The position numbers and the translations under genes are program-made. From positions 62,001 through 126,000 of the forward strand of contig JADFFQ010000001.1 in NCBI GenBank assembly GCA_022568135.1: 64,000 nt of DNA. The letters run 5' to 3'. The stretch comes from Planctomycetota bacterium (GTDB lineage Bacteria; Planctomycetota; Phycisphaerae; Phycisphaerales; SM1A02). The notes under the pieces were generated by a model. It saw only the letters and a program-made list of their open reading frames with translations. It searched no databases and had not been told where the DNA came from. Shown here in pieces: positions 1 through 64,000 of the stretch; within the stretch, counting starts at the first letter, position 1; each line of letters opens with the position of its first letter.

Positions 1-1122
1 GACCGTCAGCTGCGAGGCACGAATCAGGACCCCCGATACGACCGGGAACATTCATGGCCCAAGTCACTCGGCTTTCCGGACAACACCAGGCGGAATGCCG
101 CCTACAGTGACTGCCATCATCTATATGCCGCATTTCGCAGCTACAACGCATCTCGCAGCAACAAGCCCTACGGAGAAGCCGAGGAGGATGCCGAGCGCCG
201 AAAGATCACGCTCGAGAATCTCGGTCGTGGCGGGGGGCTGACCGATGAGCCGGAGACCTCCAACTATTCCTTTGTGGATCGCTGGCAAACCTGGATTGGT
301 CGCCGTGGTGAAGTTGCACGTGCCATGTTCTACATGGACGTTCGGTACGAGGGCGGCGAGCGCGACGGTGTCGGTGAACCGGATCTGCAGCTGACGGGCG
401 AGATCAGCGATATCTCAAAGCGAGATGTGTGGGAAGACGGCGGCGCCGCGTTCATGGGGCTCCTGCCAACGCTGCTGAGCTGGCACAACGACGATCCCGT
501 TGACGACCTCGAGCGCCGTCGGAATGCAGTCGTGTTCCTCTTTCAGGGCAACCGGAATCCATTCGTCGATCACCCGGAATGGGTCGCCGTCATCTTCGGG
601 GGCGGTGGAAGCGCTCCGTCGACGGAGGCTCGCGCCTGGATCAACGAGCTTCACTACGACAACAAGGGTGCTGACTCGGATGAGTTCGTTGAGATCGCCG
701 GCTCGGCTGGCCTCGATCTCGCGGGCTGGCGCCTGGTGGGCTACAACGGAAACGGGGGTCGAGCCTACAGGGAGATCGCGCTCAGCGGCACAATCCCCGA
801 TCTTCAGGCGGGGCTGGGTGTTCTGGCGTTCGATTTCGCGGGGCTGCAGAACGGTCCCTCTGACGGCTTGGCCCTTGTCGATGCGAGGGGAACGATCGTG
901 CAGCTGATCAGTTATGAAGGCCGGTTTACGGCGACGGATGGTCCGGCCAACGGCGTCGACGCCGAGGATATTCAAGTCAGGGAAACCGGGAGCACGGCCG
1001 TCGGCGAGTCGCTCCAGCTTCGCGGCAACGGTTCGCGCGCGAGCGACTTCGATTGGACAGGACCGACCGCCGCTACTCGAGGCGTGATCAACGTGGGGCA
1101 GGTGTTTGTCGATGAGAGCTAA
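1..1122 (+). CDS. Secreted endonuclease I with C-terminal lamin-tail domain (5' truncated by window edge)
   Basis: The reading frame is open from base 1, so the N-terminus lies outside the window. Residues 15-45 carry the endonuclease I (EndA/NucM, His-Me finger) signature: REHSWPKS and, about 20 residues later, YSDCHHLY, with the catalytic and metal-binding histidines present. A linker with a helical WxxRRGEVARAMFYMDVRYEGG-like stretch follows; this is typical of the family. From about residue 210 the protein resembles a lamin-tail domain (WINELHYDNKGADSDEFVEI, then GWRLVGYNGN and a closing DFDWTGPTAATRG). The nuclease plus lamin-tail architecture is known in extracellular bacterial DNases. 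The role is degradation of extracellular DNA; export is inferred because the signal peptide is not visible. Confidence 0.85.
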   Translation, partial: DRQLRGTNQDPRYDREHSWPKSLGFPDNTRRNAAYSDCHHLYAAFRSYNASRSNKPYGEAEEDAERRKITLENLGRGGGLTDEPETSNYSFVDRWQTWIGRRGEVARAMFYMDVRYEGGERDGVGEPDLQLTGEISDISKRDVWEDGGAAFMGLLPTLLSWHNDDPVDDLERRRNAVVFLFQGNRNPFVDHPEWVAVIFGGGGSAPSTEARAWINELHYDNKGADSDEFVEIAGSAGLDLAGWRLVGYNGNGGRAYREIALSGTIPDLQAGLGVLAFDFAGLQNGPSDGLALVDARGTIVQLISYEGRFTATDGPANGVDAEDIQVRETGSTAVGESLQLRGNGSRASDFDWTGPTAATRGVINVGQVFVDES

Positions 1123-1196
1123 CTGCTGAGAGTGCGACAAAGGCGGATGAGGGGCTGGGCTGTAGAATGGAACCATATGGGGTTCCAGAACATGGA

Positions 1197-1285
1197 TCAG
1201 GCACGGTCGCGCGACGCGAACGACTCGGCGGAATCCTCAGCCATTACTACCGAGAAGCGGCATGAACGCTCGACCGAGTTCTGGA
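1197..1285. repeat. 89-bp perfect direct repeat, copy A
   Basis: This block is base-for-base identical to 4743-4831. It begins TCAGGCACGGTCGCG and ends CGACCGAGTTCTGGA; flanks differ on both sides. The two copies bracket the small ORF, the BNR lipoprotein and the exported two-repeat protein. No transposase or terminal inverted repeat is visible in it. The remaining 1123-1551 interval holds no convincing gene, only this repeat, an 18-bp palindrome and a hairpin. Confidence 0.9.
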
Positions 1286-1477
1286 GCAGGGCGGGCACGC
1301 GGCATTGAGCAGTGTTTTGTTTCCGGCGGAGTATCCTGAGGGTACGTTGGATAAACATCCTCGCAATTAAGCCCAGAATCTCCAAGTCGACCCTGAGCGA
1401 CCTCTACACAGTCTATGCAGATGCTTGCGGCGACGAGAGTTGCGGGTAGGGTGAGATTTGAAAGACGACGTGAGTAT

Positions 1478-1495
1478 GTCACCTGCTTGAGTGAC
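1478..1495. promoter_or_regulatory. GTCAC-N8-GTGAC imperfect palindrome
   Basis: The 18-mer reads GTCACCTGCTTGAGTGAC and differs at a few central bases from GTCACCTGTTCGGGTGAC at 4900-4917. The arms GTCAC/GTGAC are perfect. Both copies sit downstream of an 89-bp repeat copy. A regulator-binding site (for example for the LuxR-type protein at 4955-5254) is a guess. A hairpin with arms GGCGACA/TGTCGCC follows at 1505-1531. Confidence 0.4.
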
Positions 1496-1551
1496 GCCTA
1501 GCTAGGCGACACCTGCACAGGGGATGTCGCCAACCTGTGCCAAGGAGTAGA

Positions 1552-1668
1552 ATGAAATGTGTGTGGCACCGCAACCGCGATCGGCCGCTCGGATGCAGAT
1601 TTCGGAAGGTACAGCTTGACCGCGTCACCCCACTGGCGGCAGCCTGTGCTGGATGTGCGAGACGGTAG
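1552..1668 (+). CDS. Possible 38-aa Cys-containing leader ORF
   Basis: A short ORF beginning MKCVWHRNRD has an AAGGAG Shine-Dalgarno a few bases upstream of its ATG and ends with TAG exactly where a hairpin and T-rich tract start. It lies upstream of the BNR lipoprotein gene, so it could be a leader peptide. There is no homology that I recognise, and it may be chance; the evidence is only the ribosome-binding site and the position. Confidence 0.25.
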   Translation: MKCVWHRNRDRPLGCRFRKVQLDRVTPLAAACAGCARR

Positions 1669-1700
1669 GTGTCGCACCTGTTTCTTCTTTTTCTTTTTTG
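1667..1700 (+). terminator. Attenuator- or terminator-like hairpin with T-rich tail
   Basis: A perfect short stem AGGTG-TCG-CACCT at 1667-1679 is followed by a strongly T-rich run to about 1700. It overlaps the stop codon of the small upstream ORF and lies 33 bases before the lipoprotein start. The stem is only 5 bp, so an intrinsic terminator is plausible but weak. Confidence 0.4.
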
Positions 1701-1732
1701 TGGCGGGGTTCCGCTGCCGGAGGGCTCGAACA

Positions 1733-3802
1733 ATGCAATACCTGCGTCAGGCCTTCGTGGCCGGTGTGATCGCAGCGCTGTGTTCGTGCAATGGGGGGCA
1801 AGGCAAGAGGGAGATACCTTCGCTGCTCGAGGTCAGCGTGCCGAACGAGGTGTTCGCGCTACGCGATGAAGTGATTGCGTTCAAAGCCATGAGGCGTCGC
1901 GGTGATACGATGAAAGATGTACGTATCTCGCTCGATGCGCTGTACAAGAAAGTAGGGAAGTTTGAAGATGTCTACCTACTGAGGTATACACCTATCAAAG
2001 TAGAACCCGTCGAATTCAAGAAGGGCGACCGTGAGCTGATTGCCGATCTTAAGGGTGGTGATATCTATTTGGTTGTTGCTAAGCCGAGTGGTCGTCTTTG
2101 GGATACGTATCAGGTACTGTGCAATCTCGATCACCTGCGAGTCCGCAGGAGCTGGAAAATCCGTGATCCGATCTGTCTACGAATTCTATGCTCTCCGGAG
2201 CTGTTCCAGGCGGAGAAGCTGTACGACGAGTTTCCGGAGCTCCGCGAATTTCGCGATGAGCTCGGCTTTGAGGATCTTACACTTGGAGGCTTGGGCGAAT
2301 TTCCGCCGCCACCGGGCGGCCGTACTATCTGTGATCGCTGCATCGACTACAGGCGACCCGGGCATATCTTTCCGATCGAAGGGTGCTGGGAAATACCACC
2401 ACCACCACCGTTGAGCGCCACGCTCATCAACATCACGCCTCGCGAGCGTAGCAACGAGAGCAACCAGGACAGCGAGCCGTTTCTGGCCATAGATCAGATA
2501 GACTCCCGTCGAATGGCCGCTACCGCTTTCACGCCGAGCCCCAGCGGCGGCGACCTAGCGCCGATTTACATTTCCGAAGACCACGGGCAGACGTGGCGTT
2601 TGAACGAGATTGTGCCAAGCAGTGGTTCTTTTGGCACGGGCGACATCACGGTGGCTCCGGGGGACATGGACAGAGAACTGTACGCAGGCATCCTCAAGAC
2701 GCCCGGCTACCTGCTGGGGCGATACCTGCGCACCCCCGATTTCACCGCAGCTACACAGATGACGGTGCTACAGGAACGCGACGACATTGATCAGCCGTTC
2801 ATCCAAACCACCGCCTTTGCCGGAGACGATCGGATCTACGTCGGTTACAACGATCTGGCACCCGGCGGTACCGGCCAGACCGCCACCGTCGATGTCTCTC
2901 TCGACTCCGGCGCAACGTTCAATCCCATCGTGATCGAATCTCGTGGGACCGGAAACGCTGGTCAGGATGGACCGTCGATCCGTACCGCCATTGCTGGCGA
3001 CGGGACGGTGTACGCCGCCTTCTTTGGATACCGAACCGCAACGTTCGTCGGCCCCGGTGCGTTTGACATCACCTCCGACGTCGTCGTGGTCCGCGATGAC
3101 AACGGCGCCACAGGTGCCAATGCGTTCCGGGATCTGATCGATTTCTCAGACGGTGAATTCGGACGGCTTGTGGTCCAGGGTGTCCTTATCCCATTTCGCA
3201 ACCGTAACGAACTTGGCCAGGAGCGGATCGGATCAACCCTCTCTCTGGCTGTCCAGAGGACCAACAGTGAAATTGTGTATATCGCGTGGTGCGACCGGAT
3301 CAGTACGGACGACTACACCATGCACGTGCGGCGCTCTACCGACCGCGGCGTGACCTGGTCGGATGACCTGCGTACCATTTCAAATGCAACCTGTGCCGCC
3401 CTGGCGATCATGGACAATGGCACGGTTGGCCTGCTCTATCAGCAGGTTGTCCCAGTCAATGGAAGCGATCGGTGGCAGACGAACGTTGAAATTACGAGGG
3501 ATGCGTTCAGCAGCAAGAAGACCGTGCGCCTCGCGGACGTTCCCGCGGGTGTTCCCACGGCCAGCTTTCTTCCCTATATCGGCGACTACAACTACATGAC
3601 GGCGATCGGGAATGAATTTCGTGGCATTTTTTCCGCGAATAACACACCAAATCGAGCGAACTTCCCGAATGGGGTCACCTATCAACGTATCGCTGACTTT
3701 GACATTACCACCTTGTTCGATGATGCTGGTAATGCTGTTAACATTTCGATCGATCCGTTCTACTTCAGCATCATCGTACCGAGGAACTGGCTCGGGGATT
3801 GA
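1733..3802 (+). CDS. BNR/Asp-box repeat lipoprotein (sialidase-like propeller)
   Basis: The start is the ATG at 1733 because it has a GGAGGG Shine-Dalgarno and opens a lipoprotein signal peptide (MQYLRQAFVAG... ALCSC, lipid cysteine near residue 19). The in-frame upstream extension codes for a poly-Phe stretch and is unlikely. The C-terminal two thirds contain Asp-box (BNR) motifs: SEDHGQTW near residue 281, SLDSGATF near 390 and STDRGVTW near 535. These mark a beta-propeller of the sialidase/exo-alpha-sialidase fold. Catalytic residues of true sialidases are not identifiable, so the protein may bind or process glycans or be a structural propeller. The N-terminal ~230 residues are unassigned and include a proline-rich PPPPP linker. 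689 aa. Confidence 0.7.
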   Translation: MQYLRQAFVAGVIAALCSCNGGQGKREIPSLLEVSVPNEVFALRDEVIAFKAMRRRGDTMKDVRISLDALYKKVGKFEDVYLLRYTPIKVEPVEFKKGDRELIADLKGGDIYLVVAKPSGRLWDTYQVLCNLDHLRVRRSWKIRDPICLRILCSPELFQAEKLYDEFPELREFRDELGFEDLTLGGLGEFPPPPGGRTICDRCIDYRRPGHIFPIEGCWEIPPPPPLSATLINITPRERSNESNQDSEPFLAIDQIDSRRMAATAFTPSPSGGDLAPIYISEDHGQTWRLNEIVPSSGSFGTGDITVAPGDMDRELYAGILKTPGYLLGRYLRTPDFTAATQMTVLQERDDIDQPFIQTTAFAGDDRIYVGYNDLAPGGTGQTATVDVSLDSGATFNPIVIESRGTGNAGQDGPSIRTAIAGDGTVYAAFFGYRTATFVGPGAFDITSDVVVVRDDNGATGANAFRDLIDFSDGEFGRLVVQGVLIPFRNRNELGQERIGSTLSLAVQRTNSEIVYIAWCDRISTDDYTMHVRRSTDRGVTWSDDLRTISNATCAALAIMDNGTVGLLYQQVVPVNGSDRWQTNVEITRDAFSSKKTVRLADVPAGVPTASFLPYIGDYNYMTAIGNEFRGIFSANNTPNRANFPNGVTYQRIADFDITTLFDDAGNAVNISIDPFYFSIIVPRNWLGD

Positions 3803-3841
3803 GATCGCGTGCGCCAGCGCGCGTTTATGGAGGCTTCGACT

Positions 3842-4717
3842 ATGGTACGCAATACCTTGACTACCTGGAGATTGACAGCAGCTATCGTCTCGGCGCTTCT
3901 GCTGGGTGCTTCCGCTGAGGCTGAGGAGGCGCGCCAGATTGTACTCAAGCGACTCCTCAACGTATCGAATGTCGTGTTTGCCGGTGAGGTCGTTAGAGTT
4001 GACGAGGTATCTTTCCCGGACGTACCAGCTATGTCTCCGACCGTCGTGATGCGGATCGACGCCGTCTTCGAAAAGGGCGAGATAGAGGCGCTCGAACAAG
4101 GTGATTTCGTCACGGTCGAGGCACATGGGCTGAACCTCTTGCGCCAGGGCGTGTACGCCACGGTCTTTGCATTGAGCTGGATTGTTGGCGACGGGATCGC
4201 GGTGCGCGAGGTGAGCAGCGAAATCCACCTCAAGCAGCTTGCAGCTGACGACATCCAGCGCCTAGGGACTGAAATCCGCGCCGCACAGGAGCATCTTCAG
4301 ATGGACCGGCTGCGAGCACACATCCGGGCTGCGGACATCATTGTGGTCGGCCGAGTGGCTGAGGTTCGTTCGCCGTTGATGGCTGCCGGTGCCGAACGTA
4401 GGCCTATGCGCATCACCGAGCACGATCCCTACTGGCAGGAAGCCGTCATCACTGTCGAGAAGAAACTCAAGGGAGCGGCACAGATGGAGCGTGTGGTCGT
4501 CCGCTTTCCATCGTCAATTGATGTCATGTGGCATGCTGTGCCCAAGCTCAAGCAAGGGCAGGAAGGAACTTTCCTGCTCCGCGCTGACAAACGGACGGGT
4601 CTGCCGAGAATGGCAATGCTGCAGGGAGCTGAGGTTACGGCTTTTACAGCGCTGGACAAACTGAGTGTGTTGTCCAAGGCAGACTCGAGGCGCGTTGAAG
4701 ACCTCCTCAAGCAGTAG
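3842..4717 (+). CDS. Exported protein of unknown function with two similar halves
   Basis: The ATG at 3842 has a GGAGG Shine-Dalgarno and is followed by a clear Sec signal peptide (VRNTLTTW... LLLGASAEA). The mature protein has two related segments: residues ~35-125 (VVFAGEVVRVDEV... GDFVTVEAHG) and ~165-255 (IIVVGRVAEVRS... VVVRFPSS, then GQEGTFLLRAD). Both read as small beta-barrel domains with the pattern VGxVxxV ... VxVxF ... GxxGxFLL. The second half resembles exported proteins of unknown function found in many bacteria. It lies 39 bases after the BNR lipoprotein on the same strand, so co-transcription is likely. Function unknown. 291 aa. Confidence 0.6.
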   Translation: MVRNTLTTWRLTAAIVSALLLGASAEAEEARQIVLKRLLNVSNVVFAGEVVRVDEVSFPDVPAMSPTVVMRIDAVFEKGEIEALEQGDFVTVEAHGLNLLRQGVYATVFALSWIVGDGIAVREVSSEIHLKQLAADDIQRLGTEIRAAQEHLQMDRLRAHIRAADIIVVGRVAEVRSPLMAAGAERRPMRITEHDPYWQEAVITVEKKLKGAAQMERVVVRFPSSIDVMWHAVPKLKQGQEGTFLLRADKRTGLPRMAMLQGAEVTAFTALDKLSVLSKADSRRVEDLLKQ

Positions 4718-4742
4718 CACCTATTCTTCTGGGCCCGACGGT

Positions 4743-4831
4743 TCAGGCACGGTCGCGCGACGCGAACGACTCGGCGGAATCCTCAGCCATTACTACCGAG
4801 AAGCGGCATGAACGCTCGACCGAGTTCTGGA
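4743..4831. repeat. 89-bp perfect direct repeat, copy B
   Basis: Identical to 1197-1285 and in the same orientation, starting 25 bases after the stop codon of the preceding gene. The flanking bases diverge immediately (AAATCC here, GCAGGG in copy A). Confidence 0.9.
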
Positions 4832-4899
4832 AAATCCATGAGGAAGCCATTGTCAAGTTCAGCGAGCGAGAGTCGCGAGCGAGAGGCCATTGTTCAGGT

Positions 4900-4917
4900 G
4901 TCACCTGTTCGGGTGAC
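4900..4917. promoter_or_regulatory. GTCACC-N6-GGTGAC palindrome
   Basis: The 18-mer GTCACCTGTTCGGGTGAC is nearly self-complementary (arms GTCACC/GGTGAC), and the overlapping CAGGTGTCACCTG is also palindromic. It lies 38 bases beyond the 3' end of the LuxR-type gene and is the counterpart of 1478-1495. It has no T tract, so a protein-binding site fits better than a terminator. Confidence 0.4.
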
Positions 4918-4954
4918 TGGGTGATCCGGCCGCCATCGTCCAGCGCGCCGTGCC

Positions 4955-5254
4955 CTACGCCTGCTGGCGTCGATGCTCGGTAAAGACGCGTACGAGAAGC
5001 TGACAGCGATTCCTGGCGCCAAGTTTTCGATAGAGGCGGTTCAGATAGGTATGAACGGTGTGTGGCGAGATGCCCAGGCGAATCGCGATTCCCTCCTCGG
5101 TTTTGTTGTCGAATAGGCCTCGGGTGATCTGGAACTCGCGAGAGGACAGTTTCAGCGAGCGGGCGAGCGCGTTCCATTCCTCATCCGAGAAGAGCGAGCG
5201 ACCTCTGACCGCTGTCTGCTGCTTTGTAGCCGATGGTTGCAGAAAGCTGGACAT
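4955..5254 (-). CDS. Stand-alone LuxR-type helix-turn-helix regulator
   Basis: The start at 5254 is chosen for its AGGAGG Shine-Dalgarno; upstream in-frame sequence is Arg-rich and unlikely. The 99-aa product is essentially only a LuxR/GerE DNA-binding domain. Residues ~33-95 show the family pattern: LSSREFQITRGLFDNKTEEGI, then ISPHTVHTYLNRLYRKLGARNRCQLLVRV, with the recognition helix and the conserved TVxxHxxxIxxKL-like helix. No receiver or autoinducer domain is present, so its signal is unknown. It is separated by 259 bases from the secretion operon, which is on the same strand and reads towards it, and it may be independently transcribed. Confidence 0.8.
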   Translation of the reverse strand: MSSFLQPSATKQQTAVRGRSLFSDEEWNALARSLKLSSREFQITRGLFDNKTEEGIAIRLGISPHTVHTYLNRLYRKLGARNRCQLLVRVFTEHRRQQA

Positions 5255-5513
5255 CTTGCCCCTCCTTTGTGGCTGTGCAGCGCGGCGCTGAAGGCGACCT
5301 TGCTGCGAAACGCGTAGGCGCAAAGTCATGGAGGTCGGGCGCGTCGCGGGCGGCAGGGGATGGATGCACCCTCCCCTTTAGGATGAAGGCGACCGGATCA
5401 GGCTTTGTGTGACCGGGAAGCCCTAATTCTCGCAAACAGTCTGGCTGTCCCTCCCGAAGACTCCATCCGAGCGACCCATACGGACGGGTCGGCAAGGCTA
5501 CACCCGTCGGATC

Positions 5514-6092
5514 TCAGGGTGGCAGCAAGGTCAGCTGTTGGCGGGCCCAGGAGCGCCATTGCTGGGTTTCGCCACGGAGGGCAATCTCTTTGAGCATCTC
5601 GCCGGTGCGGTCGTCGGAGCGGTTGTGGCGTAGCTGGCAGCGGCACAGCGCCTGCATTGTCGGCAGGTGATTGGGATAGACCTCAAGCGCCGTGTCGTAG
5701 GTGGCCAGAGCTTCCTCGATTCGACCGGCGCGCTCCAGGGTCAGGGCCAGGTTCATCCGCGGATCAGGATGTCCCGGCATCAGCTTACGGGCCCACTCGA
5801 ACTCGTTGGCGGCTTCATAAAGCTGCCCTTGCTTGAGATACATGACGCCGAGATTGTTGTGGCCGGGGCCGTAATACAGATCGGCAGTCAGCGCTTCACG
5901 AAGCAGATGCTCAGCTTTCTGGGGGTCGTGGTCAAGGAGCTCGGCGGCTTCCCGGGTAAGCTCCTGGGCTCTGAGGGAGTTGCGGTTGACCTCGCGCGGG
6001 GTTGCGTAGGGACTGCCGCTGCGCATCGCGCAACCGGCCAACAGACAGACACTCGCAAGAATCAATAGTTGTGTGTGCTTCACCTGATTCAT
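5514..6092 (-). CDS. TPR lipoprotein, last gene of the secretion operon
   Basis: It starts MNQVKHTQLLILASVCLLAGC, a classic lipoprotein signal (LLAGC lipobox). The 192-aa protein contains about three tetratricopeptide repeats at residues 45-150 (AEHLLREALTADLYYGPGHN, GQLYEAANEFEWARKLMPGH, GRIEEALATYDTALEVYPNH). Its ATG overlaps the gspM-like stop by 4 bp, so translation is coupled. In related systems TPR lipoproteins act as pilotins for secretin assembly (PilF/PilW type); that role here is inferred from the lipobox, the repeats and the operon position. Confidence 0.75.
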   Translation of the reverse strand: MNQVKHTQLLILASVCLLAGCAMRSGSPYATPREVNRNSLRAQELTREAAELLDHDPQKAEHLLREALTADLYYGPGHNNLGVMYLKQGQLYEAANEFEWARKLMPGHPDPRMNLALTLERAGRIEEALATYDTALEVYPNHLPTMQALCRCQLRHNRSDDRTGEMLKEIALRGETQQWRSWARQQLTLLPP

Positions 6093-6601
6093 TGCTCACC
6101 AATATATGTTGCCCCGATCACGATGTTCACATCGTAGCGCGCCGGGTCGCTTCCGTTACGGGCACGCGCCAGCTCGATCCGCGTCGGTGTCCACAGATGC
6201 TGTGAGTCGGACCATTGGGCGAGGAATGCTCCAAGCCTCGGGATCGTAAGCCCGTTGAGGGTCATTCGCACGGACTGGCGTCGATAAGTGCCCGCCCCTG
6301 GAAGTGCTGCATCAGATTCGGGCACCAGACCGCCGAAGCGATCCAGCGGGATGCGTGATTCAGCGAGCACGGTGTTGACTCTGGCGATCACATCCTGCTG
6401 GGGCCGCTTGTGCTCCGCGATCCGCTGCTGCTTCGCTCGCAGCTCGAGGATGCGCTGGGCATCACGCTCAGTGCGTATCAAGGACACTCTTGCGGCCTGA
6501 AGATGAATCCAAACACCACCAAGACGCCGGGCGCTCCCAAAGACGGGCAGAGTCAGAGCCGCCAGCAGCAAGGCAACGACAAGTGCCGGGCGAAGCGTCA
6601 T
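6089..6601 (-). CDS. gspM: GspM/PilO-like inner-membrane platform protein
   Basis: A 170-aa protein with one N-terminal membrane segment (residues ~5-22, PALVVALLLAALTLPVF), a helical periplasmic region with many Arg/Gln, and a C-terminal ferredoxin-like segment (QSVRMTLNGLTIPRLGAFLAQW... NVNIVIGATY pattern). This is the layout of GspM/PilO, which with GspL anchors the secretion ATPase at the inner membrane. Sequence similarity is low, as usual for the family, so the call leans on topology, size and position directly after gspL. It overlaps both neighbours by 4 bp. Confidence 0.6.
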   Translation of the reverse strand: MTLRPALVVALLLAALTLPVFGSARRLGGVWIHLQAARVSLIRTERDAQRILELRAKQQRIAEHKRPQQDVIARVNTVLAESRIPLDRFGGLVPESDAALPGAGTYRRQSVRMTLNGLTIPRLGAFLAQWSDSQHLWTPTRIELARARNGSDPARYDVNIVIGATYIGEQ

Positions 6602-7518
6602 GGAAGCGCCTCCTGCTGATCCGGCCCCAATCGCAGCGTGACGTCAACGTGATGGCGTTTCGCCTCGGATTGCGGCTGGTGGAGCCGCCAACCCGGGAGT
6701 GCGACGAAGGCGTCGGCCAGCCGCTGGGCATCGGCCATGGATGGTACGGCAGCTCGGATGGTGATCGAGGTGGCCGTGATCGACACTGAGTCGGTCAGCG
6801 CGTGCACATCCTTGGGCCAGCGGGCCAGCACATCGCTCAGGATGGCCGAACAGTCGACCATCTCGGCGGCGGCGGCAACGTCGGGGCTGCGCGTCTGCTG
6901 GAGGCGGCGCAGTTCGGCCGTGAGGCGTAATGCCCAGGGTTGCAAGGGAGCCCCCGACCGCGACGGGGTCGGTCCCAAGAGCTGATCGACGAGGCGCTCT
7001 CTGGCCGACGCGACGCCGTTGATCTGGTCCTGCATCCCCTGTACGCGGCGCTCCAGGCCGAAGATGATGAGACTGGTGCAGGCAATCAGCATCACGCAAG
7101 CGTGCAGCAGCCAGCGGCGCTGAAGCAATCGCACGGGCTTCGCCAAAAACGAGCCGGTCAACAGGTTGATGCGATTGGGCTCGATATCTTCCTCAACGAA
7201 GGACGGCAACGACTCCGGCGTGAGGGTTACCGCCTGCGGGCCGACCTCCTGCTCAAGCACGCTGCGGGTCAGACCGCAGGCAAGGTAGCGCTGCCCCGCC
7301 CCCGCCCCCGCCCCCGCCCCCGGACTTGGACCCCGCAGCCGCCGATAGACCGCATGGACCTCCTCAATCGGCATCCCCGGAAGCACACCTTCAAAGAGAT
7401 AGCCCAGCCGCTGCGATGACCGCCTCCACCTTTTGGTCCGAGCCGCTGACAGCACGGAGGCGTCCAGGACGGCCCAGAAGAACCGCTCCGGAGGCCAGGT
7501 GAGATGCTCCTGATTCAT
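6598..7518 (-). CDS. gspL: GspL/PilN-like inner-membrane platform protein
   Basis: The 306-aa protein has a cytoplasmic N-terminal part, an NRINLLTG motif near residue 115 similar to the INLLP motif that precedes the membrane helix of PilN/GspL, a single membrane segment at ~136-154 (LLHACVMLIACTSLIIFGL) and a periplasmic coiled coil plus ferredoxin-like domain. The full actin-like GspL domain is not recognisable; the cytoplasmic part is short. A Gly-Ala stretch at residues ~67-75 is encoded by a hexanucleotide tract. Start and stop overlap neighbours by 4 bp. The role is to recruit the GspE ATPase to the membrane platform. Confidence 0.6.
   Translation of the reverse strand: MNQEHLTWPPERFFWAVLDASVLSAARTKRWRRSSQRLGYLFEGVLPGMPIEEVHAVYRRLRGPSPGAGAGAGAGQRYLACGLTRSVLEQEVGPQAVTLTPESLPSFVEEDIEPNRINLLTGSFLAKPVRLLQRRWLLHACVMLIACTSLIIFGLERRVQGMQDQINGVASARERLVDQLLGPTPSRSGAPLQPWALRLTAELRRLQQTRSPDVAAAAEMVDCSAILSDVLARWPKDVHALTDSVSITATSITIRAAVPSMADAQRLADAFVALPGWRLHQPQSEAKRHHVDVTLRLGPDQQEALP
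7298..7321. repeat. GCCCCC hexanucleotide tract inside gspL
   Basis: Four perfect GCCCCC units plus a partial one give the (Gly-Ala)n stretch of the GspL-like protein. Unit gain or loss would keep the frame and change the length of the linker. A shorter GGGGGC tract occurs in gspJ around 9157-9177. Confidence 0.85.
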
Positions 7519-8024
7519 GAGCGGTCCTCAATCAGGGTGAGCCGGGTGGTTGACCGGCCGTCCGACAGCTCGACGCCCTCAGCACTGATGGCGGTGACGG
7601 TGTGCCGGCGGATGCGGTCGCCGCTTCGGACGATGAGCAACCGATCGGTGTCCGGGTCATACAGGGCCGCCTTGAGGGCTCCGCCATCGTTGATGATGCC
7701 GATCAGCTGCAACCGAATCAACTCTTGCCGTTGCGCGCTTTTGGATTGGCGCTGTTGGTCGGTCTCCTGTGGTAAAGGTGGATTCCACAGGCGAGCGGCA
7801 AAGGCGACCAGGTCGATGGTGTCCGAAGCGTTCGGCGAATTCTCGATCAGCCCAGGTGATGGCTGATTCATGGTGACCGCAGTGCCCCCCGGGTGTTGCT
7901 CAAGCGGGAGCACAGCCCACCAGGCGCACATCACCATGGCTGATGCACCGATAAGCCAGGTCATGCGTATCCGGCGCCGCACCGTTCGGATTGGATCACT
8001 CAGGGATCGCAAGGCGCTGCACAC
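7515..8024 (-). CDS. gspC: GspC/PilP-like periplasmic connector
   Basis: 169 aa with an N-terminal membrane anchor (residues ~21-40, MTWLIGASAMVMCAWWAVLP), a linker, and a homology-region-like beta domain at ~105-165 (LIGIINDGGALKAALYDPDTDRLLIV... GDRIRRHTVTAISAEGVEL). This is the HR domain of GspC/PilP that contacts the secretin N0 domain. No PDZ or coiled-coil C-terminus follows. Its place after gspK rather than before gspD is unusual for proteobacterial operons. It overlaps gspK by 29 bp and gspL by 4 bp. Confidence 0.65.
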   Translation of the reverse strand: MCSALRSLSDPIRTVRRRIRMTWLIGASAMVMCAWWAVLPLEQHPGGTAVTMNQPSPGLIENSPNASDTIDLVAFAARLWNPPLPQETDQQRQSKSAQRQELIRLQLIGIINDGGALKAALYDPDTDRLLIVRSGDRIRRHTVTAISAEGVELSDGRSTTRLTLIEDRS

Positions 8025-8934
8025 ACTCCCATGTTGACCGAGACTGCACGTAGACCGCCCACCAGGATCGTCGCAGCATTCCTACGCGCAGGTCGATCCG
8101 AAAGGCCCAGGTGTTGCTGCGTGCGGCGATCCGGGGCGCCGCTGAGTGCGGGTCAGCGGTCGGAGACAGAGCACTCAGCGACGCGAGGCGGCCTTGCGTT
8201 CGAGCAGCGACAATGTGCTCAAGGCCGCCCCGGCCCGCCAGACGCAGGGCTGCCTCGACTAACTCCATCGCAGCGGTATTGACGTTGATGCGGCCGGGGT
8301 TGTGGGTGGCAAGATAGGCGCCGATCACAGGCGGGATCGAGAGAGCCGCAGGTTGCTCAGCAGGTGATGATTGAGCCGGTGGTGGTGTCGGTTCCTGACC
8401 GCCAGCCCGTTCAAACACCAGCGGCTCTGACCCCGTGGGTTTCGGAAAGACGCCGATCGCGACGCGGGTATGCTGAACCGCCAGGAACAGGTCCAGCCCC
8501 GGCGGCTGGTCGCGCGAAATCGTCACCTGATCAAGGACGCGCTTGACCTCGTCGGGAAGTGCGAGGCGAAGCGGCGAACCGGAGCGGGCAACACTGATGG
8601 GCACCATCCCGCACTGGTCCCAGGCGGTGATGCGCAGCTCATGCTCAACGGCGTCGATGATCCAGGCATCGTGAAGTACCTGAACCAGTGGGCTCGTCGC
8701 TTCAGGCGCCAGCACGACGGTTGAGGACTTGGAGGTGAGCCAGGCGAGGATCGGTGGCTGGGCCGCTTGGAGCAAGTCGTCGGCGACGATGGTGTGCATC
8801 GCGACGATTCGTTGGGTCTTGGCGGTTGAGGCCAGCCGGGCCAGGGTCGCCGCAGCGGTGATGGCGACGATCAGCGTGGCCAGGACCAGCAGCAGGGCCG
8901 CTCCGCGCCGAGTTGGAGAATGCGGCCGGATCAT
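7996..8934 (-). CDS. gspK: GspK-type minor pseudopilin
   Basis: A 312-aa protein with a prepilin-like start (RRGAALLLVLATLIVAITAAATLARL) and the GspK hallmark GRINVNTAAMELVEAAL near residue 220, which belongs to the SAM/HhH-like helical domain. GspK caps the pseudopilus tip and lacks the Glu+5 of other pseudopilins; here position +5 after the Gly is Leu, consistent with that. A Pro/Gln-rich insert (residues ~182-200) precedes the helical domain. It overlaps gspJ by 4 bp. Confidence 0.85.
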   Translation of the reverse strand: MIRPHSPTRRGAALLLVLATLIVAITAAATLARLASTAKTQRIVAMHTIVADDLLQAAQPPILAWLTSKSSTVVLAPEATSPLVQVLHDAWIIDAVEHELRITAWDQCGMVPISVARSGSPLRLALPDEVKRVLDQVTISRDQPPGLDLFLAVQHTRVAIGVFPKPTGSEPLVFERAGGQEPTPPPAQSSPAEQPAALSIPPVIGAYLATHNPGRINVNTAAMELVEAALRLAGRGGLEHIVAARTQGRLASLSALSPTADPHSAAPRIAARSNTWAFRIDLRVGMLRRSWWAVYVQSRSTWECVQRLAIPE

Positions 8935-9461
8935 GGCAGGACATAGCTCCGCGCGACGTTACGCCCTTGGATCGAAGTGACGGCGATGGTGAGAAGGTTG
9001 TGTTCATGATCGATCTCGCATCGCCATTGGCGTACACGATCCAGCAATGGGCGAGTGCTTTGCGCGCCGTGCGCGCTTCGCTGGCGTAGTCGCAGTTCAC
9101 CGGAGAAGGCGTCGAAGATGTAGTGGTGGGTGGCGGGACCGGTCACAGTTCCGGGGGCGGGGGCGGGGGCGGTCCAACTTCCGGGGGTGGCTCGCGTTCG
9201 TATGCGTAGCATCCCGTCAACGACCTCCACGCGCGACTCTTGACTACTGGAGTCTGTGGGTCCCTCGGCGAAATCCCCGGTGACCAGGTCATCGTGGATC
9301 AACTGCAGCGCGGCCTCGGCCGCCGCCCGCCACCGCATCGGCTCGGCGGCGCTTGCGCTGGCCCGGGCCGCCACCTGGGTCCAGGCGGCGATCGCGAGCG
9401 TGATGGGGGTCAGGAGGCTGACCGCCAGCAGCAGCTCAATCATGGTCAGGCCGCGCCTCAT
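8931..9461 (-). CDS. gspJ: GspJ-type minor pseudopilin
   Basis: The N-terminus MRRGLTMIELLLAVSLLTP is a class III prepilin signal: cleavage after Gly, Glu at +5 and a hydrophobic helix. The 176-aa size and position between gspI and gspK fit GspJ, which forms the pseudopilus tip complex with I and K. A Pro-Ala repeat (PAPAPG) near residue 98 is encoded by a GGGGGC tract. Translational coupling with both neighbours by 4-bp overlaps. Confidence 0.8.
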   Translation of the reverse strand: MRRGLTMIELLLAVSLLTPITLAIAAWTQVAARASASAAEPMRWRAAAEAALQLIHDDLVTGDFAEGPTDSSSQESRVEVVDGMLRIRTRATPGSWTAPAPAPGTVTGPATHHYIFDAFSGELRLRQRSAHGAQSTRPLLDRVRQWRCEIDHEHNLLTIAVTSIQGRNVARSYVLP

Positions 9462-9853
9462 GGAACGGGCTCCTGGGCATTGTGGTCAACCGGGACCCAC
9501 CGGAAGATGAACGTTTTGCCAGATGAGAAGGCCAGCCAGGTGTGATCGGCTTCCGTATCTTGTGCCCTCAGGCGGCGGACGGAGACGGGGGGGCGTTGCG
9601 GATGTTCCGGCCAGGGCAACTGGAGTTCATCCTGCTCAGAAGGTGATTCGACACCGAAGGCGGAAGCGTCGGCGAGGAATGAATCGGCGAGCTGAGACAA
9701 CTCGAAGAGTTCAAACGGCGCGTCCGGGGGCGAGGGCTCATCCAAGGCGCGCATCGCCCGCTGCAGCATCGGCATGCACGCAGCGGCAAGCATTGCCAAC
9801 AGGACCGTGGCCGCGAGGACTTCCACGAGTGTCAAGGCGCGCCGAGGTCTCAT
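9458..9853 (-). CDS. gspI: GspI-type minor pseudopilin
   Basis: The start at 9853 (MRPRRALTLVEVLAATVLLA) is preferred because it gives the same 4-bp ATGA overlap with gspH seen throughout the operon and puts the prepilin signal at the N-terminus. Cleavage would fall after Ala rather than the usual Gly (RRA/LTLVE), with Glu at +5. 131 aa, in the size range of GspI, the minor pseudopilin that initiates pilus assembly with J and K. Confidence 0.75.
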   Translation of the reverse strand: MRPRRALTLVEVLAATVLLAMLAAACMPMLQRAMRALDEPSPPDAPFELFELSQLADSFLADASAFGVESPSEQDELQLPWPEHPQRPPVSVRRLRAQDTEADHTWLAFSSGKTFIFRWVPVDHNAQEPVP

Positions 9854-10314
9854 GGCTTGAGCTCCGTGATCAGTCCGGTCAACCCGAGGACTCGCCATCG
9901 GATGAGCCGTTGGGCGGTGCGAACCTCAACCTCGTAGTCCACGCTTCGACCGAGCCGATCAAACACGATTGATTGGGTGCGCGGGTCGACACGCAATCGC
10001 CCCCAGACGCCGTCGGGTAACACGACCGCCGTCAATCGCTCATTTGACTCGACCGAGTGAAGTGTCACTGCATTGCGTTGGTTGTCGACACTCATGACCA
10101 CCGGGCCGAGACTGCGACTGAAGAGACGGGCGCGCGCATCCAGATCGCGCCATTGCGCCGCGGCTGCTCGGAGCCTGGTGCTATCACTGGCGGCCGCAAG
10201 CCCGAAAGCTGCCACGCCCGCCACCATCGAGATGATGACGATGACCGCTAAGGTTTCGATGAGTGTGAATGCGGACCGACCGCCATGATCTGATTGGTCG
10301 CACTTCGCCATCAT
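9850..10314 (-). CDS. gspH: GspH-type minor pseudopilin
   Basis: 154 aa with a short leader and the prepilin helix SAFTLIETLAVIVIISMVAG (Glu+5 present; the residue before the cleavage site is Ala instead of Gly). The globular domain is beta-rich (VVMSVDNQRNAVTLHSVESN). Its ATG starts immediately after the gspG stop codon. The order G-H-I-J-K matches canonical type II secretion clusters. Confidence 0.8.
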   Translation of the reverse strand: MMAKCDQSDHGGRSAFTLIETLAVIVIISMVAGVAAFGLAAASDSTRLRAAAAQWRDLDARARLFSRSLGPVVMSVDNQRNAVTLHSVESNERLTAVVLPDGVWGRLRVDPRTQSIVFDRLGRSVDYEVEVRTAQRLIRWRVLGLTGLITELKP

Positions 10315-10803
10315 CTAATCGATCCCCCGCAGGTTGGTGGAGCTGATGTCGGCGCTCTCGCCCTCGCCGCCCGGCTGGCCGTCGGCGCCGTAGCAGAGCA
10401 CTTCATACGGGTGACCGCCCGGCCCGGGCGTCACATAGAGGTAGGTGCGCATCCACGGATCGAGAAGTTGACCTGGGTTCAGGTAATAGGAAGCGGACGG
10501 CGTGGCCTGACCATCGGTGAGCACTGTCAACCCTTGGTCGTTGGATGGCCAGGCGCTGTGCTCGAGTCGGTACGTTTCCAGTTGGCTCACGATGATGCCA
10601 ATCCCGCTCTTGGCCAGCTCGTGCTTGGCCTTGCCAAAAGAGCCGGAGAAGCCCACCAGAAGCGTCCCGGCAATCAGCCCCAGGATCACCACCACCGCGA
10701 GGATCTCCACCAGCGTCATACCCCTTTGGCGCTTTGGCGCTTCGTCGCTCCATCGCTTCTTGCCTCGATGCCTCGATGCCTCGATGCCTGGTTGCCTTTT
10801 CAT
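10315..10803 (-). CDS. gspG: GspG major pseudopilin
   Basis: The start at 10803 has an AGGAGG Shine-Dalgarno and overlaps the gspF stop (TGATG). After a long 29-residue basic leader comes the canonical signal KRQRG/MTLVEILAVVVILGLIAG. The mature pilin has the conserved GspG features: a helix ending in a region like LETYRLEHSAWPSNDQGL, then a C-terminal DPWMRTYLYVTPG and YGADGQPGGEGESADI, the Ca-binding C-terminal loop with acidic residues. GspG polymerises into the pseudopilus that pushes substrates through the secretin. 162 aa. Confidence 0.9.
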   Translation of the reverse strand: MKRQPGIEASRHRGKKRWSDEAPKRQRGMTLVEILAVVVILGLIAGTLLVGFSGSFGKAKHELAKSGIGIIVSQLETYRLEHSAWPSNDQGLTVLTDGQATPSASYYLNPGQLLDPWMRTYLYVTPGPGGHPYEVLCYGADGQPGGEGESADISSTNLRGID

Positions 10804-12131
10804 CACAACACCTCCTGCATTCGCAATAGCGGCAGTACGGCCGCCATGACCACGATTCCCACCAACATGGCGAGCGCCAGGATCACACACGGCTCAAGCA
10901 GTGTCGCGAGCCGATCGATCAGGCGATTGGCCTGGCGGGCGTAGCGATGACCGATGCGTTCAAGCAGCACATCCAGCTCACCGCTGGCCTGGCCGATCTC
11001 CAGCAGTCGGCGGAACTCCGGGTCAAACCAGTGCTCATCGTCCAGGGCTGCCGAAAGCTCATCACCCCGCTCGACGTGATCAGCCGCGTCGAGCAGCCGG
11101 CGCCCCAAGCGGCCTGTGGCGGTGGGTGCCAACACCCGCAGGGCTTCGACCATGGGCACGCCGCTGCGCAGCAGCTGGGCCAGCTGCAGGGCAAGCCGCG
11201 CGACGGCCATCCGACGCAGCACCTTCGGAGAAAGGTCTCGCACCCACCGCGGTAGCTCGATTCTGTACCGGGCAGCGGCGCCCGCGGCCACCACGACCAT
11301 CGCGATAAGGGCAAATAGAACGAGAACGATCGCCAACCAGTACCCGGCGAGGAACTGACCGAACGCCATCACCTTGGCGGTCAGGGCCGGCGTCTCGATG
11401 TCCGCATCGGCAAGGACTTGGGTGAGGTCCGGTAGGGTCTTGGTGCTCAGGAACACCACGACGCCGAGGCCGACCATGGCCACAATCGATGGATACGCTA
11501 GTGCGCTGATGAGCTTGTGGCTCAACTCGCCGCTGCGCTCGTGGCGTTGCGCCACCGATCTGAGTACATCCGCCAAGGTGCCGCTGTGCTGGCCGGCGTG
11601 CACCATCGCGATCTCACTTCCCTCGAACCACGATGGGTGCGCGCTCATCGCCGCCGCAAGTGACGACCCTGACCGCAGCTGTTCGCGGATGTTGACGAGC
11701 ATGAAGCGCAGAGCAGACCCCCGGAAATACCCCCGGAAGCTCGTCTTGCGCGTGGTCGTACCGATCACCGTGTCCACGGCTTCCAGCAGTGGCAGACCGG
11801 AGCTGAGCATCGTGGCCAGGCTGTCGTAGAGCTCCGCCCGCTGATGCCGGCGACGCCCCCGGAAGTAGCGATGAGCACTGCCCAAGAGAGATCGCTGGGC
11901 CTCGTCCCACCAACTCAAACGGCCGGCGTGGCTCAGATGATCGGCTCTGGACGATCGGATGGGGCGCAGGTCGATCACCTGCAGGCCGATGCGTCGTAGC
12001 GCCGCCCGTACGTCGGCAGCACACTCGCCGGCCAGCTCGCCGATGCGCCTCGTCCGCCGATCGGACCCCCGGAGCCCCCCGGCACCCCCGGAATTGTGCA
12101 TCTCAACTGCGGTGTATCGCCAGACGGTCAT
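10803..12131 (-). CDS. gspF: GspF inner-membrane platform protein
   Basis: 442 aa with two T2SSF domains, at ~95-215 (YDSLATMLSSGLPLLEAVDT) and ~300-430 (LALQLAQLLRSGVPMVEALRVL), and three membrane segments (MVGLGVVVFLS, LAIVLVLFALIAMVVVA and the C-terminal LALAMLVGIVVMAAVLPLL). Each domain contains the conserved LxxGxPxxxAL motif. GspF couples the ATPase GspE to pseudopilin extraction. It overlaps gspE by 4 bp. Confidence 0.92.
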   Translation of the reverse strand: MTVWRYTAVEMHNSGGAGGLRGSDRRTRRIGELAGECAADVRAALRRIGLQVIDLRPIRSSRADHLSHAGRLSWWDEAQRSLLGSAHRYFRGRRRHQRAELYDSLATMLSSGLPLLEAVDTVIGTTTRKTSFRGYFRGSALRFMLVNIREQLRSGSSLAAAMSAHPSWFEGSEIAMVHAGQHSGTLADVLRSVAQRHERSGELSHKLISALAYPSIVAMVGLGVVVFLSTKTLPDLTQVLADADIETPALTAKVMAFGQFLAGYWLAIVLVLFALIAMVVVAAGAAARYRIELPRWVRDLSPKVLRRMAVARLALQLAQLLRSGVPMVEALRVLAPTATGRLGRRLLDAADHVERGDELSAALDDEHWFDPEFRRLLEIGQASGELDVLLERIGHRYARQANRLIDRLATLLEPCVILALAMLVGIVVMAAVLPLLRMQEVL

Positions 12132-13666
12132 CCCGCACCCTCCACGACCCGCTTGGCTTCCGCCTGGGTGGTTCGACCGGCGGTGACCAGCCGCTCGCCC
12201 TCTTCGCGCAGCGTCCGCAAACCACCGGCCTTGGCGGCAGCGCGCAAAATGGCCAGGCTGGCGCGGCTGGAGATCAGCTCACGGATCGATTCATCTATGG
12301 TCATCAGCTCGAACAACCCGGTGCGTCCGAGGAAGCCGGTGCCCAGGCATTCATCACAGCCGTCTCCATCACAGTCAGCGTGGATGAGCCGCACCAAGCG
12401 CTGAGCGAGCACCGCGGAAAGTGAAGCGCTGACCAGGTACGGCTCGATGCCCAGGTCAATGAGCCTGGTCACGGCGCTGGCGGCGTCGTTGGTGTGCAAG
12501 GTGGAGAAGACCAGGTGGCCGGTGAGGCTGGCCTGGATCGCCATCCGAGCCGTCTCGGCGTCGCGGACCTCACCCACCATCACCACGTCAGGATCTTGCC
12601 GAAGAATGTGACGGAGCCCGGTGGCGAAGGTGATTCCCTTCTTGGTGTTCACCTGAGACTGGCTGATGGCCAGCCCCACTGTGGAGAGCTCGTACTCGAT
12701 CGGGTCCTCGATGGTCATGATGTTGACCTCGGACGAGCCGGTGCGCCGCAGGGTCGAATAGAGCGTGGTGGTCTTGCCCGAGCCGGTGGGGCCGGTGACC
12801 AGGATGATGCCGTTGGTGCGACCGGCTCGATCCAGATACCGCTCGGCCACTTCCGGGGGCATGCCGAGCTTCTCAAACCCCCGGAAGCTCTCGCACAGTT
12901 GATGCGCGTTGTCCAGCAGTCGAACCACGGCCCGCTCGCCGTAGCTCGTCGGAAGCGTGCTGATGCGCAGGTCAATCGCTCGATGAGCGATCCTGACCGT
13001 GGCCCGACCATCCTGGGGAATCCGCCGCTCGGCGATATCCATTCGGCCCATCACCTTGATGCGACTGACAACCGCCGAAGTGATCTTCCGCGGGAGCTCG
13101 CGAACCGTGTGCAGGACGCCGTCGAGCCGGTAACGTACGAGAGTGCGGTCATCCAGCGGCTGGAAGTGCACATCACTGGCCCGGCGTCCCAGCGCTTCAA
13201 ACAGCAGAGCATCAACCAGCTTGACCACCGGCCCCTTGCCCTGTGTGCTGAGCAGATCCCGGTCGGCTTCGGCCAGAAGACGATCGATGTCAGCGGTGTC
13301 GTACTGATCATTCTCATCACCCGCTGCGCCATCAGCTTCGGCGGATCGCCCGTAAACCTCATCGATCAGGCGCGCGATTGCTTCAGCGTCGGCAATAACC
13401 GGATGAACTTTGACTGCGAGCCGAACACCGACGTTGAAGATGGCCGCAGGATCGGTTGACTCGGCGATGGCCAGTTGCTCGACGCCGTCAGCTCGACCTT
13501 GGGAGAGGATCAGGTGCGCGCGCGCAAAGTCGCGGGGGACCAGGGCCAGGAACTCATGACCGACCTTGTCAGGGCGCAGCTCAGATGATCGCGCGTCAAC
13601 GGTCGCGACGCCCTCACCAGGAGCATCAACGGCACGGTCCGTGGCTGGTACACGGGCCACGCTCAT
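12128..13666 (-). CDS. gspE: GspE secretion ATPase
   Basis: The start at 13666 is chosen because it creates the 4-bp overlap with gspD; the upstream alternative would overlap by 34 bp. The 512-aa protein has an N1/N2 region, then Walker A GPTGSGKTTTLYSTL, an Asp box (EDPIEYEL), Walker B VMVGEVRDAETA and His box LVFSTLHTNDA. A four-cysteine zinc element is present near residue 445 (CDGDGCDECLGTG), shorter than the classic CxxCx29CxxC. It powers pseudopilus assembly. Confidence 0.93.
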   Translation of the reverse strand: MSVARVPATDRAVDAPGEGVATVDARSSELRPDKVGHEFLALVPRDFARAHLILSQGRADGVEQLAIAESTDPAAIFNVGVRLAVKVHPVIADAEAIARLIDEVYGRSAEADGAAGDENDQYDTADIDRLLAEADRDLLSTQGKGPVVKLVDALLFEALGRRASDVHFQPLDDRTLVRYRLDGVLHTVRELPRKITSAVVSRIKVMGRMDIAERRIPQDGRATVRIAHRAIDLRISTLPTSYGERAVVRLLDNAHQLCESFRGFEKLGMPPEVAERYLDRAGRTNGIILVTGPTGSGKTTTLYSTLRRTGSSEVNIMTIEDPIEYELSTVGLAISQSQVNTKKGITFATGLRHILRQDPDVVMVGEVRDAETARMAIQASLTGHLVFSTLHTNDAASAVTRLIDLGIEPYLVSASLSAVLAQRLVRLIHADCDGDGCDECLGTGFLGRTGLFELMTIDESIRELISSRASLAILRAAAKAGGLRTLREEGERLVTAGRTTQAEAKRVVEGAG

Positions 13667-15912
13667 CGGATCACCCTCGGCTCGACCGTTGGCCACCCGT
13701 CATCCACGCCGGCGGCGAGCACATCCAGGTCGCTGAGGTACTTGAGGTCCTCGAACCCCCCGTGGCGCAGGATGTCGGCCCGGATGAAGACGTAGAACCG
13801 TGACCGGCTCCTGGATTTTGAGCGGCTCTTGAACAGCTCGCCCAAAAATGGGATGTCTGCGAGCAGCGGCACTTGGGAGACCGCTTCGGCGGCGCTCTCG
13901 ACCTCAAGGCCTCCCACCACGACCGTGTACCCATCGGGGATCGTTACCACGCTTTGCATCGTGTTCTGCTGGCGTGGCGGCGGAAGGGACGGATCGCTCG
14001 ATTCACCCACGAACGAGCTCAGCGAGACCGAATACTCCAGGGTCAGATGGTCGCCTTCGGCGATCTGCGGCGTGACCGTCACCGTGGTTCCCGCATCCTG
14101 GGTGCCGCCGAAGGAGGTGGTGGCGATGGTGTCCGAAGCGTTGGTGGCCAGGAAGGGTTCCTGCAGGACCGAGTCCAGCGTCGCCTGCTGGTTGTTGTTG
14201 ACCAGGACCTTGGGGATGTTCAGCGACCGACCGTCGTTCACCGTCTGCAACGCCCGGATCAGGACCCGGAAGTCGCCGGGGCTCAGTACGAAGCCGCTGA
14301 AGCCGCGGCCCGCCGGCGACGTGACTTGATCGACACCCGCGGCGCCGAGCCCAAACAGTGACGAGAGGGTGATCAACGTACTGCCGCTGATCCCCATCCT
14401 CTCCAGCTCGACGCCAAGGTCGAGCGTGTCACCTTCCGTCATGCTCACCATCAGCACCTCGATCATCACCTGGGGTTGACGCACATCCAACGTGCGGATG
14501 AGCTCCTGCAGTTGGTCGAGCCGCCGGGCATCGCCGATCGCGATGAGCGTGTTTGTCCCCTCGTCAGCGGTCAGGATGAGGGAGGGTTCGGCCTCGGTAC
14601 GCGGCGGGCCAGGGCCATACGGGCGCTCCTCGGCCTCCGGCGCACGCCTCTGCTCTTGCGTGGCCATGGGTTCGGCAATCACCCCAGGTGGTAGCACTTC
14701 CCGTTCGGTTCGCTGTGGGCTCGATTGCTCATCGTGTCGGAGCCTCGGGCGGAACTCACCTGCGTGCAGCACGCCGGCCTCGATGAGGCTTGATAGCACT
14801 TCCATGATCTCGTGGACGCTGCGGTTGCGTATGGGAAACGCCCGCACCGGTCGTCGGGCCTCAACGGGAACTGAATCCAGCCGTTCAATCAGGTCGTCGA
14901 TCTGTTCATGCTCAGACGCGGTCGCGGTAACGATGAGCGTGCCGGTGAGCTCATCGCTGACCAGCCGCCACCGATCGGCTGAGCCGCGCGGGCCGGGATC
15001 GCGCGCGGTCTGTTCGATGAGCCGGCCCACCTCCGCAATTGAGAAGTACCGCGGCGCGTAGCTGCGGGTCTCCACCGTTTGGCGCTGATCGAAGCGCCCA
15101 ATCAGCTCCAGCCACGGCTCGACCTCGTCCTGAGGCGCGACCAAGACCACGGCGTTGCCGTCCGGGACGGGCGAGAGCTTGCCGATGAGCGGCTTGACGG
15201 CGATTGCATTGCGGGCGGTGGCGGCGGCCGTCACCAGCGCGGCCAGTTGCGTGGCGTTAAGGTACTGCGAGTGAATCTGGCGGATGATGGTGTCGGCCCC
15301 CGGAATGTCGATGAGCTTGATCAACTTCAGTATCTGGTCAATCCGCGGGCGCAAGTCTGATAGCAGGAGGCGCTGCTCATCGCCCAAAGCGATGACCGAA
15401 CCCCCCGGCCTGGATACGATCGGCTTGACTGCATCGATCACGTCCTTGGCCGGCCGGTGCTTCAGATCCAGGATCACCGTCGCAAACCCTGCGATCGTTG
15501 TCGGTGGGATAGACGGCTCGATTCGAGCCGTGCCGGCGGCCTCGGAAAGCTTGACGATGCTGAGCACTTCGTTGCCGGGCATCTGGATACTGGTCAATCC
15601 CCGCGCTGCCAGCAGCTGATTGGTCAGGGCCCAGAGCTGCTCATCACTCACCGCCGCACCGAGGCGAAGAGTCACGGCGACTCCCTGCAACGTCCTGGCG
15701 TCGTATTCGATCTTCAATCCCAGCCGCTGGGCGCTGAGGTCCACCAGCCGCGCCAGCTGTACCTCGCCCGAGAGGGTCGTCTGGGCCAAGTCGTCTGTCT
15801 GGCCCATGGCCGGCAGCTGCAGCGCAACCGAGAGGTACAACAGCCATGTACCCAGGCACGCTCCGACCGTCCGCGATAACACGAATCGAGCTCTCCGTAG
15901 ACTGAGCGCCAT
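13663..15912 (-). CDS. gspD: GspD secretin
   Basis: Outer-membrane secretin of about 749 aa. The start at 15912 (MALSLRRARFVLSR... LPAMG) gives a plausible signal peptide and lies downstream of the 29-bp operator; starts at 15957 or 16047 are open but the last would overlap that operator. N-domains (N0 and several N1-type KH-like domains, for example VILDLKHRPAKDVIDAVKPI and TIIRQIHSQYLNATQLAALV) are followed by an acidic/Pro linker and the secretin core: VMIEVLMVSMTEGDTLDLGV, the gate region, and the signature VPLLADIPFLGELF followed by SRSKSRSRSRFYVFIRADIL. First gene of the operon. Confidence 0.92.
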   Translation of the reverse strand: MALSLRRARFVLSRTVGACLGTWLLYLSVALQLPAMGQTDDLAQTTLSGEVQLARLVDLSAQRLGLKIEYDARTLQGVAVTLRLGAAVSDEQLWALTNQLLAARGLTSIQMPGNEVLSIVKLSEAAGTARIEPSIPPTTIAGFATVILDLKHRPAKDVIDAVKPIVSRPGGSVIALGDEQRLLLSDLRPRIDQILKLIKLIDIPGADTIIRQIHSQYLNATQLAALVTAAATARNAIAVKPLIGKLSPVPDGNAVVLVAPQDEVEPWLELIGRFDQRQTVETRSYAPRYFSIAEVGRLIEQTARDPGPRGSADRWRLVSDELTGTLIVTATASEHEQIDDLIERLDSVPVEARRPVRAFPIRNRSVHEIMEVLSSLIEAGVLHAGEFRPRLRHDEQSSPQRTEREVLPPGVIAEPMATQEQRRAPEAEERPYGPGPPRTEAEPSLILTADEGTNTLIAIGDARRLDQLQELIRTLDVRQPQVMIEVLMVSMTEGDTLDLGVELERMGISGSTLITLSSLFGLGAAGVDQVTSPAGRGFSGFVLSPGDFRVLIRALQTVNDGRSLNIPKVLVNNNQQATLDSVLQEPFLATNASDTIATTSFGGTQDAGTTVTVTPQIAEGDHLTLEYSVSLSSFVGESSDPSLPPPRQQNTMQSVVTIPDGYTVVVGGLEVESAAEAVSQVPLLADIPFLGELFKSRSKSRSRSRFYVFIRADILRHGGFEDLKYLSDLDVLAAGVDDGWPTVEPRVIR

Positions 15913-16028
15913 GAGGTCCAGACGTCGATGAAGCGGGCGAGGGCCGTGCTTGTCCATTGCAACACCCGGGCACCTTCGCAATCGCTCATGCTCTCTGAAC
16001 AAGGCCGCCCTTGCGACCAGGAATCCAG

Positions 16029-16057
16029 TATTTGGAATTTGAAGCAAGCTCCAAATA
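16029..16057. promoter_or_regulatory. 29-bp ArsR-type operator candidate between gspD and arsR-like gene
   Basis: The sequence has perfect 8-bp arms TATTTGGA/TCCAAATA around a 13-bp centre that is itself largely self-complementary (ATTTGAAGCAAGC). A second copy with the same left arm occurs at 18414-18442. It sits about 115 bp upstream of both the chosen secretin start (minus strand) and the first ArsR-like gene (plus strand), so it could control both. Assignment to the ArsR-like regulators is inference from proximity and palindrome geometry. Confidence 0.65.
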
Positions 16058-16169
16058 GTCGATGGCAGCGCGATCGTTGACGCCGGTCTTGTAGCGTGTG
16101 CGCTTCAGGCTGGGAGGTTGAAGTTGAACAGCATCCTCGGTCCATCATCATCGTGGGACGAATTGGCAG

Positions 16170-16577
16170 ATGCCCAAGGCACGCCCCAAGCGCCGTCAGA
16201 AGAAGTATGCAAGCTCGTTGCTCGTCGATCTCTTAGGACTGCTTCGCAGCGACGCGCGCAGACGCATCCTGATCCAGCTGGCCGCAGGGCCCAAGGACGT
16301 AGCGACCCTGGCCGCGGAGATGAAGCTTTCGGCTTCAACCGTCAGGTACCATCTGGGGAGACTGCGGGACCGCCGCTTGGTGCACGTCAGGCGAGTCGCG
16401 AAGCGCTGCCTTTACCGGCACTCCCCCAACGTCAGTGCGATTGTGGGCCGCCAAAGGGTGATCTTGAGGGTGGCCACGCCCGATGGCAGCCAAGTGACGT
16501 TGATGACCCCTGCTCAGGTCGGCGGCCGCCAGGCGATGTACCAACAGACTGCGCGACCAGCCGGCCGATCGCCATAG
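16170..16577 (+). CDS. ArsR-like winged-helix regulator 1
   Basis: 135 aa. Residues ~18-85 form an ArsR winged helix: LLGLLRSDARRRILIQLAAG, then KDVATLAAEMKLSASTVRYHLGRLRDRRLVHVRR and the wing. The metal-binding cysteines of classical ArsR (CxC) are absent. The C-terminal ~45 residues (RVILRVATPDGSQVTLMTP) form a beta extension also seen in the second regulator at 17078-17485 (GDGGQVTIQLPL), so the two are paralogues. It is divergent from the type II secretion operon with the 29-bp palindrome between them. Confidence 0.8.
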   Translation: MPKARPKRRQKKYASSLLVDLLGLLRSDARRRILIQLAAGPKDVATLAAEMKLSASTVRYHLGRLRDRRLVHVRRVAKRCLYRHSPNVSAIVGRQRVILRVATPDGSQVTLMTPAQVGGRQAMYQQTARPAGRSP

Positions 16578-17077
16578 CGCCAACGGCCTGCGCCACCCTA
16601 GCCTCCATTGGGGACTCACCCTTTCTGCTCACACTGGAGCCCCGCCTCTCGCCTCTTACCTGCGGGCAGCGAAAGAACATGGGCGACGAATCTTCGCATA
16701 TCGCCCTTCATGCTGCGTATTCACCTATAGGAGCCAAGAGCAAGCTCGGCGTCGCCAGCTTGGGAACCAACCAGAGCTTCCACGATGAGGCCCAACGGGT
16801 TCCAGGTCGGCGGTGTCACACCGGTGTCACCCGCCGGGCCTGAACAGGTTCCAATCTTGATGTGGCATACGTATGTCATCACGTAGACCACCACCCAAAG
16901 GATCCCACCTGAGAGTGAATCAGGGGTGCATCATGTCATTGCCCCCGGCCCGAGAGCCTTTCGCGGCGCTGCCACTTCTACGCCGCGAAGCCATTGCCCA
17001 TCGGTAAGGCGGAGGGTGTCCAGCCCGAAGGAGTCGCATCGGAGTTCTGGACCCTCGTGAGATCGGAGGAAACGATC
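16578..17077. other. Intergenic region with palindromes, no gene seen
   Basis: No ORF here looks coding. It holds a near-palindrome with arms GGCGG/CCGCC around CACACCGGTGTCAC at about 16811-16837 and the palindrome at 16863-16878, both upstream of the second ArsR-like gene, and is probably its control region. Confidence 0.5.
16863..16878. promoter_or_regulatory. 16-bp palindrome upstream of second ArsR-like gene
   Basis: TGGCATACGTATGTCA contains the perfect 10-bp palindrome CATACGTATG with one mismatch in the outer arms. It lies about 200 bp before the second ArsR-like start and differs in sequence from the 29-bp operator. A regulator-binding site is plausible but no regulator can be assigned. 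Confidence 0.35.
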
Positions 17078-17485
17078 ATGTCCAAGGGGAGACAAGGAGC
17101 GGCGGTGTCCGCGAGGGCGTCGCCCTGCCGGTCGGTGTTCGAACTGTTGGGCCATCTTGGCCACGAGATTCGGTTGGAGATCGTCTGTAGCCTTGCCGAG
17201 TCGCCGAAGGACGTCTCGACCCTGGCAAACTGCCTGGAGCTGGATGTCACCACGATCAGTCACCACCTGCGCCGACTTTGGGAATGTGGACTGGTACAGG
17301 TGGAGGCGTTCAAGCAGAGGCACGTGTACCGGCTCGGCGATCGTCTCGACGTGACCAGCGGCCACGGCGTCTTGCACCTGAGCTCCGTGAGCGGTGATGG
17401 AGGTCAGGTCACGATCCAGCTGCCCTTGCGCCTTCTGCACGCATCCGCCGACACCACCGCGAAACCCGTGGGTGGGCGCCACTAG
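17078..17485 (+). CDS. ArsR-like winged-helix regulator 2
   Basis: The ATG at 17078 has a GGAGG Shine-Dalgarno (upstream in-frame starts lack one). The 135-aa protein has an ArsR-type winged helix at ~18-85: LLGHLGHEIRLEIVCSLAES, KDVSTLANCLELDVTTISHHLRRLWECGLV, then the wing. Its PKDVSTLA and recognition-helix layout match regulator 1 (PKDVATLA), and both end in a short GxQVT beta segment. No obvious metal site. The pair plus the two 29-bp palindromes suggest a local regulon covering the secretion operon and the RHS gene. Confidence 0.8.
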   Translation: MSKGRQGAAVSARASPCRSVFELLGHLGHEIRLEIVCSLAESPKDVSTLANCLELDVTTISHHLRRLWECGLVQVEAFKQRHVYRLGDRLDVTSGHGVLHLSSVSGDGGQVTIQLPLRLLHASADTTAKPVGGRH

Positions 17486-17573
17486 CACAACGAATCTCCT
17501 GCGGCCAGTACGCCCATCGGGCGCAAACCACGGGGCCTATCAAGGCCTCGGGAAGCGCGGTTGGTGGAGCCGC

Positions 17574-18326
17574 TCAGCCGTCTACGCCGATCGCCTGCTC
17601 CCAGGCCGCGGTGACCACCGCGAGGTTGGCATCGAGGTTGGCCTTCGCAGTGGCCACCAACGGATTGCCGCGGAGCTGCAGCAGTAGCGCCTGGGCCTCG
17701 GGATCGGGCTGTTGGCCCAGCTTCGCCGAGATCCGCTCGTTGGCCAGGGCGTCGCGCAGCTGGACCCATTGGGGCTCTGTGCGATCGACCGTGAGGAACT
17801 CGATGGGCAGGTCCCAGTTGCGGTTGCCGCGGATTGCGGCCAGAGTGTTTTGCTGGCTCGCGTTGAGACTTGCCGTCGCGCTGGTAAGGAGGCCGTTGAG
17901 CACACTTTGGCGCTGGGCCTCGGCCAGCGAAAGCTGCGTCATGGCCACGGCGTAGGCGTTGATCTGCTCTGAGGTCGCCTGTCCACTCTGGATGACCCGC
18001 TTGAGCCCATCGCACTGCCGCTTGAGGTCAGCGCAGGCGGCGTCGGCGAGCTCGATGGCCGCCGGGTTGGCGATCATGTCATCCAGGGAATCGCCGACGA
18101 CCGTAGCGACGGTCGATGGGGACCCGCCGGCGGCGGTCAGCTGGGCGGGACCCAGACCGATCCGGAGCATGGCTGCGGCGAGCTCATCGGCTGTGGGCGC
18201 CAGCAACAGCATCGACGCTCTGGCCTTCGCCTGATCGATCGAGTGGACATTGACAAAGAGGACAGCGATGACAATCCCAAGCACGATGATCGCGGGGTAG
18301 CGTCCTGTCTTGAAGACTCTGGCCAT
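17574..18326 (-). CDS. Exported or membrane-anchored helical protein, unknown function
   Basis: An AGGAG Shine-Dalgarno precedes the ATG at 18326. The 250-aa product has one N-terminal hydrophobic segment (YPAIIVLGIVIAVLFVNVHS) that is a membrane anchor or signal peptide, and is otherwise Ala/Gln/Leu-rich and helical with no cysteines in pairs apart from CADLKRQC near residue 92. The repeat-like stretches NAYAVAMTQLSLAEAQRQ and ASLNASQQNTLAAIRGNRN suggest a periplasmic helical bundle. It is divergent from the RHS gene, with the second 29-bp palindrome between them, so it may belong to the same regulon. No family recognised. Confidence 0.65.
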   Translation of the reverse strand: MARVFKTGRYPAIIVLGIVIAVLFVNVHSIDQAKARASMLLLAPTADELAAAMLRIGLGPAQLTAAGGSPSTVATVVGDSLDDMIANPAAIELADAACADLKRQCDGLKRVIQSGQATSEQINAYAVAMTQLSLAEAQRQSVLNGLLTSATASLNASQQNTLAAIRGNRNWDLPIEFLTVDRTEPQWVQLRDALANERISAKLGQQPDPEAQALLLQLRGNPLVATAKANLDANLAVVTAAWEQAIGVDG

Positions 18327-18413
18327 CTTGAAGCTCCTAGCTACGGGAAGTGTTTGGTCGTTGATGCACCTCCATCATCTTCAAAGTGACACCAAGTTCC
18401 AGAGCCGGATCGC

Positions 18414-18442
18414 TATTTGGAATTTGAATCGAACTCCAAACA
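18414..18442. promoter_or_regulatory. 29-bp ArsR-type operator candidate upstream of the RHS gene
   Basis: Second copy of the site at 16029-16057: left arm TATTTGGA identical, right arm TCCAAACA with one change, and the same AATTTGAA start of the centre. It lies 95 bp upstream of the RHS ATG and about 90 bp upstream of the divergent exported-protein gene. Two further weak half-site-like strings (ACCAAGTTCCAG at 18391 and ACCAAGCTTCCAG at 18459) flank it. Confidence 0.65.
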
Positions 18443-18536
18443 AGGGATTTGGTCTTGCACCAAGCTTCCAGTAATGAGATGAATCACACCCACCTCGTGC
18501 ATGGACTGCGGGGTGTATCTCGATTGGAGGTTGATC

Positions 18537-21500
18537 ATGGCTCGGCTCAACTCGTATGCGTTGGTGTACCGCTATGGTGTCCTGGCCGCGTTGCTGGCGA
18601 TGGTCGCTCCTCAGCGGCCGGCGTGGGCCGACCCGATCCTGGAGATCTACAACGACTCGCTGACGACCTATCTGCCAACGAGCAAGTCGAACATCCAGGA
18701 TATCCGCGCGCTGGTGGATCAGCGGGGCGTCAACATCGACGGCTCACTTCGTACCGCCGCCGGGCCACCAATGGCACTTGCCGGCAATCCATTTAGTGAG
18801 CCGTGGAATGAGAGCATGATCCTTTCCGGCGTGCGGCTGGACACGGGGACCGTCTCCATCACCGATGTGGATCTCGCCTTACCCGCCCCGAGCTTCTCCT
18901 GGGTGATCGGCCGAAGCTATAACGCCCGCCAGCACGATGGCACCGCCTATTTCGATAGCAACGGCTACCAAGGAAAGAACTGGTTCCAGCTCTCGCAGCC
19001 GGAGATCGTGCTATACGACGATGCCGACGACACCAAGGACATGGTCTACGTGGTTTACGGCGCGGATCGCTACATCGCGTTCAAGCGAAAGAATGCTACC
19101 AGCGACCAGTTCAAGGCGGTTAACGGCGTCGCCGGGGTCGTCGAGTTCCTGGACGGGTACGAGGATGGGCCCGTTGACGTATACATATACACCGACCAGC
19201 GTGGCTGGCAATACTTCTTCTTTGGGTTCGATGCAAATTACTTTCCGGTATCGGCCAAGGGCCAGTTCTGGAAGGTGGTCGCACCAGGCCCTGGTATCGA
19301 TGGCTACGTTGCGTACCTCGGTCTCGACGTGGATGCATATAACTCTGCGATTGCCGCATACTACGAAACTGACGGCCGGATCGGTAAGGTCTTCGACACG
19401 GCCGGTCGCCGGTACACCTACAGCTATGATAACAACAACCGGTTGATCGAGGTCCTCGCCGAGATGAACGAAACTGGGTTCCCCGATGTCGCCAAGGTAG
19501 AGTACGACTATTACGGCGACTTCGGCCAGACACAGTTAGTTGAAGACCAGTTCGGTTCGCCGGGGGATCTCCGCATGGTCAGGATCACCGAATTTCAGAC
19601 CGAAGATGATGTTACGGTCACACGGGTCAAGTACTACCGGTATTACGACAGCGGTCCCTATGACGTTAACGGGCACCGGGGCAACGCCCATCAGATTCAG
19701 TACATCTTCGAATTCGAGGGGACACGCAGGTTCGATTGGGATCAGGATGCGGAGCTCGAGAACTGGCCCAGTGTTCTACCCGAATATATGACGGAAACTG
19801 ATGAGACAGTTCTCAAACCCTATGCCAGCGCCTACTTCGAGTACGAGGACGATGACGAGGCAAACGGCGAGCATCGTCGCATAATCAAGGCTTGGTTCAA
19901 CGGGGCCTGCGGCTGTTCTGGCGCGGCCAACGGCACCCACGAGTACGAGTACCAAGAAAACGGCAGCTTTCCCGACCCGCCCAGCAGTGGGTACGACACA
20001 GCGTGGAAGAGCCGCACTATCGTCAAGCGACCGGACGGCTCCTACATCACCCAATACTTTGACGAGGTGGGGCAGCCGTTGAGCCGCGTTCTCACGGATG
20101 GTGATCCGAACGTAGGCAGTCCACAAACATGGGCGACCTATGTGGTTCGCGACGAGTCGGGGACGGAAGGCTTTATCACGAAGATCCACTCTCCAGCCAA
20201 CATCACCGGCTACACCCACAGCACGGGGTCTTTCGCGACTTCAACCACGGATGGTCTGGTGACCGTCTTTACGCGGGTTGCAACCGGGGATATGAAGGGC
20301 TTCGTGGAGGACCGCAAGCACCAGAAGGGCGCCGGCAACGCCTATCTAGACGTGACAAGCGGCTACACCTCCGCAACGAAGATAGTGGGCGACGTCACGT
20401 TGGTTCGTCCCTTGATCTCGTACACCTGGGAGTATACAGAGGAAACCACAGTTGAGGCCGGGCCGACTTCCGGCCCAACTGGCGCACATCAGGTCAAGGT
20501 CGACTACGACAGCTTCCATTCCGGCGTCGGAGTTCTTACGCCGAACGAGGTTACGGTGACTCATCCTGCCGTCAGCATCGACAACCACGGCTCGGGTTCC
20601 GTGACGACCTCCAAGGGTTACTTCAACGAGGAGGCCAAGATCGTCTTCGAAAAGATGACCGACGGCACCATCAACTACCGGCAATACGGTGACGACGGTA
20701 AGCCGGAGAAGACTATCGTGGACGCCGATACGGCGAGCACCGAAATTACCGACTGCGCGCCGACGGTACCGCCCTCATTCCAGAGCAGTGGAGCCCCGCT
20801 CCATCTGGTCACCTGCCTTACCTATAAAGGTGGCGGATCGATGGCCATGGGCGGCGGACCACCCGACCCGTGCGACTGTGACAACGACGCCGAAGGCGAC
20901 TCCAGCCAGACGGGTGACGGTCCTATGAACATCACCTACAAGTCCAAGCTCAAGGATGGGCGAACCGTAACGCTGGGGTTCTCAGATTGGGAGGAGGTTC
21001 TGTTTGCGAACGATAAGTACTACGGCCCCGTGACCTACACGGTCTCGAATCATTCAGGACAGGTCGAACTCCAGGGCGTCATTGCGTTGGCGGACAACGG
21101 CGGCGAGTACACATTAGCAGATGTGGCAATCTTTGTGGACGAGGCCGATGGTGACCCCCTCACTGCGATCGACGGCATCGGCACCGTCACCCAGGCGACG
21201 ACCTTCGTTTACGACCAAAGCGGCCAGCGGCTGGAAGAATCCCGGCTGTACTTTGCCATTCCTCTCTCCGGCGAGGGCATCGAAGGCAGCGAGTATGACG
21301 CCACGTTGTACGGCTATGACGACATGGGCAGGAGCATTCGCGTCAAGGATGCAACCGGCACCATTCGACGTATCGTCTACGACAAGCTTGGCCGCGTCAC
21401 CGAACAGCGGATCGGCACCAACGACTTCAGCTTCTCAGGCGGCGAGCCGGCCGGCCCCGACAACATGGTCAAGACCGTCGCCAAGGTGTACGACTCCGGC

Positions 21501-24500
21501 AACGACGGTGGCAACAGTTACCTGACCCAACAGACCCTCTTCGTCGAGGATGGCGCGCCCGGTCAGCGTGTGACGACTTACACCAACGACCTCCGCGGTC
21601 GAGTCATCGTGACCGTAGGTCCCGAGCCGCCGTTCGTCGTCGGCAGGTACGACAACCTCGGCCGAGTGATTGCCACTGGCGATTACAGCTCAAGTACTGG
21701 GCTGGACGAGGACACGGACCCGACTTTGACGACCAGTGCTAATCGCGTTGGCCTTACAGAGACGTTGTTCGACGAGATGGGGGGGGTTTACAAGGGCATC
21801 CGCTGGAAGATCAACCAGGCTAACGGCAACAAGGACGACAGCCTAGAGACACTCAATTGGTACGACGCGATGCGAAGGGTCATCAAGATCGACGGCTCGC
21901 ACCTCACCAAGACCTCCTACGACCGCCTGAGTCGCCCGACCCACCAATTCATCCTGGCCAGCGACAACGACACCGGCTACGGAGATGCGGACGATGTTGC
22001 CGGCGACATCGTGCTCCAGGAGACGCAGACCGTCTACGAATCCTCCAACAGCGACGACGTGGTCATGACCGCGGTCATCGACCGCTTCCATGACGACTAC
22101 GGCGCGGGCGAGTCGACCGGGGCGCTGGATACCAACGCCGACAACGACGACCTGAAATACACCGCCACCAATATAACGGGCCGCATCCAGATCATCGCCA
22201 ACTGGTACGACCGCTTCGAGCGGCTTACCGACACGGTGCGCTACGGCATGTACGACCCTGACGACGATGGGGACTTCGACACCTTCGATCGTAGCGGGCT
22301 GTCCACGCCGCCGGCACGAACCGATCCGATCATCCAAGACGGAAAGGCCCTCCTCAGCGAGTACGAGTTCTACGCCGATGGGACCCTGAAGTCCGTCACT
22401 GATCCCGAGGATCTTGAAACCCGCTTCGAGTATGACGCCGCCGCCCGGCAGACGAAGGTGATCAACAACTACTTTGACGGGACCCCCATCGTCGCGACCG
22501 ACCAGACCATCAAGTACGAGTACACGGACGGTCTGCGCACCAAGATGATCGCCGACCTGCCCGCCGGGGAGACCGACCAGCAGACGATCTACACCTTCGG
22601 CACCACCAAGGGCGTCTCCGCGGGCGACTCCAAGATCGCCACCGGGCACCTGCTGCAGAAGGTTCAGTACCCCGATTCCTCAGGCGGGACAGACGTCGTG
22701 ACCTTCGCCTACAACGCCCAGGTCCAGCAGATCTGGACCAAGGACCAGGAGGGCAACGTCACCGAGACCGACTACGATCACGCCGGCCGGCAGACGCACC
22801 GCCGCATCACGGGGCTCGCCACCGGCTTCGACGGAGCGATTCGCCGCATCAGCACCACCTACGACAACCTGGGCCGTCGCCAGCTTGTCGCCCAGCACGA
22901 CAAGGCCACCGTCGGCTCCGGCACCATCGTGGATGAGGTCAAGTTCACCTACGAGGACTGGGGCAACGTCTCCAAGTTCGAGCAGGACCACAACTCCGCC
23001 ATCGGCGGTAGCCTGCTCTACGACGTCGCCTACACCTACGAGAAGGCCACCAACGGCCGCAACACGATCCGCCGAACTGGAATCACCATGCCGGATGGCA
23101 ACGTCCTCACGTACCAATTCCGGGCGAACGATCTGCATGACGAGGAGGCCAGCCGGGTCACCATGATCCAAGAGGGACCTACATACCGTGTCCGCTACCA
23201 TTACAACGGCGTGGGACAGGTGGTGGGGACCCAATATCTGGAACCGCTTGTGATATGGAACCAGTTCGGCTCTTCCGGCAGCTACCCCGACCTGGACCGC
23301 TTCAACCGCATCACCTCCAGCCGCTGGACCAAGGACCTGGCCACGGACGTGGACTTCTACGACGTGGACATCACCTACGACCGCAACTCCAACATTACCC
23401 TGATCCAGGACAACGTTCACGCGGGCTTCGATGTGGACTATACCATCGACAACCTCAACCGCCTCACCCAGGCAGAGGAGGGCACCTGGAACAGCGGCAC
23501 CTCGCAAATCGACTCGACCACCCGCGACCAGATCTGGACCACCCTCAACCAGACCGGCAACTGGGACCTGGTCAAGCTCGATCTCAACGGCGATGGTGTC
23601 TTTACCGGTGCCGATGAGTACAACGACGACCGCACCCACAACGATGTCAACGAACTCACCGCCCGGGACACCGATGACGACGGCACGGACGACTTTACCC
23701 TCACCTCCGACAAGCTCGGCAACCTCACCGATGACGGCGAGCACTGGAAGTACACCTATGACGCGTTCGGCCGGCTGCGCAAGATCGACAAAATCGTCAG
23801 CGGGCTGAACCCGTTGGTGGCCGAGTACACCTACAACGGCCTGGGTCATCGCATCGGCTGGCACTACGATGTCGATGCGAATGGAACCGTGAAGGGCGAC
23901 GATCCCTGGTATCGTTTCGTCTACGATGAGCGCTGGCGGATCGTCGCCACGTTCCGCGCCAGCGACAGCTCACCCAAGGAGCAGTTCGTCTACCACAACG
24001 CCGGGCTGGACGGCTTCGGCGGCTCCAGCTACATCGACACCGTGGTCCTGCGCGACAAGGACGCCAACACCGCCTGGTCCACGGCCTCAGACGGCACCCT
24101 CGAGGAGCGCATCTACTACTGCCATAACTGGCGGGGCGATGTGGTGGCCCTGATCGACGACACCGCCGACCAGGTCGAGCAGGTGCGGTACTCATCCTAC
24201 GGCGTCCCCTTCGGGTTGCCCAAGGGCGATACCGATGGCGATGGCGATCTCGACACCACCGATGTCAATCAGATCAGGACGTGGGTCAATAGCGCACAGT
24301 ACGACGTGCGCGGCGATCTGGATCTCGACGGCGATGTGGACGGTACCGATCACACGAATGCCACCAACGCCTCGCCCGTCACCCTGGGCTGGGGTGTGCT
24401 CTCAGATGTGGGAAACCGTAAGGGCTACGCCGGCTACGAGCTCGATGACGCCATCGCCGGTAACTACCGCCTCTACCACGTCCGCAACCGCGTGCTGAAC

Positions 24501-25187
24501 TCCGACCTCGGCCGCTGGCTCACCCGCGATCCACTTGGCTATGTCGACGGCGCAAATCTGTACGAGTATGTCGGATCGAATCCTCTGGGCGCCGTTGACC
24601 CAATGGGCACCATCCCCCCGGAAGGCCCCTTCGGAACCGGAATCGGGGGCGGCCCCGGCCGCAGGCCGTTCCCCAGGAATCCCAGGCCGCCGCCAGGTGC
24701 AGGCCTCTGCGTAGCTGTACCTATGCCCGGACCTGCCCGCAGGCCGATCCCTGCTAACCCGAGACCAGCACCCGGCTCGGGGCTGCTGTACGCCACGCCC
24801 TTTGACACGACCGCAGACACAGGAGGCCCTTTGACGCCGGGCAGCACCCCCGAGGAGTGGCGGGATTTTGGTCAGTACTTGCTAGGCGTCTTGCAAGGCT
24901 ACTTCGAAGAGCCAGATCCCGGGATCCAGGGCCCTGGCGGCCTCCACGAATGGGTCTCGCCCGCAGGAGGAGCCATAAAGGGGTGCCTGGCCGCGGCAAA
25001 GTTTTTCGGAAGGGCAAAGAAGATTCGGGACATCGATTATATTGTGAGAAAGTACCGCATAACAGACCGGGCAATGCGAAGGAGGATACATGATGAGGCC
25101 CAAAGACGAAAGCTTGGCCGGAGGAGCCTCAGTCGGGAAGAGCTCGAGGAGATCGTTCGGGATCTCTACCCGCACTTGGTAGAATGA
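18537..25187 (+). CDS. Giant secreted RHS/YD-repeat protein with dockerin-like segment and variable C-terminus
   Basis: The ATG at 18537 has a GGAGG Shine-Dalgarno and opens a Sec signal peptide (MARLNSYALVYRYGV... RPAWA/DP). The ~2,216-aa protein has an N-terminal RHS entry region (PSFSWVIGRSYNARQ), then many YD repeats (for example GRRYTYSYDNNNRL, ETRFEYDAAARQTK). Near residues 1898-1945 is a dockerin-like calcium segment (DTDGDGDLDTTDVNQI ... GDLDLDGDVDGTDHTN) set into the RHS core, and near 1992-2023 the core ends with LGRWLTRDPLGYVDGANLYE and NPLGAVDPMG. The last ~193 residues differ: a Pro/Gly-rich linker, then a charged helical domain (YRITDRAMRRRIHDEAQRRK... SREELEEIVRDL) typical in position for a polymorphic toxin. 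The signal peptide and adjacent type II secretion operon suggest Sec plus type II export. Confidence 0.9.
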   Translation: MARLNSYALVYRYGVLAALLAMVAPQRPAWADPILEIYNDSLTTYLPTSKSNIQDIRALVDQRGVNIDGSLRTAAGPPMALAGNPFSEPWNESMILSGVRLDTGTVSITDVDLALPAPSFSWVIGRSYNARQHDGTAYFDSNGYQGKNWFQLSQPEIVLYDDADDTKDMVYVVYGADRYIAFKRKNATSDQFKAVNGVAGVVEFLDGYEDGPVDVYIYTDQRGWQYFFFGFDANYFPVSAKGQFWKVVAPGPGIDGYVAYLGLDVDAYNSAIAAYYETDGRIGKVFDTAGRRYTYSYDNNNRLIEVLAEMNETGFPDVAKVEYDYYGDFGQTQLVEDQFGSPGDLRMVRITEFQTEDDVTVTRVKYYRYYDSGPYDVNGHRGNAHQIQYIFEFEGTRRFDWDQDAELENWPSVLPEYMTETDETVLKPYASAYFEYEDDDEANGEHRRIIKAWFNGACGCSGAANGTHEYEYQENGSFPDPPSSGYDTAWKSRTIVKRPDGSYITQYFDEVGQPLSRVLTDGDPNVGSPQTWATYVVRDESGTEGFITKIHSPANITGYTHSTGSFATSTTDGLVTVFTRVATGDMKGFVEDRKHQKGAGNAYLDVTSGYTSATKIVGDVTLVRPLISYTWEYTEETTVEAGPTSGPTGAHQVKVDYDSFHSGVGVLTPNEVTVTHPAVSIDNHGSGSVTTSKGYFNEEAKIVFEKMTDGTINYRQYGDDGKPEKTIVDADTASTEITDCAPTVPPSFQSSGAPLHLVTCLTYKGGGSMAMGGGPPDPCDCDNDAEGDSSQTGDGPMNITYKSKLKDGRTVTLGFSDWEEVLFANDKYYGPVTYTVSNHSGQVELQGVIALADNGGEYTLADVAIFVDEADGDPLTAIDGIGTVTQATTFVYDQSGQRLEESRLYFAIPLSGEGIEGSEYDATLYGYDDMGRSIRVKDATGTIRRIVYDKLGRVTEQRIGTNDFSFSGGEPAGPDNMVKTVAKVYDSGNDGGNSYLTQQTLFVEDGAPGQRVTTYTNDLRGRVIVTVGPEPPFVVGRYDNLGRVIATGDYSSSTGLDEDTDPTLTTSANRVGLTETLFDEMGGVYKGIRWKINQANGNKDDSLETLNWYDAMRRVIKIDGSHLTKTSYDRLSRPTHQFILASDNDTGYGDADDVAGDIVLQETQTVYESSNSDDVVMTAVIDRFHDDYGAGESTGALDTNADNDDLKYTATNITGRIQIIANWYDRFERLTDTVRYGMYDPDDDGDFDTFDRSGLSTPPARTDPIIQDGKALLSEYEFYADGTLKSVTDPEDLETRFEYDAAARQTKVINNYFDGTPIVATDQTIKYEYTDGLRTKMIADLPAGETDQQTIYTFGTTKGVSAGDSKIATGHLLQKVQYPDSSGGTDVVTFAYNAQVQQIWTKDQEGNVTETDYDHAGRQTHRRITGLATGFDGAIRRISTTYDNLGRRQLVAQHDKATVGSGTIVDEVKFTYEDWGNVSKFEQDHNSAIGGSLLYDVAYTYEKATNGRNTIRRTGITMPDGNVLTYQFRANDLHDEEASRVTMIQEGPTYRVRYHYNGVGQVVGTQYLEPLVIWNQFGSSGSYPDLDRFNRITSSRWTKDLATDVDFYDVDITYDRNSNITLIQDNVHAGFDVDYTIDNLNRLTQAEEGTWNSGTSQIDSTTRDQIWTTLNQTGNWDLVKLDLNGDGVFTGADEYNDDRTHNDVNELTARDTDDDGTDDFTLTSDKLGNLTDDGEHWKYTYDAFGRLRKIDKIVSGLNPLVAEYTYNGLGHRIGWHYDVDANGTVKGDDPWYRFVYDERWRIVATFRASDSSPKEQFVYHNAGLDGFGGSSYIDTVVLRDKDANTAWSTASDGTLEERIYYCHNWRGDVVALIDDTADQVEQVRYSSYGVPFGLPKGDTDGDGDLDTTDVNQIRTWVNSAQYDVRGDLDLDGDVDGTDHTNATNASPVTLGWGVLSDVGNRKGYAGYELDDAIAGNYRLYHVRNRVLNSDLGRWLTRDPLGYVDGANLYEYVGSNPLGAVDPMGTIPPEGPFGTGIGGGPGRRPFPRNPRPPPGAGLCVAVPMPGPARRPIPANPRPAPGSGLLYATPFDTTADTGGPLTPGSTPEEWRDFGQYLLGVLQGYFEEPDPGIQGPGGLHEWVSPAGGAIKGCLAAAKFFGRAKKIRDIDYIVRKYRITDRAMRRRIHDEAQRRKLGRRSLSREELEEIVRDLYPHLVE

Positions 25188-25382
25188 TTGATTATGCAGG
25201 CACGTCAGTCCCGAAGGCTTCGGACGACCAAGCAAGGAGTACCCCTGCAACCCTACGGCATCGTGACGCTTTTCCGGAAGACAAGGCGGTATGCGTCATT
25301 CGCGTTCCCGACATTGAAGGGTCTCCGGGATTTTAGGGTAAGACCGTCTGGCGAAGTTGCGTGGCGAGGCTCGCCTCTGTAG
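25188..25382 (+). CDS. Doubtful small ORF after the RHS gene
   Basis: A TTG- or ATG-started 62-64 aa ORF begins right after the RHS stop. Another frame starting at the overlapping ATG (25184) gives a 50-aa product (MIDYAGTSVPKASDD...) with the 4-bp overlap typical of coupled genes. Neither resembles a known protein. One might be a coupled immunity gene, but there is no further support. Confidence 0.2.
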   Translation: MIMQARQSRRLRTTKQGVPLQPYGIVTLFRKTRRYASFAFPTLKGLRDFRVRPSGEVAWRGSPL

Positions 25383-25394
25383 GCAGAGAATCAA

Positions 25395-25946
25395 GTGCCC
25401 AGTAAGATGTTGTCGCCTAGTGATATACTTCAGCGCCGCATCGAAGAGGCACTAACGGATCTCGTTAGTTTGCCCATCTGGGGCACCTGTCGCGCGTTGA
25501 ACATGCAGATGTTTGATCTTGGCAAGTGCCGAACAACGGTCAACGCCAAGGGCAAACGAGTTGAAGTCAGCGAATACAGCCTGCACATTCAATGCCCATG
25601 GCGCATTGTCGGACCCGAGGGCATCATCGTCGGAAGCGAGGACCGGAACTATCCTGAAGACGAGGAGTCCGACTGGAGCGAGTTTGACCCCGACGGCCCG
25701 ACCCGTAGCGAAGCCAGAATATCCGGCTGGCTCGAGCAGCACGAAGAATCGCCTCTTGTCGTCGATTCAGTTGAGGCGAACCATGTCGGTGGCTTCAAGC
25801 TTTTCTTGAGCAAGGGCTTTGTCCTGGAGGTGTTTCCCGCTCATTCCCTTCGTGGCGAGACTTGTGATTATTGGCGCCTCATTCGTCCGTCCGAGGGGGC
25901 TTCGCACTTTGTGGTCACCGGACATGGCATCGAGGATGATGTCTAA
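25395..25946 (+). CDS. Hypothetical protein, candidate immunity to the RHS C-terminus
   Basis: 183 aa, soluble and acidic; GTG start at 25395 or ATG at 25407. It contains LPIWGTCRALNMQMFDLG, then EYSLHIQCPWRIVGPEGIIVG and a C-terminal EVFPAHSL...YWRLIRP. I recognise this as a family of uncharacterised small bacterial proteins with the LHIQCPWR core, often found as orphan genes in variable regions. Its position directly downstream of an RHS toxin-like C-terminus is where an immunity gene is expected. The immunity role is inference. Confidence 0.5.
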   Translation: MPSKMLSPSDILQRRIEEALTDLVSLPIWGTCRALNMQMFDLGKCRTTVNAKGKRVEVSEYSLHIQCPWRIVGPEGIIVGSEDRNYPEDEESDWSEFDPDGPTRSEARISGWLEQHEESPLVVDSVEANHVGGFKLFLSKGFVLEVFPAHSLRGETCDYWRLIRPSEGASHFVVTGHGIEDDV

Positions 25947-26247
25947 CCATCGCTATGAGCGTGGACGGGGAAGCGATCGGACGAGGCCAAATCGGGAGCA
26001 CCTTCCGAACTGCAATGCGTCGTGACGTCGATGGTGGGCTTCCCGTGTTGGCATCCTCGCGTTCGCCAGGTTCTTCGTGGTCGCCTTTGGATTCAATTCC
26101 CCAGTCAGCGGGCTTTGGAAAGCCGGCTTCGTGAAAATCCTAGGCGGGATCAGTTTCTCCGGGGTCTGGCTGCGTCTGGTCCGCGCAGGCTATGCCGACA
26201 GAGTGAGACTGGGCTACGACCAGAATCCCGAACGTGAGGGAACGCTC

Positions 26248-26802
26248 ATGCCGGCCTCAATAGCGAAACGGAGAGACACGGTGCAAGAGCTCCTGGCAGA
26301 TGAGAAATATAGCATCAGTACCTTTGAACGGCTCGTCTACGAGATGATCAAGGAAGAACTGCAGCCGTATGAAGGCCGGTCAGTTGATTCCTCTCGAACG
26401 AGGTTCTTGCTGATTCCTTCGAGGAAGAGTGTGCCTACGCGCATCATTTGCGAAGTACGACGTGTGGACCCGTCGTTGTTGGATCTGGACATAGTGTTTG
26501 GCGAAACGGGGCCTCGCCTCGATGCTGGTCCGCCTCCGAGTGTCATTCCGGAAAGTTGGGTACTCGAGTACCGCATTTGGGAACCGTACTGGCTCGACTA
26601 TCCCGACCCGAAGACTTACGCTGATCAACTGCGGCCGTTTCTGCGAGACTGGTTTGAAGGTCGGCTGACGCTTGTCACCACCTACGCCGGCACCAAGGCA
26701 TATTCCTGGATTCTGAAGCGCGGCGAGGAGGTGCTTGGAAAAAAGCGCCTTCGGATCTTCCCCTACTTCGCGAAGCGCCGCACAGTGAGTCAGCACACCT
26801 GA
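26248..26802 (+). CDS. Hypothetical soluble protein
   Basis: The ATG at 26248 (MPASIAKRRDTVQELLADEK) with a GAGGGA upstream is preferred over the in-frame start at 26077, whose extra 57 residues look non-coding. The 184-aa product has a helical N-terminus, a beta-rich centre (TRIICEVRRVDPSLLDLDIVFG) and a C-terminal DWFEGRLTLVTTYAGTKAYSWIL. No family recognised. It may be a second immunity-type gene or simply an island gene; the ~300-bp gap to the previous gene shows nothing else. Confidence 0.45.
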   Translation: MPASIAKRRDTVQELLADEKYSISTFERLVYEMIKEELQPYEGRSVDSSRTRFLLIPSRKSVPTRIICEVRRVDPSLLDLDIVFGETGPRLDAGPPPSVIPESWVLEYRIWEPYWLDYPDPKTYADQLRPFLRDWFEGRLTLVTTYAGTKAYSWILKRGEEVLGKKRLRIFPYFAKRRTVSQHT

Positions 26803-26882
26803 GCCCGAGCGCGCTTTGGCGCCGCTCCTTTGTGAAGATGCACCGTTTGGCCCGCGGGCTCTTCCTCGTACGGGTCCAAAAC

Positions 26883-27131
26883 TCAGACCAACTGAAAGTG
26901 ACACTTGATCAGCCGGTGGGAGGCAGTAGAGGTGGACTTCTCATCGACAGTGTCCGGCATCCATTGGGGGTAACAGAGTGGCCGATCCTGATCTTCCTCG
27001 TCGGTGTCGGTGTTGGCGGCAATGACTAGGTCGGGGCTCCAGGTCCAGACACGGACTTGTGTGGCGGAGTTCACCGACGGTACGGCCGCGCGGGCCATCG
27101 GATCCAGGTCGGCCCCCACCGGGTCGCGCAG
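26883..27131 (-). pseudogene. Decayed C-terminal coding fragment, copy A
   Basis: Read on the minus strand this gives a C-terminus with WTWSPDLVIAANTDTDEEDQ, then YPQWMPDTVDEKSTSTAS and a stop. The same protein sequence, with substitutions, is found at 39109-39345, where a TGA replaces the first TGG. Conservation of the reading frame between copies shows both come from a real gene whose N-terminus is missing. The stop codon abuts the GGGTCCAAAACTCAG motif that recurs in the island. Family unknown. Confidence 0.45.
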
Positions 27132-27545
27132 TACATGGGTTCGACCTGGAGGCCGTTCTCATGGGCGACGGGCAAGACCATTCAGGTCCGACGGGGCCGG
27201 GTTTGCCGGGCCGCGTGGCAGGGATGACCTGGAGCACCGCCGCTGCGTAGGCTCACCCATCGACCGTCCCAACCTGGCTTGGACGTGTGGGCCACGTGGC
27301 AATCCACGTGGAAGGGGGGCGCCAGTGGATTCGACCTGGACGTGCGCACGGACCTACGTGGGCTTGATCTGTACTGACAGCCCAGAATCCGCGGTAGCCG
27401 CACTTCGGCGGGGCGAAGGAGTCACCCACGTGGACCTGGATCGGATGGGTCGCTTGGGCCTGGGATGGCCACGTAGCGGTGATCGGGAATCGGAGCTACG
27501 CGACCGCCGAAACACGTGTCATAGTCGCGCGGGGGTGACACACCC
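27132..27545. other. Gene-free stretch with repeated CCACGTGG palindromes
   Basis: No credible coding frame. Three perfect 8-bp palindromes CCACGTGG lie at 27292-27299, 27304-27311 and 27426-27433; the first two are only 4 bases apart and can form a hairpin. Confidence 0.4.
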
Positions 27546-27675
27546 TAACGATTTGACACGACCAAGGTTACGGCGCCTCGGCACCCTCTGGCCTATGACA
27601 AAAAGGACACCACTTTTCTGCTCGTTACCCTATGGTTTTGGGGTCGTTGAGTTGCGAGAAAGATATGGTGCGTAT

Positions 27676-27701
27676 CGGCCTCCATTCGGCAGCGGAGGCC
27701 G
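27676..27701 (-). terminator. Conserved hairpin downstream of recombinase 1
   Basis: Arms CGGCCTCC/GGAGGCCG with a 10-base loop lie 8 bases past the recombinase stop. The equivalent position in copy 2 has a different but also perfectly paired stem (GCCTCCGC/GCGGAGGC), so pairing is conserved while sequence changes. No U tract; it may be a Rho-independent-like 3' end or an RNA stabiliser. Confidence 0.5.
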
Positions 27702-27708
27702 ACGTTGG

Positions 27709-29685
27709 CTACTCGCCGCGACCGCTTTCGCGCCCGCTTCCCGGCGGCCGGCCGCGCCGCACCTCCGGCAGCTTCACGGCCACCGCCTCCGTCACCGCGG
27801 CGACCGGCCCGCCCACGATCGACGGCAGCACGCGCACCTCGATCTTGGCCTCGTGCTTCTCGCGATCGATCACGATCTGGTCAACGCACCGTCGCACCAC
27901 GGCCTGCCGTTGGTCCAGTGGTCCTTCGCGCAGTGACGGCTCAAGGCAGGCGACGAACCGTGCCGTTTCTGCCACGAGATCATGAACCTCCGCCTCCGTT
28001 AGCGCCAGGCGCTCCAGCGACTCGATCTGGGTCTCCAGTCGCTCGCGCTCTTTGTTCAGTTCTTCGAGCCGCTGATCGACCAGCTGGCGGTTCGTCGCCG
28101 TGATGTTGTCCAGCAGATTCCGCGTGGTTTTGTCGATGCGCTTGAGACGTGATTCCAGCTTCTTCTGTTGCCTCACGACTTGGTCGTGGTCCTCGTTGAT
28201 GTGGATTCCCACTGCCTCGGTGATCCGCGTCCTCGCGCCTTTGCCCGCGTATTGAGCGTAGAAGTCCACCAGCGTCTTGATCACCGCCTCCTCGATCGCG
28301 TCCTTGGGGACAGCGCCGAGGGTGCACATGCTCCGCCCGTGGCGAATGTAGCCGCCGCAGGCGTAGTTAAAGGTCCGCCGGCGTGATCCATTCTCGCCCC
28401 GATTGTTGCCGTAGCGCGTGTAGCCTTCGTAGCGACTCCCGCAGTTCGAGCAGACGCCAAGCCCGGAGAGCAGGAACTTTGCCCGCGGACCGGTCCAGCC
28501 GCCGATGCGCTCGCCGGCCGGCGCGCCGGTCCGGGGGTTGATCCCGCGCTGGAGTCTCGATGAAGGTTGCTTCTGGAGGCGTTGCTTGGCCGACTCCCAG
28601 ATGCGCCGACTCACGGTTGGCGGGTGGGCGTTCTCGACGACGAGCCAATCCGACTCGTCGTTCTGTTCCAGCCGCCGACCATGTATGCCCTTTCGTTCGA
28701 CCGCCCGTCCATCGACGATGCGGTAGAACCGCGCATCGGTCCGTCGGTTCCAGGCCATGTCGCCGGTGTAGGCGGGGTTGATCAGGATTCCACGAACCGA
28801 GGTCAGCGACCACTTTCCGCTGTAGTGCACTGCCCATTCGGGGCCTCTCGGCGGTGGAATGCCGTCTCGGTTCAAGGCGTCGGCAACGGCCTTGAAGCCG
28901 CGGCGCTCCTGGACGTACATCGTGAAGATCCGCTGGATCGTCTCCACCCGGCTCTTCTCGCTGGGGATCAGCTTACACCGGTCCTTGCGGGAGACGCTGA
29001 TCGACTCACCCCGTTCGAGCGTGCGGACCAGAATTCCCTTCTGATCGAACATCTGCTTGGTTCCGTCGCGCATGTAGCGGAGGATGAACAGGAACTGGCC
29101 CGACTGGCTCTCATAGCCCAGGTCGTAGCCGTAGGGCGGGGCGCCGCCCATCCACCAGCCTTCACCGTTGCCTGCGGCATCCCCGTTGGTCGCCTTGCTC
29201 ACCAACCCGCGAATGACCACCTTGGACAGGTCCTTGCTTTCCTCTCTGGCCTGCCATTGCTTGACGGGGCGAATCAGATCGTCGGTTCCATCGCCGGTGA
29301 AGTTCTCGCTGGTGTAGTGGACCTCGACGCCGTGGGTGCGAAGGACGTGGCGGTAATAGCCCGCCTCATCGTTGTCGACTCTGCCGAAGCGCTTGACGTC
29401 GTAGACGATGATCATGCCGAAGTCGCAGGTGGGGCGCTTGGCGTCGGCCATCATCGCCTGGAACGCGCGTCGCCCGACGGTGCTGGTGCCGCTGATCGCA
29501 TCGTCCACGTAGTAGCGCAGCAACCGCAGGCCGTGCTCATCGGCATACTTTTCGATGGCCCGCTTCTGATCGGGAATCGACTGCTCCTGGCGATCGGTTG
29601 ACCGCCGCACGTAGCCGACGGCCCGCACTGTCCTGGCGCGCACCTTGCCGCCGCGCGGGGCGTTGATGGTGTTGGCCCTGGCCAT
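27709..29685 (-). CDS. Large serine recombinase 1
   Basis: The start at 29685 has an AAGGAGG Shine-Dalgarno; the in-frame upstream extension is promoter region. The 658-aa protein has a resolvase domain (residues ~20-165: VGYVRRSTDRQEQSIPDQKR with the catalytic Ser after RR, DDAISGTSTVGRRAFQ and VYDVKRFGR), a recombinase domain (~190-330), a zinc ribbon (CSNCGSRYEGYTRYG... YACGGYIRHGRSMCTLG) and a C-terminal coiled coil (~500-580) followed by a basic tail. It catalyses integration or excision through a Ser-DNA intermediate. About 90% identical by eye to the copy at 40692-42665. Confidence 0.93.
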   Translation of the reverse strand: MARANTINAPRGGKVRARTVRAVGYVRRSTDRQEQSIPDQKRAIEKYADEHGLRLLRYYVDDAISGTSTVGRRAFQAMMADAKRPTCDFGMIIVYDVKRFGRVDNDEAGYYRHVLRTHGVEVHYTSENFTGDGTDDLIRPVKQWQAREESKDLSKVVIRGLVSKATNGDAAGNGEGWWMGGAPPYGYDLGYESQSGQFLFILRYMRDGTKQMFDQKGILVRTLERGESISVSRKDRCKLIPSEKSRVETIQRIFTMYVQERRGFKAVADALNRDGIPPPRGPEWAVHYSGKWSLTSVRGILINPAYTGDMAWNRRTDARFYRIVDGRAVERKGIHGRRLEQNDESDWLVVENAHPPTVSRRIWESAKQRLQKQPSSRLQRGINPRTGAPAGERIGGWTGPRAKFLLSGLGVCSNCGSRYEGYTRYGNNRGENGSRRRTFNYACGGYIRHGRSMCTLGAVPKDAIEEAVIKTLVDFYAQYAGKGARTRITEAVGIHINEDHDQVVRQQKKLESRLKRIDKTTRNLLDNITATNRQLVDQRLEELNKERERLETQIESLERLALTEAEVHDLVAETARFVACLEPSLREGPLDQRQAVVRRCVDQIVIDREKHEAKIEVRVLPSIVGGPVAAVTEAVAVKLPEVRRGRPPGSGRESGRGE

Positions 29686-29990
29686 GACTGGACCTCCTTC
29701 CGCCGCCCTGCGCGACATGTCGTCCGCCCAGGGGGGTAGGGGGTCATGGGGGCCTAAGGTGGGCCGAACATCAAGGCGATTGTGGGCGAATCCGGCGAGT
29801 TCTGGCCAGAATCTGGCCATCCGGGCCCAGAATCGGCCAATGCGGCCAACCTGCGCCCGGATGCCGATTCCTCGCCCTCGGGCCTTGCTGTCGGGGCCAC
29901 GTCGCGCATCATGCCAGCGGGTTCGCGCGAGCAGGTTGCCGCGATCACGTGCCCTGCAATGGCCGCCTTGGGCGTTGGAGAATTCCAGTG
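29686..29990. promoter_or_regulatory. Divergent control or att-like region, copy 1
   Basis: This ~305-bp stretch between the divergent recombinase and small gene is kept nearly unchanged in copy 2 (42666-42970), and its first part is also recognisable in the remnant at 34033-34170. It contains a run of related strings (TCTGGCCAGA, ATCTGGCCAT, GGGCCCAGA, ATCGGCCAAT) forming overlapping inverted repeats around 29804-29850. Such a block may bind the recombinase or the small protein, or hold the attachment site. Confidence 0.45.
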
Positions 29991-30428
29991 ATGTCAGACG
30001 CACAGCAATCTACGGACTCGTCGTCTGGACCGTCGGCAACCCAGCGTCTCAGCGCCGGCCATAGAAGCATTCGTGTTCCGCTACGAGTGATGCTCGACGT
30101 GCAGGATGAATTGACCGATCTGGCGGCGGTGCTCGGTTGTCTGACGGCGATACGGTCGCTTCTTCGCGTGATGGGCGAGGTTGTTGAGCCGGCGGAGGCC
30201 TTGGGCACCAAGCCCAGCGCGGATCGAATCGGAACTGCTGCTGCGGAGCTCTTTGAAGGATCGCTCGACGAATACCTGACCGATGCGGCATGGACATTGG
30301 ACCGCCAGACAGACGCGGAAGTTCTCGTCGACCTCGCCAGTGCCCCGGACACGATCACGACCTGCGTGCAATTGCGGCTGTACCGGCTCCATGCGCTGCT
30401 GAGGATGGCCTGCACATCTCAGAAATAA
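29991..30428 (+). CDS. Small protein paired with serine recombinase, copy 1
   Basis: 145 aa starting MSDAQQSTDSS, with GGAG 10 bases upstream. The N-terminus is Ser/Gln-rich and disordered, the rest helical (VMLDVQDELTDLAAVLGCL, EPAEALGTKPSADRIGTAAAELFEG, TITTCVQLRLYRLHALLRM). No known fold recognised. A homologue sits in the same divergent place in copy 2, so it is part of the mobile unit and may assist or direct recombination; that role is inference. Confidence 0.6.
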   Translation: MSDAQQSTDSSSGPSATQRLSAGHRSIRVPLRVMLDVQDELTDLAAVLGCLTAIRSLLRVMGEVVEPAEALGTKPSADRIGTAAAELFEGSLDEYLTDAAWTLDRQTDAEVLVDLASAPDTITTCVQLRLYRLHALLRMACTSQK

Positions 30429-30642
30429 CGTACTCCCGGAGCCTGCGGGATTCCCGAGCGGCAGCAACCACCGGATTCCCCAGCCGGGGCCGCGGCGCTG
30501 CAAGTACGGGCGAGCGCTGCTTGGCGACCCTATGAGCGTCCGCTCGTCCATACGTTTGAAGGCCCGGTTTTGCACGAATCCGTTCGCCCCTGGCTTCACC
30601 GGGGATCGATCTGGCAGCACACCATCGGATACACTCCTATCC

Positions 30643-30840
30643 ATGGCCGGGGATCGACCATCAATCACGCCGGGCGAACCACCGACGGTCGTGGCCGAAC
30701 TCGTCCGCCGATTCGACGACCACGTCGACGCGTACGAGTCCGGCCGATACAACGAGATCCAGCTCCGCCAGGAATTCATCAACCCGTTGTTCAAGGCTCT
30801 CGGCGGGGATGTGGACAATGAGCAAGGGTATCGTATGTAG
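30643..30840 (+). pseudogene. N-terminal remnant of a type IIG restriction-modification enzyme
   Basis: The 65-residue fragment begins MAGDRPSITPG and contains VAELVRRFDDHVDAYESGRY followed by NEIQLRQEFINPLFKALGGD and DNEQGY, the conserved N-terminal nuclease-side start of Eco57I-like type IIG proteins (normally about 1,000 aa and continuing ...GYAEAYKDV). It stops at a TAG just after the QGY motif, so over 90% of the gene is gone. Lies directly before the AAA_13 ATPase. Confidence 0.65.
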
Positions 30841-30870
30841 GGAAGAAACACTCCGGACAAAACCAACAAA

Positions 30871-33465
30871 ATGGCTAACGTTGACATTCTCCAGGAAATC
30901 TTAGATTGGTCGTCTACTCGGCCGCCGTGGCAGTGTGACGCGCTCCGGCGACTCGTTACCCGAGGCGAAATTGACGATGACGACGTCAATGACCTCACGA
31001 ACATTTGCAAGGCTCGTCACGGGTTGGCAGCCAAGCGCAAGCCCGAACCGCTCGAAGCGAAACACTTGCCAGAACCGGGAGCGGGCAGCGAACCAGTCTC
31101 CCTCACGTCGCTTACACATCACGAAGGCGTCAATGCGCTCGCGAGGGCCCAGACGATCGAGTTTGGACCTTCGTTGACGATTGTGTATGGGGCCAATGCC
31201 GCTGGGAAGTCCGGCTATACACGCATCCTCAAGCGAGCATGTCGAGCGCGTGGGGCTGAAGAGATCTTGGGAAACGTCGTGGCCGGAACCGCTCCCGGCC
31301 GTCCTTCATCCACAATCAAATTTGATGTTGGTGGGACGCCGAGTGAGCTTCTCTGGGATGATGACCAGGCGGGTAACAGCGACCTTGGCAGGGTCAGCGT
31401 GTTCGATCGGCATTGTGCGAGCGTCTACATCGCACAACAGACCGACGTTGCTTTCAGACCGCTCGGGCTTGACCTCTTCGATAAGCTCTCAGATGCGTGC
31501 GAAGCCGTTCGAAAAGCACTCGACAAGGAACGGAAAGAGCTTGCCGCAACGACGCTTGAATTCCCGAATGTGCCCGAGGGAACAAGGGTCCACGATCTGG
31601 TATCGCACGTGACTTCACTCACGGATCCGGAAGCCGTAAAGGAGCTGGCGTCGCTGTCCGAAGCCGAGATGGCGCATATGGAGGAGCTGCGAAAAAGGCT
31701 CCAGGATCTACAGAGTCATGATCCCGACAAGACCGGTCGTGCGCTGGAGCTTCGGGCGAAGCGTGTGGAAGCCTTGGCTGAAAAGATCGGAGCGGTTGCT
31801 GAGACGCTTTCCGACTCCGCGATCGCGGAGGTGTTCACGGCTCGCGACCGCATGATTGAGACTCGGCAGGCTGCCGAGCAGATGCGACGAGCCACATTCG
31901 AAGAGCAACCACTCCCGAATGGTGGCTCGGATGCATGGCGAGCGCTTTGGGCGGCTGCAGAGCGCTTCTCGACGGCTGAGGCATATCCAGATCAGCCTTT
32001 CCCGGTCACAGGTGAAGATTCGCGATGCGTCTTTTGCCAACAGGAACTGCAGAACGATGGCGCGGAACGGCTGCGACAGTTTCACGAATTCCTCAGCTCC
32101 GCGGTGCAGCGTGACTCCGACAAGGCGACGACATTGTTTCAAGGTCTGCACAAGCGGCTGGGTGATCTGGTCGTAGCGGACGACCCAACGACCCAGGCAT
32201 TGGAAGAACTCGAGATTGAGGATTCGACCTTGGCTGACACCGCCAAGGAATGCCTGGAGGCAGCTGAGGAAAGACGAGAAGCGGTGACAACGGCGCTCGA
32301 GGAGGACTTGCCATGTCCACCGAATCTGCCGGAGAAGCCGCTGGACTCACAGGTCTTGGCGGCTCAGGTTCAAACCCTAAGGGATCGCGCAGAAGAACTC
32401 AGGAAGGGAAGCCATCCGGAGGCGAAAGCCAAGTTCCAGGAGGAACTTCAGGAGCTTTACTCTCGGCGGTTGCTGGGCAGCCACCTGGCTGCTGTCCTTC
32501 AAGAAATCGAACGAAAGAAGAAGCTCGCTGCGTACCAGCTTTGCCTCGACGACACGACGACCACCGGAATCACACGGAAAGGCAGTGAGGTTACGAAACG
32601 AGCGGTAACTGAGCAGCTTGCCAAGAGCTTCAAACAAGAGCTCAGGTCCCTCGACTTTCGGCACATTGAGGTTGAAATGACGGCAGCGGGAGGCGCGCGC
32701 GGCGCGCTTTACCACAAGCTGCAACTCAAGCGAGCACCTGGCGTCTCTGTACCCAAGGTCGTGAGCGAGGGTGAGGCGCTCTGCCTTTCAATCGCGTCGT
32801 TCTTCGCAGAACTCAGCACGACGCCAGATCGGTCGACGATTCTCTTCGACGACCCGGTGTCGTCTCTCGACCATACATGGCGCGGGAACGTCGCTCGGCG
32901 GTTGGTACTCGAATCGCAATCTCGGCAGGTTGTGGTTTTCACGCACGACATAGTGTTCCTGCTCACCCTCATGGAGCACGCGAGAGATAATGACGTCGAC
33001 TTGACACACCAGTACTTGCGGAGAGACAGGACGGGAGCTGGTCTATGCGCCAAAGAGCTGCCCTGGGAAGCCATGCCTGTCAGCAAGCGGATCGGGCACT
33101 TGAGAGCGCTACGGCAGGATGCCGAGAAGCTGCACCGCACGGGGGATCAGCAAGAGTACGAACGCGACGCCATCAGAATATATGACCTCCTGCGTAAGGC
33201 CTGGGAGCGGGCGGTTGAAGAGGTCCTCTTGTACGGTATCGTGGAACGCTACCGCAACAGTGTCCAGACCCAGAGGTCGAAGTACTTGGCCGATATCACC
33301 GACGCTGACTGTAGGGCTCTTGATGCTGGAATGACAAAGACCTCGAAGTGGCTCCACGATCAGGCACCCGCCGAGAGCGCGCCCGTCCCCGATCCGAGCG
33401 AGCTTCAGGATGACATCAACGCGCTGGACGACTGGGTCAAGGGCATCCGTAAACGGCGTAAGTGA
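30871..33465 (+). CDS. AAA_13/RloC-like ABC-type ATPase with CxxC hook, probable defence protein
   Basis: 864 aa. The N-terminal ~95 residues (DILQEILDWSSTRPPWQCDA) are a conserved leader of this family. Walker A is IVYGANAAGKSGYTRIL (~residue 110), followed by a long coiled coil (~210-600) carrying a Rad50-like hook CVFC near residue 389, then Walker B/D-loop STILFDDPVSSLDHTWRG and a switch His (VVFTHDIVFLL). The C-terminal ~130 residues (RIYDLLRKAWERAVEEVLLYGIV... WLHDQAP) may be an effector region. Among known proteins this plan is closest to AAA_13 members such as the PrrC/RloC anticodon nucleases, though I cannot confirm the nuclease triad. The island context supports an anti-phage role. 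Confidence 0.8.
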   Translation: MANVDILQEILDWSSTRPPWQCDALRRLVTRGEIDDDDVNDLTNICKARHGLAAKRKPEPLEAKHLPEPGAGSEPVSLTSLTHHEGVNALARAQTIEFGPSLTIVYGANAAGKSGYTRILKRACRARGAEEILGNVVAGTAPGRPSSTIKFDVGGTPSELLWDDDQAGNSDLGRVSVFDRHCASVYIAQQTDVAFRPLGLDLFDKLSDACEAVRKALDKERKELAATTLEFPNVPEGTRVHDLVSHVTSLTDPEAVKELASLSEAEMAHMEELRKRLQDLQSHDPDKTGRALELRAKRVEALAEKIGAVAETLSDSAIAEVFTARDRMIETRQAAEQMRRATFEEQPLPNGGSDAWRALWAAAERFSTAEAYPDQPFPVTGEDSRCVFCQQELQNDGAERLRQFHEFLSSAVQRDSDKATTLFQGLHKRLGDLVVADDPTTQALEELEIEDSTLADTAKECLEAAEERREAVTTALEEDLPCPPNLPEKPLDSQVLAAQVQTLRDRAEELRKGSHPEAKAKFQEELQELYSRRLLGSHLAAVLQEIERKKKLAAYQLCLDDTTTTGITRKGSEVTKRAVTEQLAKSFKQELRSLDFRHIEVEMTAAGGARGALYHKLQLKRAPGVSVPKVVSEGEALCLSIASFFAELSTTPDRSTILFDDPVSSLDHTWRGNVARRLVLESQSRQVVVFTHDIVFLLTLMEHARDNDVDLTHQYLRRDRTGAGLCAKELPWEAMPVSKRIGHLRALRQDAEKLHRTGDQQEYERDAIRIYDLLRKAWERAVEEVLLYGIVERYRNSVQTQRSKYLADITDADCRALDAGMTKTSKWLHDQAPAESAPVPDPSELQDDINALDDWVKGIRKRRK

Positions 33466-33904
33466 CCTGTCCGCTGTTCAACTTCGAGCCTGGATAATCG
33501 AAGTCGCGGAACGGCCGCGCGCACTCGCGATCTCTGCCTGCAAACGTGCGAGATGGCGCAAGGTGCAAAGAGGCGGCATGATGTGCTGGGTTGAGTATTG
33601 GACCCATACGGGATGGAGCTCAGCTGCGGGCCGGCGACGACGCAGCAACTCGCTTCATGCGATGACGAAGGTCGGGGGGGACTTAAGGTGGGGCTCATCC
33701 TGGATCATCTCCTTCGCCAGTCGAAAATCGTCACGAGCAGCCATGATGAACCGCGATGCATTCATCACTTGTAGAGAGTTCATGTGCTCCACGTTGTCTG
33801 GTCGCAGCACCAACGGCATACCGGAGTTGATCGCAGCTTCAACTTCGCGCACAGCCGAACAGTGCGATAAGCAGTCGTGAGACGAGCATCCGCGGCATCA
33901 CAGT
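33466..33904. other. Gene-poor stretch with decayed fragments
   Basis: No intact gene is convincing. It contains one inverted copy of the GGGTCCAA motif (around 33594-33610). A minus-strand frame at 33655-33852 (EHMNSLQVMNASRFIMAARD) looks protein-like but is short and unrecognised. Confidence 0.35.
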
Positions 33905-34170
33905 TCCTTATGAACCGCGCCGACCGTGCACACACTTCGACCGTGACGGATGTAGCCGCCACAGCCGTAGTGCAGAGTCTTCTCGCGCAGGCTGTTGGTT
34001 CGGCTCGGATACCGCGTGTAGCCCCTCGCCATGGTAGTGGGCTCCTGTGCTGCTTCTCAGACGCCAAACCCGCGCCCTAGGGGTGTCGGAACATAGGGGC
34101 ATAGGGTGGGAGGGATAGCAAGGCGATAATGAGAGGATTAGCCAGATAAGCCCAGATTCCCGCGGATCAC
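33905..34170 (-). pseudogene. Third, internally deleted serine-recombinase remnant
   Basis: Minus-strand reading gives GYTRYPSRTNSLREKTLHYG then CGGYIRHGRSVCTVGAV, which matches the zinc-ribbon part of the two intact recombinases (GYTRYGNN... CGGYIRHGRSMCTLGAV). It is joined directly to a start-like ATG (34032) and to a 5' region resembling the conserved upstream block (GGGGCATAGGGTGGGAGGG... AAGGCGAT). About 450 codons of the N-terminal part are missing, so this is a deletion derivative of a related module. Confidence 0.6.
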
Positions 34171-34190
34171 GGCCAAGGGTCCGAGGTTGT

Positions 34191-34279
34191 TAGGCGGTGA
34201 AGCAGGACTGGGTGCCGCACGTCAGAATTGCGGCTGGCTCAAAACCCGGAGGTTGCAGGTTCAAATCCTGCCCCCGCTA
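34191..34279 (+). tRNA. tRNA-like sequence with intact initiator-Met-like 3' half, probably a remnant or att target
   Basis: The 3' half is convincing: T stem-loop GCAGG-TTCAAAT-CCTGC, variable loop AGGTT, acceptor strand CCCCGCT and discriminator A, resembling initiator tRNA. The anticodon arm (GGCTCAAAACCC) resembles GGGCTCATAACCC with CAA in place of CAT. The 5' half does not pair with the acceptor strand and contains an extra hairpin (CCGCA/TGCGG). It is therefore probably a partial tRNA left by integration next to the recombinase remnant rather than a working gene. Confidence 0.35.
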
Positions 34280-34293
34280 TTAATTCGGTATCT

Positions 34294-34326
34294 GCTAGGG
34301 CCGCTTCAGCGGCCCTAGCTCTTTTG
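34294..34326 (+). terminator. Strong intrinsic terminator
   Basis: A perfect 11-bp stem (GCTAGGGCCGC/GCGGCCCTAGC) with a TTCA tetraloop is followed by TCTTTT. It sits 14 bases after the tRNA-like end, the usual place for a tRNA terminator. Confidence 0.85.
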
Positions 34327-34608
34327 TCAAGCGCCACTTGCGCGAGTATCTCTTGGGTCGTCTGAACTCAAGTTTTCTGTCCCATCGCAAGTTCTTTGAA
34401 AGTGAAGGTGCGGGAAGTCACGGAGAATACTCTGACATAGCCGGTTGATGGTTGGTTCATGTCAGGGTATCATAGCGTGAAGAAGTGATTGCGCTACTCG
34501 TAGGTGGTGATCCCCAACATCTTGTAGGTTACAGTGTGTGTTATGCATCCTGTCGTGGGTTCGCGGAAGGCGACGGAATCAGGTACGCTCGTGGAATAGG
34601 AGGCATGG

Positions 34609-35463
34609 GTGTCGGGTAAGTCGACTATCAGAAGCGTTCGGAAAGCGCCAAGAAACCAGCTCAACGACCTTAGTGCCAAGGAGTGGATTCCCGAGACGGT
34701 ATCCGTCTGGACGCAGCGAGGGCTTGGCAAGGGGCACGAGCACGCGCAGATTGAGCGCGAGCACCCCGCACCATTCTCATTTCAGGATGTGGCGCGGCTC
34801 GTCCGCTTCTTCACTAAGCAGGGGGAGTTGGTCCTTGATCCATTCGTGGGAGTGGGGTCAACCCTGAAGGCCGCCGCCCTCGAAGGCCGTCGCGGTATCG
34901 GCATCGAACTGAACAAGCGATACGCAGACCTTGCGCGGAAGAGGTTGCGGTTGGAGGTAGAAGAGTCGCTGTTAGCCTCTGCGAAGCAAAGGGTGATTCG
35001 CGGAGATGCTGCGAAAGTGCTACGTAAGCTGCCAAAGGAGGAAGTCAAACTCGTCGTTACAAGTCCCCCCTATTGGAACATCCTCCATAAGAAGGACCAC
35101 AAGGCTGAGCAGGAGAGGCTGAGTAACGGACTGGACACGCACTACGGCGACGATCCGGCAGACCTCGGCAACATCGAGCTCTACGATGAGTTTCTACATC
35201 GGCTAGCGGACGTCTTGACGCTCACCCATCCGCTACTTGTGGCGAAGGGGCATCTGTGCATTGTTGTCGGCGATTTCCGACACAAGTCGCGCTATTTCAT
35301 GTTCCACGCCGATCTCTCGCGCGAGATGGAGTCGCGAGGCTTCGTCTTGAAGGGGCTGACCGTGCTTTATCAGAGGCACAAGAGAATATTTCCCTACGGA
35401 TACCCATACTCCTTTGTTCCGAATCTACATCATCAGTACATTATCATTCTGGCGAAGCAATGA
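34609..35463 (+). CDS. DNA methyltransferase 1 of a restriction-modification cassette
   Basis: The GTG at 34609 is used because AGGAGG lies just upstream; the nearby ATG is out of frame and soon stops. The 284-aa protein has the AdoMet-binding motif LVLDPFVGVGSTLKAA (~residue 75) before the catalytic motif TSPPYW (~152), i.e. order I then IV, and GIELNKRYADLARKRL. TSPPYW occurs in N4-cytosine and some N6-adenine enzymes. The gap between its motifs suggests the target-recognition part is at the C-terminus. Stop overlaps the next start by ATGA. Confidence 0.85.
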   Translation: MSGKSTIRSVRKAPRNQLNDLSAKEWIPETVSVWTQRGLGKGHEHAQIEREHPAPFSFQDVARLVRFFTKQGELVLDPFVGVGSTLKAAALEGRRGIGIELNKRYADLARKRLRLEVEESLLASAKQRVIRGDAAKVLRKLPKEEVKLVVTSPPYWNILHKKDHKAEQERLSNGLDTHYGDDPADLGNIELYDEFLHRLADVLTLTHPLLVAKGHLCIVVGDFRHKSRYFMFHADLSREMESRGFVLKGLTVLYQRHKRIFPYGYPYSFVPNLHHQYIIILAKQ

Positions 35464-36236
35464 TCCCGACGAATGAGATTATTCAGGGTGATGTTCTTGA
35501 GTTCTTGAGGGAGCTTCCAGCCGAGTGCGCGGACCTAGTGATCGCGGACCCTCCGTACAATCTAAACAAGGACTTTGGTATCGGTGTTCGACACTCCGAC
35601 GTCGAGACATGGCTTCACTGGTCAGCACAGTGGTTAGCTGAGCTCAAGCGCATTTTGTCACCATCTGGCAATCTCTTCGTCTACTCCATCCATCACTTTG
35701 CTTGCTTCTTGCAGTGCCGGTTGTACGAGATGGACCTTATCTATCGTCGCCAGATAATCTGGCACTACGAGAATGGATGGTCCATGTACAAGAACGGCCC
35801 CGCATGCCACTATGAGCCACTGTTATGGTTTGCGAAACGAGCGGACTCGACGTTTCACGTGATCCGCGAGCCTTACAAGAGCCAGGCTCGCTTGAAACAC
35901 AAGATTACAAAGAATGGCAAGGTGTGGCAGCCGCATCCTGATGGTCGCCAAGCGGGCGATGTCTGGAGATTCCCGACGCTTGCTGGACGCAGATTCGCAG
36001 ACGAACGGACGCCGCATCCAACACAGAAGCCCCTTGACCTTTGCCGGCGCCTGGTGCGATACTTCTCGAATGAGGGTGACCTTGTTTTGGTGCCGTTCGT
36101 AGGCTCAGGGTCCGAATGCGTCGCTGCTGCTGAATTACACAGGAACTTTACGGGCGTGGAATTGAATCCCGAGTATGTGGCTATTGCCAATCAACGGCTC
36201 GCTTCAATCAAGGTAGGTGAAGTCGTTGGAGGCTGA
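35460..36236 (+). CDS. DNA methyltransferase 2 (beta class) of the same cassette
   Basis: 258 aa starting at the ATGA overlap. Catalytic motif ADPPYNLNKDF is near residue 31 and the AdoMet motif follows at the C-terminus, the beta-class order IV-TRD-I. The motif reads LVPFVGSGSECVAA where DPF is the rule, so the conserved Asp is Val. GVELNPEYVAIANQRL and HPTQKPLDLCRRLV are intact. Two methyltransferases of different class suggest an asymmetric recognition site with one enzyme per strand. The 3' end overlaps the convergent nuclease gene by 33 bp. Confidence 0.85.
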   Translation: MIPTNEIIQGDVLEFLRELPAECADLVIADPPYNLNKDFGIGVRHSDVETWLHWSAQWLAELKRILSPSGNLFVYSIHHFACFLQCRLYEMDLIYRRQIIWHYENGWSMYKNGPACHYEPLLWFAKRADSTFHVIREPYKSQARLKHKITKNGKVWQPHPDGRQAGDVWRFPTLAGRRFADERTPHPTQKPLDLCRRLVRYFSNEGDLVLVPFVGSGSECVAAAELHRNFTGVELNPEYVAIANQRLASIKVGEVVGG

Positions 36237-37475
36237 CGTGAACCCTCCACCCGACTCCCAAATCGTGACAATCCCGGACTGAGCGAGCCAAGCTATGTGC
36301 TCGTCCGACGGCTTGGCTTCGAAGCAAGCGATCTTTACTACGGCGGCTCCTCCCGCCAATGGGGTCGCGACGAAGGATTCGTAGTACAGCAACTGGGAAA
36401 GTGCGTCGCGCACGCGGTTGACTTCATCCGCCTCAGTTCCATCAAGCGTCTTGACTTCGACTAGCAGCGCGATCTCGTCATTGAGCGCAAGGCAATCGAA
36501 CGGATCCTCGAATAGTTCATAGCCTCTTGCATCGAGAAGCCGCGCCACTCTCTGCACAATCAGGTTATGTCTGCGAAGCCTATCGGCACGAACCGCGATC
36601 GCGCGATCCATCGCGGCAGGATCATGCTCCCGAGAGGTGTCCACCTCGTCGGACCGCTCTTCGGTTCCGGCTCGCCCGATGGTCTCCGAAGTCACAGTTC
36701 GAGAAGCACGACGACGACGTACTCTCGCGTCTGGCCGCTCGTCCGGCGGTCCGGCCTCGCCGCCTTCGAGCGCAGCTCCCGGGAGGTCGGCGATATAAAG
36801 GTGATTCGATACTTTGACAACATCGCCCAACTGTTCGGCGAAGCTCGGGAGAATCTTCTTCGCATTGTTCCAATTGTTCTTGGAGACGCCACCAAGAGAC
36901 AAACGGGCTGTCTCTTCGTCTTGCTGAGCAATAGAGACAATACGGTCAAGTTCTTCGTGGGAGTCATTTCGAGCTTCAAGCGCCAGCGCACACATGGCCC
37001 TTGTCACACCGGGAACTCGGGAGATCAGTCGTAGCAACACTTGATATGGATGCGATGCCTCATCGTCGCCGCCGTGGTGCCGCAGCGATCTTATGGTCCG
37101 CCGCCAGAAGCGGATTTGATCTCCAACAAGATCGTTCCCAGCAAAGTCGGCAGCGCTGTGGCCGTCCGGTGTAATGATGATTGTCCCGTCAGATTCGTCT
37201 ATGAGCCCGAGTAAACGATAGAGTTCCCGGAGGCCCCGGGCAGAAGCCCTGTGGCTTTGGTTGGAGAGAGTCTTCGCTCGCTGTTCTGCGAGGTACTCTT
37301 CGACTGGGACTGACCGAGTCGGGTGGCCGGTACCGAGTACACCGGCCCGTACGAGGGCTTCGCCGATTCTCCCATCGTCCCACTCACGCAAGCCACCGTC
37401 GACGGCTGCTCGAATGGTCGCCATCCCGACGGCAAGCTTGGGGAGGTTCGAGACTTGGTTTGGGAATCCCTTCAT
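36204..37475 (-). CDS. PD-(D/E)XK restriction endonuclease, partner of the two methyltransferases
   Basis: Start at 37475 (MKGFPNQVSNLPKLAVGMAT) is a choice; upstream codons look non-coding and no strong Shine-Dalgarno is seen. The 423-aa protein has a helical N-terminal domain (REWDDGRIGEALVRAGVLGT, ARGLRELYRLLGLIDES) and a C-terminal nuclease core at ~325-375: ARGYELFEDPFDCLALNDE then ALLVEVKTLDGTEADEVN and QLLYYESF, giving Glu/Asp, EVK and Gln in the usual PD-(D/E)XK spacing. A charged linker (residues ~255-300) separates the halves. It is convergent to and overlaps the second methyltransferase, so the three genes form a type II-like system of unknown specificity. Confidence 0.75.
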   Translation of the reverse strand: MKGFPNQVSNLPKLAVGMATIRAAVDGGLREWDDGRIGEALVRAGVLGTGHPTRSVPVEEYLAEQRAKTLSNQSHRASARGLRELYRLLGLIDESDGTIIITPDGHSAADFAGNDLVGDQIRFWRRTIRSLRHHGGDDEASHPYQVLLRLISRVPGVTRAMCALALEARNDSHEELDRIVSIAQQDEETARLSLGGVSKNNWNNAKKILPSFAEQLGDVVKVSNHLYIADLPGAALEGGEAGPPDERPDARVRRRRASRTVTSETIGRAGTEERSDEVDTSREHDPAAMDRAIAVRADRLRRHNLIVQRVARLLDARGYELFEDPFDCLALNDEIALLVEVKTLDGTEADEVNRVRDALSQLLYYESFVATPLAGGAAVVKIACFEAKPSDEHIAWLAQSGIVTIWESGGGFTSASNDFTYLD

Positions 37476-37596
37476 CGTCGTGCACCGCGAGTTGATTGCT
37501 AATCGACGATACCAGGGCGGTAAGGTTCGGACCACTAACCTACTCGAATCTGATCGGGGACAAGACCTGGTAGAATGATGTGGATAGGAGTCGCCC

Positions 37597-37956
37597 ATGC
37601 CACACTTCCAGCTCATTGATGCCGATTTGACATGCATAGACACCGACTTTGATGTGATTGCAACTGGTCATCTAGAAGGCCAAAGTGTGCTTGTCGTTCA
37701 TACCGGTTCGACTGCCCGGGGAGATGGACTAAGGGATGCACGGATGCTGGAATGGGGCGTCGTCGAGAGATGCGGAAAGAGACTCAAGTTCCTTCTCGAT
37801 TTCCCGTTCAAGAGTTCTGCCAGCGCTGCATCATTCGTTCTCGGTGGCCGACAACCGGCCGGAATCGACTCTTGGAAGGACTCGTCAGCACAGACACTTC
37901 GCCAGTTGCACATTGCAAACGGCCTAGGGTGGCTGGTTGGTGAGTCAAAGGGTTAA
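37597..37956 (+). CDS. DUF4357-like small protein
   Basis: 119 aa. The C-terminal part SSASAASFVLGGRQPAG followed by IDSWKD and TLRQL matches the DUF4357 pattern (SPSAAA.FVLG....G...WK), a small domain often appended to GIY-YIG nucleases or found near restriction-modification genes. Start ATG at 37597 with GGAG upstream. A helper role in the neighbouring restriction cassette is inference; it is divergent from the nuclease gene. Confidence 0.6.
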   Translation: MPHFQLIDADLTCIDTDFDVIATGHLEGQSVLVVHTGSTARGDGLRDARMLEWGVVERCGKRLKFLLDFPFKSSASAASFVLGGRQPAGIDSWKDSSAQTLRQLHIANGLGWLVGESKG

Positions 37957-38156
37957 TCACCCTAGTCTGTCTGGGGTGAGGACGGACACTTGAGCTGCGG
38001 ATGTCGGTCTGCAACCAGATGATTCAGTGTTAGCTGAGGCCGTGTTGTTCCAAATCTCAGCCTAATCGCAACTCAGGCATGTGCAAGCGATTGCACGGTC
38101 TGTGGACTTCGTTTGATCGGTCGGTTGTAGGGCTTCTGGCACGGTAGAGTTGTGGG

Positions 38157-38272
38157 ATGTTCAGCATTCCTTTGCAAATGATGCTCGTGGCGGTGGCCAG
38201 CTGGGTGAACCGGGAGCAGTTGGTGATCATTGACTACCTGCCGGAGGAGAAACAAGCCGGCCCCCAGGGGAG
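38157..38272 (+). pseudogene. N-terminal remnant of an integrase-type transposase
   Basis: MFSIPLQMMLVAVASWVNRE then QLVIIDYLPEEK matches the conserved start of integrase-core transposases (W.N..QQ.VIEYLKEEN.VLREQLG) common in planctomycetes. The match breaks after EEK, about 20 bases before the repeat-bounded block at 38292. The preceding 200 bases with TGTCTGGGGTGAGGACGG probably hold the left end of that element. Confidence 0.55.
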
Positions 38273-38291
38273 CGCTCAACCTGCCGACTGT

Positions 38292-38477
38292 CGTATGGGT
38301 CCAATATTCAGCCCAACTGCAAATCGCACTGTGTCAAGAGCTTGGATTTGCTGGCGACGGGTCGTTTGTGGCCCGAATCTGGCACGCATGCGATGGGCTG
38401 CGGAGATGAAGTTCACACCAGCTTCAAGCTCTTGACGCATCACGACTTCGGCTTGGGCTGACTTTTGGACCCATACG
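38292..38477. mobile_element. MITE-like block bounded by inverted CGTATGGGTCCAA repeats
   Basis: The left end CGTATGGGTCCAATATTCAG and the right end, read in reverse, CGTATGGGTCCAAAAGTCAG are inverted repeats that remain similar for about 30 bases (CCCAA follows both). The 186-bp block has no complete gene. The same end sequence occurs at 26868, about 33610 (inverted) and 39095. Confidence 0.5.
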
Positions 38478-38544
38478 GGGTTGCTCTCAGAGCGGCACTC
38501 CCGAGAGCAACCCTCTTCGTAACGTTGGCTGTTTGCCGTGATCA

Positions 38545-38727
38545 TCACGGGTGCTCGCTGAGCCCATCCTCTGAGCGCAGCTCCTGCCGCCACCGCTGCG
38601 TCTTCTCCGGCTGGCCCCAGAGCTCGTACGGCCGGGTCAGGTGATCTCCGGCCTCGGCAAGCCGATCGGGCGCGGAGTCCGGGTTGTTCTTGAGCCGCAC
38701 ATCGCCCTGCCGCAGCCGTCGCGGGAT
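38545..38727 (-). pseudogene. C-terminal TPR remnant
   Basis: Minus-strand reading gives RLAEAGDHLTRPYELWGQPE followed by KTQRWRQEL and a stop shortly after. This resembles the end of TPR-containing planctomycete serine/threonine kinases (LYEAWGKPEKAAEWR). Only about 60 codons remain and there is no start. Confidence 0.45.
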
Positions 38728-39098
38728 TCACTGCCGGCGGAAGACGATCCCGTCCTTGAGCCGCCCGTCCAGATCCTCCTGTGATAGAACGGAGAGCGCG
38801 TCGTCGTCCACGGGGATGAACCCGTAGCCGCGCAGCTCGCTGAGCATGGAATCCGCGTCGCCGTGCGGCCCGAAGATGACAAGGCGTCCCTCGGGCTTGA
38901 GGGCTCGCGTCAGGCTCTCGTAGAAACGCAGGCGGGCAGCACGCTCGATGTGGCTCGCCACGTCGTGCAGCATCGCGACGTCGAGGCTCGCCGCGGGCAG
39001 GGCGACGTCGTCGGGAACCGAGAGGACCGGCACGACGTTGGGCACCGACCGGCGATGCAGCCGACGGATGTGTCGCTCCTGGATCTCGACCGCGTATG
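38728..39098 (-). pseudogene. 5'-truncated class I SAM methyltransferase
   Basis: The fragment covers the second half of a Rossmann methyltransferase: YAVEIQERHIRRLHRRSVPN (acidic loop after motif I), then AALPAASLDVAMLHDVASHI and TRALKPEGRLVIFGPHGDAD. The GxGxG motif I is missing because the gene is cut exactly at the CGTATGGGTCCAA element at 39093-39105. Similarity is to UbiE/COQ5-like enzymes acting on unknown substrates. Confidence 0.6.
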
Positions 39099-39108
39099 GG
39101 TCCAAAAC

Positions 39109-39345
39109 TCAGACCAACCGGAAGTGACGCTTAATCAGCCGGTTGGAGGCAGTGGAGGTGGCCTTCTCATCGGCTGCGTCCGGCATCCATTGGGGGTAAC
39201 CGAGTCGCCGATCATGACCTGGCTCGTCGGCGTCGCTGCGGGGTGGAATGGTCAGGTCGGGGCTCCAGGTTCAGGCATGGACTCGTGGCGCGAAGCTCGC
39301 TGGCAGTGCAGCTGCATTGGCCGTCGGGTCCAGGTGGGCACCGCA
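39109..39345 (-). pseudogene. Decayed C-terminal coding fragment, copy B
   Basis: Counterpart of 26883-27131: minus-strand reading contains TWSPDLTIPPRSDADEPGHD, YPQWMPDAADEKATSTAS and the same final stop next to GGGTCCAAAACTCAG. A TGA interrupts the frame at the codon that is TGG in copy A. Nucleotide similarity covers about 250 bp. Confidence 0.45.
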
Positions 39346-39396
39346 GGGCCGCGAAAGCAGTCTCGATTCTTTGTTCCAATATTTTGACGGTACAGG

Positions 39397-40167
39397 GTGG
39401 GCCAGCATAATGTCCGGCGGTCGGAGGCCCCCTCGCGACTGCTGGACTTCCTGAAGCCCCCGAATTCATCTGAGCTACTCGGTGGGAAGTTGATCGAGCA
39501 AGAGGACCAGAATGAGAGCCGCGCGCTGGCAGTGGCCCAGCAGTTGACGGCTATCGCCATGGACCTTCGGAATCGGGCGAGAATGGGCTTAAAGCCAGAG
39601 GGCGGCGGCTTCTTGATGAGCCCTAGTCAGGAGCGCCGCATCCGAGAAGAGATCGACGCGCGCTCGTCGGAGATGCTTGGGTGCGTCGATGTGCTCGAGC
39701 AGCACCTGCTAAGCAGGGAGATCTACTTGAAGGTGCGCGAGCTCCGTCGACACATCGACAGGCGCGAAGATTGCCCTGACGCACTTCCCTGGATCGGCCA
39801 GTTCCAGACGCTGAGCGATGAGCTGGATGCCCTGCTGACGGCCGGCATTGCATTCGGGACGGCGGAAGGAGCCAGGCACGATCCGATGCCCGTCGGGAGA
39901 GCGACGGGCCCGATTCACGACGACTCCATGATGTCCCCCGCCAAGCTTGCTCTGGCGTTCGGCGTTCCCGCAGAGGCACTCCGAGGGCGCCTCAAACGAT
40001 GGCGAGTCAAGAACCCTGACGCTGACGGCTGGATCGAGATCACCAAACGGGCACCGCGCGAGCCGCAGTACCTCTACCGAGTCGGTGCTGTCCTCGTGGT
40101 AATCGAGGACCTCCAGAAGAAGGCGCCCAGCGAAACGTCCAGCGAACATCCGCCGAAAGGACAGTGA
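39397..40167 (+). CDS. Hypothetical protein with a C-terminal helix-turn-helix-like region
   Basis: 256 aa from a GTG start (39397); an ATG about 54 codons in is an alternative. The middle is helical (RREDCPDALPWIGQFQTLSD). The C-terminus SPAKLALAFGVPAEALRGRL and RWRVKNPDADGWIEITKR looks like a winged-helix module that reads a DNA or RNA target. It lies in the island just left of recombinase module 2 and has no counterpart beside module 1. Function unknown. Confidence 0.45.
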   Translation: MGQHNVRRSEAPSRLLDFLKPPNSSELLGGKLIEQEDQNESRALAVAQQLTAIAMDLRNRARMGLKPEGGGFLMSPSQERRIREEIDARSSEMLGCVDVLEQHLLSREIYLKVRELRRHIDRREDCPDALPWIGQFQTLSDELDALLTAGIAFGTAEGARHDPMPVGRATGPIHDDSMMSPAKLALAFGVPAEALRGRLKRWRVKNPDADGWIEITKRAPREPQYLYRVGAVLVVIEDLQKKAPSETSSEHPPKGQ

Positions 40168-40583
40168 GCACGTCATTCGCCTCCCTGTTGACCGGGCCCG
40201 CGACCAGCGAGCGGCTACCGACAAACCAGGGACCCTCCTCCTCACCTGCTTGGCAGATGAAGCTTTGGGATATCTGCGCCTGCGATGGGCAGGTCGTGGT
40301 GGCCAGGAACTGCCCACGTGGCGGCCGCCGATATTGGGTGTCATTGACGGCCGTTTCAAGAAGGCCACTCGTGTAGAGGTCCTGGGGGAGGCGACGCGGC
40401 CGTAACACCTTGACACACCAATGGTTACGACTCGACACCCTCTGGCCTATGACAAAACGGCCACTTCCATGTATAGGGGTCCTAGGTGTATAGTGCCGGG
40501 AGTGAAAATCCGGCGCGGAATTTCTCGTCGTGACCCTAAGGGCTTGGGGTCGTTGACTTTCGAGATTGATATGGTGCATAACG

Positions 40584-40605
40584 GCCTCCGCTGCACCGCG
40601 GAGGC
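40584..40605 (-). terminator. Conserved hairpin downstream of recombinase 2
   Basis: Arms GCCTCCGC/GCGGAGGC with a 6-base loop. It is the positional equivalent of 27676-27701, with changed but still paired bases. Confidence 0.5.
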
Positions 40606-40691
40606 TGATCCGCTAGCGCGGGCGTTGTGAAGCCGGACCTGACGAGTCCGCCTCAGCGGACGAGGAAGGTCCGGGTCATCGATGTCGTCTA

Positions 40692-42665
40692 TTACTTGCG
40701 ACCGCTTTCGCCACTCCTGCCCGGCGGCCTGCCGCGTCGCACCTCCGGCAGCTTCACGGCCACCGTCTCCGTCGCCGCGCCCACCGGCCCGCCCACGCTC
40801 GTGGGCAGCACACGCACCTCGATCTTCGCCTCGTGCTCCTCGCGATCGATCACGATCTGGTCAACGCACCGTCGCACCGCGGCCTGCCGTTGGTCGAGTG
40901 GTCCTTCGCGCAGCGACGGCTCAAGGCAGGCGACGAACCGTGCCGTCTCTGCCGCGAGATCATGAACCTCCGCCTCCGTCAGCGCCAGGCGCTCCAGCGA
41001 CTCGATTTGGGTCTCCAGTCGCTCGCGCTCCTTGTTCAGTTCTTCGAGACGCTGATCGACCAGCTGACGGTTCGTCGCCGTGATGTTGTCAAGCAGGTTG
41101 CGGGAGGTTTTGTCAATGCGCTTGAGGCGCGATTCCAGTTTCTTCTGCTGCTTTACGATTTGGTCGCGGTCCTCGCTGATGTGGATGCCCACCGCCTCGG
41201 CGATCCGTTTCCTCGCGCCCTTGCCTGCGAAGCGAGCGTAGAAGTCCACCAGGGTCTTGATCACCGCGTCCTCGAGCGCGTCCTTGGGCACAGCGCCGAG
41301 TGTGCACATGCTCCGTCCGTGGCGAATGTAACCGCCGCAGGCGTAGTGGAAGGTCCGCTTGCGTGATCCGTTTTCGCCGTGATTGTTGCCGTAACGCGTG
41401 TAGCCCTCGTAACGACTCCCGCAGTTCGAGCAGACGCCAAGTCCCGAGAGCAGGAACTTTGCCCGCGGGCCGGTCCAGCCGCCGATCCGTTCGCCTGCCG
41501 GCGCGCCGGTCCGGGGGTTGATCCCGCGCTGCTGCTTGGATGAAGGTTGCTTCTGGAGGCGTTGCTTGGCCGACTCCCAGATGCGCCGGCTCACGGTTGC
41601 CGGGTGGGCGTTCTCGACGACGAGCCAATCCGACTCGTTGTTCTGTTCGAGGCGCCGGCCATGGACCCCCTTTCGCTCGACCGCCCGTCCATCGACGATG
41701 CGGTAGAACCGCGCATCGGTCCGCCGGTTCCAGGCCATGTCGCCTCTGTAGGCGGGGTTGATCAGGATTCCACGGACCGAGGTCAGCGACCACTTTCCGC
41801 TGTAGTGCGCTGCCCATTCGGGGCCTCTGGGCGGTGGCACGCCGTCTCGGTTCAGGGCGTCGGCCACGGCCTTGAAGCCGCGTCGCTCCTGGACGTACAT
41901 CGTGAAGATCCGCCGGATCGTTTCCACCCGGCTCTTTACGCTGGGGGTCAGCTTGCACCGGTCCTTGCGGGAGACGCTGATCGACTCACCGCGTTCGAGC
42001 GTGCGGATCAGCTTCCCCTTCTGATCCAACATCTGCTTGGTGCCGTCGCGCATGTAGCGGAGGATGAACAGGAACTGGCTCGACTGGCTCTCATAGCCCA
42101 GGTCGTAGCCGTAGGGCGGGGCGCCACCCATCCACCAGCCTTCACCGTTGCCTGCGGCATCACCGTTGGTCGCCTTGCTGACCAACCCGCGAATGACCAC
42201 CTTGAAAAGGTCCTTGCTCTCCTCTCTGGCCTGCCATTGCTTGACGGGGCGAATCAGATCGTCGGTTCCATCGCCGGTGAAGTTCTCGCTGACGTAGCGG
42301 ACCTCGACGCCGTGGGTGCGAAGGACGTGGCGGTAGTAGCCCGCCTCGTCGTTGTCGATTCTGCCGAAGCGCTTCACGTCGTAGACCACGATCATGCCGA
42401 AGTCGCAGGCGGGGCGCTTGGCGTCGGCCATCATCGCCTGGAACGCCCGTCGGCCGACGGTGCTGGTGCCGCTGATCGCATCGTCCACGTAGTAGCGCAA
42501 CAGCCGCAGGCCGTGCTCATCGGCGTACTTCTCAATCGCACGCTTCTGGTCCGGGATGGACTGCTCCTGGCGATCGGTAGACCGCCGCACGTAGCCGATG
42601 GCTCGCGTGGCCCTGGTTCGCGCCTTGCCGCCGCGCGGGGCGTTGATGGTGTCGGCTCTGGCCAT
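40692..42665 (-). CDS. Large serine recombinase 2
   Basis: 657 aa with an AAGGAGG Shine-Dalgarno before the start at 42665. Domain order is as in copy 1: resolvase (GYVRRSTDRQEQSIPDQKR, DDAISGTSTVGRRAFQ), recombinase domain, zinc ribbon (CSNCGSRYEGYTRYG, YACGGYIRHGRSMCTLG), coiled coil and basic tail. Differences from copy 1 are scattered and mostly conservative (for example RIDNDEAG versus RVDNDEAG), and no frame is broken, so both copies appear under selection or recently diverged. Confidence 0.93.
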   Translation of the reverse strand: MARADTINAPRGGKARTRATRAIGYVRRSTDRQEQSIPDQKRAIEKYADEHGLRLLRYYVDDAISGTSTVGRRAFQAMMADAKRPACDFGMIVVYDVKRFGRIDNDEAGYYRHVLRTHGVEVRYVSENFTGDGTDDLIRPVKQWQAREESKDLFKVVIRGLVSKATNGDAAGNGEGWWMGGAPPYGYDLGYESQSSQFLFILRYMRDGTKQMLDQKGKLIRTLERGESISVSRKDRCKLTPSVKSRVETIRRIFTMYVQERRGFKAVADALNRDGVPPPRGPEWAAHYSGKWSLTSVRGILINPAYRGDMAWNRRTDARFYRIVDGRAVERKGVHGRRLEQNNESDWLVVENAHPATVSRRIWESAKQRLQKQPSSKQQRGINPRTGAPAGERIGGWTGPRAKFLLSGLGVCSNCGSRYEGYTRYGNNHGENGSRKRTFHYACGGYIRHGRSMCTLGAVPKDALEDAVIKTLVDFYARFAGKGARKRIAEAVGIHISEDRDQIVKQQKKLESRLKRIDKTSRNLLDNITATNRQLVDQRLEELNKERERLETQIESLERLALTEAEVHDLAAETARFVACLEPSLREGPLDQRQAAVRRCVDQIVIDREEHEAKIEVRVLPTSVGGPVGAATETVAVKLPEVRRGRPPGRSGESGRK

Positions 42666-42970
42666 TCCTGGACCTCCTTCCGTCGCCCTGCGCGACGTGT
42701 CGTCCGCCCAAGGGGGGTAGGGGTCATGGGGGCATAGGGTGGACCCAACATCAAGGCAATTGTGGGCGAATCCGGCGAGATCTGGCCAGAATCTGGCCAT
42801 CCGGGCCCAGAATCGGCCAATGCGGCCAACCTGGGCCCGGATGCCGATTCCTCGTCGTCGGGCCTTGCTGTCGGGGCCGCGTCGCGCATCATGCCAGCGG
42901 GTTCGAGCGAGCAGGTCGCCGCGATGAAGCGCCCTGCAATGGCCGCCTTGGGCGTTGGAGAATTCCAGTG
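42666..42970. promoter_or_regulatory. Divergent control or att-like region, copy 2
   Basis: Nearly the same as 29686-29990, including the overlapping TCTGGCCAGA/ATCTGGCCAT/GGGCCCAGA/ATCGGCCAAT strings at about 42783-42830. The strong conservation of a non-coding block between copies supports a functional role. Confidence 0.45.
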
Positions 42971-43468
42971 ATGTCAGATGCACAGCAATCTACGGACTCG
43001 TCGGCTGGACCCTCGACAACCGGGCGTCTCAGCGCCGGCCGTCGAAGCATTCGTGTTCCGGTCCGAGTGATGCTCGACGTGCAGGATGAATTGAACGACT
43101 TGGCGGCGGCGCTCGGTTGTCTGATGGAGATACGGTCGGTTCTTCGGGTGATGGGCGAGGTCGTTGAGCCGGCAGAGGCCTCGGTCGGCAAGCCCAGCGC
43201 GGATCGAATCGGAACTGCTGCTGCGGAGCTCTTCGAAGGATCGCTCGACGAGTACCTGACCGACGCGGCATGGACGGTGCACCGCCAGACAGACGCGGAA
43301 GTTCTCGTCGATCTGGCCAGCGCCCCGGACACGATCACGACCTGCGTGCAATTGCGGCTGTACCGGCTCCACGCGCTGCTGAGGATGGCCTGCACATCTC
43401 AGAAACGAGGTGCTCCCGCCCATCGCAGGAGCTTGAGGCCCGTTTCCGCAAGATGGCGTGTGCCCTAA
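42971..43468 (+). CDS. Small protein paired with serine recombinase, copy 2
   Basis: 165 aa, homologous to 29991-30428 for its first ~145 residues (MSDAQQSTDSSAGPS... LRLYRLHALLRMACTSQK). After that point the module boundary is crossed and about 20 unrelated, Arg-rich residues are appended before the stop, whereas copy 1 stops at once. The change of C-terminus marks the edge of the duplicated unit. Confidence 0.6.
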   Translation: MSDAQQSTDSSAGPSTTGRLSAGRRSIRVPVRVMLDVQDELNDLAAALGCLMEIRSVLRVMGEVVEPAEASVGKPSADRIGTAAAELFEGSLDEYLTDAAWTVHRQTDAEVLVDLASAPDTITTCVQLRLYRLHALLRMACTSQKRGAPAHRRSLRPVSARWRVP

Positions 43469-43689
43469 GGCGGTTTTACGCCTTGGGGCGCCGGTCTCGA
43501 AACTGGCGCCGCCCCAAGATTCTCAAACACTTACGACGACGCGCACGTGCCAGCGTGCGGCACCACGAGGATGTAGTCTCATTTGAGCACATCATGTCCG
43601 ATCTGGCCGACCTCGGCGCCCAGCTCGACGGGGCTCGGGCCAAATCGCTTCAGTTGCTGGAGGAGTGCATGCGATGTCGCCAGGGATGA
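43453..43689 (+). CDS. Small hypothetical ORF
   Basis: 78 aa starting MACALRRFYALGRRSRN with a basic N-terminal half and a helical acidic second half (FEHIMSDLADLGAQLDGARA). It overlaps the end of the previous gene by 16 bp in another frame. No family recognised; may not be real. Confidence 0.3.
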   Translation: MACALRRFYALGRRSRNWRRPKILKHLRRRARASVRHHEDVVSFEHIMSDLADLGAQLDGARAKSLQLLEECMRCRQG

Positions 43690-43828
43690 TGCCAACATCC
43701 GGGCAGACTAAGAGCACTGATCGCGCCGTCGACTAAACGGAAGTCTGTGTACAATCAGCAGTACTGAGTTTTCGCCAGGGACAGGAGTGCCTTGTAGAAA
43801 AGCTCGGCGTTGAGCCGACGTAGAGTGT

Positions 43829-44837
43829 ATGAGCACCGCCTGCAAGTCACCAGGGATGGTGGCGGCGGTCGCGTTGGCCATCGGCGACAGGATGTTGCCA
43901 CAGTATGGCCATCGATACAGTCGCCACGATTTTCAACTCGCGCAACTCTTCGCCTGCCTCGTGGTGCGCAAGTTCTTCCGCACCGATTACCGCGGCATCG
44001 TTGCGATTATCGAGGACTGGCCGCTGGTGCGTGAGAAGCTGCGACTGAACAAGACGCCGCACTTCACAACCCTGCAAAAAGCTGAGCGACGCCTACTTAC
44101 CGACCCTCTGATTCGCAAGTATCTTACACAAACGGTTGAGGCATTTTATGATCGAGAATGGCGATCGATCGATGTGAGCAACACCGCGCATAGCATCGAA
44201 CTCGTCGCCGCCGACTCAACCGGCTTCATGCTTGATCGGGCGAGCCGGTACTTCATCACGCGTCGATCCCGAGCGCCGAATCTCTGGCAAACCACGACGT
44301 ATCGACGCTTCGCCAAGCTTGCGATCGTCATCGACTGTGACACACATTTGATTCTGGCTACTTACCGCGGGATGGGACCGCGCCCCGATGTCGATGAACT
44401 CCAATCACTGCTCGATGGCATGTGTACCAATGCGGTACCCCAACAACTCGTCGCCGATGGCGGCTACGATTCACAACACAATCATCATCTCTTGCGCGAT
44501 GTGTACAACATCGAATCACTTATTCCCGCGGTCCATGGCCGACCGATCCGCCGGTGGCGGACCGACCAATCGATGGCGCTGGCTGATGGCCACCGAGTTC
44601 GATGAAGAAACGTACGGTCAGCGCTGGCAGGTCGAGACGGTGATGTTCATGCTCAAGCGACATCAGGGTGCGGCCCTCACCGCCCGGACCTATCACACCC
44701 GTAGGCGTGAGATGGGACTCTTGGCCATCACCCACAACATCATGATCGTCCTGCCAGAAGAGCCTTTCTACAGGGCAGGACAGGAGTATTTTGAGGGTAC
44801 AGGACTTTTGCCACGGGCTGCTAGATATTTTTGCTGA
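43829..44837 (+). pseudogene. Frameshifted IS4/IS5-type DDE transposase
   Basis: The first frame (43829 to about 44545) gives an N-terminal domain, the first catalytic Asp (AADSTGF) and the second (VADGGYDS). The third catalytic residue is in the +1 frame: RWQVETVMFMLKRHQGAA, then LLAITHNIMIVL and ending near 44837. A one-base indel close to 44535-44550 (around CCATGGCCGACC) splits the gene. I see no slippery heptamer, so decay is more likely than programmed shifting. Terminal inverted repeats could not be defined with confidence. The interval to 45013 shows no gene. Confidence 0.75.
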
Positions 44838-45013
44838 GCTATAACTCCCATCATGACTCCTGGCTCTCGTTGGGTTGCACCGCTCGGATTTGATTGTACA
44901 CTGGCGCTCTTCAGCAGACGCCAGTGGCGCATCGAAGATTGGCCGGAAATCCTTCTCCGAGGATGGCACGGATCTACCGGGGGAGAGGAGCCAAGCGCCA
45001 CAGGAGAGGACAC

Positions 45014-46237
45014 TTGCAACGAGGTATTCTCGTCAACGACCGTTGCCTGTACACCGCCGGAGCAGGGGTCTCGATATATCTGCGTAACGTGTTGGCACAC
45101 TGGCCTGACGATCCGTCGCTGCCACTGGTAGGCATGGTGACACATCGCCTCCACCGGAAGCGAACCTGGCCCACAGGACCCGAGTCGAAAGACAAACGCC
45201 ACCAGCCCCTTCCCTTGCATGATCTTACGATCCCGGGGACTCGACAATCGTTGGCGCGGTTGGCCAGGCATTGGGTGGCGCATCCAGCCTATAAGCAGGC
45301 CATTCATATCGAACTATGGCACGGCGGATACGCGGGGTTGTGGGAGCCAAACCAGCTGGCTGCCGCCGCGACCGACATGACCGTGACGACGATCCACGAC
45401 CTTTCGCTGCTCGAACATCCACAGTGGCACCCTACCGACCGAGTCAAACGATGGGAGCACGATATCGAGCGGACGCTCGCCGTGACGAACCATTGGATCG
45501 CGGTGTCCGAGTTTACCCGCAGCCGAATGATTGAGTTGCTCGGGGTCGATGCTGAGACAGTGTCGGTCGCGCTGTTGGCGGCACGTCGATTGATCTATCC
45601 CCAGGGCCCAGTGCTTGAGGCGGAGCGCGCCGCGCTCGGACTGCCACGCCGATATCTGCTTCATGTCGGCACGTTGGAGCCACGCAAGAACATCTCCATC
45701 CTCCTCGACGCCTACGCCCATCTTACCCCAGCCGAGCGAGGAGCCTGCGGGCTGGTGCTCGCCGGCGGGATCGGGTGGGGCTCGAATTCATTCTGGCAGA
45801 GCTTGATCAATCACCGGATGGCTGATTACACGCTGACCACCGGATACGTTAGCGATGGTGATCTTGGGGTGCTGATCGCGGGCGCTGAGGCCCTCTTGCA
45901 GCCGTCATTTTATGAAGGCTTTGGTCTGCCGATCCTCGAGGCCATGGCCTGCGGCTGTCCAGTGTTCTGCTCAGACATTGCCTCGTTCCATGAAGTGGGT
46001 GGCGGGGTATCCTGGTTCATCGACCCCAGTGATGGGGGGGCCTGGGCCGATGTAATGCGACAGGTCATCGACGAGCCGGCTTGCTTGCGGCAACGCGGCG
46101 ACGCCGGCCGCAAGCGGGCGGCCCAGTTTACGTGGCAGAAGACGGCCGAAGCCCATCACCGCGTTTGGGACGGCCTGTCTGCCCAGGGGGATCGAACTCG
46201 GCCTGACCAGTGCAGAGCGAAAGGCTTGGAAAATTGA
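45014..46237 (+). CDS. Family 4 glycosyltransferase
   Basis: The TTG at 45014 (GGAGAGG a few bases upstream; product begins QRGILVNDRCLYTAGAGVS) is the most likely start; upstream codons belong to the IS flank. The 407-aa GT-B enzyme shows the family 4 features: an N-terminal AGAGVSIYLRNVL, a GTLEPRKNISILLDAY donor-domain start (~residue 215), and the EX7E-like PSFYEGFGLPILEAMACGCP near residue 300. It transfers a sugar from a nucleotide-sugar to a lipid or polysaccharide acceptor. First gene of the polysaccharide locus, upstream of the ABC exporter. Confidence 0.88.
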   Translation: MQRGILVNDRCLYTAGAGVSIYLRNVLAHWPDDPSLPLVGMVTHRLHRKRTWPTGPESKDKRHQPLPLHDLTIPGTRQSLARLARHWVAHPAYKQAIHIELWHGGYAGLWEPNQLAAAATDMTVTTIHDLSLLEHPQWHPTDRVKRWEHDIERTLAVTNHWIAVSEFTRSRMIELLGVDAETVSVALLAARRLIYPQGPVLEAERAALGLPRRYLLHVGTLEPRKNISILLDAYAHLTPAERGACGLVLAGGIGWGSNSFWQSLINHRMADYTLTTGYVSDGDLGVLIAGAEALLQPSFYEGFGLPILEAMACGCPVFCSDIASFHEVGGGVSWFIDPSDGGAWADVMRQVIDEPACLRQRGDAGRKRAAQFTWQKTAEAHHRVWDGLSAQGDRTRPDQCRAKGLEN

Positions 46238-46440
46238 ATGGATGAGCGTCGCGATCCGGGGCAGTTGAAGCATGGCCGAGGCCCGTTGCACCGCGAAGGC
46301 GGCTGCCATACGGTAACATCGCCTTCGCCTCACGGATGGCGGATAAGCCCTCCAACGGCAAGGCGCTTCGGAACCGTTACGCGCGACGGCAACCGGAGTG
46401 TCTCGCATCCTATCGCACGGTGACCCAGGAAGAGCCGACG

Positions 46441-47307
46441 ATGTCCCAGCCATCTTCGACTGACCCAGCATTCACCACTGACACGGATCGGTCAATTGCT
46501 CAGCAGTTTTTTCTCGCCAGGTGGTTCCATTGCATCCGAGATGATCTTCGTCAGCTCGTTGCCGGACGGCACGTGATCCATGAGTTCGTCTCGGCCACCC
46601 TACGCGTCCGGTACCAGAGAGGCTTTCTGGGCTTCTTCTGGACCCTCCTTCACCCGCTGCTGATGCTCACGGTGTTGAGTGTCGTATTCAGCAGGATCCT
46701 GCGATTTGAAATTGATCACTATCCGGTGTTCCTGTTCAGTGGGCTGATCCCCTGGCAGTTTTTCTCGGCTTCTCTATCCAACTCCAGCATGTCGCTGCTG
46801 ACCAACCAAGGGTTGATCCGCAAGATCAGCGTCTATCTCCTGCTGTTCCCAGTCTCCGACCTGATGGTCGCCGTGGTCAATATGGTCTTCGCGATGATCG
46901 CGATGTTCATTCTTCTGATATTTCTCGGGGCCCACGTCAGCGTGCACCTGATCCTCGTTCCCGTCGGACTGATATTTCTGTTCATCTTCACGCTTGGCGT
47001 CTCACTTATCGCCATGACGCTGACGACCTTCTTTCGAGACTTCGAGCACTTGATCAGCGTCCTTCTTCAGGCACTCTTTTTCACCACGCCGATCTTCTAC
47101 CCTGCCTCGGCCGTGCCCCAGCTCGCTCCGCTGCTCAACGCCAATCCTCTCTCCTGGATCCTGGTGTTCTTTCACGACGGTCTCTACAACCATGCCTGGC
47201 CATCGGCCCAGACGTGGGTCATCACCTCGGCAGCATCGCTGAGCATGCTACTGGTCGGTTACCTGCTGTACAAACGGTACGAGCATGAGTACATCTTCCG
47301 TCTGTAA
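46441..47307 (+). CDS. wzm: Wzm-type ABC-2 polysaccharide export permease
   Basis: The ATG at 46441 is preferred to 46336, which adds a non-conserved leader. 288 aa with about six membrane segments (LGFFWTLLHPLLMLTVLSVV, IPWQFFSASL, MVFAMIAMFILLIFLGAHV, LVPVGLIFLFIFTLGVSLI) and the conserved motif RYQRGFLGFFWTLLHPLL of ABC-2 O-antigen/teichoic acid permeases. With the next gene it exports a lipid-linked glycan across the inner membrane. Its stop overlaps the ATPase gene by 23 bp. Confidence 0.92.
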   Translation: MSQPSSTDPAFTTDTDRSIAQQFFLARWFHCIRDDLRQLVAGRHVIHEFVSATLRVRYQRGFLGFFWTLLHPLLMLTVLSVVFSRILRFEIDHYPVFLFSGLIPWQFFSASLSNSSMSLLTNQGLIRKISVYLLLFPVSDLMVAVVNMVFAMIAMFILLIFLGAHVSVHLILVPVGLIFLFIFTLGVSLIAMTLTTFFRDFEHLISVLLQALFFTTPIFYPASAVPQLAPLLNANPLSWILVFFHDGLYNHAWPSAQTWVITSAASLSMLLVGYLLYKRYEHEYIFRL

Positions 47308-48100
47308 CGTTGACGCCAGTACTCACCCATCGGCGATGATCGATGTGGCTGGTGTTTCGATGCGCTTCCGCAGCTACGGAGATACGCTGCCGAGCCTCAA
47401 GCAGATTGTCCTCAACAAGCTCCATCGCCGACAATACAAGAAGACCACCGAATTCTGGCTCTATCGTGATCTCAACTTGACGATCAGGCAGGGGTCCCGA
47501 GTCGGCATTGTCGGCCCGAACGGTGCCGGCAAGAGCACACTGCTCAAGATGATAAGCGGCATCTATCGTCCCACGAAAGGGACGATCCGCGTTCGGGGTC
47601 GTATCGCCCCACTTATCGAGCTCGGGGCAGGCATGCTTCCCGAATTGTCGGGATCCGAGAACATCATTATCAATGGCGTACTCATGGGCTTCTCGCCTCG
47701 CCAAATGCGGAAAAAGATTCAGCGTATCCTGGAATTCGCGGGCCTTCAGGAATTCTGGGACATGCCGATCAAGTATTACTCTTCGGGCATGCTCATGCGC
47801 CTCGCCTTCTCGACCGCGACAGACATCGATCCTGAGATCCTGCTCATCGACGAGGTCTTCGCGAGCGGGGACGCCGAGTTCATGGAGAAAGCAAAAACCA
47901 GGATGGGAAACCTGATGGACGAGTCACATATCGTCGTGATGGTCAGCCATCAGCTCGATCTCATCAAGCAGTTATGCACGCGGGCACTCTGGATCGACCA
48001 CGGCCGAATCGTTGCCGATGGCGAACCGCCCGAGGTGATCCGGCAGTATCTCGAGGTCGCCATGGGCGGCGAGGCTGGCTCGCGCGCTGCAAGTAGCTGA
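47285..48100 (+). CDS. wzt: Wzt-type ABC ATPase for polysaccharide export
   Basis: 271 aa. Walker A VGIVGPNGAGKSTLLKMISG (~residue 75), the Wzt/TagH-type region RIAPLIELGAGMLPELSGSE, a signature region YYSSGMLMRLAFSTA, Walker B ILLIDEVFASGDAEF and switch His MVSHQLD. The C-terminal carbohydrate-binding domain of E. coli O8/O9a Wzt is absent; the protein ends after ~265 residues. It energises the Wzm permease. Confidence 0.92.
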   Translation: MSTSSVCNVDASTHPSAMIDVAGVSMRFRSYGDTLPSLKQIVLNKLHRRQYKKTTEFWLYRDLNLTIRQGSRVGIVGPNGAGKSTLLKMISGIYRPTKGTIRVRGRIAPLIELGAGMLPELSGSENIIINGVLMGFSPRQMRKKIQRILEFAGLQEFWDMPIKYYSSGMLMRLAFSTATDIDPEILLIDEVFASGDAEFMEKAKTRMGNLMDESHIVVMVSHQLDLIKQLCTRALWIDHGRIVADGEPPEVIRQYLEVAMGGEAGSRAASS

Positions 48101-48252
48101 TGATCCGATGCGAGGGCGGTCGGAATGGGCGGCGTCAAACGTCCGATCGATGGCCCGGGCCCTTGCCTTCAGGAGACGAAGCTGGATAATGCCATCTCCG
48201 GCTGGTCAACGCAGTGTCTGCTCGCAGTCCGCATCTGACAGCTGATTCTTCC

Positions 48253-50283
48253 ATGCCGAAGTTTATTCTCATCGATCAGTCGCTGACTGACGTCGTCGGT
48301 CATCATTACGAGTATGCGTGTCGTGTGCTCGAGGCGGCACGAGAGCTCGGCTATAGGCCCATCCTGGCCACGCACCGCCGCTACCAGGGCACCGAAACTC
48401 ACCACTTCCTCGTCTTCCCGATTTACCGCTATCGGTGTCTTGAGCAGCCGATCCGAATCCGCGAAGCGCTTTCCAAGCTCGTCTCGCTCGAGATGTGGCG
48501 CCGCCTCTCGTCGGTACGTCAAATCGTGCAGATCTTCGGCCGACGCTTCGCGGGCGCCAACGCGACTCCACCCACCATCCCCGCTGACCGCACGACCACC
48601 GCCGCATCCTCGCAGCCGGCACTGCCCGCGGAGATCCGCAAGTTCGTGACCAACTCACCCGCGCCCGACACCCTGGGCGTGCGTCGCGGCCAGAATGGTT
48701 CGAGACGCGGGTTAGCCAACATCTTTTCGCGCATCCTGACCCTTCCGATGGCGATGCTCATGTACCCTCTTCGGTACCGGCAACAACTTCTCCGCCCGTG
48801 GCGCAACATCATCAAGAGATGTGCGTTCGCCAACGATACCTGCAAACTGCTGCGCCGAATTCAGCTCGATGACGGCGATATCGTATTTCTACCCATGCTC
48901 ACCGACGTCGAGATGCTCGGACTGCTGAAGTACTACCGGAGAAACCAAGGATCAAAGAAAGCATCGTGGCACCTTCTGTTTCGATGGAACATTTACGCCG
49001 GCCGCGATCCGCAATACTCAGACCAGGATCATACCCTGCGGCGGGTCCACCAGCGGTTTTGCAGCTTTACGAAGAAGCTTAGCGGCCAGCGGGTATTCCT
49101 CTACACCGACACCGACCAGTTGAGCCATCAGTATAACCGGCTTGCCGTCAGCCGATTCCGAACGCTACCTATCCCGGTCGCTGAAGATTTCCGATCCAGC
49201 ACCCCGCCCACCTCCGATCACCCAGTGCTTACCATCCTCTACGCCGGCGACGCGCGCACGGAGAAAGGTTACGCACATTTGCCGCACATCGTGCGCAACT
49301 TGTGGCCAGACTACATCGCCACTGGTCGCGTTCGGTTTACGATCCAGTCCCATTTCAACATCCGCGAAGGTGAACCGCTTAGTGCCCGCGCTCGCGCCGT
49401 GTTACAGGCGTATCCCCCTGATCGGGTCAACCTGCTATTTCATCCTCTGCACCGCCACGCGTACCGCGATCTCATCACCAGTGCGGATATTGTATTGATC
49501 ACGTATGACCGCGATGAGTACTACGCGCGCAGCTCGGGAATTTTTGCTGAGGCGCTCGTCGCAGGGTTGCCCGTTATCGTCCCATCCGGATCGTGGATGT
49601 CGCTCCAGCTCAATGATGCCATCCATGAATACCACAACCGCCTGGTGAGCAACAGCAGCCTCTATAGCGAACTCTCGCCCGATCAACTCCAGTGGCGCGA
49701 TGACAACGCGCCCGACGCCCAGCCCTATGACCATAGGAGCGATCGTCTCCTCCTGCACGGACTAAACCCGATATCGTGCTGCTTCTTGGTTCCCAGGGGT
49801 GCGACGCACTTACTGTGCACGTTTCAGCAGACCCAAGGCACATCAGGTCACTTTGTGAATGTCCAGATCAGATTGCGGAGTGAGGCGGGCGAAACGATTC
49901 GCCAAGCGCATCATGTCATCGGTGGTCAGGAGCACATGCGCTGTTCAGCTTTGTTCAGAATCGATCCCCCCGCGCGCCGCGCGCGGCTGGAAATCAGCAG
50001 CGCGTTTTCGCACGGACCGCTTTCGCTTGCCGGGCTCGGGATCCGGTTCCTCTCGCTCAACGACGATCCTCAAAGCGCCGTCGGCATGGTCTATCATGAA
50101 CCGCACGAGATCCCGGCGGCGATTCGTGAGATCGCCGACCACTATCCCCATTATCGAAGATCTGTTGGCGCCTTCTCCGAAACATGGGCCGCATTCCACA
50201 ATGCTGCTCGATTGTGCTGCGAGCTTACATCACGAGCTGCACAGCCTGAACAGCCAATGAGCGCTCAAGCTACGCTGGTATAG
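48253..50283 (+). CDS. Large glycosyltransferase (GT4-like) of the polysaccharide locus
   Basis: The ATG at 48253 (MPKFILIDQSLTDVVGHHYE) is chosen over 48214 because the conserved N-terminal GT-B strand starts there. The 676-aa protein has an N-terminal acceptor domain interrupted by an Ala/Pro/Thr-rich insert (~residues 100-150), a donor domain (VLTILYAGDARTEKGYAHLP, then ADIVLITYDRDEYYARSSGI and FAEALVAGLPVIVPSGSWM) and a C-terminal ~180-residue beta-rich extension possibly binding sugars. The EX7E element is present as GIFAEALVAGLPV. Ends 18 bp from the convergent GT fusion. Confidence 0.75.
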   Translation: MPKFILIDQSLTDVVGHHYEYACRVLEAARELGYRPILATHRRYQGTETHHFLVFPIYRYRCLEQPIRIREALSKLVSLEMWRRLSSVRQIVQIFGRRFAGANATPPTIPADRTTTAASSQPALPAEIRKFVTNSPAPDTLGVRRGQNGSRRGLANIFSRILTLPMAMLMYPLRYRQQLLRPWRNIIKRCAFANDTCKLLRRIQLDDGDIVFLPMLTDVEMLGLLKYYRRNQGSKKASWHLLFRWNIYAGRDPQYSDQDHTLRRVHQRFCSFTKKLSGQRVFLYTDTDQLSHQYNRLAVSRFRTLPIPVAEDFRSSTPPTSDHPVLTILYAGDARTEKGYAHLPHIVRNLWPDYIATGRVRFTIQSHFNIREGEPLSARARAVLQAYPPDRVNLLFHPLHRHAYRDLITSADIVLITYDRDEYYARSSGIFAEALVAGLPVIVPSGSWMSLQLNDAIHEYHNRLVSNSSLYSELSPDQLQWRDDNAPDAQPYDHRSDRLLLHGLNPISCCFLVPRGATHLLCTFQQTQGTSGHFVNVQIRLRSEAGETIRQAHHVIGGQEHMRCSALFRIDPPARRARLEISSAFSHGPLSLAGLGIRFLSLNDDPQSAVGMVYHEPHEIPAAIREIADHYPHYRRSVGAFSETWAAFHNAARLCCELTSRAAQPEQPMSAQATLV

Positions 50284-50301
50284 CCTCAGCCGCTTGCGCA
50301 C

Positions 50302-53283
50302 CTATTTCGTGAGCCATGCCCAGTGATGCTGCTCAAACCGATTGTCGTTCGTCAGCTTGTACGCTGGCGTATCCGCCTTCTTGAGGATGGACCGGTGGTG
50401 ACGCTGGACCCGGAGGATCCTCCAGACGCGCTTGAGCGCGTACATTGTGCACGCCCGCGGCTTGAGGCTCGGGAGCCAGTCTAGCGCACGGTACGCCCTC
50501 AGCACGGTGCGCAGGCCGGGCGCCAGCGACTCGTCTCCACCCGCCGACCTCGTGCGCTCCAGCCAATCCGCAAGTGTACTCGCATATTCAACATCCGTAC
50601 TCCAGTGCTGGCAGAAACACTTCCGATACCGCAATGCGGTGCGCAGCAAAGCATCCGCATCCTCAGGATCGCGGCCGTCAAATGCGTAGCTTACGCCAGC
50701 CTCCGTGCGGTGAAGGTACCACGCACGTATGTCTTCAATCTCAGCCCGAGGATGGAGCGTGGTTCGCTCCTCCGGATAGTTGAGATAGGCCCCAAGGACC
50801 AATGGTAGTGTCTTGACCTCAATAAATGGAAGGGCACGGTTCTTAAACTCCGTATCGCCAGCCGCCTGGAAGGTGGGGTCGTAGAACCCGACTCGATCAT
50901 GGATGCTCTTGCGGTACAGCGCACCGACGTACGCGACATAGGTGCAGTCGAGATAGTGCAGACCCTCGCGAAAGCCAGTGCGATCGTAACACATGACGTC
51001 CGAATCGAGAACGCCGTTCCAATCCACCTCCGTCACCAGAGCACTTCCCTGAACCCAATGGACATCCGGATTCTTATCCAGCTCATCGGCAAGTATCTCA
51101 AAGCAGTCAGGTCGAACGATTTCATCGGCTCCGAGGAACGCCACGTACGGAGTACGAGTCAACCAAAGGCCGCGATTCCACGCGCACTGGATTGTCTCAC
51201 GCTGCCGCGTCCGCGCATACACAGCCGGAATCACAGCGGGAATGGACAAATCCCGCGCGCACTTATTGAACACGTCATATTCGTTCGTCGGCGACCCACT
51301 GTCGATGAGCACGAGCTCGATCTGGGAATCGCGAAGCAGTGTCTGCTGATTCAATCTTCGGAGAAACACCGCTAGCTTGTTCGCCGCCTTATACAGCGAC
51401 ACAATGACCGTCACCTTCGGCAGATGATCCCGGCGTTTGTCGTCAACGAACTCGAACTTCGGCTCTTCGTTGAGGCGATGCTTCGACAGCACCCCATCGA
51501 GAAAGTCCCGACACCAATGTATATCCGTTTCCCCTCGCCCGAACATCGCATCTGTAACCTCAGCCTCCGCACAGAAGCCATGTTCCGCCAACGTCTCGAC
51601 AACCATCGGCACATCGCCGATATGATCTCTTCCCAGCCAGCGCATGACGCGAAGTTTGTACGTCGCCGCAATGAGATCGTTGCCACGAAGGCTTTCCAAC
51701 CGTGCTAGTTCTCGGAAGATACGCGCTCGCCCCATGAGGTAAAAAGCCGTCATGTTGGCAGCGCGTGAGATCTTTTGACTGATTTCAGCCTCCGTGAGCT
51801 CAGGCATCCGGTTCAGTTGATCAAAATCACGCTGTAGCCACCGTGAATACCGAATGTGCTTGAGCATCGACTTGGCCTCTCCGAACACGGAACGGGCGAG
51901 ATGCACCGCCGCAGCCCTGGTCCGACGACGAACACCTTGGACAACCACCTTGGAGGTTCGCTTGACCACTCGAGCGTGCTGCAAGAGTGGCGCCTTCATG
52001 ATCGCTGCCCTCAGCGCCCATTTCGGCGCCTCACTATGGAGATCGATGTCCGGCGGAAACAACTCAACCGTGGACAGCATCTGCGAATACAGGTCGCTGA
52101 CCCGTGATCGGGCCCGGACGTTCGCAACCGGCGTGGCCGAATAGATCTCCTGCAGCGTCCGACCGGACGCAGTCGGCTGAGCCGACGAAAGAGCTTCGAC
52201 GAGACGCTCGCGCTCGGCATCATAGTTCTCAATGAGATGACGAAGGCGAACCGTAGATCCGTATGGATCGTTCATATCGAGATACGTGTACGGGACCTCC
52301 GGGAACGCCTCATCGAGGAACCGGCAAGCGCCGGCACCGCTTCCGATGACCGTCGGACAGCCGGCAAACAGCGATTCCATCGCGATGAGATTGAATGTAT
52401 CCCAGCGCGATGGTAGCACGGTAATCACTCGCGAGGCGAACAAGCTCTGCAATTGATCGGCACTCATCGGCGGTCGTTGCTCAATCGACAGATGCCGCAT
52501 TTGAATCATTCGACTCAGGTGCGTCTGTGCCGAGGTTCCGTCCGGGCTGTAGGCCTCCGGACCGATGATCGACGCACGCTGATAACTGCCTTCGCCCAGC
52601 CACCAGAGAAGATCAATAAAGAGATCCGGCCCCTTGCGTTTCTCCTTTCTGGCAATGAAAACGAGCCTGGGAAGCTCGCTGCCGGACGGCCATGGTTTGG
52701 GATCGATTGCAGGAAGGCAACGCCTTGGATCGAGATAGAGCGCTTCGATATTGGCCCAACGTTTCCACTCGTCAATATATGACCTGCTGAGGCCGTACCG
52801 GACGTCAGCGGCATGATAGTTCAGACGTTCGCCGATCCTTATACCAGCGATCAATCTTCTCGAGTAGGTCCCCCAATTCATGTACAGGGCCTTCGACACC
52901 GTCCCATGCATCGCCAGTACAATTGAGCCGAACCCAATGCGATGCCGTCGCAGCGCCGGCCGCAGGAAGAGACCGTGCAACGAGTAGTCGGGCGTGTCGA
53001 TGATGTCGAAATGCTGGCCGGCGATCGCTCTCGCAACACGCTCCGCAAAGACAAAGCTGTCAAGTAGGATGCGTCTCTGCAGGTACGGTGATTTGCTGTG
53101 TAGGCGACCGTGGAGCGGTGAGAGCTTGATGGGGATCGCGTTGTCAGGGTGCCCAGCCCGGCTATCGCCCTCCGTGAGATAGTAGAACGTAACGTCCGGA
53201 TGACTTTCGATAAGTCGCTTATAGACCGCTTGCCCACCGCCGATTTCGGAGTAGAGGCTTGTTTCCGTCAGCAGGACCTTCAT
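50302..53283 (-). CDS. Bifunctional glycosyltransferase (GT4 plus GT2)
   Basis: 993 aa. The N-terminal half is a GT4 GT-B enzyme (MKVLLTETSLYSEIGGGQAV; PRLVFIARKEKRKGPDLFID; VLPSRWDTFNLIAMESLFAG then CPTVIGSGAGA). A helical linker (~430-600) follows. The C-terminal half is a GT-A family 2 enzyme: VTVIVSLYKAANKLAVFLRR, then VLIDSGSPTNEYDVFN and the DxD-like VAFLGADEIVRPDCFE, ending with AAGDTEFKNRALPF. A fusion of two transferases could add two sugars in sequence. It has a 3' neighbour in the opposite direction and a decayed region upstream. Confidence 0.85.
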   Translation of the reverse strand: MKVLLTETSLYSEIGGGQAVYKRLIESHPDVTFYYLTEGDSRAGHPDNAIPIKLSPLHGRLHSKSPYLQRRILLDSFVFAERVARAIAGQHFDIIDTPDYSLHGLFLRPALRRHRIGFGSIVLAMHGTVSKALYMNWGTYSRRLIAGIRIGERLNYHAADVRYGLSRSYIDEWKRWANIEALYLDPRRCLPAIDPKPWPSGSELPRLVFIARKEKRKGPDLFIDLLWWLGEGSYQRASIIGPEAYSPDGTSAQTHLSRMIQMRHLSIEQRPPMSADQLQSLFASRVITVLPSRWDTFNLIAMESLFAGCPTVIGSGAGACRFLDEAFPEVPYTYLDMNDPYGSTVRLRHLIENYDAERERLVEALSSAQPTASGRTLQEIYSATPVANVRARSRVSDLYSQMLSTVELFPPDIDLHSEAPKWALRAAIMKAPLLQHARVVKRTSKVVVQGVRRRTRAAAVHLARSVFGEAKSMLKHIRYSRWLQRDFDQLNRMPELTEAEISQKISRAANMTAFYLMGRARIFRELARLESLRGNDLIAATYKLRVMRWLGRDHIGDVPMVVETLAEHGFCAEAEVTDAMFGRGETDIHWCRDFLDGVLSKHRLNEEPKFEFVDDKRRDHLPKVTVIVSLYKAANKLAVFLRRLNQQTLLRDSQIELVLIDSGSPTNEYDVFNKCARDLSIPAVIPAVYARTRQRETIQCAWNRGLWLTRTPYVAFLGADEIVRPDCFEILADELDKNPDVHWVQGSALVTEVDWNGVLDSDVMCYDRTGFREGLHYLDCTYVAYVGALYRKSIHDRVGFYDPTFQAAGDTEFKNRALPFIEVKTLPLVLGAYLNYPEERTTLHPRAEIEDIRAWYLHRTEAGVSYAFDGRDPEDADALLRTALRYRKCFCQHWSTDVEYASTLADWLERTRSAGGDESLAPGLRTVLRAYRALDWLPSLKPRACTMYALKRVWRILRVQRHHRSILKKADTPAYKLTNDNRFEQHHWAWLTK

Positions 53284-53391
53284 CCTCTCAGCTCCGGCAG
53301 TACGGCAGTCATGGCCATCAGACGGAAAATGATTTCCCCAGACGATCCTCTGCCACCTGCGGCAGAAGGCATCGACACTCCTACGCTACCG

Positions 53392-53584
53392 GTCGCGGCG
53401 ATGAGTCGATTGCAATGTGGCTGTTCGCCAAGGTCAAGAAACAGCTCGACCTTCAATGAGCCGCAGCCACGACAGGCCATGCGAAACGCCTGCCGGTCCC
53501 TGGAAATCTGCGAGCCGAAACGGGTCATAAGACCCCGCAAAATACTCGACGCATCGTCAACGGTCAAGCACCTGCCAGCATCAG
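53392..53584 (-). pseudogene. Duplicate of the N-terminus of the C-methyltransferase gene
   Basis: About 90% identical to 58973-59165, the 5' end of the C-methyltransferase. On the minus strand it still encodes FRMACRGCGSLKVELFLDLG and EQPHCNRLIAAT, then diverges after AAT, so only the zinc-binding start remains. The duplicated stretch shows recombination within the locus. Confidence 0.8.
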
Positions 53585-53599
53585 TCCGCACGCCCGGCA

Positions 53600-53915
53600 C
53601 GTTGGCCAGCTCCGCTCGGCCCTGCTTGAAGCAGTCACCGCCGAGGACATGGGGGCCATCGCCAGGAAACTCGTCGAGTCTGCCAAGGCTGGCAACGTGC
53701 AGGCGGTCAAAGAACTGTTGGACCGCTTGGTCGGCAAACCAGCGCAGGCGATCCACATGGTCTCGGAAGAAGCCACGACAGTGCGGGTCGTGCTGCTCGA
53801 CCGCACGGAATCGGCTACGCACAAGATGGTGCAGGCGATGATGGCTAAGGAGGCGCTTGAGAAGACCGAGGCTGCGCGCGCGCTTGAGCCGAACGATGCC
53901 GAGTCAGAGCCCTGA
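53600..53915 (+). pseudogene. Fragment of a phage-like small protein (DUF5681-like)
   Basis: In the plus frame: LRSALLEAVTAEDMGAIARK, then LVESAKAGNVQAVKELLDRL and VGKPAQAI. This is the typical C-terminal half of small DUF5681/terminase-associated proteins (AIA..L...A..GD..A...LLDR..GKP). The N-terminus is lost at the duplicated methyltransferase fragment. An ATG at 53649 could start a 88-aa product, but the start context is unconvincing. Confidence 0.5.
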
Positions 53916-54026
53916 ATCGTCCACGCTGAAAGGTCTGCTGCGGTCGATCGAGTCGATGGTCGGTTCCACATCAGCGCCGCACCAGGACACCGTGGTTGGC
54001 CTGTGAGACGGGGGTGGGGTAGTGAT

Positions 54027-54120
54027 TCATCCCTCAGCCTCGCGCCGCCAGCCGCATTCGGGGCAGCCGCCAATGAGATCATGCCGTAGGTCGTAGTCGC
54101 AGACAGGCAGCGGCCGCCAC
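54027..54120 (-). pseudogene. C-terminal zinc-ribbon fragment
   Basis: Minus-strand reading gives PVCDYDLRHDLIGGCPECGW then RREAEG and a stop. The C..YDLR...CPECG pattern is a common zinc-ribbon in planctomycete proteins. Only ~30 codons are left. Confidence 0.5.
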
Positions 54121-54461
54121 CTACAGCAGCGAGGGGCAAATGAGCCACAGGTTCGTTCTTAGACCTGCCTCAGCCGCCGCAAATCGGCCAAAATTGTGCT
54201 TGCATATGGAAGCGGCACCCTGTAGACTCTGGCTGACACACCGGGGCGACTGATTGCGCCGGGTGAAATTGCAAAGTTGACCGACCCGCTCAACATCAAT
54301 AACCTCCAGGGCCTTTTCAACCCCCGGGACTTCATCAACAATCTGACTTTCCAATCGAACAGCGCTTCATCGTGAAGCGTTGGGCACGGATCGTCGGCCG
54401 TTTGCCCTTGGTCGGAATGACGGACAGACCCCGAGAGCGGTAATCCATGCACACGAGGTGA
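54121..54461. other. Non-coding interval before the FkbM gene
   Basis: No coding frame is convincing here. It is likely a promoter region for the plus-strand FkbM gene; no clear operator or repeat was seen. Confidence 0.3.
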
Positions 54462-55400
54462 ATGATGCCGACCTGGCGTGCGCGGATCAATCAGTTGCTC
54501 AGCGTCCTTGGCATACAGATCGTCCGAACGGGAACGATTCGGGAGCTGTCGAAGGCGGCGCAGGCGGCGCTAGAAGCGCTAGAGGAGAGACGCATCCACG
54601 ATAGGAAACGCGTTATCACGGAGGTGCTCAAGAGAGGAGGAAGGGGGAATTCCTATCGATGCATCATGAATCGCCAGCTGGTCTTGTTCCCCGGGGACAG
54701 CCTGATGATGTTCGATCATTGCCTCCACCCTGGGGAGAACGAACCGTTGACCTACCTTGTAGAAACGCGACATTTGGACTGGGTGTGCTCCCGACTTTCC
54801 GAGGGAGATGTGGCTGTTGATGTGGGCGCGTCCGGGGGGATCCTGTCGCTTAGCTTCTCCATGGCCGTGGGCTCTCAGGGCAGGGTGTACACATTCGAGC
54901 CGGCGAATCGGGCGTTCGGGCTACTCCAAGATCTCATCGCTCTGAATGAAATCGACAACATCGTCCCCGAGAAGACAGCGATCTCCAACAGGACTGGCTC
55001 CGTCAATTTTGCTGAGTACAAGTTCGACATCGGCGACGAAATTGGGTGGAGGCCCGAGGCGTCTGCAATTGAGTCGAAGAACATCGACCAGGCCAAGGCT
55101 TTGACCTATCCGGTCCCAGTGACGACCCTGGACGAATACTTTGGACATCATCCCGACCGACAGAAGATCCGCGTCGTCAAGATTGATGTAGAAGGATTCG
55201 AGCTAGAGGTCCTTGAAGGCTCGGAAACCCTTATAGAAGAAATCAGGCCCGACTTCTGTATCGACATCCACCCCAAGATCGACGGTAATGGCACAACGGA
55301 GGAGGCGGTGAGAAACCTGCTGTCCGGATTTGGGTACCAGTTTGACCAGTTGGATCATGTATTGGTCGCATTTCAGAGGAACCTCTCACTCACCATATGA
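54462..55400 (+). CDS. FkbM-family SAM methyltransferase 1
   Basis: 312 aa, ATG with GAGGT upstream. After a helical N-terminus comes the FkbM Rossmann core: VAVDVGASGGILSLSFSMAV (motif I, ~residue 112), YTFEPANRAFGLLQDLIALN, VTTLDEYF and VVKIDVEGFELEVLEGSETL, ending with the conserved PDFCIDIHP. FkbM enzymes O-methylate sugars or polyketides. Here methylation of a surface glycan is likely from context. It stands alone on the plus strand, away from the second FkbM gene at 61281-62468. Confidence 0.88.
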   Translation: MMPTWRARINQLLSVLGIQIVRTGTIRELSKAAQAALEALEERRIHDRKRVITEVLKRGGRGNSYRCIMNRQLVLFPGDSLMMFDHCLHPGENEPLTYLVETRHLDWVCSRLSEGDVAVDVGASGGILSLSFSMAVGSQGRVYTFEPANRAFGLLQDLIALNEIDNIVPEKTAISNRTGSVNFAEYKFDIGDEIGWRPEASAIESKNIDQAKALTYPVPVTTLDEYFGHHPDRQKIRVVKIDVEGFELEVLEGSETLIEEIRPDFCIDIHPKIDGNGTTEEAVRNLLSGFGYQFDQLDHVLVAFQRNLSLTI

Positions 55401-55614
55401 GACCTGCGGAACCGATGGTCTATATGAGCTTTCAGAATCGAACTTGCCCTGTTGACAAAAACCACCGGCCGATACAATCATTAGAACAATAGCTCTCGGG
55501 CCGGTCAACATAATGAATGAATGCGTGGATCGCGGGCCGGGGCAGACAAAGAACAACCGCCGGCTAGGAGGAAGCCGGAGGTGTGGCGGTTCATGACAGA
55601 TTCGAGAGCGATCG

Positions 55615-55715
55615 TTACTGGCACGGCCCCCAGTTGGCCAGCAGCGTACGGAGGTCGAGGATGCCGACGTTGCCGTCGCCGGAAGCCGTCAAGGCCCGAA
55701 TCCTGGGTATCGTCG
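55615..55715 (-). pseudogene. Decayed C-terminus of an exported dockerin-like protein
   Basis: Minus-strand reading gives ASGDGNVGILDLRTLLANWG then PCQ and stop. GDGNVGILDL...LLANWGPC is the usual C-terminal calcium-loop plus WGPC ending of exported proteins in Phycisphaerae. The rest of the gene is missing. The 55401-55614 interval holds nothing clear. Confidence 0.55.
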
Positions 55716-55719
55716 AAGG

Positions 55720-55890
55720 AGGAGATCCTCGTGCGCCCAAGGATCTCAATATCTTCCCGGACAACGATTGGTTCGACAGCTTTCTGCTCGCGTGTCGAAA
55801 CGTGTCATCCAACGACAGGCTACTCCACCAGCGGTGGGGGAAAGTGATCAAAGTTGGTAACGCGAGAGATCTCGACAGATCGAAAGTCCA
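55720..55890. repeat. Dispersed 170-bp repeat, copy 1
   Basis: Matches 61181-61350 over its whole length and 59237-59311 over its first third. The right part (55820-55890), read on the minus strand, encodes DFRSVEISRVTNFDHFPPPL and VE-stop, the same C-terminus as the FkbM gene at 61281-62468, so it is a 3' gene-end duplicate. The left part has an open plus-strand frame (FPDNDWFDSFLLA) kept in all three copies. Confidence 0.8.
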
Positions 55891-55928
55891 CCAAGCTCCG
55901 CCCCAGCAGGCTTCTTCACTCCGCTCAG

Positions 55929-56831
55929 CTATCGGAGGTAGTCCCGCTCCAGGACCATCTGAAGACCATCATGTAACGCAAACCGCGGCTTCCAGCCGGT
56001 TGTGTTGAGAAAACGCGATGAGTCGAGAACCTTGTACGAGGCGCCCTGGAAGCTCCCTTCGAGGTAGACGGGTTCGACCCGCCACCCGAGCACGTTGAGG
56101 ATGGCTTGGGCTACTTGTCCAATTGTGACCGGCTGGCTGGCGGCACAGTTGAGCACGGTATTATCAAAGCATTGATCGGCTGTCAAGATTGCGTCAATCT
56201 GATCTTCGACATACAGCGCTTCGCGGACGGTGTTCGGATTCCCCCACACCGAAAAGACGCTCTTCCCTTCCGCCTGTTCATAGATGGCCCGCTGAAGCAT
56301 CCCCCCGACGAAGTGACTACGGTCCGGCTCCTTGTGGCCATGCGGCCCGTACATCGTGGCCAGAACGCAGTGCAGGTAGTGCAGATGGTACTGCTGCGCG
56401 TACAGCCGTGAGCCTATGGCTAAGATCTCCTTGGCCAGCGCATAACCCTCCACCGAAGCGTGAACCGGTCCGCTGTGGAACGCAGATTCTGCGACCGCAG
56501 TGTCAGATTCCGGATAGCTGCATGAACTGCCCATGCTGATGAGCTTGGCCTGCGGCTGATATCGGCGCCAGGCCTCGAGGATATTCAGATGGATACGGCT
56601 GTTGACCGCCAGGAGGCGCCCCTGAATCTCGTACTGAACATGTCCCGTACGCTGATGCGTGACAACATGGAAAATGCGATCGACTTCGGGCGATTCGCGA
56701 AACACGCGGTGCACGGTCTCAAGATCGGTCAGGTCGCCATCCTGGCGCCCGATGGTGTGAAACTTCCGCCCGTGCCTCTCGAAATACTCGACAAGGTTGC
56801 GCCCGAGGAATCCGTCGGCACCGACGATCAG
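55929..56831 (-). CDS. NAD-dependent sugar epimerase/reductase (GDP-fucose synthase-like) with unclear start
   Basis: Extended short-chain dehydrogenase. The Rossmann start KNLIVGADGFLGRNLVEYF is in frame up to about 56831 but no ATG, GTG or TTG lies between it and a TAG at 56868; the first listed start would be CTG at 56831. GTG 56712 would remove the cofactor motif. A one-base shift in the AAAAA run at 56833-56837 would join a GTG at 56866. The rest is normal: SMGSSCSYPES, catalytic YALAKE, MYGPHGHKEPDRSHFVGGML and REALYVEDQIDAIL, resembling GDP-L-fucose synthase. About 300 aa. It makes a nucleotide sugar for the surface glycan. Confidence 0.7.
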   Translation of the reverse strand: MIVGADGFLGRNLVEYFERHGRKFHTIGRQDGDLTDLETVHRVFRESPEVDRIFHVVTHQRTGHVQYEIQGRLLAVNSRIHLNILEAWRRYQPQAKLISMGSSCSYPESDTAVAESAFHSGPVHASVEGYALAKEILAIGSRLYAQQYHLHYLHCVLATMYGPHGHKEPDRSHFVGGMLQRAIYEQAEGKSVFSVWGNPNTVREALYVEDQIDAILTADQCFDNTVLNCAASQPVTIGQVAQAILNVLGWRVEPVYLEGSFQGASYKVLDSSRFLNTTGWKPRFALHDGLQMVLERDYLR

Positions 56832-56838
56832 GTTTTTC

Positions 56839-57780
56839 TTACCGTCCCAATTCGTGACGATACCACTCTATTGTTGTTCGAAGACCGCTGGCCAGCGGCG
56901 TGAATTCTTCAATATCGTAATCTTCCATGAGCCGGGTGGGCGATGCTGGCCTCGAGACGATCTCGCTCACCGCCGCGCCACTGCTCAAAAGGGGCTTCTC
57001 AACGCCGGCCGCCCGCATCACCTCGCGAGCCAATTCGCCAATCGAGGTACTGGTCCCGGTGCAGAGATTATAGCTCCGATGCTCACCGCGCCGTTGGAGC
57101 GATTGAAGGAACACCTCGACGACATCGCCAACATAGATGAAGTCTCGCTCGACGTTCGGATTGCCCTTGATCTCGAACTCAGGCTGACCAGACAGCGCCC
57201 TGAGAATGAACGCCGGCGTCACGTGAGCCCGATTGACGTCGGTGCTGTCATAGGGGCCGTAGGGGTTGGAAAGGCGAAACGCCACGGTGTTGATGCCATA
57301 CTGCTGCTGGTAGAGCGCTGCGCACTGCTCGGCCCACCGCTTGGACCATCCGTAGAATGCCTCAGACCGGTTCGGCATTTGATTCAAATCAACCGGCACC
57401 CCGTCGTCAAAGAAATTGAGACTCGCCGGATAAACGGCCAGGCTGCTCGCCAGGCGAACCTCGTGGAGGTCACGCTCGGCGCAGAAATGATAGATCGCAG
57501 TCGCCAGCTCCACGTTTTTCAGCAGGATCTCGCTCTGACTGGATTTGAACTTCGACGAATCGTAACAGTGCGCGGCTAGGTTCACGACGACCACGTCGTT
57601 CGGTACATCGCTGATTTCGTGCAGCCGGTCCATGCCTAGCGACACGGCGCAACCCGAAATTGGGCATCCGGTTCTGTTGACCCCAATCACATGAATATCC
57701 CGATCGGCCAGCGCCTGGACAAAGTTGCGGCCGATGAATCCCGAGCCTCCGAATACGATCACGGTTTTCGGCAGCGGCAT
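56839..57780 (-). CDS. NAD-dependent epimerase/dehydratase
   Basis: 313 aa. Rossmann motif VIVFGGSGFIGRNFVQAL at the N-terminus, Ser in ASSLAVYP, catalytic YGWSK and the sugar-binding region NPYGPYDSTDVNRAHVTPAF. Typical of extended SDR nucleotide-sugar epimerases or reductases. It follows the C-methyltransferase with 27 bp spacing and precedes the next epimerase with almost none, so the three form an operon making a modified deoxysugar. Confidence 0.88.
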   Translation of the reverse strand: MPLPKTVIVFGGSGFIGRNFVQALADRDIHVIGVNRTGCPISGCAVSLGMDRLHEISDVPNDVVVVNLAAHCYDSSKFKSSQSEILLKNVELATAIYHFCAERDLHEVRLASSLAVYPASLNFFDDGVPVDLNQMPNRSEAFYGWSKRWAEQCAALYQQQYGINTVAFRLSNPYGPYDSTDVNRAHVTPAFILRALSGQPEFEIKGNPNVERDFIYVGDVVEVFLQSLQRRGEHRSYNLCTGTSTSIGELAREVMRAAGVEKPLLSSGAAVSEIVSRPASPTRLMEDYDIEEFTPLASGLRTTIEWYRHELGR

Positions 57781-57807
57781 GGCGATATCAATCCTCCAAC
57801 GCGAGTA

Positions 57808-59082
57808 TCATCGCGCTACCAGGACCGGCGCCGCGGGCAGATCCGCCCCCGTAATGAGCCTCAGTTCGGGGATGGGCACAACGAACTCCCCGCCAGACTC
57901 GAGATAAGTTCTTTCCTTCTCGATGAATTCTTCGAGGAAGTTCCAGGCCAGCATGAGATAGGCGTCGGGTCGCTCCGACGCACGTTCATCCACAATGGGG
58001 ATTCGTGTGCCAGGAATCAGGTACCCGATTTTCATCGGATTCTTCTCGACCGCCTTCTGCACCAATCGCGTTCGAATGCCGAATGAGTTGAGAAGCGTCG
58101 CGCCTTTGGCAGGGGCTCCGTAGGCGAAAACGGTCTTGCCCTCATCAGCATAGCGATTCAATCGCCCAAGCAGCTTGTCGCGAAGCTGCCACACCTGCCG
58201 AGCAAAATCCTGGTAGGTCTCGAATCGGCCGTAGTGCCGCTCCTCTTCCATCCGGTGAAACGCCTCAACCTGCGGCTCAACCCGATGCGCCCCGGGCTTG
58301 CCCACATGAACCTCGAGTGATCCTCCGTGAATCGGCTGGAGGTCCACATCAAATACTTCCAGGCCATGCTGCTTGAGGAGTGCTTCGAGCGACCGTAGGG
58401 TGTAGTAACACAAGTGCTCGTGATAGATCTGGTCGAACGCCAGGTTGTCGAGCATTCCGCCCAGATAGATCGCCTGTACACACAAGACCCCATCGTCGGT
58501 GAGAAGCCTAGCCACGCCGCGGACCACGCTGTGAAGCTCCTCCAAGTGGAAGAAGACGCCGGCGGCTGTGATCAACCTGGCATGGCCTTCCTTTCCAACG
58601 ATTTCGTCGGCCGTCTCCTCGTTGAAGAACTGGTTCCAGGTGCGGATGCCGTTCTCGTTGGCGATCTCGGCGATATTCGCCGCCGCCTCCACCCCAAGCA
58701 CGCGGATAGAAAACGGCCGGTAGCCGGCAAGCCATGTCCCGTCGTTGCTCCCAATATCAACCACCAGATCGCTGCGGGTCAGCTCGTAGCGGTGCACCAA
58801 CCGGGCGGCCGTGTCATGGAAATGCTTCACCAGCGTTCTGGTGGTGCCTGACACGTACGGGTACTCGGCGAACATCTGTTCTTTGGGAATCGTGTGGTCG
58901 ATCTGGACCAGGGTGCAGTCGTGGCAGAAGCCCACGCGCAAGGGATAGCAGGGCTCTTGTATGGCTGCCTCAGTCGCAGCAATGAGCCGATTGCAATGCG
59001 GCTGTTCACCAAGGTCAAGAAAGAGCTCGACGTTCAAGGAGCCACAGCGACGACAGGCCATGCGAAACGCCTGCCGGTCCAT
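57808..59082 (-). CDS. Sugar C-methyltransferase
   Basis: Start at 59082 (MDRQAFRMACRRCGSLNVEL, GGAG upstream) is preferred; 59109 is possible. The ~424-aa protein has the three modules of TylCIII/NovU-type C-methyltransferases: an N-terminal zinc-binding domain (CRRCGS... GEQPHCNRL... FCHDC), a central SAM domain (LVVDIGSNDGTWLAGYRPFS, LGVEAAANIAEIANENGI, FFHLEELHSVVRGVARLLTD), and a C-terminal domain (VFAYGAPAKGATLLNSFGI). It puts a methyl group on a carbon of a dTDP- or CDP-keto-sugar. Its 5' end is duplicated at 53392-53584. Confidence 0.9.
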   Translation of the reverse strand: MDRQAFRMACRRCGSLNVELFLDLGEQPHCNRLIAATEAAIQEPCYPLRVGFCHDCTLVQIDHTIPKEQMFAEYPYVSGTTRTLVKHFHDTAARLVHRYELTRSDLVVDIGSNDGTWLAGYRPFSIRVLGVEAAANIAEIANENGIRTWNQFFNEETADEIVGKEGHARLITAAGVFFHLEELHSVVRGVARLLTDDGVLCVQAIYLGGMLDNLAFDQIYHEHLCYYTLRSLEALLKQHGLEVFDVDLQPIHGGSLEVHVGKPGAHRVEPQVEAFHRMEEERHYGRFETYQDFARQVWQLRDKLLGRLNRYADEGKTVFAYGAPAKGATLLNSFGIRTRLVQKAVEKNPMKIGYLIPGTRIPIVDERASERPDAYLMLAWNFLEEFIEKERTYLESGGEFVVPIPELRLITGADLPAAPVLVAR

Positions 59083-59208
59083 GGAAATCTCCGAGCCGAA
59101 ACGGGTCATAAGACCCCGAAGAATACTCGACGCATGGTCAACCGTCAACCACCTGCCAGCATGAGTCAACGGACTCCGCACGATGGGCATGGCAAGACTG
59201 CATCAGGT

Positions 59209-59311
59209 GAATCGCCAAAGCATAAGCGAGCGGGCAAGGAGATCCTCGTGCGCCCAAGGATCTCAATATCTTCCCGGCCGACGACTGGTTCGATGGCTTT
59301 CTGCTCGCGCC
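59209..59311. repeat. Dispersed repeat, copy 2 (left part only)
   Basis: GAATCGCCAAAGCATAAGCG onwards matches 61153-61255, and the GGAGATCCTCGTGCGCCCAA stretch also matches 55720-55790. It stops after CTGCTCGCG, where other sequence (GACCATCCGATCC...) begins. Confidence 0.75.
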
Positions 59312-59353
59312 GCTACGACGGGGACCGCGACCATCCGATCCTGCCTGACTATC

Positions 59354-60457
59354 TCAACGAGCACATGGCCGAACTGGCCGAGCAACTGATACCACTGCTC
59401 CGGCGGGTGCGAGCTCTTTCAATATTGTATCGATTTTGTCTTGAATCATGGACGAGAATCCATGCATCGAATTCACATACTGAGGGACAGTATCGTGATA
59501 GCGCAAAGTGTCGCTCGAAATTGCGTCGCGAAGCGTTAAGTAGATTTGATGGCACTTCTTGCAAATCTCTGCGTGATCGGCAAGCACCTCTGGGACTTCG
59601 TCGTGGCAAATCGTGCTTCGCTGATTCTCTTCGCACAGCATCGTGTTCGGTAAATTGAAGTCGATATCGAGTATGGCACCCAGCGTGATGAAGGTCTGCG
59701 GCTTGAGATCTTCAAGAAACAGGAAGTAAGCATTTGGAAATGACTGGAACATATCGATTTGGATCTTAATGGTAGTGAGCCAACACACAATAAGCTCCGC
59801 GGGGCTCTTATCTTGAAACATCTTGAACATCGACCATAACGCCTCCATTGGCCTCCGGACGATTAGAAAGTAGTGTGAAAAGAAAAAGTACTTTGCTTGA
59901 AACTCAAAGCACACTTCTTGAAACGATTTGTCGCCGATTTTGCCATGAGGCCCGAAGGCAATTTTTTCACCGACGTAACGATAATTCTGCGACATCCTCT
60001 GCAAAAACTGTAATCCCCCTTCCGCTTCAGTCGGGGCAAGCGAAACGTACGTTCCCTTTCCGCGACGATTATTGAAAGTGAGATGTTGTCGATTGAAATC
60101 TTCGGCAAACTTCGGGCGATCGTGGTGCAGGTAGATGCTTGCCTCGCCCAGCACGAGAACATCCCGGCAATGGTTGAAACAATCACACATAATAGACGTT
60201 CCAGACCGGGCACAAGCAACGATAAAAATGCCCACATCGTTCAGGGCCTGTAATGACTCGTTGTCCAATTGACATGTCGCATCGTGCACCTTTTGCTTCA
60301 GTTCTTCAGTCTTATCTCGGTTGTGGCTGATAATCTCTTCCAATTGCTCGTCTTTGGCAGCAGACTCACGCAACAGGTCCTGATAGCCAGGGTCAATACT
60401 CCGAATGAACGTGCGAATCCTGCTGGGTATCAGTCGCCGCATCATTGTGCCAATCAT
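59354..60457 (-). CDS. Sulfotransferase-like protein
   Basis: 367 aa. A helical N-terminus (residues ~25-70) precedes the P-loop-like PAPS site: GIFIVACARSGTSIMCDCFN (~residue 78). A second motif region YFLIVRRPMEALWSMFKMFQ gives the 3'-phosphate-binding Arg/Ser of sulfotransferases. The final ~20 residues (AGAVVSVARPVRPCAR) run into unrelated sequence, so the true C-terminus may be truncated. Base composition is visibly lower in GC than its neighbours, a sign of separate origin. It probably sulfates the surface polysaccharide. Confidence 0.75.
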   Translation of the reverse strand: MIGTMMRRLIPSRIRTFIRSIDPGYQDLLRESAAKDEQLEEIISHNRDKTEELKQKVHDATCQLDNESLQALNDVGIFIVACARSGTSIMCDCFNHCRDVLVLGEASIYLHHDRPKFAEDFNRQHLTFNNRRGKGTYVSLAPTEAEGGLQFLQRMSQNYRYVGEKIAFGPHGKIGDKSFQEVCFEFQAKYFFFSHYFLIVRRPMEALWSMFKMFQDKSPAELIVCWLTTIKIQIDMFQSFPNAYFLFLEDLKPQTFITLGAILDIDFNLPNTMLCEENQRSTICHDEVPEVLADHAEICKKCHQIYLTLRDAISSDTLRYHDTVPQYVNSMHGFSSMIQDKIDTILKELAPAGAVVSVARPVRPCAR

Positions 60458-60766
60458 GCTTGGTCCCCTTGATGGAGGGTCGTCCTCAAGTTTTGCATAC
60501 GCTCGCCAACGGCAACGGAGAAGCGCACACGTCGTACAGCAAGTTCACGTCGTTCCCGACACCGCACTCGAGGTCTCGAAGCTTTGGACGAAGGCCGGAT
60601 TGGAGCACGCCTTCACACATGCCTTCTTGTCTCGAGGTTCTGCTGTCCCGTCTAGTGTAGCGGAACAGAATTTCTGACGGTCTTTCGATTTTCTGGGAAT
60701 TTTGTGGCCGTCGGTGGGCTCTTGCGTGCAGAAGCGGAGGAGCCAGCCACGCGACGTGTCTGTGCG
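60458..60766. other. Non-coding interval upstream of the sulfotransferase
   Basis: No convincing gene. It probably contains the sulfotransferase promoter on the minus strand. Confidence 0.3.
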
Positions 60767-60969
60767 GTGACAGTGACCGACGACGAACGGAAACTTTTGG
60801 AGCGATGGGCGCGGGGACGGCGAATGCCGGTCCGGCTCATGCAGCGAGCCAAGATCGTCTTGTTGGCAGCCCAGGGGATGGAGAACCTTCCGAGCGCTGC
60901 CGAACTGGGCACCACCCCGAAGACGGTCGGACGCGGCCACACGCGGCTGGTCGGGCAGCGGCGCGGATG
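60767..60969 (+). pseudogene. N-terminal fragment of an IS630-type transposase
   Basis: VTVTDDERKLLERWARGRRM then RLMQRAKIVLLAAQGMENLP and LGTTPKTVGR is the helix-turn-helix start of IS630-family transposases (normally ~350 aa with a DDE domain). It stops after ~65 codons; no DDE part follows. Confidence 0.65.
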
Positions 60970-60984
60970 AGCGAAGCCGTGCGG

Positions 60985-61117
60985 ATCCACCCAGATACCC
61001 CACGACCACCAGCTCGACGGTGCTGCAATGCCCATCGCGATCGACGGGACGCGGCTCTTCCGCCTCGGTAAGGAACAATGCTGCCAGCTCATCGAATGGA
61101 TCAACGGTCTGGGTCAT
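60985..61117 (-). pseudogene. N-terminal remnant of an unknown conserved protein
   Basis: MTQTVDPFDELAALFLTEAE then STVELVVVGYLGG resembles the start of a large planctomycete protein family (an N-terminal PFDELAALFL followed by a beta strand VELLVVGHLP). It breaks off at the IS630 fragment, which lies head-on to it. Confidence 0.35.
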
Positions 61118-61152
61118 CGGAGATCCTGTGGCTTGGGAAGGATCAGCACGCT

Positions 61153-61350
61153 GAATTGCCAAAGCATAAGCGAGCGGACAAGGAGATCCTCGTGCGCCCA
61201 AGGATCTCGAGGCCTTCCCGGACGACGACTGGTTCGACAGCTTTCTGCTCGCACCTCGAAACGTGTCACCCAACGACAGGCTACTCCACCAGCGGTGGGG
61301 GAACGTCATCAAAGTTGGTAACGCGAGAGATCTCGACAGATCGAAAGTCC
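61153..61350. repeat. Dispersed repeat, copy 3
   Basis: The left part matches copy 2 and the whole right part matches copy 1 (55720-55890). Bases 61281-61350 are the 3' end of the FkbM gene on the minus strand, so this copy is probably the parent of the gene-end duplicate. Confidence 0.8.
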
Positions 61351-62468
61351 AATGTGCCGTCCCGCGTTCCGTTGAGGAATCGAAAGTAAATGTTCAGCGC
61401 GTGCTCACTGTGTAATGCGATGACCCACTGCCGATAGGACGTGGAAATAAAATACGTGTTGGTGTGATACCGAAAGATCGGCCGGCCATCCGCCTCAACC
61501 CCGGTCATCACTTCATTGTCCGTGCCATCCGCGCTGAAATCCAGCTCGATAAGAAAGCGGCCCGGCCCCAGACGTATCTGCTCCGCCAATTCTCGCGATC
61601 CATCCGCAGCAACCTTAAATGCTCTGCCTGGGATCGTCATCACCGCCTCACGCTGCAGCGGCGGAGCATACGGCGTCTGGTCAATCCGACTTTCGTGAAT
61701 AAACAGGATGTTAGCGACCGCTGTCCCCGGCGAAAAATCGCTTTCTGACCGTATCGTTCGATACGTCAAAAGATCAACTGCGATATAGCCAACGCTACAA
61801 ATAAGATCATGACAGCGCATATCACTCGGCTGTTGCTCAAGGATCAGGTGGGGCCGCGTATTCTCAAGAAGCTTGGGCATCCCACACAGCGCCTCATACT
61901 CCGTGCCCTCAATATCCATCTTGATCAGATCGGGTACCAGCCCAGAGTGGGCGACGAAGTCGTCAAGGGCAATTGTCTTGATCAGGTCGTACTCGCGGCC
62001 TGGCGTATTCGAGGCAATCAGCGAATCATTGAGTTGAGCTCCCGCGTAGATCTTCACCACCTCATACGACGTGTGGTACACGGCGCAGTGGAAGACCTGC
62101 ACATTCGTACAACCGTTGCGGCACAAGTTATACTGGCACTTATCGACAATGCGCCGGCTCGCCTCAAAGGCACAGACAACCCCACGCGGCCCGACTAACC
62201 GCGACATCAGTAACGACAATGCGCCGGCATTGGCCCCAACGTCCCAAACAACGTCGCCGGGCCGACACAGATCGCGCAGCGCATTGAGAACATTCGGCTC
62301 GCAATAATTCCAGTCGTACCAAAATGCAATCGGAAGCGTCTCGGGTTCGGGAAGCTCCAACTGGCGCTTCAGCTTCTCGACGCGGCTCTGCAGGGCGTGC
62401 AGTCCTAGCGCCTTTTTGACGTGTCGGCGAATCGTTGTCGGAATCAGTTTTCGTACATCAAGGCGCAT
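61281..62468 (-). CDS. FkbM-family SAM methyltransferase 2 with C-terminal beta domain
   Basis: Start at 62468 has AAGGAG upstream (an earlier in-frame ATG lacks it). The 395-aa protein has a helical leader (RRHVKKALGLHALQSRVEKL), the FkbM core (DVVWDVGANAGALSLLMSRL, VCAFEASRRIVDKCQYNLCR, TIALDDFVAHSG, LIKMDIEGTEYEALCGMPKL) and an added ~130-residue beta-rich C-terminal domain (FLIELDFSADGTDNEVMTGV... LNIYFRFLNGTRDG) that may bind carbohydrate. The last 23 codons lie in the dispersed repeat. Likely methylates a surface glycan. Confidence 0.88.
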   Translation of the reverse strand: MRLDVRKLIPTTIRRHVKKALGLHALQSRVEKLKRQLELPEPETLPIAFWYDWNYCEPNVLNALRDLCRPGDVVWDVGANAGALSLLMSRLVGPRGVVCAFEASRRIVDKCQYNLCRNGCTNVQVFHCAVYHTSYEVVKIYAGAQLNDSLIASNTPGREYDLIKTIALDDFVAHSGLVPDLIKMDIEGTEYEALCGMPKLLENTRPHLILEQQPSDMRCHDLICSVGYIAVDLLTYRTIRSESDFSPGTAVANILFIHESRIDQTPYAPPLQREAVMTIPGRAFKVAADGSRELAEQIRLGPGRFLIELDFSADGTDNEVMTGVEADGRPIFRYHTNTYFISTSYRQWVIALHSEHALNIYFRFLNGTRDGTLDFRSVEISRVTNFDDVPPPLVE

Positions 62469-62588
62469 TGCCCATGACTCCTTGGGGAAATGAGGCCAAC
62501 ACTGAAAGCTCACGGAGCCGCTGTGCCGTCATCATCGTCCAAACCAGAGGCCGATGGCCCGGGACCCGTCGGCCGACCGAGCCGAAGG

Positions 62589-63527
62589 TCAGCAATTCCC
62601 ATAGCGAGTGTTGCGAACAATCGTGTAGCCTTTGATCAGTTCCTGGATGCCCATGTCCAGCGAATACTGAGGCTCAAACCCGGTCTGCGCTATTTTCTCA
62701 TTGGAAACGATGTAATCCCGCTTGTCGGGATCCTCGCCGATGGCCGCTTCAAGGTAAACAAAGGCCGGAATGTGCTTCTTGATCTTGGCACACAGCTCAA
62801 GTTTGGAGAGATTCGCGTCGCTTAGGCCAACGTTGTATGGCTCACCCTGCATCGACTCGAAGTTGGACATCGCATGAACGAAGGCCCGGGCTACGTCGCG
62901 GATATGGATGTAGTTGCGCTTCGCGTGGCCCTGGAAAACCACGACCGTCCGGTCGATAACAGCACGGTAGACAAAGTCGTTCACCAGCAGGTCGATGCGC
63001 ATACGAGGCGCCATGCCAAAGACGGTGGCCAAACGGAACGTCACGCAGTTGCCAGAATCCAGGACGGCCTGCTCGGCTTCGACCTTCGTTGTGCCGTACA
63101 GCGTGATCGGACGTAACGGGGTCTGCTCGGTACAGATCGTGCCCGCTTCACCGATCCCGTAGCCACTGTTCGTCGTCGGAAAAATGACCCGTTGTCGAGC
63201 TGATCGTAAAGACAGGATCAGCTTCACGGCTTGAAGGTTGGTCGAACGCGTGGCCGTCTGGTCCAGCTGAGATGCCGGGGCGCCTACGATCGCCGCGAGC
63301 GGGATCAGGTAGTCCGCATCGGCCATCGCCTTCCGCAGGACCTCTTCGTCACGACAATCACCACGGATGACGGTGAATCGTGGGTCCGCGCAGCAATCCG
63401 CCAAGCTGCTCTGCTGGTACATAAACGAGTCCAGCACACAGATTTCGTAGCCGTGGCGAAGAAGATGGGGCACCAGGATCGAACCGAGGTACCCCGCTCC
63501 GCCGGTCACCAGCACTTTGGCGGCCAT
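62589..63527 (-). CDS. NAD-dependent sugar epimerase/dehydratase
   Basis: The ATG at 63527 has GGAGG upstream. 312 aa, extended SDR: VLVTGGAGYLGSILVPHLLR at the N-terminus, PTTNSGYG with the catalytic Ser/Thr region, YGTTKVEAEQ (YxxxK) and FRLATVFGMAPRMRIDLLVN. Resembles UDP-glucose 4-epimerase-like enzymes acting on nucleotide sugars. First gene of the minus-strand segment ending with the FkbM gene, from which it is separated by 120 bp. Confidence 0.88.
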   Translation of the reverse strand: MAAKVLVTGGAGYLGSILVPHLLRHGYEICVLDSFMYQQSSLADCCADPRFTVIRGDCRDEEVLRKAMADADYLIPLAAIVGAPASQLDQTATRSTNLQAVKLILSLRSARQRVIFPTTNSGYGIGEAGTICTEQTPLRPITLYGTTKVEAEQAVLDSGNCVTFRLATVFGMAPRMRIDLLVNDFVYRAVIDRTVVVFQGHAKRNYIHIRDVARAFVHAMSNFESMQGEPYNVGLSDANLSKLELCAKIKKHIPAFVYLEAAIGEDPDKRDYIVSNEKIAQTGFEPQYSLDMGIQELIKGYTIVRNTRYGNC

Positions 63528-63965
63528 TGGCTTCGCCTCCAATCTCACTCAGCGCGAGCTCAACCTGGCTGACTCTCCGCAGACGTTGCAACGGAGTGCC
63601 GCACTCCCTCCGCCACCGGCGCCAGTCCCTGAATTCGATCGGATTATCAGGTACGCCGATGGGCCGTGTCAACACCAGCACCGAGTCTCGTCGAGTGGGG
63701 CTGGCGAGCGGTGAGCAGCGGGCGGTGCCCCACTTGGGCCCACTAGCCAAATGATCGGAAATCGAGTACAAGACGCATCGCCCGGGGCGTCTGGTCCGGC
63801 GACAGCTCGCCGAGCCGGGTGCCATGAGCGAGCGGATTCTCGGATCGTTCGATCATGATCGTCATCACCAGCGAGAAGCGGAGTCAGGGGTCGTCGCTGG
63901 TTCGACCTGGCCTCGGGAGCGGGCGGGAACCCCGCCTCAACGACCGCCCGAAGGAGGAGGCGCTG
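63528..63965. other. Intergenic region between divergent genes
   Basis: A divergent promoter region between the epimerase (minus) and the gene starting at 63966 (plus). A 56-codon plus-strand ORF from 63826 overlaps that start in another frame and is not convincing. A GCGGG/CCCGC hairpin lies at about 63921-63935. Confidence 0.35.
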
Positions 63966-64000
63966 ATGTCAACCGGTCCGCCGGCACGGCCGGTTAGCGG
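63966..64000 (+). CDS. Start of an unidentified gene (cut by window edge)
   Basis: ATG at 63966 with a strong AAGGAGGAGG Shine-Dalgarno 6-13 bases upstream. Only MSTGPPARPVS is visible, which is too little to assign. Confidence 0.45.
   Translation, partial: MSTGPPARPVS

What the first reader, a model, noticed from the sequence alone, without database searches (positions are those of the whole stretch)
24604..26802. Variable RHS C-terminus followed by candidate immunity genes
After the conserved DPMG end of the RHS core come ~193 residues with a Pro/Gly linker and a charged helical domain, then an LHIQCPWR-family gene and another orphan gene. The layout fits a polymorphic toxin with downstream immunity, but in a planctomycete protein with a signal peptide and dockerin insert rather than a VgrG/T6SS context.
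Basis: partly seen in the sequence, partly recalled or inferred. Interest (0 to 1): 0.6.

Follow-up and report, generated by a model that had tools for sequence, protein, structure and literature searches.

The report
RHS-tip toxin with its immunity gene
A secreted giant bacterial protein ends in a small swappable helical domain that recurs, together with the gene just downstream, in distantly related bacteria, so the two are most likely a toxin and its antidote from a family that Pfam and NCBIfam do not list.

Summary
RHS ORF 18501-25187 (start probably 18537) keeps its core to DPMG (24597-24608). The tail after it is specific to this genome: in the closest orthologue found (85% core identity, same upstream genes) everything from 24583 to ~27209 is replaced, and 40 tails of related RHS proteins are mostly unrelated to one another. 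The last ~58 residues are a three-helix domain. A profile built without the window sequence scores it above all 50,000 shuffles and above the other 39 tails. That domain family sits directly upstream of a homologue or distant relative of gene 25395-25946 (the 'LHIQCPWR' gene) in Dorea, another Lachnospiraceae, a Eubacteriales MAG, Caballeronia, a planctomycete-phylum RHS gene, and two stand-alone bicistrons between rpoB and rpoC in the window's class. The toxin/immunity reading is therefore well supported for 25395-25946, though no activity is shown. It is not supported for 26248-26802, whose only detected relative is an unlinked paralogue. No Pfam or NCBIfam model matched the domain or its partner; some partner relatives match DUF6188 weakly. 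TssC/VipB was not detected in the genome. The signal peptide was judged by eye; the dockerin insert is a sub-threshold match. A new toxin/immunity pair within the known polymorphic-toxin kind.

The parts
18537..25187 (+). RHS protein (listed ORF begins 18501; ATG 18537 with GGAGG upstream is the likelier start)
18537..18629 (+). putative Sec signal peptide MARLNSYALVYRYGVLAALLAMVAPQRPAWA
   Evidence: read from sequence; no predictor was run
24225..24374 (+). dockerin-like insert with two D-x-D-x-D-G calcium-loop motifs inside the RHS core
   Evidence: read from sequence; Pfam Dockerin_1 E=9.4, below cut-off
24528..24608 (+). end of RHS-associated core, DPLG...DPMG (position of the aspartyl self-cleavage motif in Rhs/Tc proteins, from general knowledge)
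   Evidence: TIGR03696 E=1.2e-12; DNA similarity to the G003 orthologue stops at 24583
24609..24812 (+). Pro/Gly/Arg-rich linker
   Evidence: sequence; 71% GC for 24603-24812
25011..25187 (+). C-terminal helical toxin-candidate domain (RAKKIRDIDYIVRKYRITDRAMRRRIHDEAQRRKLGRRSLSREELEEIVRDLYPHLVE)
   Evidence: profile score above all of 50,000 shuffles; model
25395..25946 (+). immunity-gene candidate (LHIQCPWR family; GTG 25395 or ATG 25407)
26248..26802 (+). orphan gene, role unknown, not shown to be immunity; has an unlinked paralogue beside the FtsY-like gene at G000:C52

Best explanation
The gene encodes an exported RHS protein carrying a swappable C-terminal toxin. Inferred route: Sec export, enclosure of the tip by the RHS shell, self-cleavage at the DPxG end, and release of the ~58-residue helical domain into a neighbouring cell. 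The product of 25395-25946 has no evident signal peptide, so it would stay in the cytoplasm and neutralise the domain there, protecting the producer and its kin. Shown here: sharp tip variability, homology of the tip domain to a portable domain family, and recurrent adjacency of that family to homologues of 25395-25946. Inferred: toxicity, cleavage, delivery, binding and protection. The molecular target is unknown; a cytosolic target such as a nucleic acid or a core enzyme is my guess (about 0.3 for a nuclease).
For: Tip variability: the G003 orthologue is 85% identical in the core and 92% identical in upstream DNA, but 24583-27209 is replaced; among 40 tails only 6 of 780 pairs are similar. 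Homology of the domain: a bridge profile that leaves the window out gives 12.1 bits, 0 of 50,000 shuffles reach it, and the next natural tail scores -0.2; pairwise 39% identity over 54 aa with the L161 protein. Adjacency: Dorea RHS (CT ends 7935, partner starts 7950), Caballeronia (4-nt overlap), Eubacteriales MAG, Lachnospiraceae RHS, planctomycete-phylum RHS (distant partner, P=1.7e-5), and two rpoB/rpoC bicistrons (partners P about 4e-6). In A. larrymoorei the same domain is the C-terminus of a PAAR-like protein, the place where T6SS effectors carry toxins. In Dorea a second cassette has a different tail and a different next gene. The partner gene was found in only 3 of 301 genomes of the order, and in this one it is next to the RHS tip. 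Tail, partner gene and 26248-26802 share a lower GC (55-58%) than the core (60%) and upstream DNA (63%).
Against: No activity or binding is shown. The gap between RHS stop and partner start is 207 bp, against 30 bp or less (or overlap) in most relatives. The domain is short for an enzyme. With the first 7-sequence profile alone the match was marginal: 4.9 bits, 1 of 20,000 shuffles higher, and in a re-run one of 372 six-frame decoys scored as high. The intermediates that made the match firm were found with a profile that included the window sequence, although they also score strongly without it. In A. larrymoorei the domain has a different neighbour. Most partner-family loci are orphans without the domain nearby. 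In L166 and L167 a similar motif follows the RHS core but is not C-terminal.
Confidence: 0.8

Rival explanations
1. The immunity gene is 26248-26802, or both neighbours are immunity genes (cognate plus one left from an earlier tip).
For: It lies in the same replaced block and has the same low GC; arrays of leftover immunity genes are known in polymorphic-toxin loci.
Against: Its only relative found is an unlinked paralogue beside an FtsY-like gene with no RHS nearby; no match in 150 relatives or in plasmids; no co-occurrence with the domain family.
Confidence: 0.1
2. The tip is a variable non-toxic domain, for example surface binding or signalling, and the neighbour is an unrelated insertion.
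For: Many sibling tips are Cys-rich and look extracellular, so not every tip in this group need be a cytosolic toxin.
Against: The neighbour's family recurs directly downstream of the same domain in several phyla; the domain ends a PAAR-like protein; this tip is Cys-poor, unlike most siblings.
Confidence: 0.12
3. The locus is a decayed or silent cassette: the domain and partner are real family members but no longer act as a pair.
For: The 207-bp gap, the weak start context of 25395 and a divergent, Arg-rich domain with an insertion before the last helix.
Against: Both frames are open; the partner keeps the conserved family residues and gives a confident model (pLDDT 92).
Confidence: 0.15
4. 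The two-gene unit is primarily a chromosomal toxin-antitoxin-like or regulatory module that RHS genes have captured.
For: Tightly coupled stand-alone pairs between rpoB and rpoC in two genomes.
Against: Only two genomes seen; in most other loci the domain is the end of a longer protein, often an RHS or PAAR-like carrier.
Confidence: 0.2

Closest known systems
Rhs polymorphic toxin/immunity systems (PMC3482391; PMC3150448)
   Same: RHS repeats and core, DPxG boundary, variable C-terminal domain, downstream gene of a family that pairs with that domain, tandem core-fragment cassettes in relatives
   Different: No TssC/VipB detected in the genome; apparent Sec signal; toxin and immunity domains match no Pfam or NCBIfam model
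Dorea sp. D27 RHS protein and its downstream gene (L117)
   Same: RHS core, same C-terminal domain family, same downstream partner family 14 bp away
   Different: Bacillota; different pre-toxin region; second tandem cassette with another tail and gene
Agrobacterium larrymoorei PAAR-like protein (L122)
   Same: Same C-terminal domain family as the last ~55 residues
   Different: T6SS setting beside VgrG; the next gene is a different family
DUF6188 (PF19686)
   Same: A partner relative (L161/L165) matches at E=3.7e-4, sub-threshold; two of 24 family members match weakly (best E=0.077)
   Different: The window's own protein shows no match; DUF6188 has no described function and no paper in the library names it

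Membership tests
Rhs-type polymorphic toxin system | RHS repeats and Rhs-associated core ending in DPxG | tested here: met
Rhs-type polymorphic toxin system | C-terminal domain after the core varies sharply among close homologues | tested here: met
Rhs-type polymorphic toxin system | gene downstream belongs to a family linked to that C-terminal domain elsewhere | tested here: met
   for 25395-25946; not for 26248-26802
Rhs-type polymorphic toxin system | export signal | tested here: inconclusive
   putative Sec signal peptide read by eye; no predictor available
Rhs-type polymorphic toxin system | toxicity of the tip and neutralisation by the neighbour | not testable with these tools
   needs expression and co-expression
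T6SS Rhs effector | T6SS present in the genome | tested here: not met
   no PF05943 match in G000, 93% complete; the control genome E. coli rings
known toxin family in Pfam/NCBIfam | profile match of the tail | tested here: not met
   0 families up to E=10
known immunity family in Pfam/NCBIfam | profile match of 25395-25946 | tested here: not met
   0 families
DUF6188 superfamily | match to PF19686 | tested here: inconclusive
   relatives only, below cut-off
dockerin type I | match to PF00404 | tested here: inconclusive
   E=9.4, 7 bits against 22.9

The most novel reading that the evidence does not exclude
The RHS tip and its neighbour belong to an undescribed, widespread two-gene family (a ~55-residue helical domain plus a WR-motif partner) that lives both as delivered toxin/immunity cassettes (RHS and possibly PAAR carriers) and as a resident coupled pair between rpoB and rpoC, where it could act on or report on transcription.
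Probability: 0.3. Interest if true: 0.75.

Novelty: new member of a known kind. Interest (0 to 1): 0.5.

Why it matters
It ties a variable RHS tip in an apparently Sec-exported protein of a genome without detectable T6SS to an immunity-gene candidate by linkage seen in several phyla, and defines a toxin/immunity pair that Pfam and NCBIfam do not model. The same pair standing alone between rpoB and rpoC raises a testable question about how delivered toxins and resident modules exchange parts.

Tried and rejected
Direct searches with the tail found nothing: Pfam and NCBIfam, PDB (chance only), genome contigs, plasmids, and 343 phylum genomes (hits inspected were unrelated). Direct BLAST of the window tail against the Dorea tail failed; homology came only through intermediates. 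The partner's fold has no significant PDB match (best E=0.087); the tail model is low in confidence over the linker and its fold search is uninformative. PADLOC shows no hit for either neighbour. Papers: none for DUF6188, none joining dockerin, RHS repeat and planctomycetes. A T6SS reading was rejected.

Full report
Observation. The RHS ORF at 18501-25187 (start probably ATG 18537, with GGAGG just upstream) has RHS repeats and an Rhs-associated core (E=1.2e-12) ending at DPMG, residues 2033-2036. After it come 192 residues: a Pro/Gly/Arg-rich linker (71% GC) and a charged helical end. Two genes follow on the same strand, 25395-25946 and 26248-26802, then serine-recombinase sequence. No Pfam or NCBIfam family matches the tail or 25395-25946, and the only match listed for 26248-26802, DUF2497, is far below its cut-off.

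Variability. The closest orthologue found, in the same genus (G003), is 85% identical over the core; DNA upstream of the gene is 92% identical (window 13523-18306), and recombinase-associated DNA downstream also matches. Between these, window 24583-27209 has almost no counterpart. The recombinase element occurs in two copies in the window, so the downstream match may be a separate insertion; the upstream match is the firm one. I compared 40 tails from RHS genes of related genomes: only 6 of 780 pairs are similar, and most are rich in cysteine while this one is not.

The neighbour family. The 25395-25946 protein is found in 27 loci of the genome collection, in Bacillota, Rhizobiaceae and scattered MAGs, with the motif LHIQCPWR. 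Most copies stand alone. In Dorea sp. D27 it lies 14 bp after an RHS gene whose last residues are a short helical domain. Searching with that domain found it in Caballeronia, where an independent search with the window's neighbour had found its homologue in the adjoining gene, and in A. larrymoorei as the end of a PAAR-like protein, where the next gene is a different family. The genome of the Eubacteriales MAG also carries the domain directly upstream of the family gene, and another Lachnospiraceae RHS gene has the pair. A planctomycete-phylum RHS gene ends in the domain and is followed by a distant partner relative (hhalign P=1.7e-5).

Link to the window's tip. A first profile of seven sequences gave the window tail 4.9 bits: 1 of 20,000 shuffles higher, best of 40 natural tails; a six-frame decoy tied it in one re-run, so this was suggestive only. 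A search of 298 genomes of the class with a profile that included the window sequence found close intermediates, which also score strongly against the profile without the window. With those intermediates and without the window sequence, the window tail scores 12.1 bits, 0 of 50,000 shuffles reach it and the next natural tail scores -0.2; one intermediate (L161) is 39% identical over 54 aa. The match covers the last residues and the predicted three-helix region. The invariant residue in the eight-sequence alignment is the His of the LHD/IHD motif.

An unexpected setting. Those two intermediates, L164 and L165, are small stand-alone genes followed at once by a partner relative (a 4-nt overlap in L165), between genes matching RNA polymerase beta and beta-prime. 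Partner relatives align to the family profile with P about 4e-6; one matches DUF6188 weakly.

Mechanism. Shown: tip swapping, domain homology, repeated adjacency. Inferred from Rhs biology: export, self-cleavage at DPxG, delivery, toxicity, and neutralisation by the cytosolic partner. The partner model is confident (pLDDT 92) but matches no solved fold. The target is unknown. TssC/VipB was not detected in the genome. The second gene has only an unlinked paralogue and is not assigned a role.

Noticed in passing
L164 4050-4798 and L165 4280-5073 (both - strand): Coupled bicistron of a ~55-residue domain gene and a partner relative, lying between genes matching RNA_pol_Rpb2 and Rpb1 domains
   Followed up: partly
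RHS tails of related genomes, e.g. L037, L039, L041, L042, L048: Most tips are Cys-rich (often 7-12% Cys) and mutually unrelated; L042 carries an HExxH-like motif
   Followed up: partly
L040, L043, L045, L055, L056: Tandem RHS core fragments, each with its own tail, as in displaced-tip arrays
   Followed up: partly
window 27709-30003 and 40692-42983: Two copies of a large serine recombinase with shared flanks bracketing an island with a PDC-S06-like ATPase (30871-33465) and DNA methyltransferases (34609-36236)
   Followed up: partly
L117 8991-12484: Dorea locus carries further RHS core fragments, a second tail and a different downstream gene
   Followed up: no
L092 221-5492: In Peribacillus the partner-family gene lies in a run of small genes including HEAT-repeat and CPCC-type proteins, resembling an immunity array
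   Followed up: no
L166 373-1257 and L167 217-1200: A similar helical motif directly after the RHS core but followed by further sequence, so not always C-terminal
   Followed up: partly
L087 (G000:C52:58000-73000): Paralogue of 26248-26802 (55% identity) beside an FtsY-like gene
   Followed up: partly
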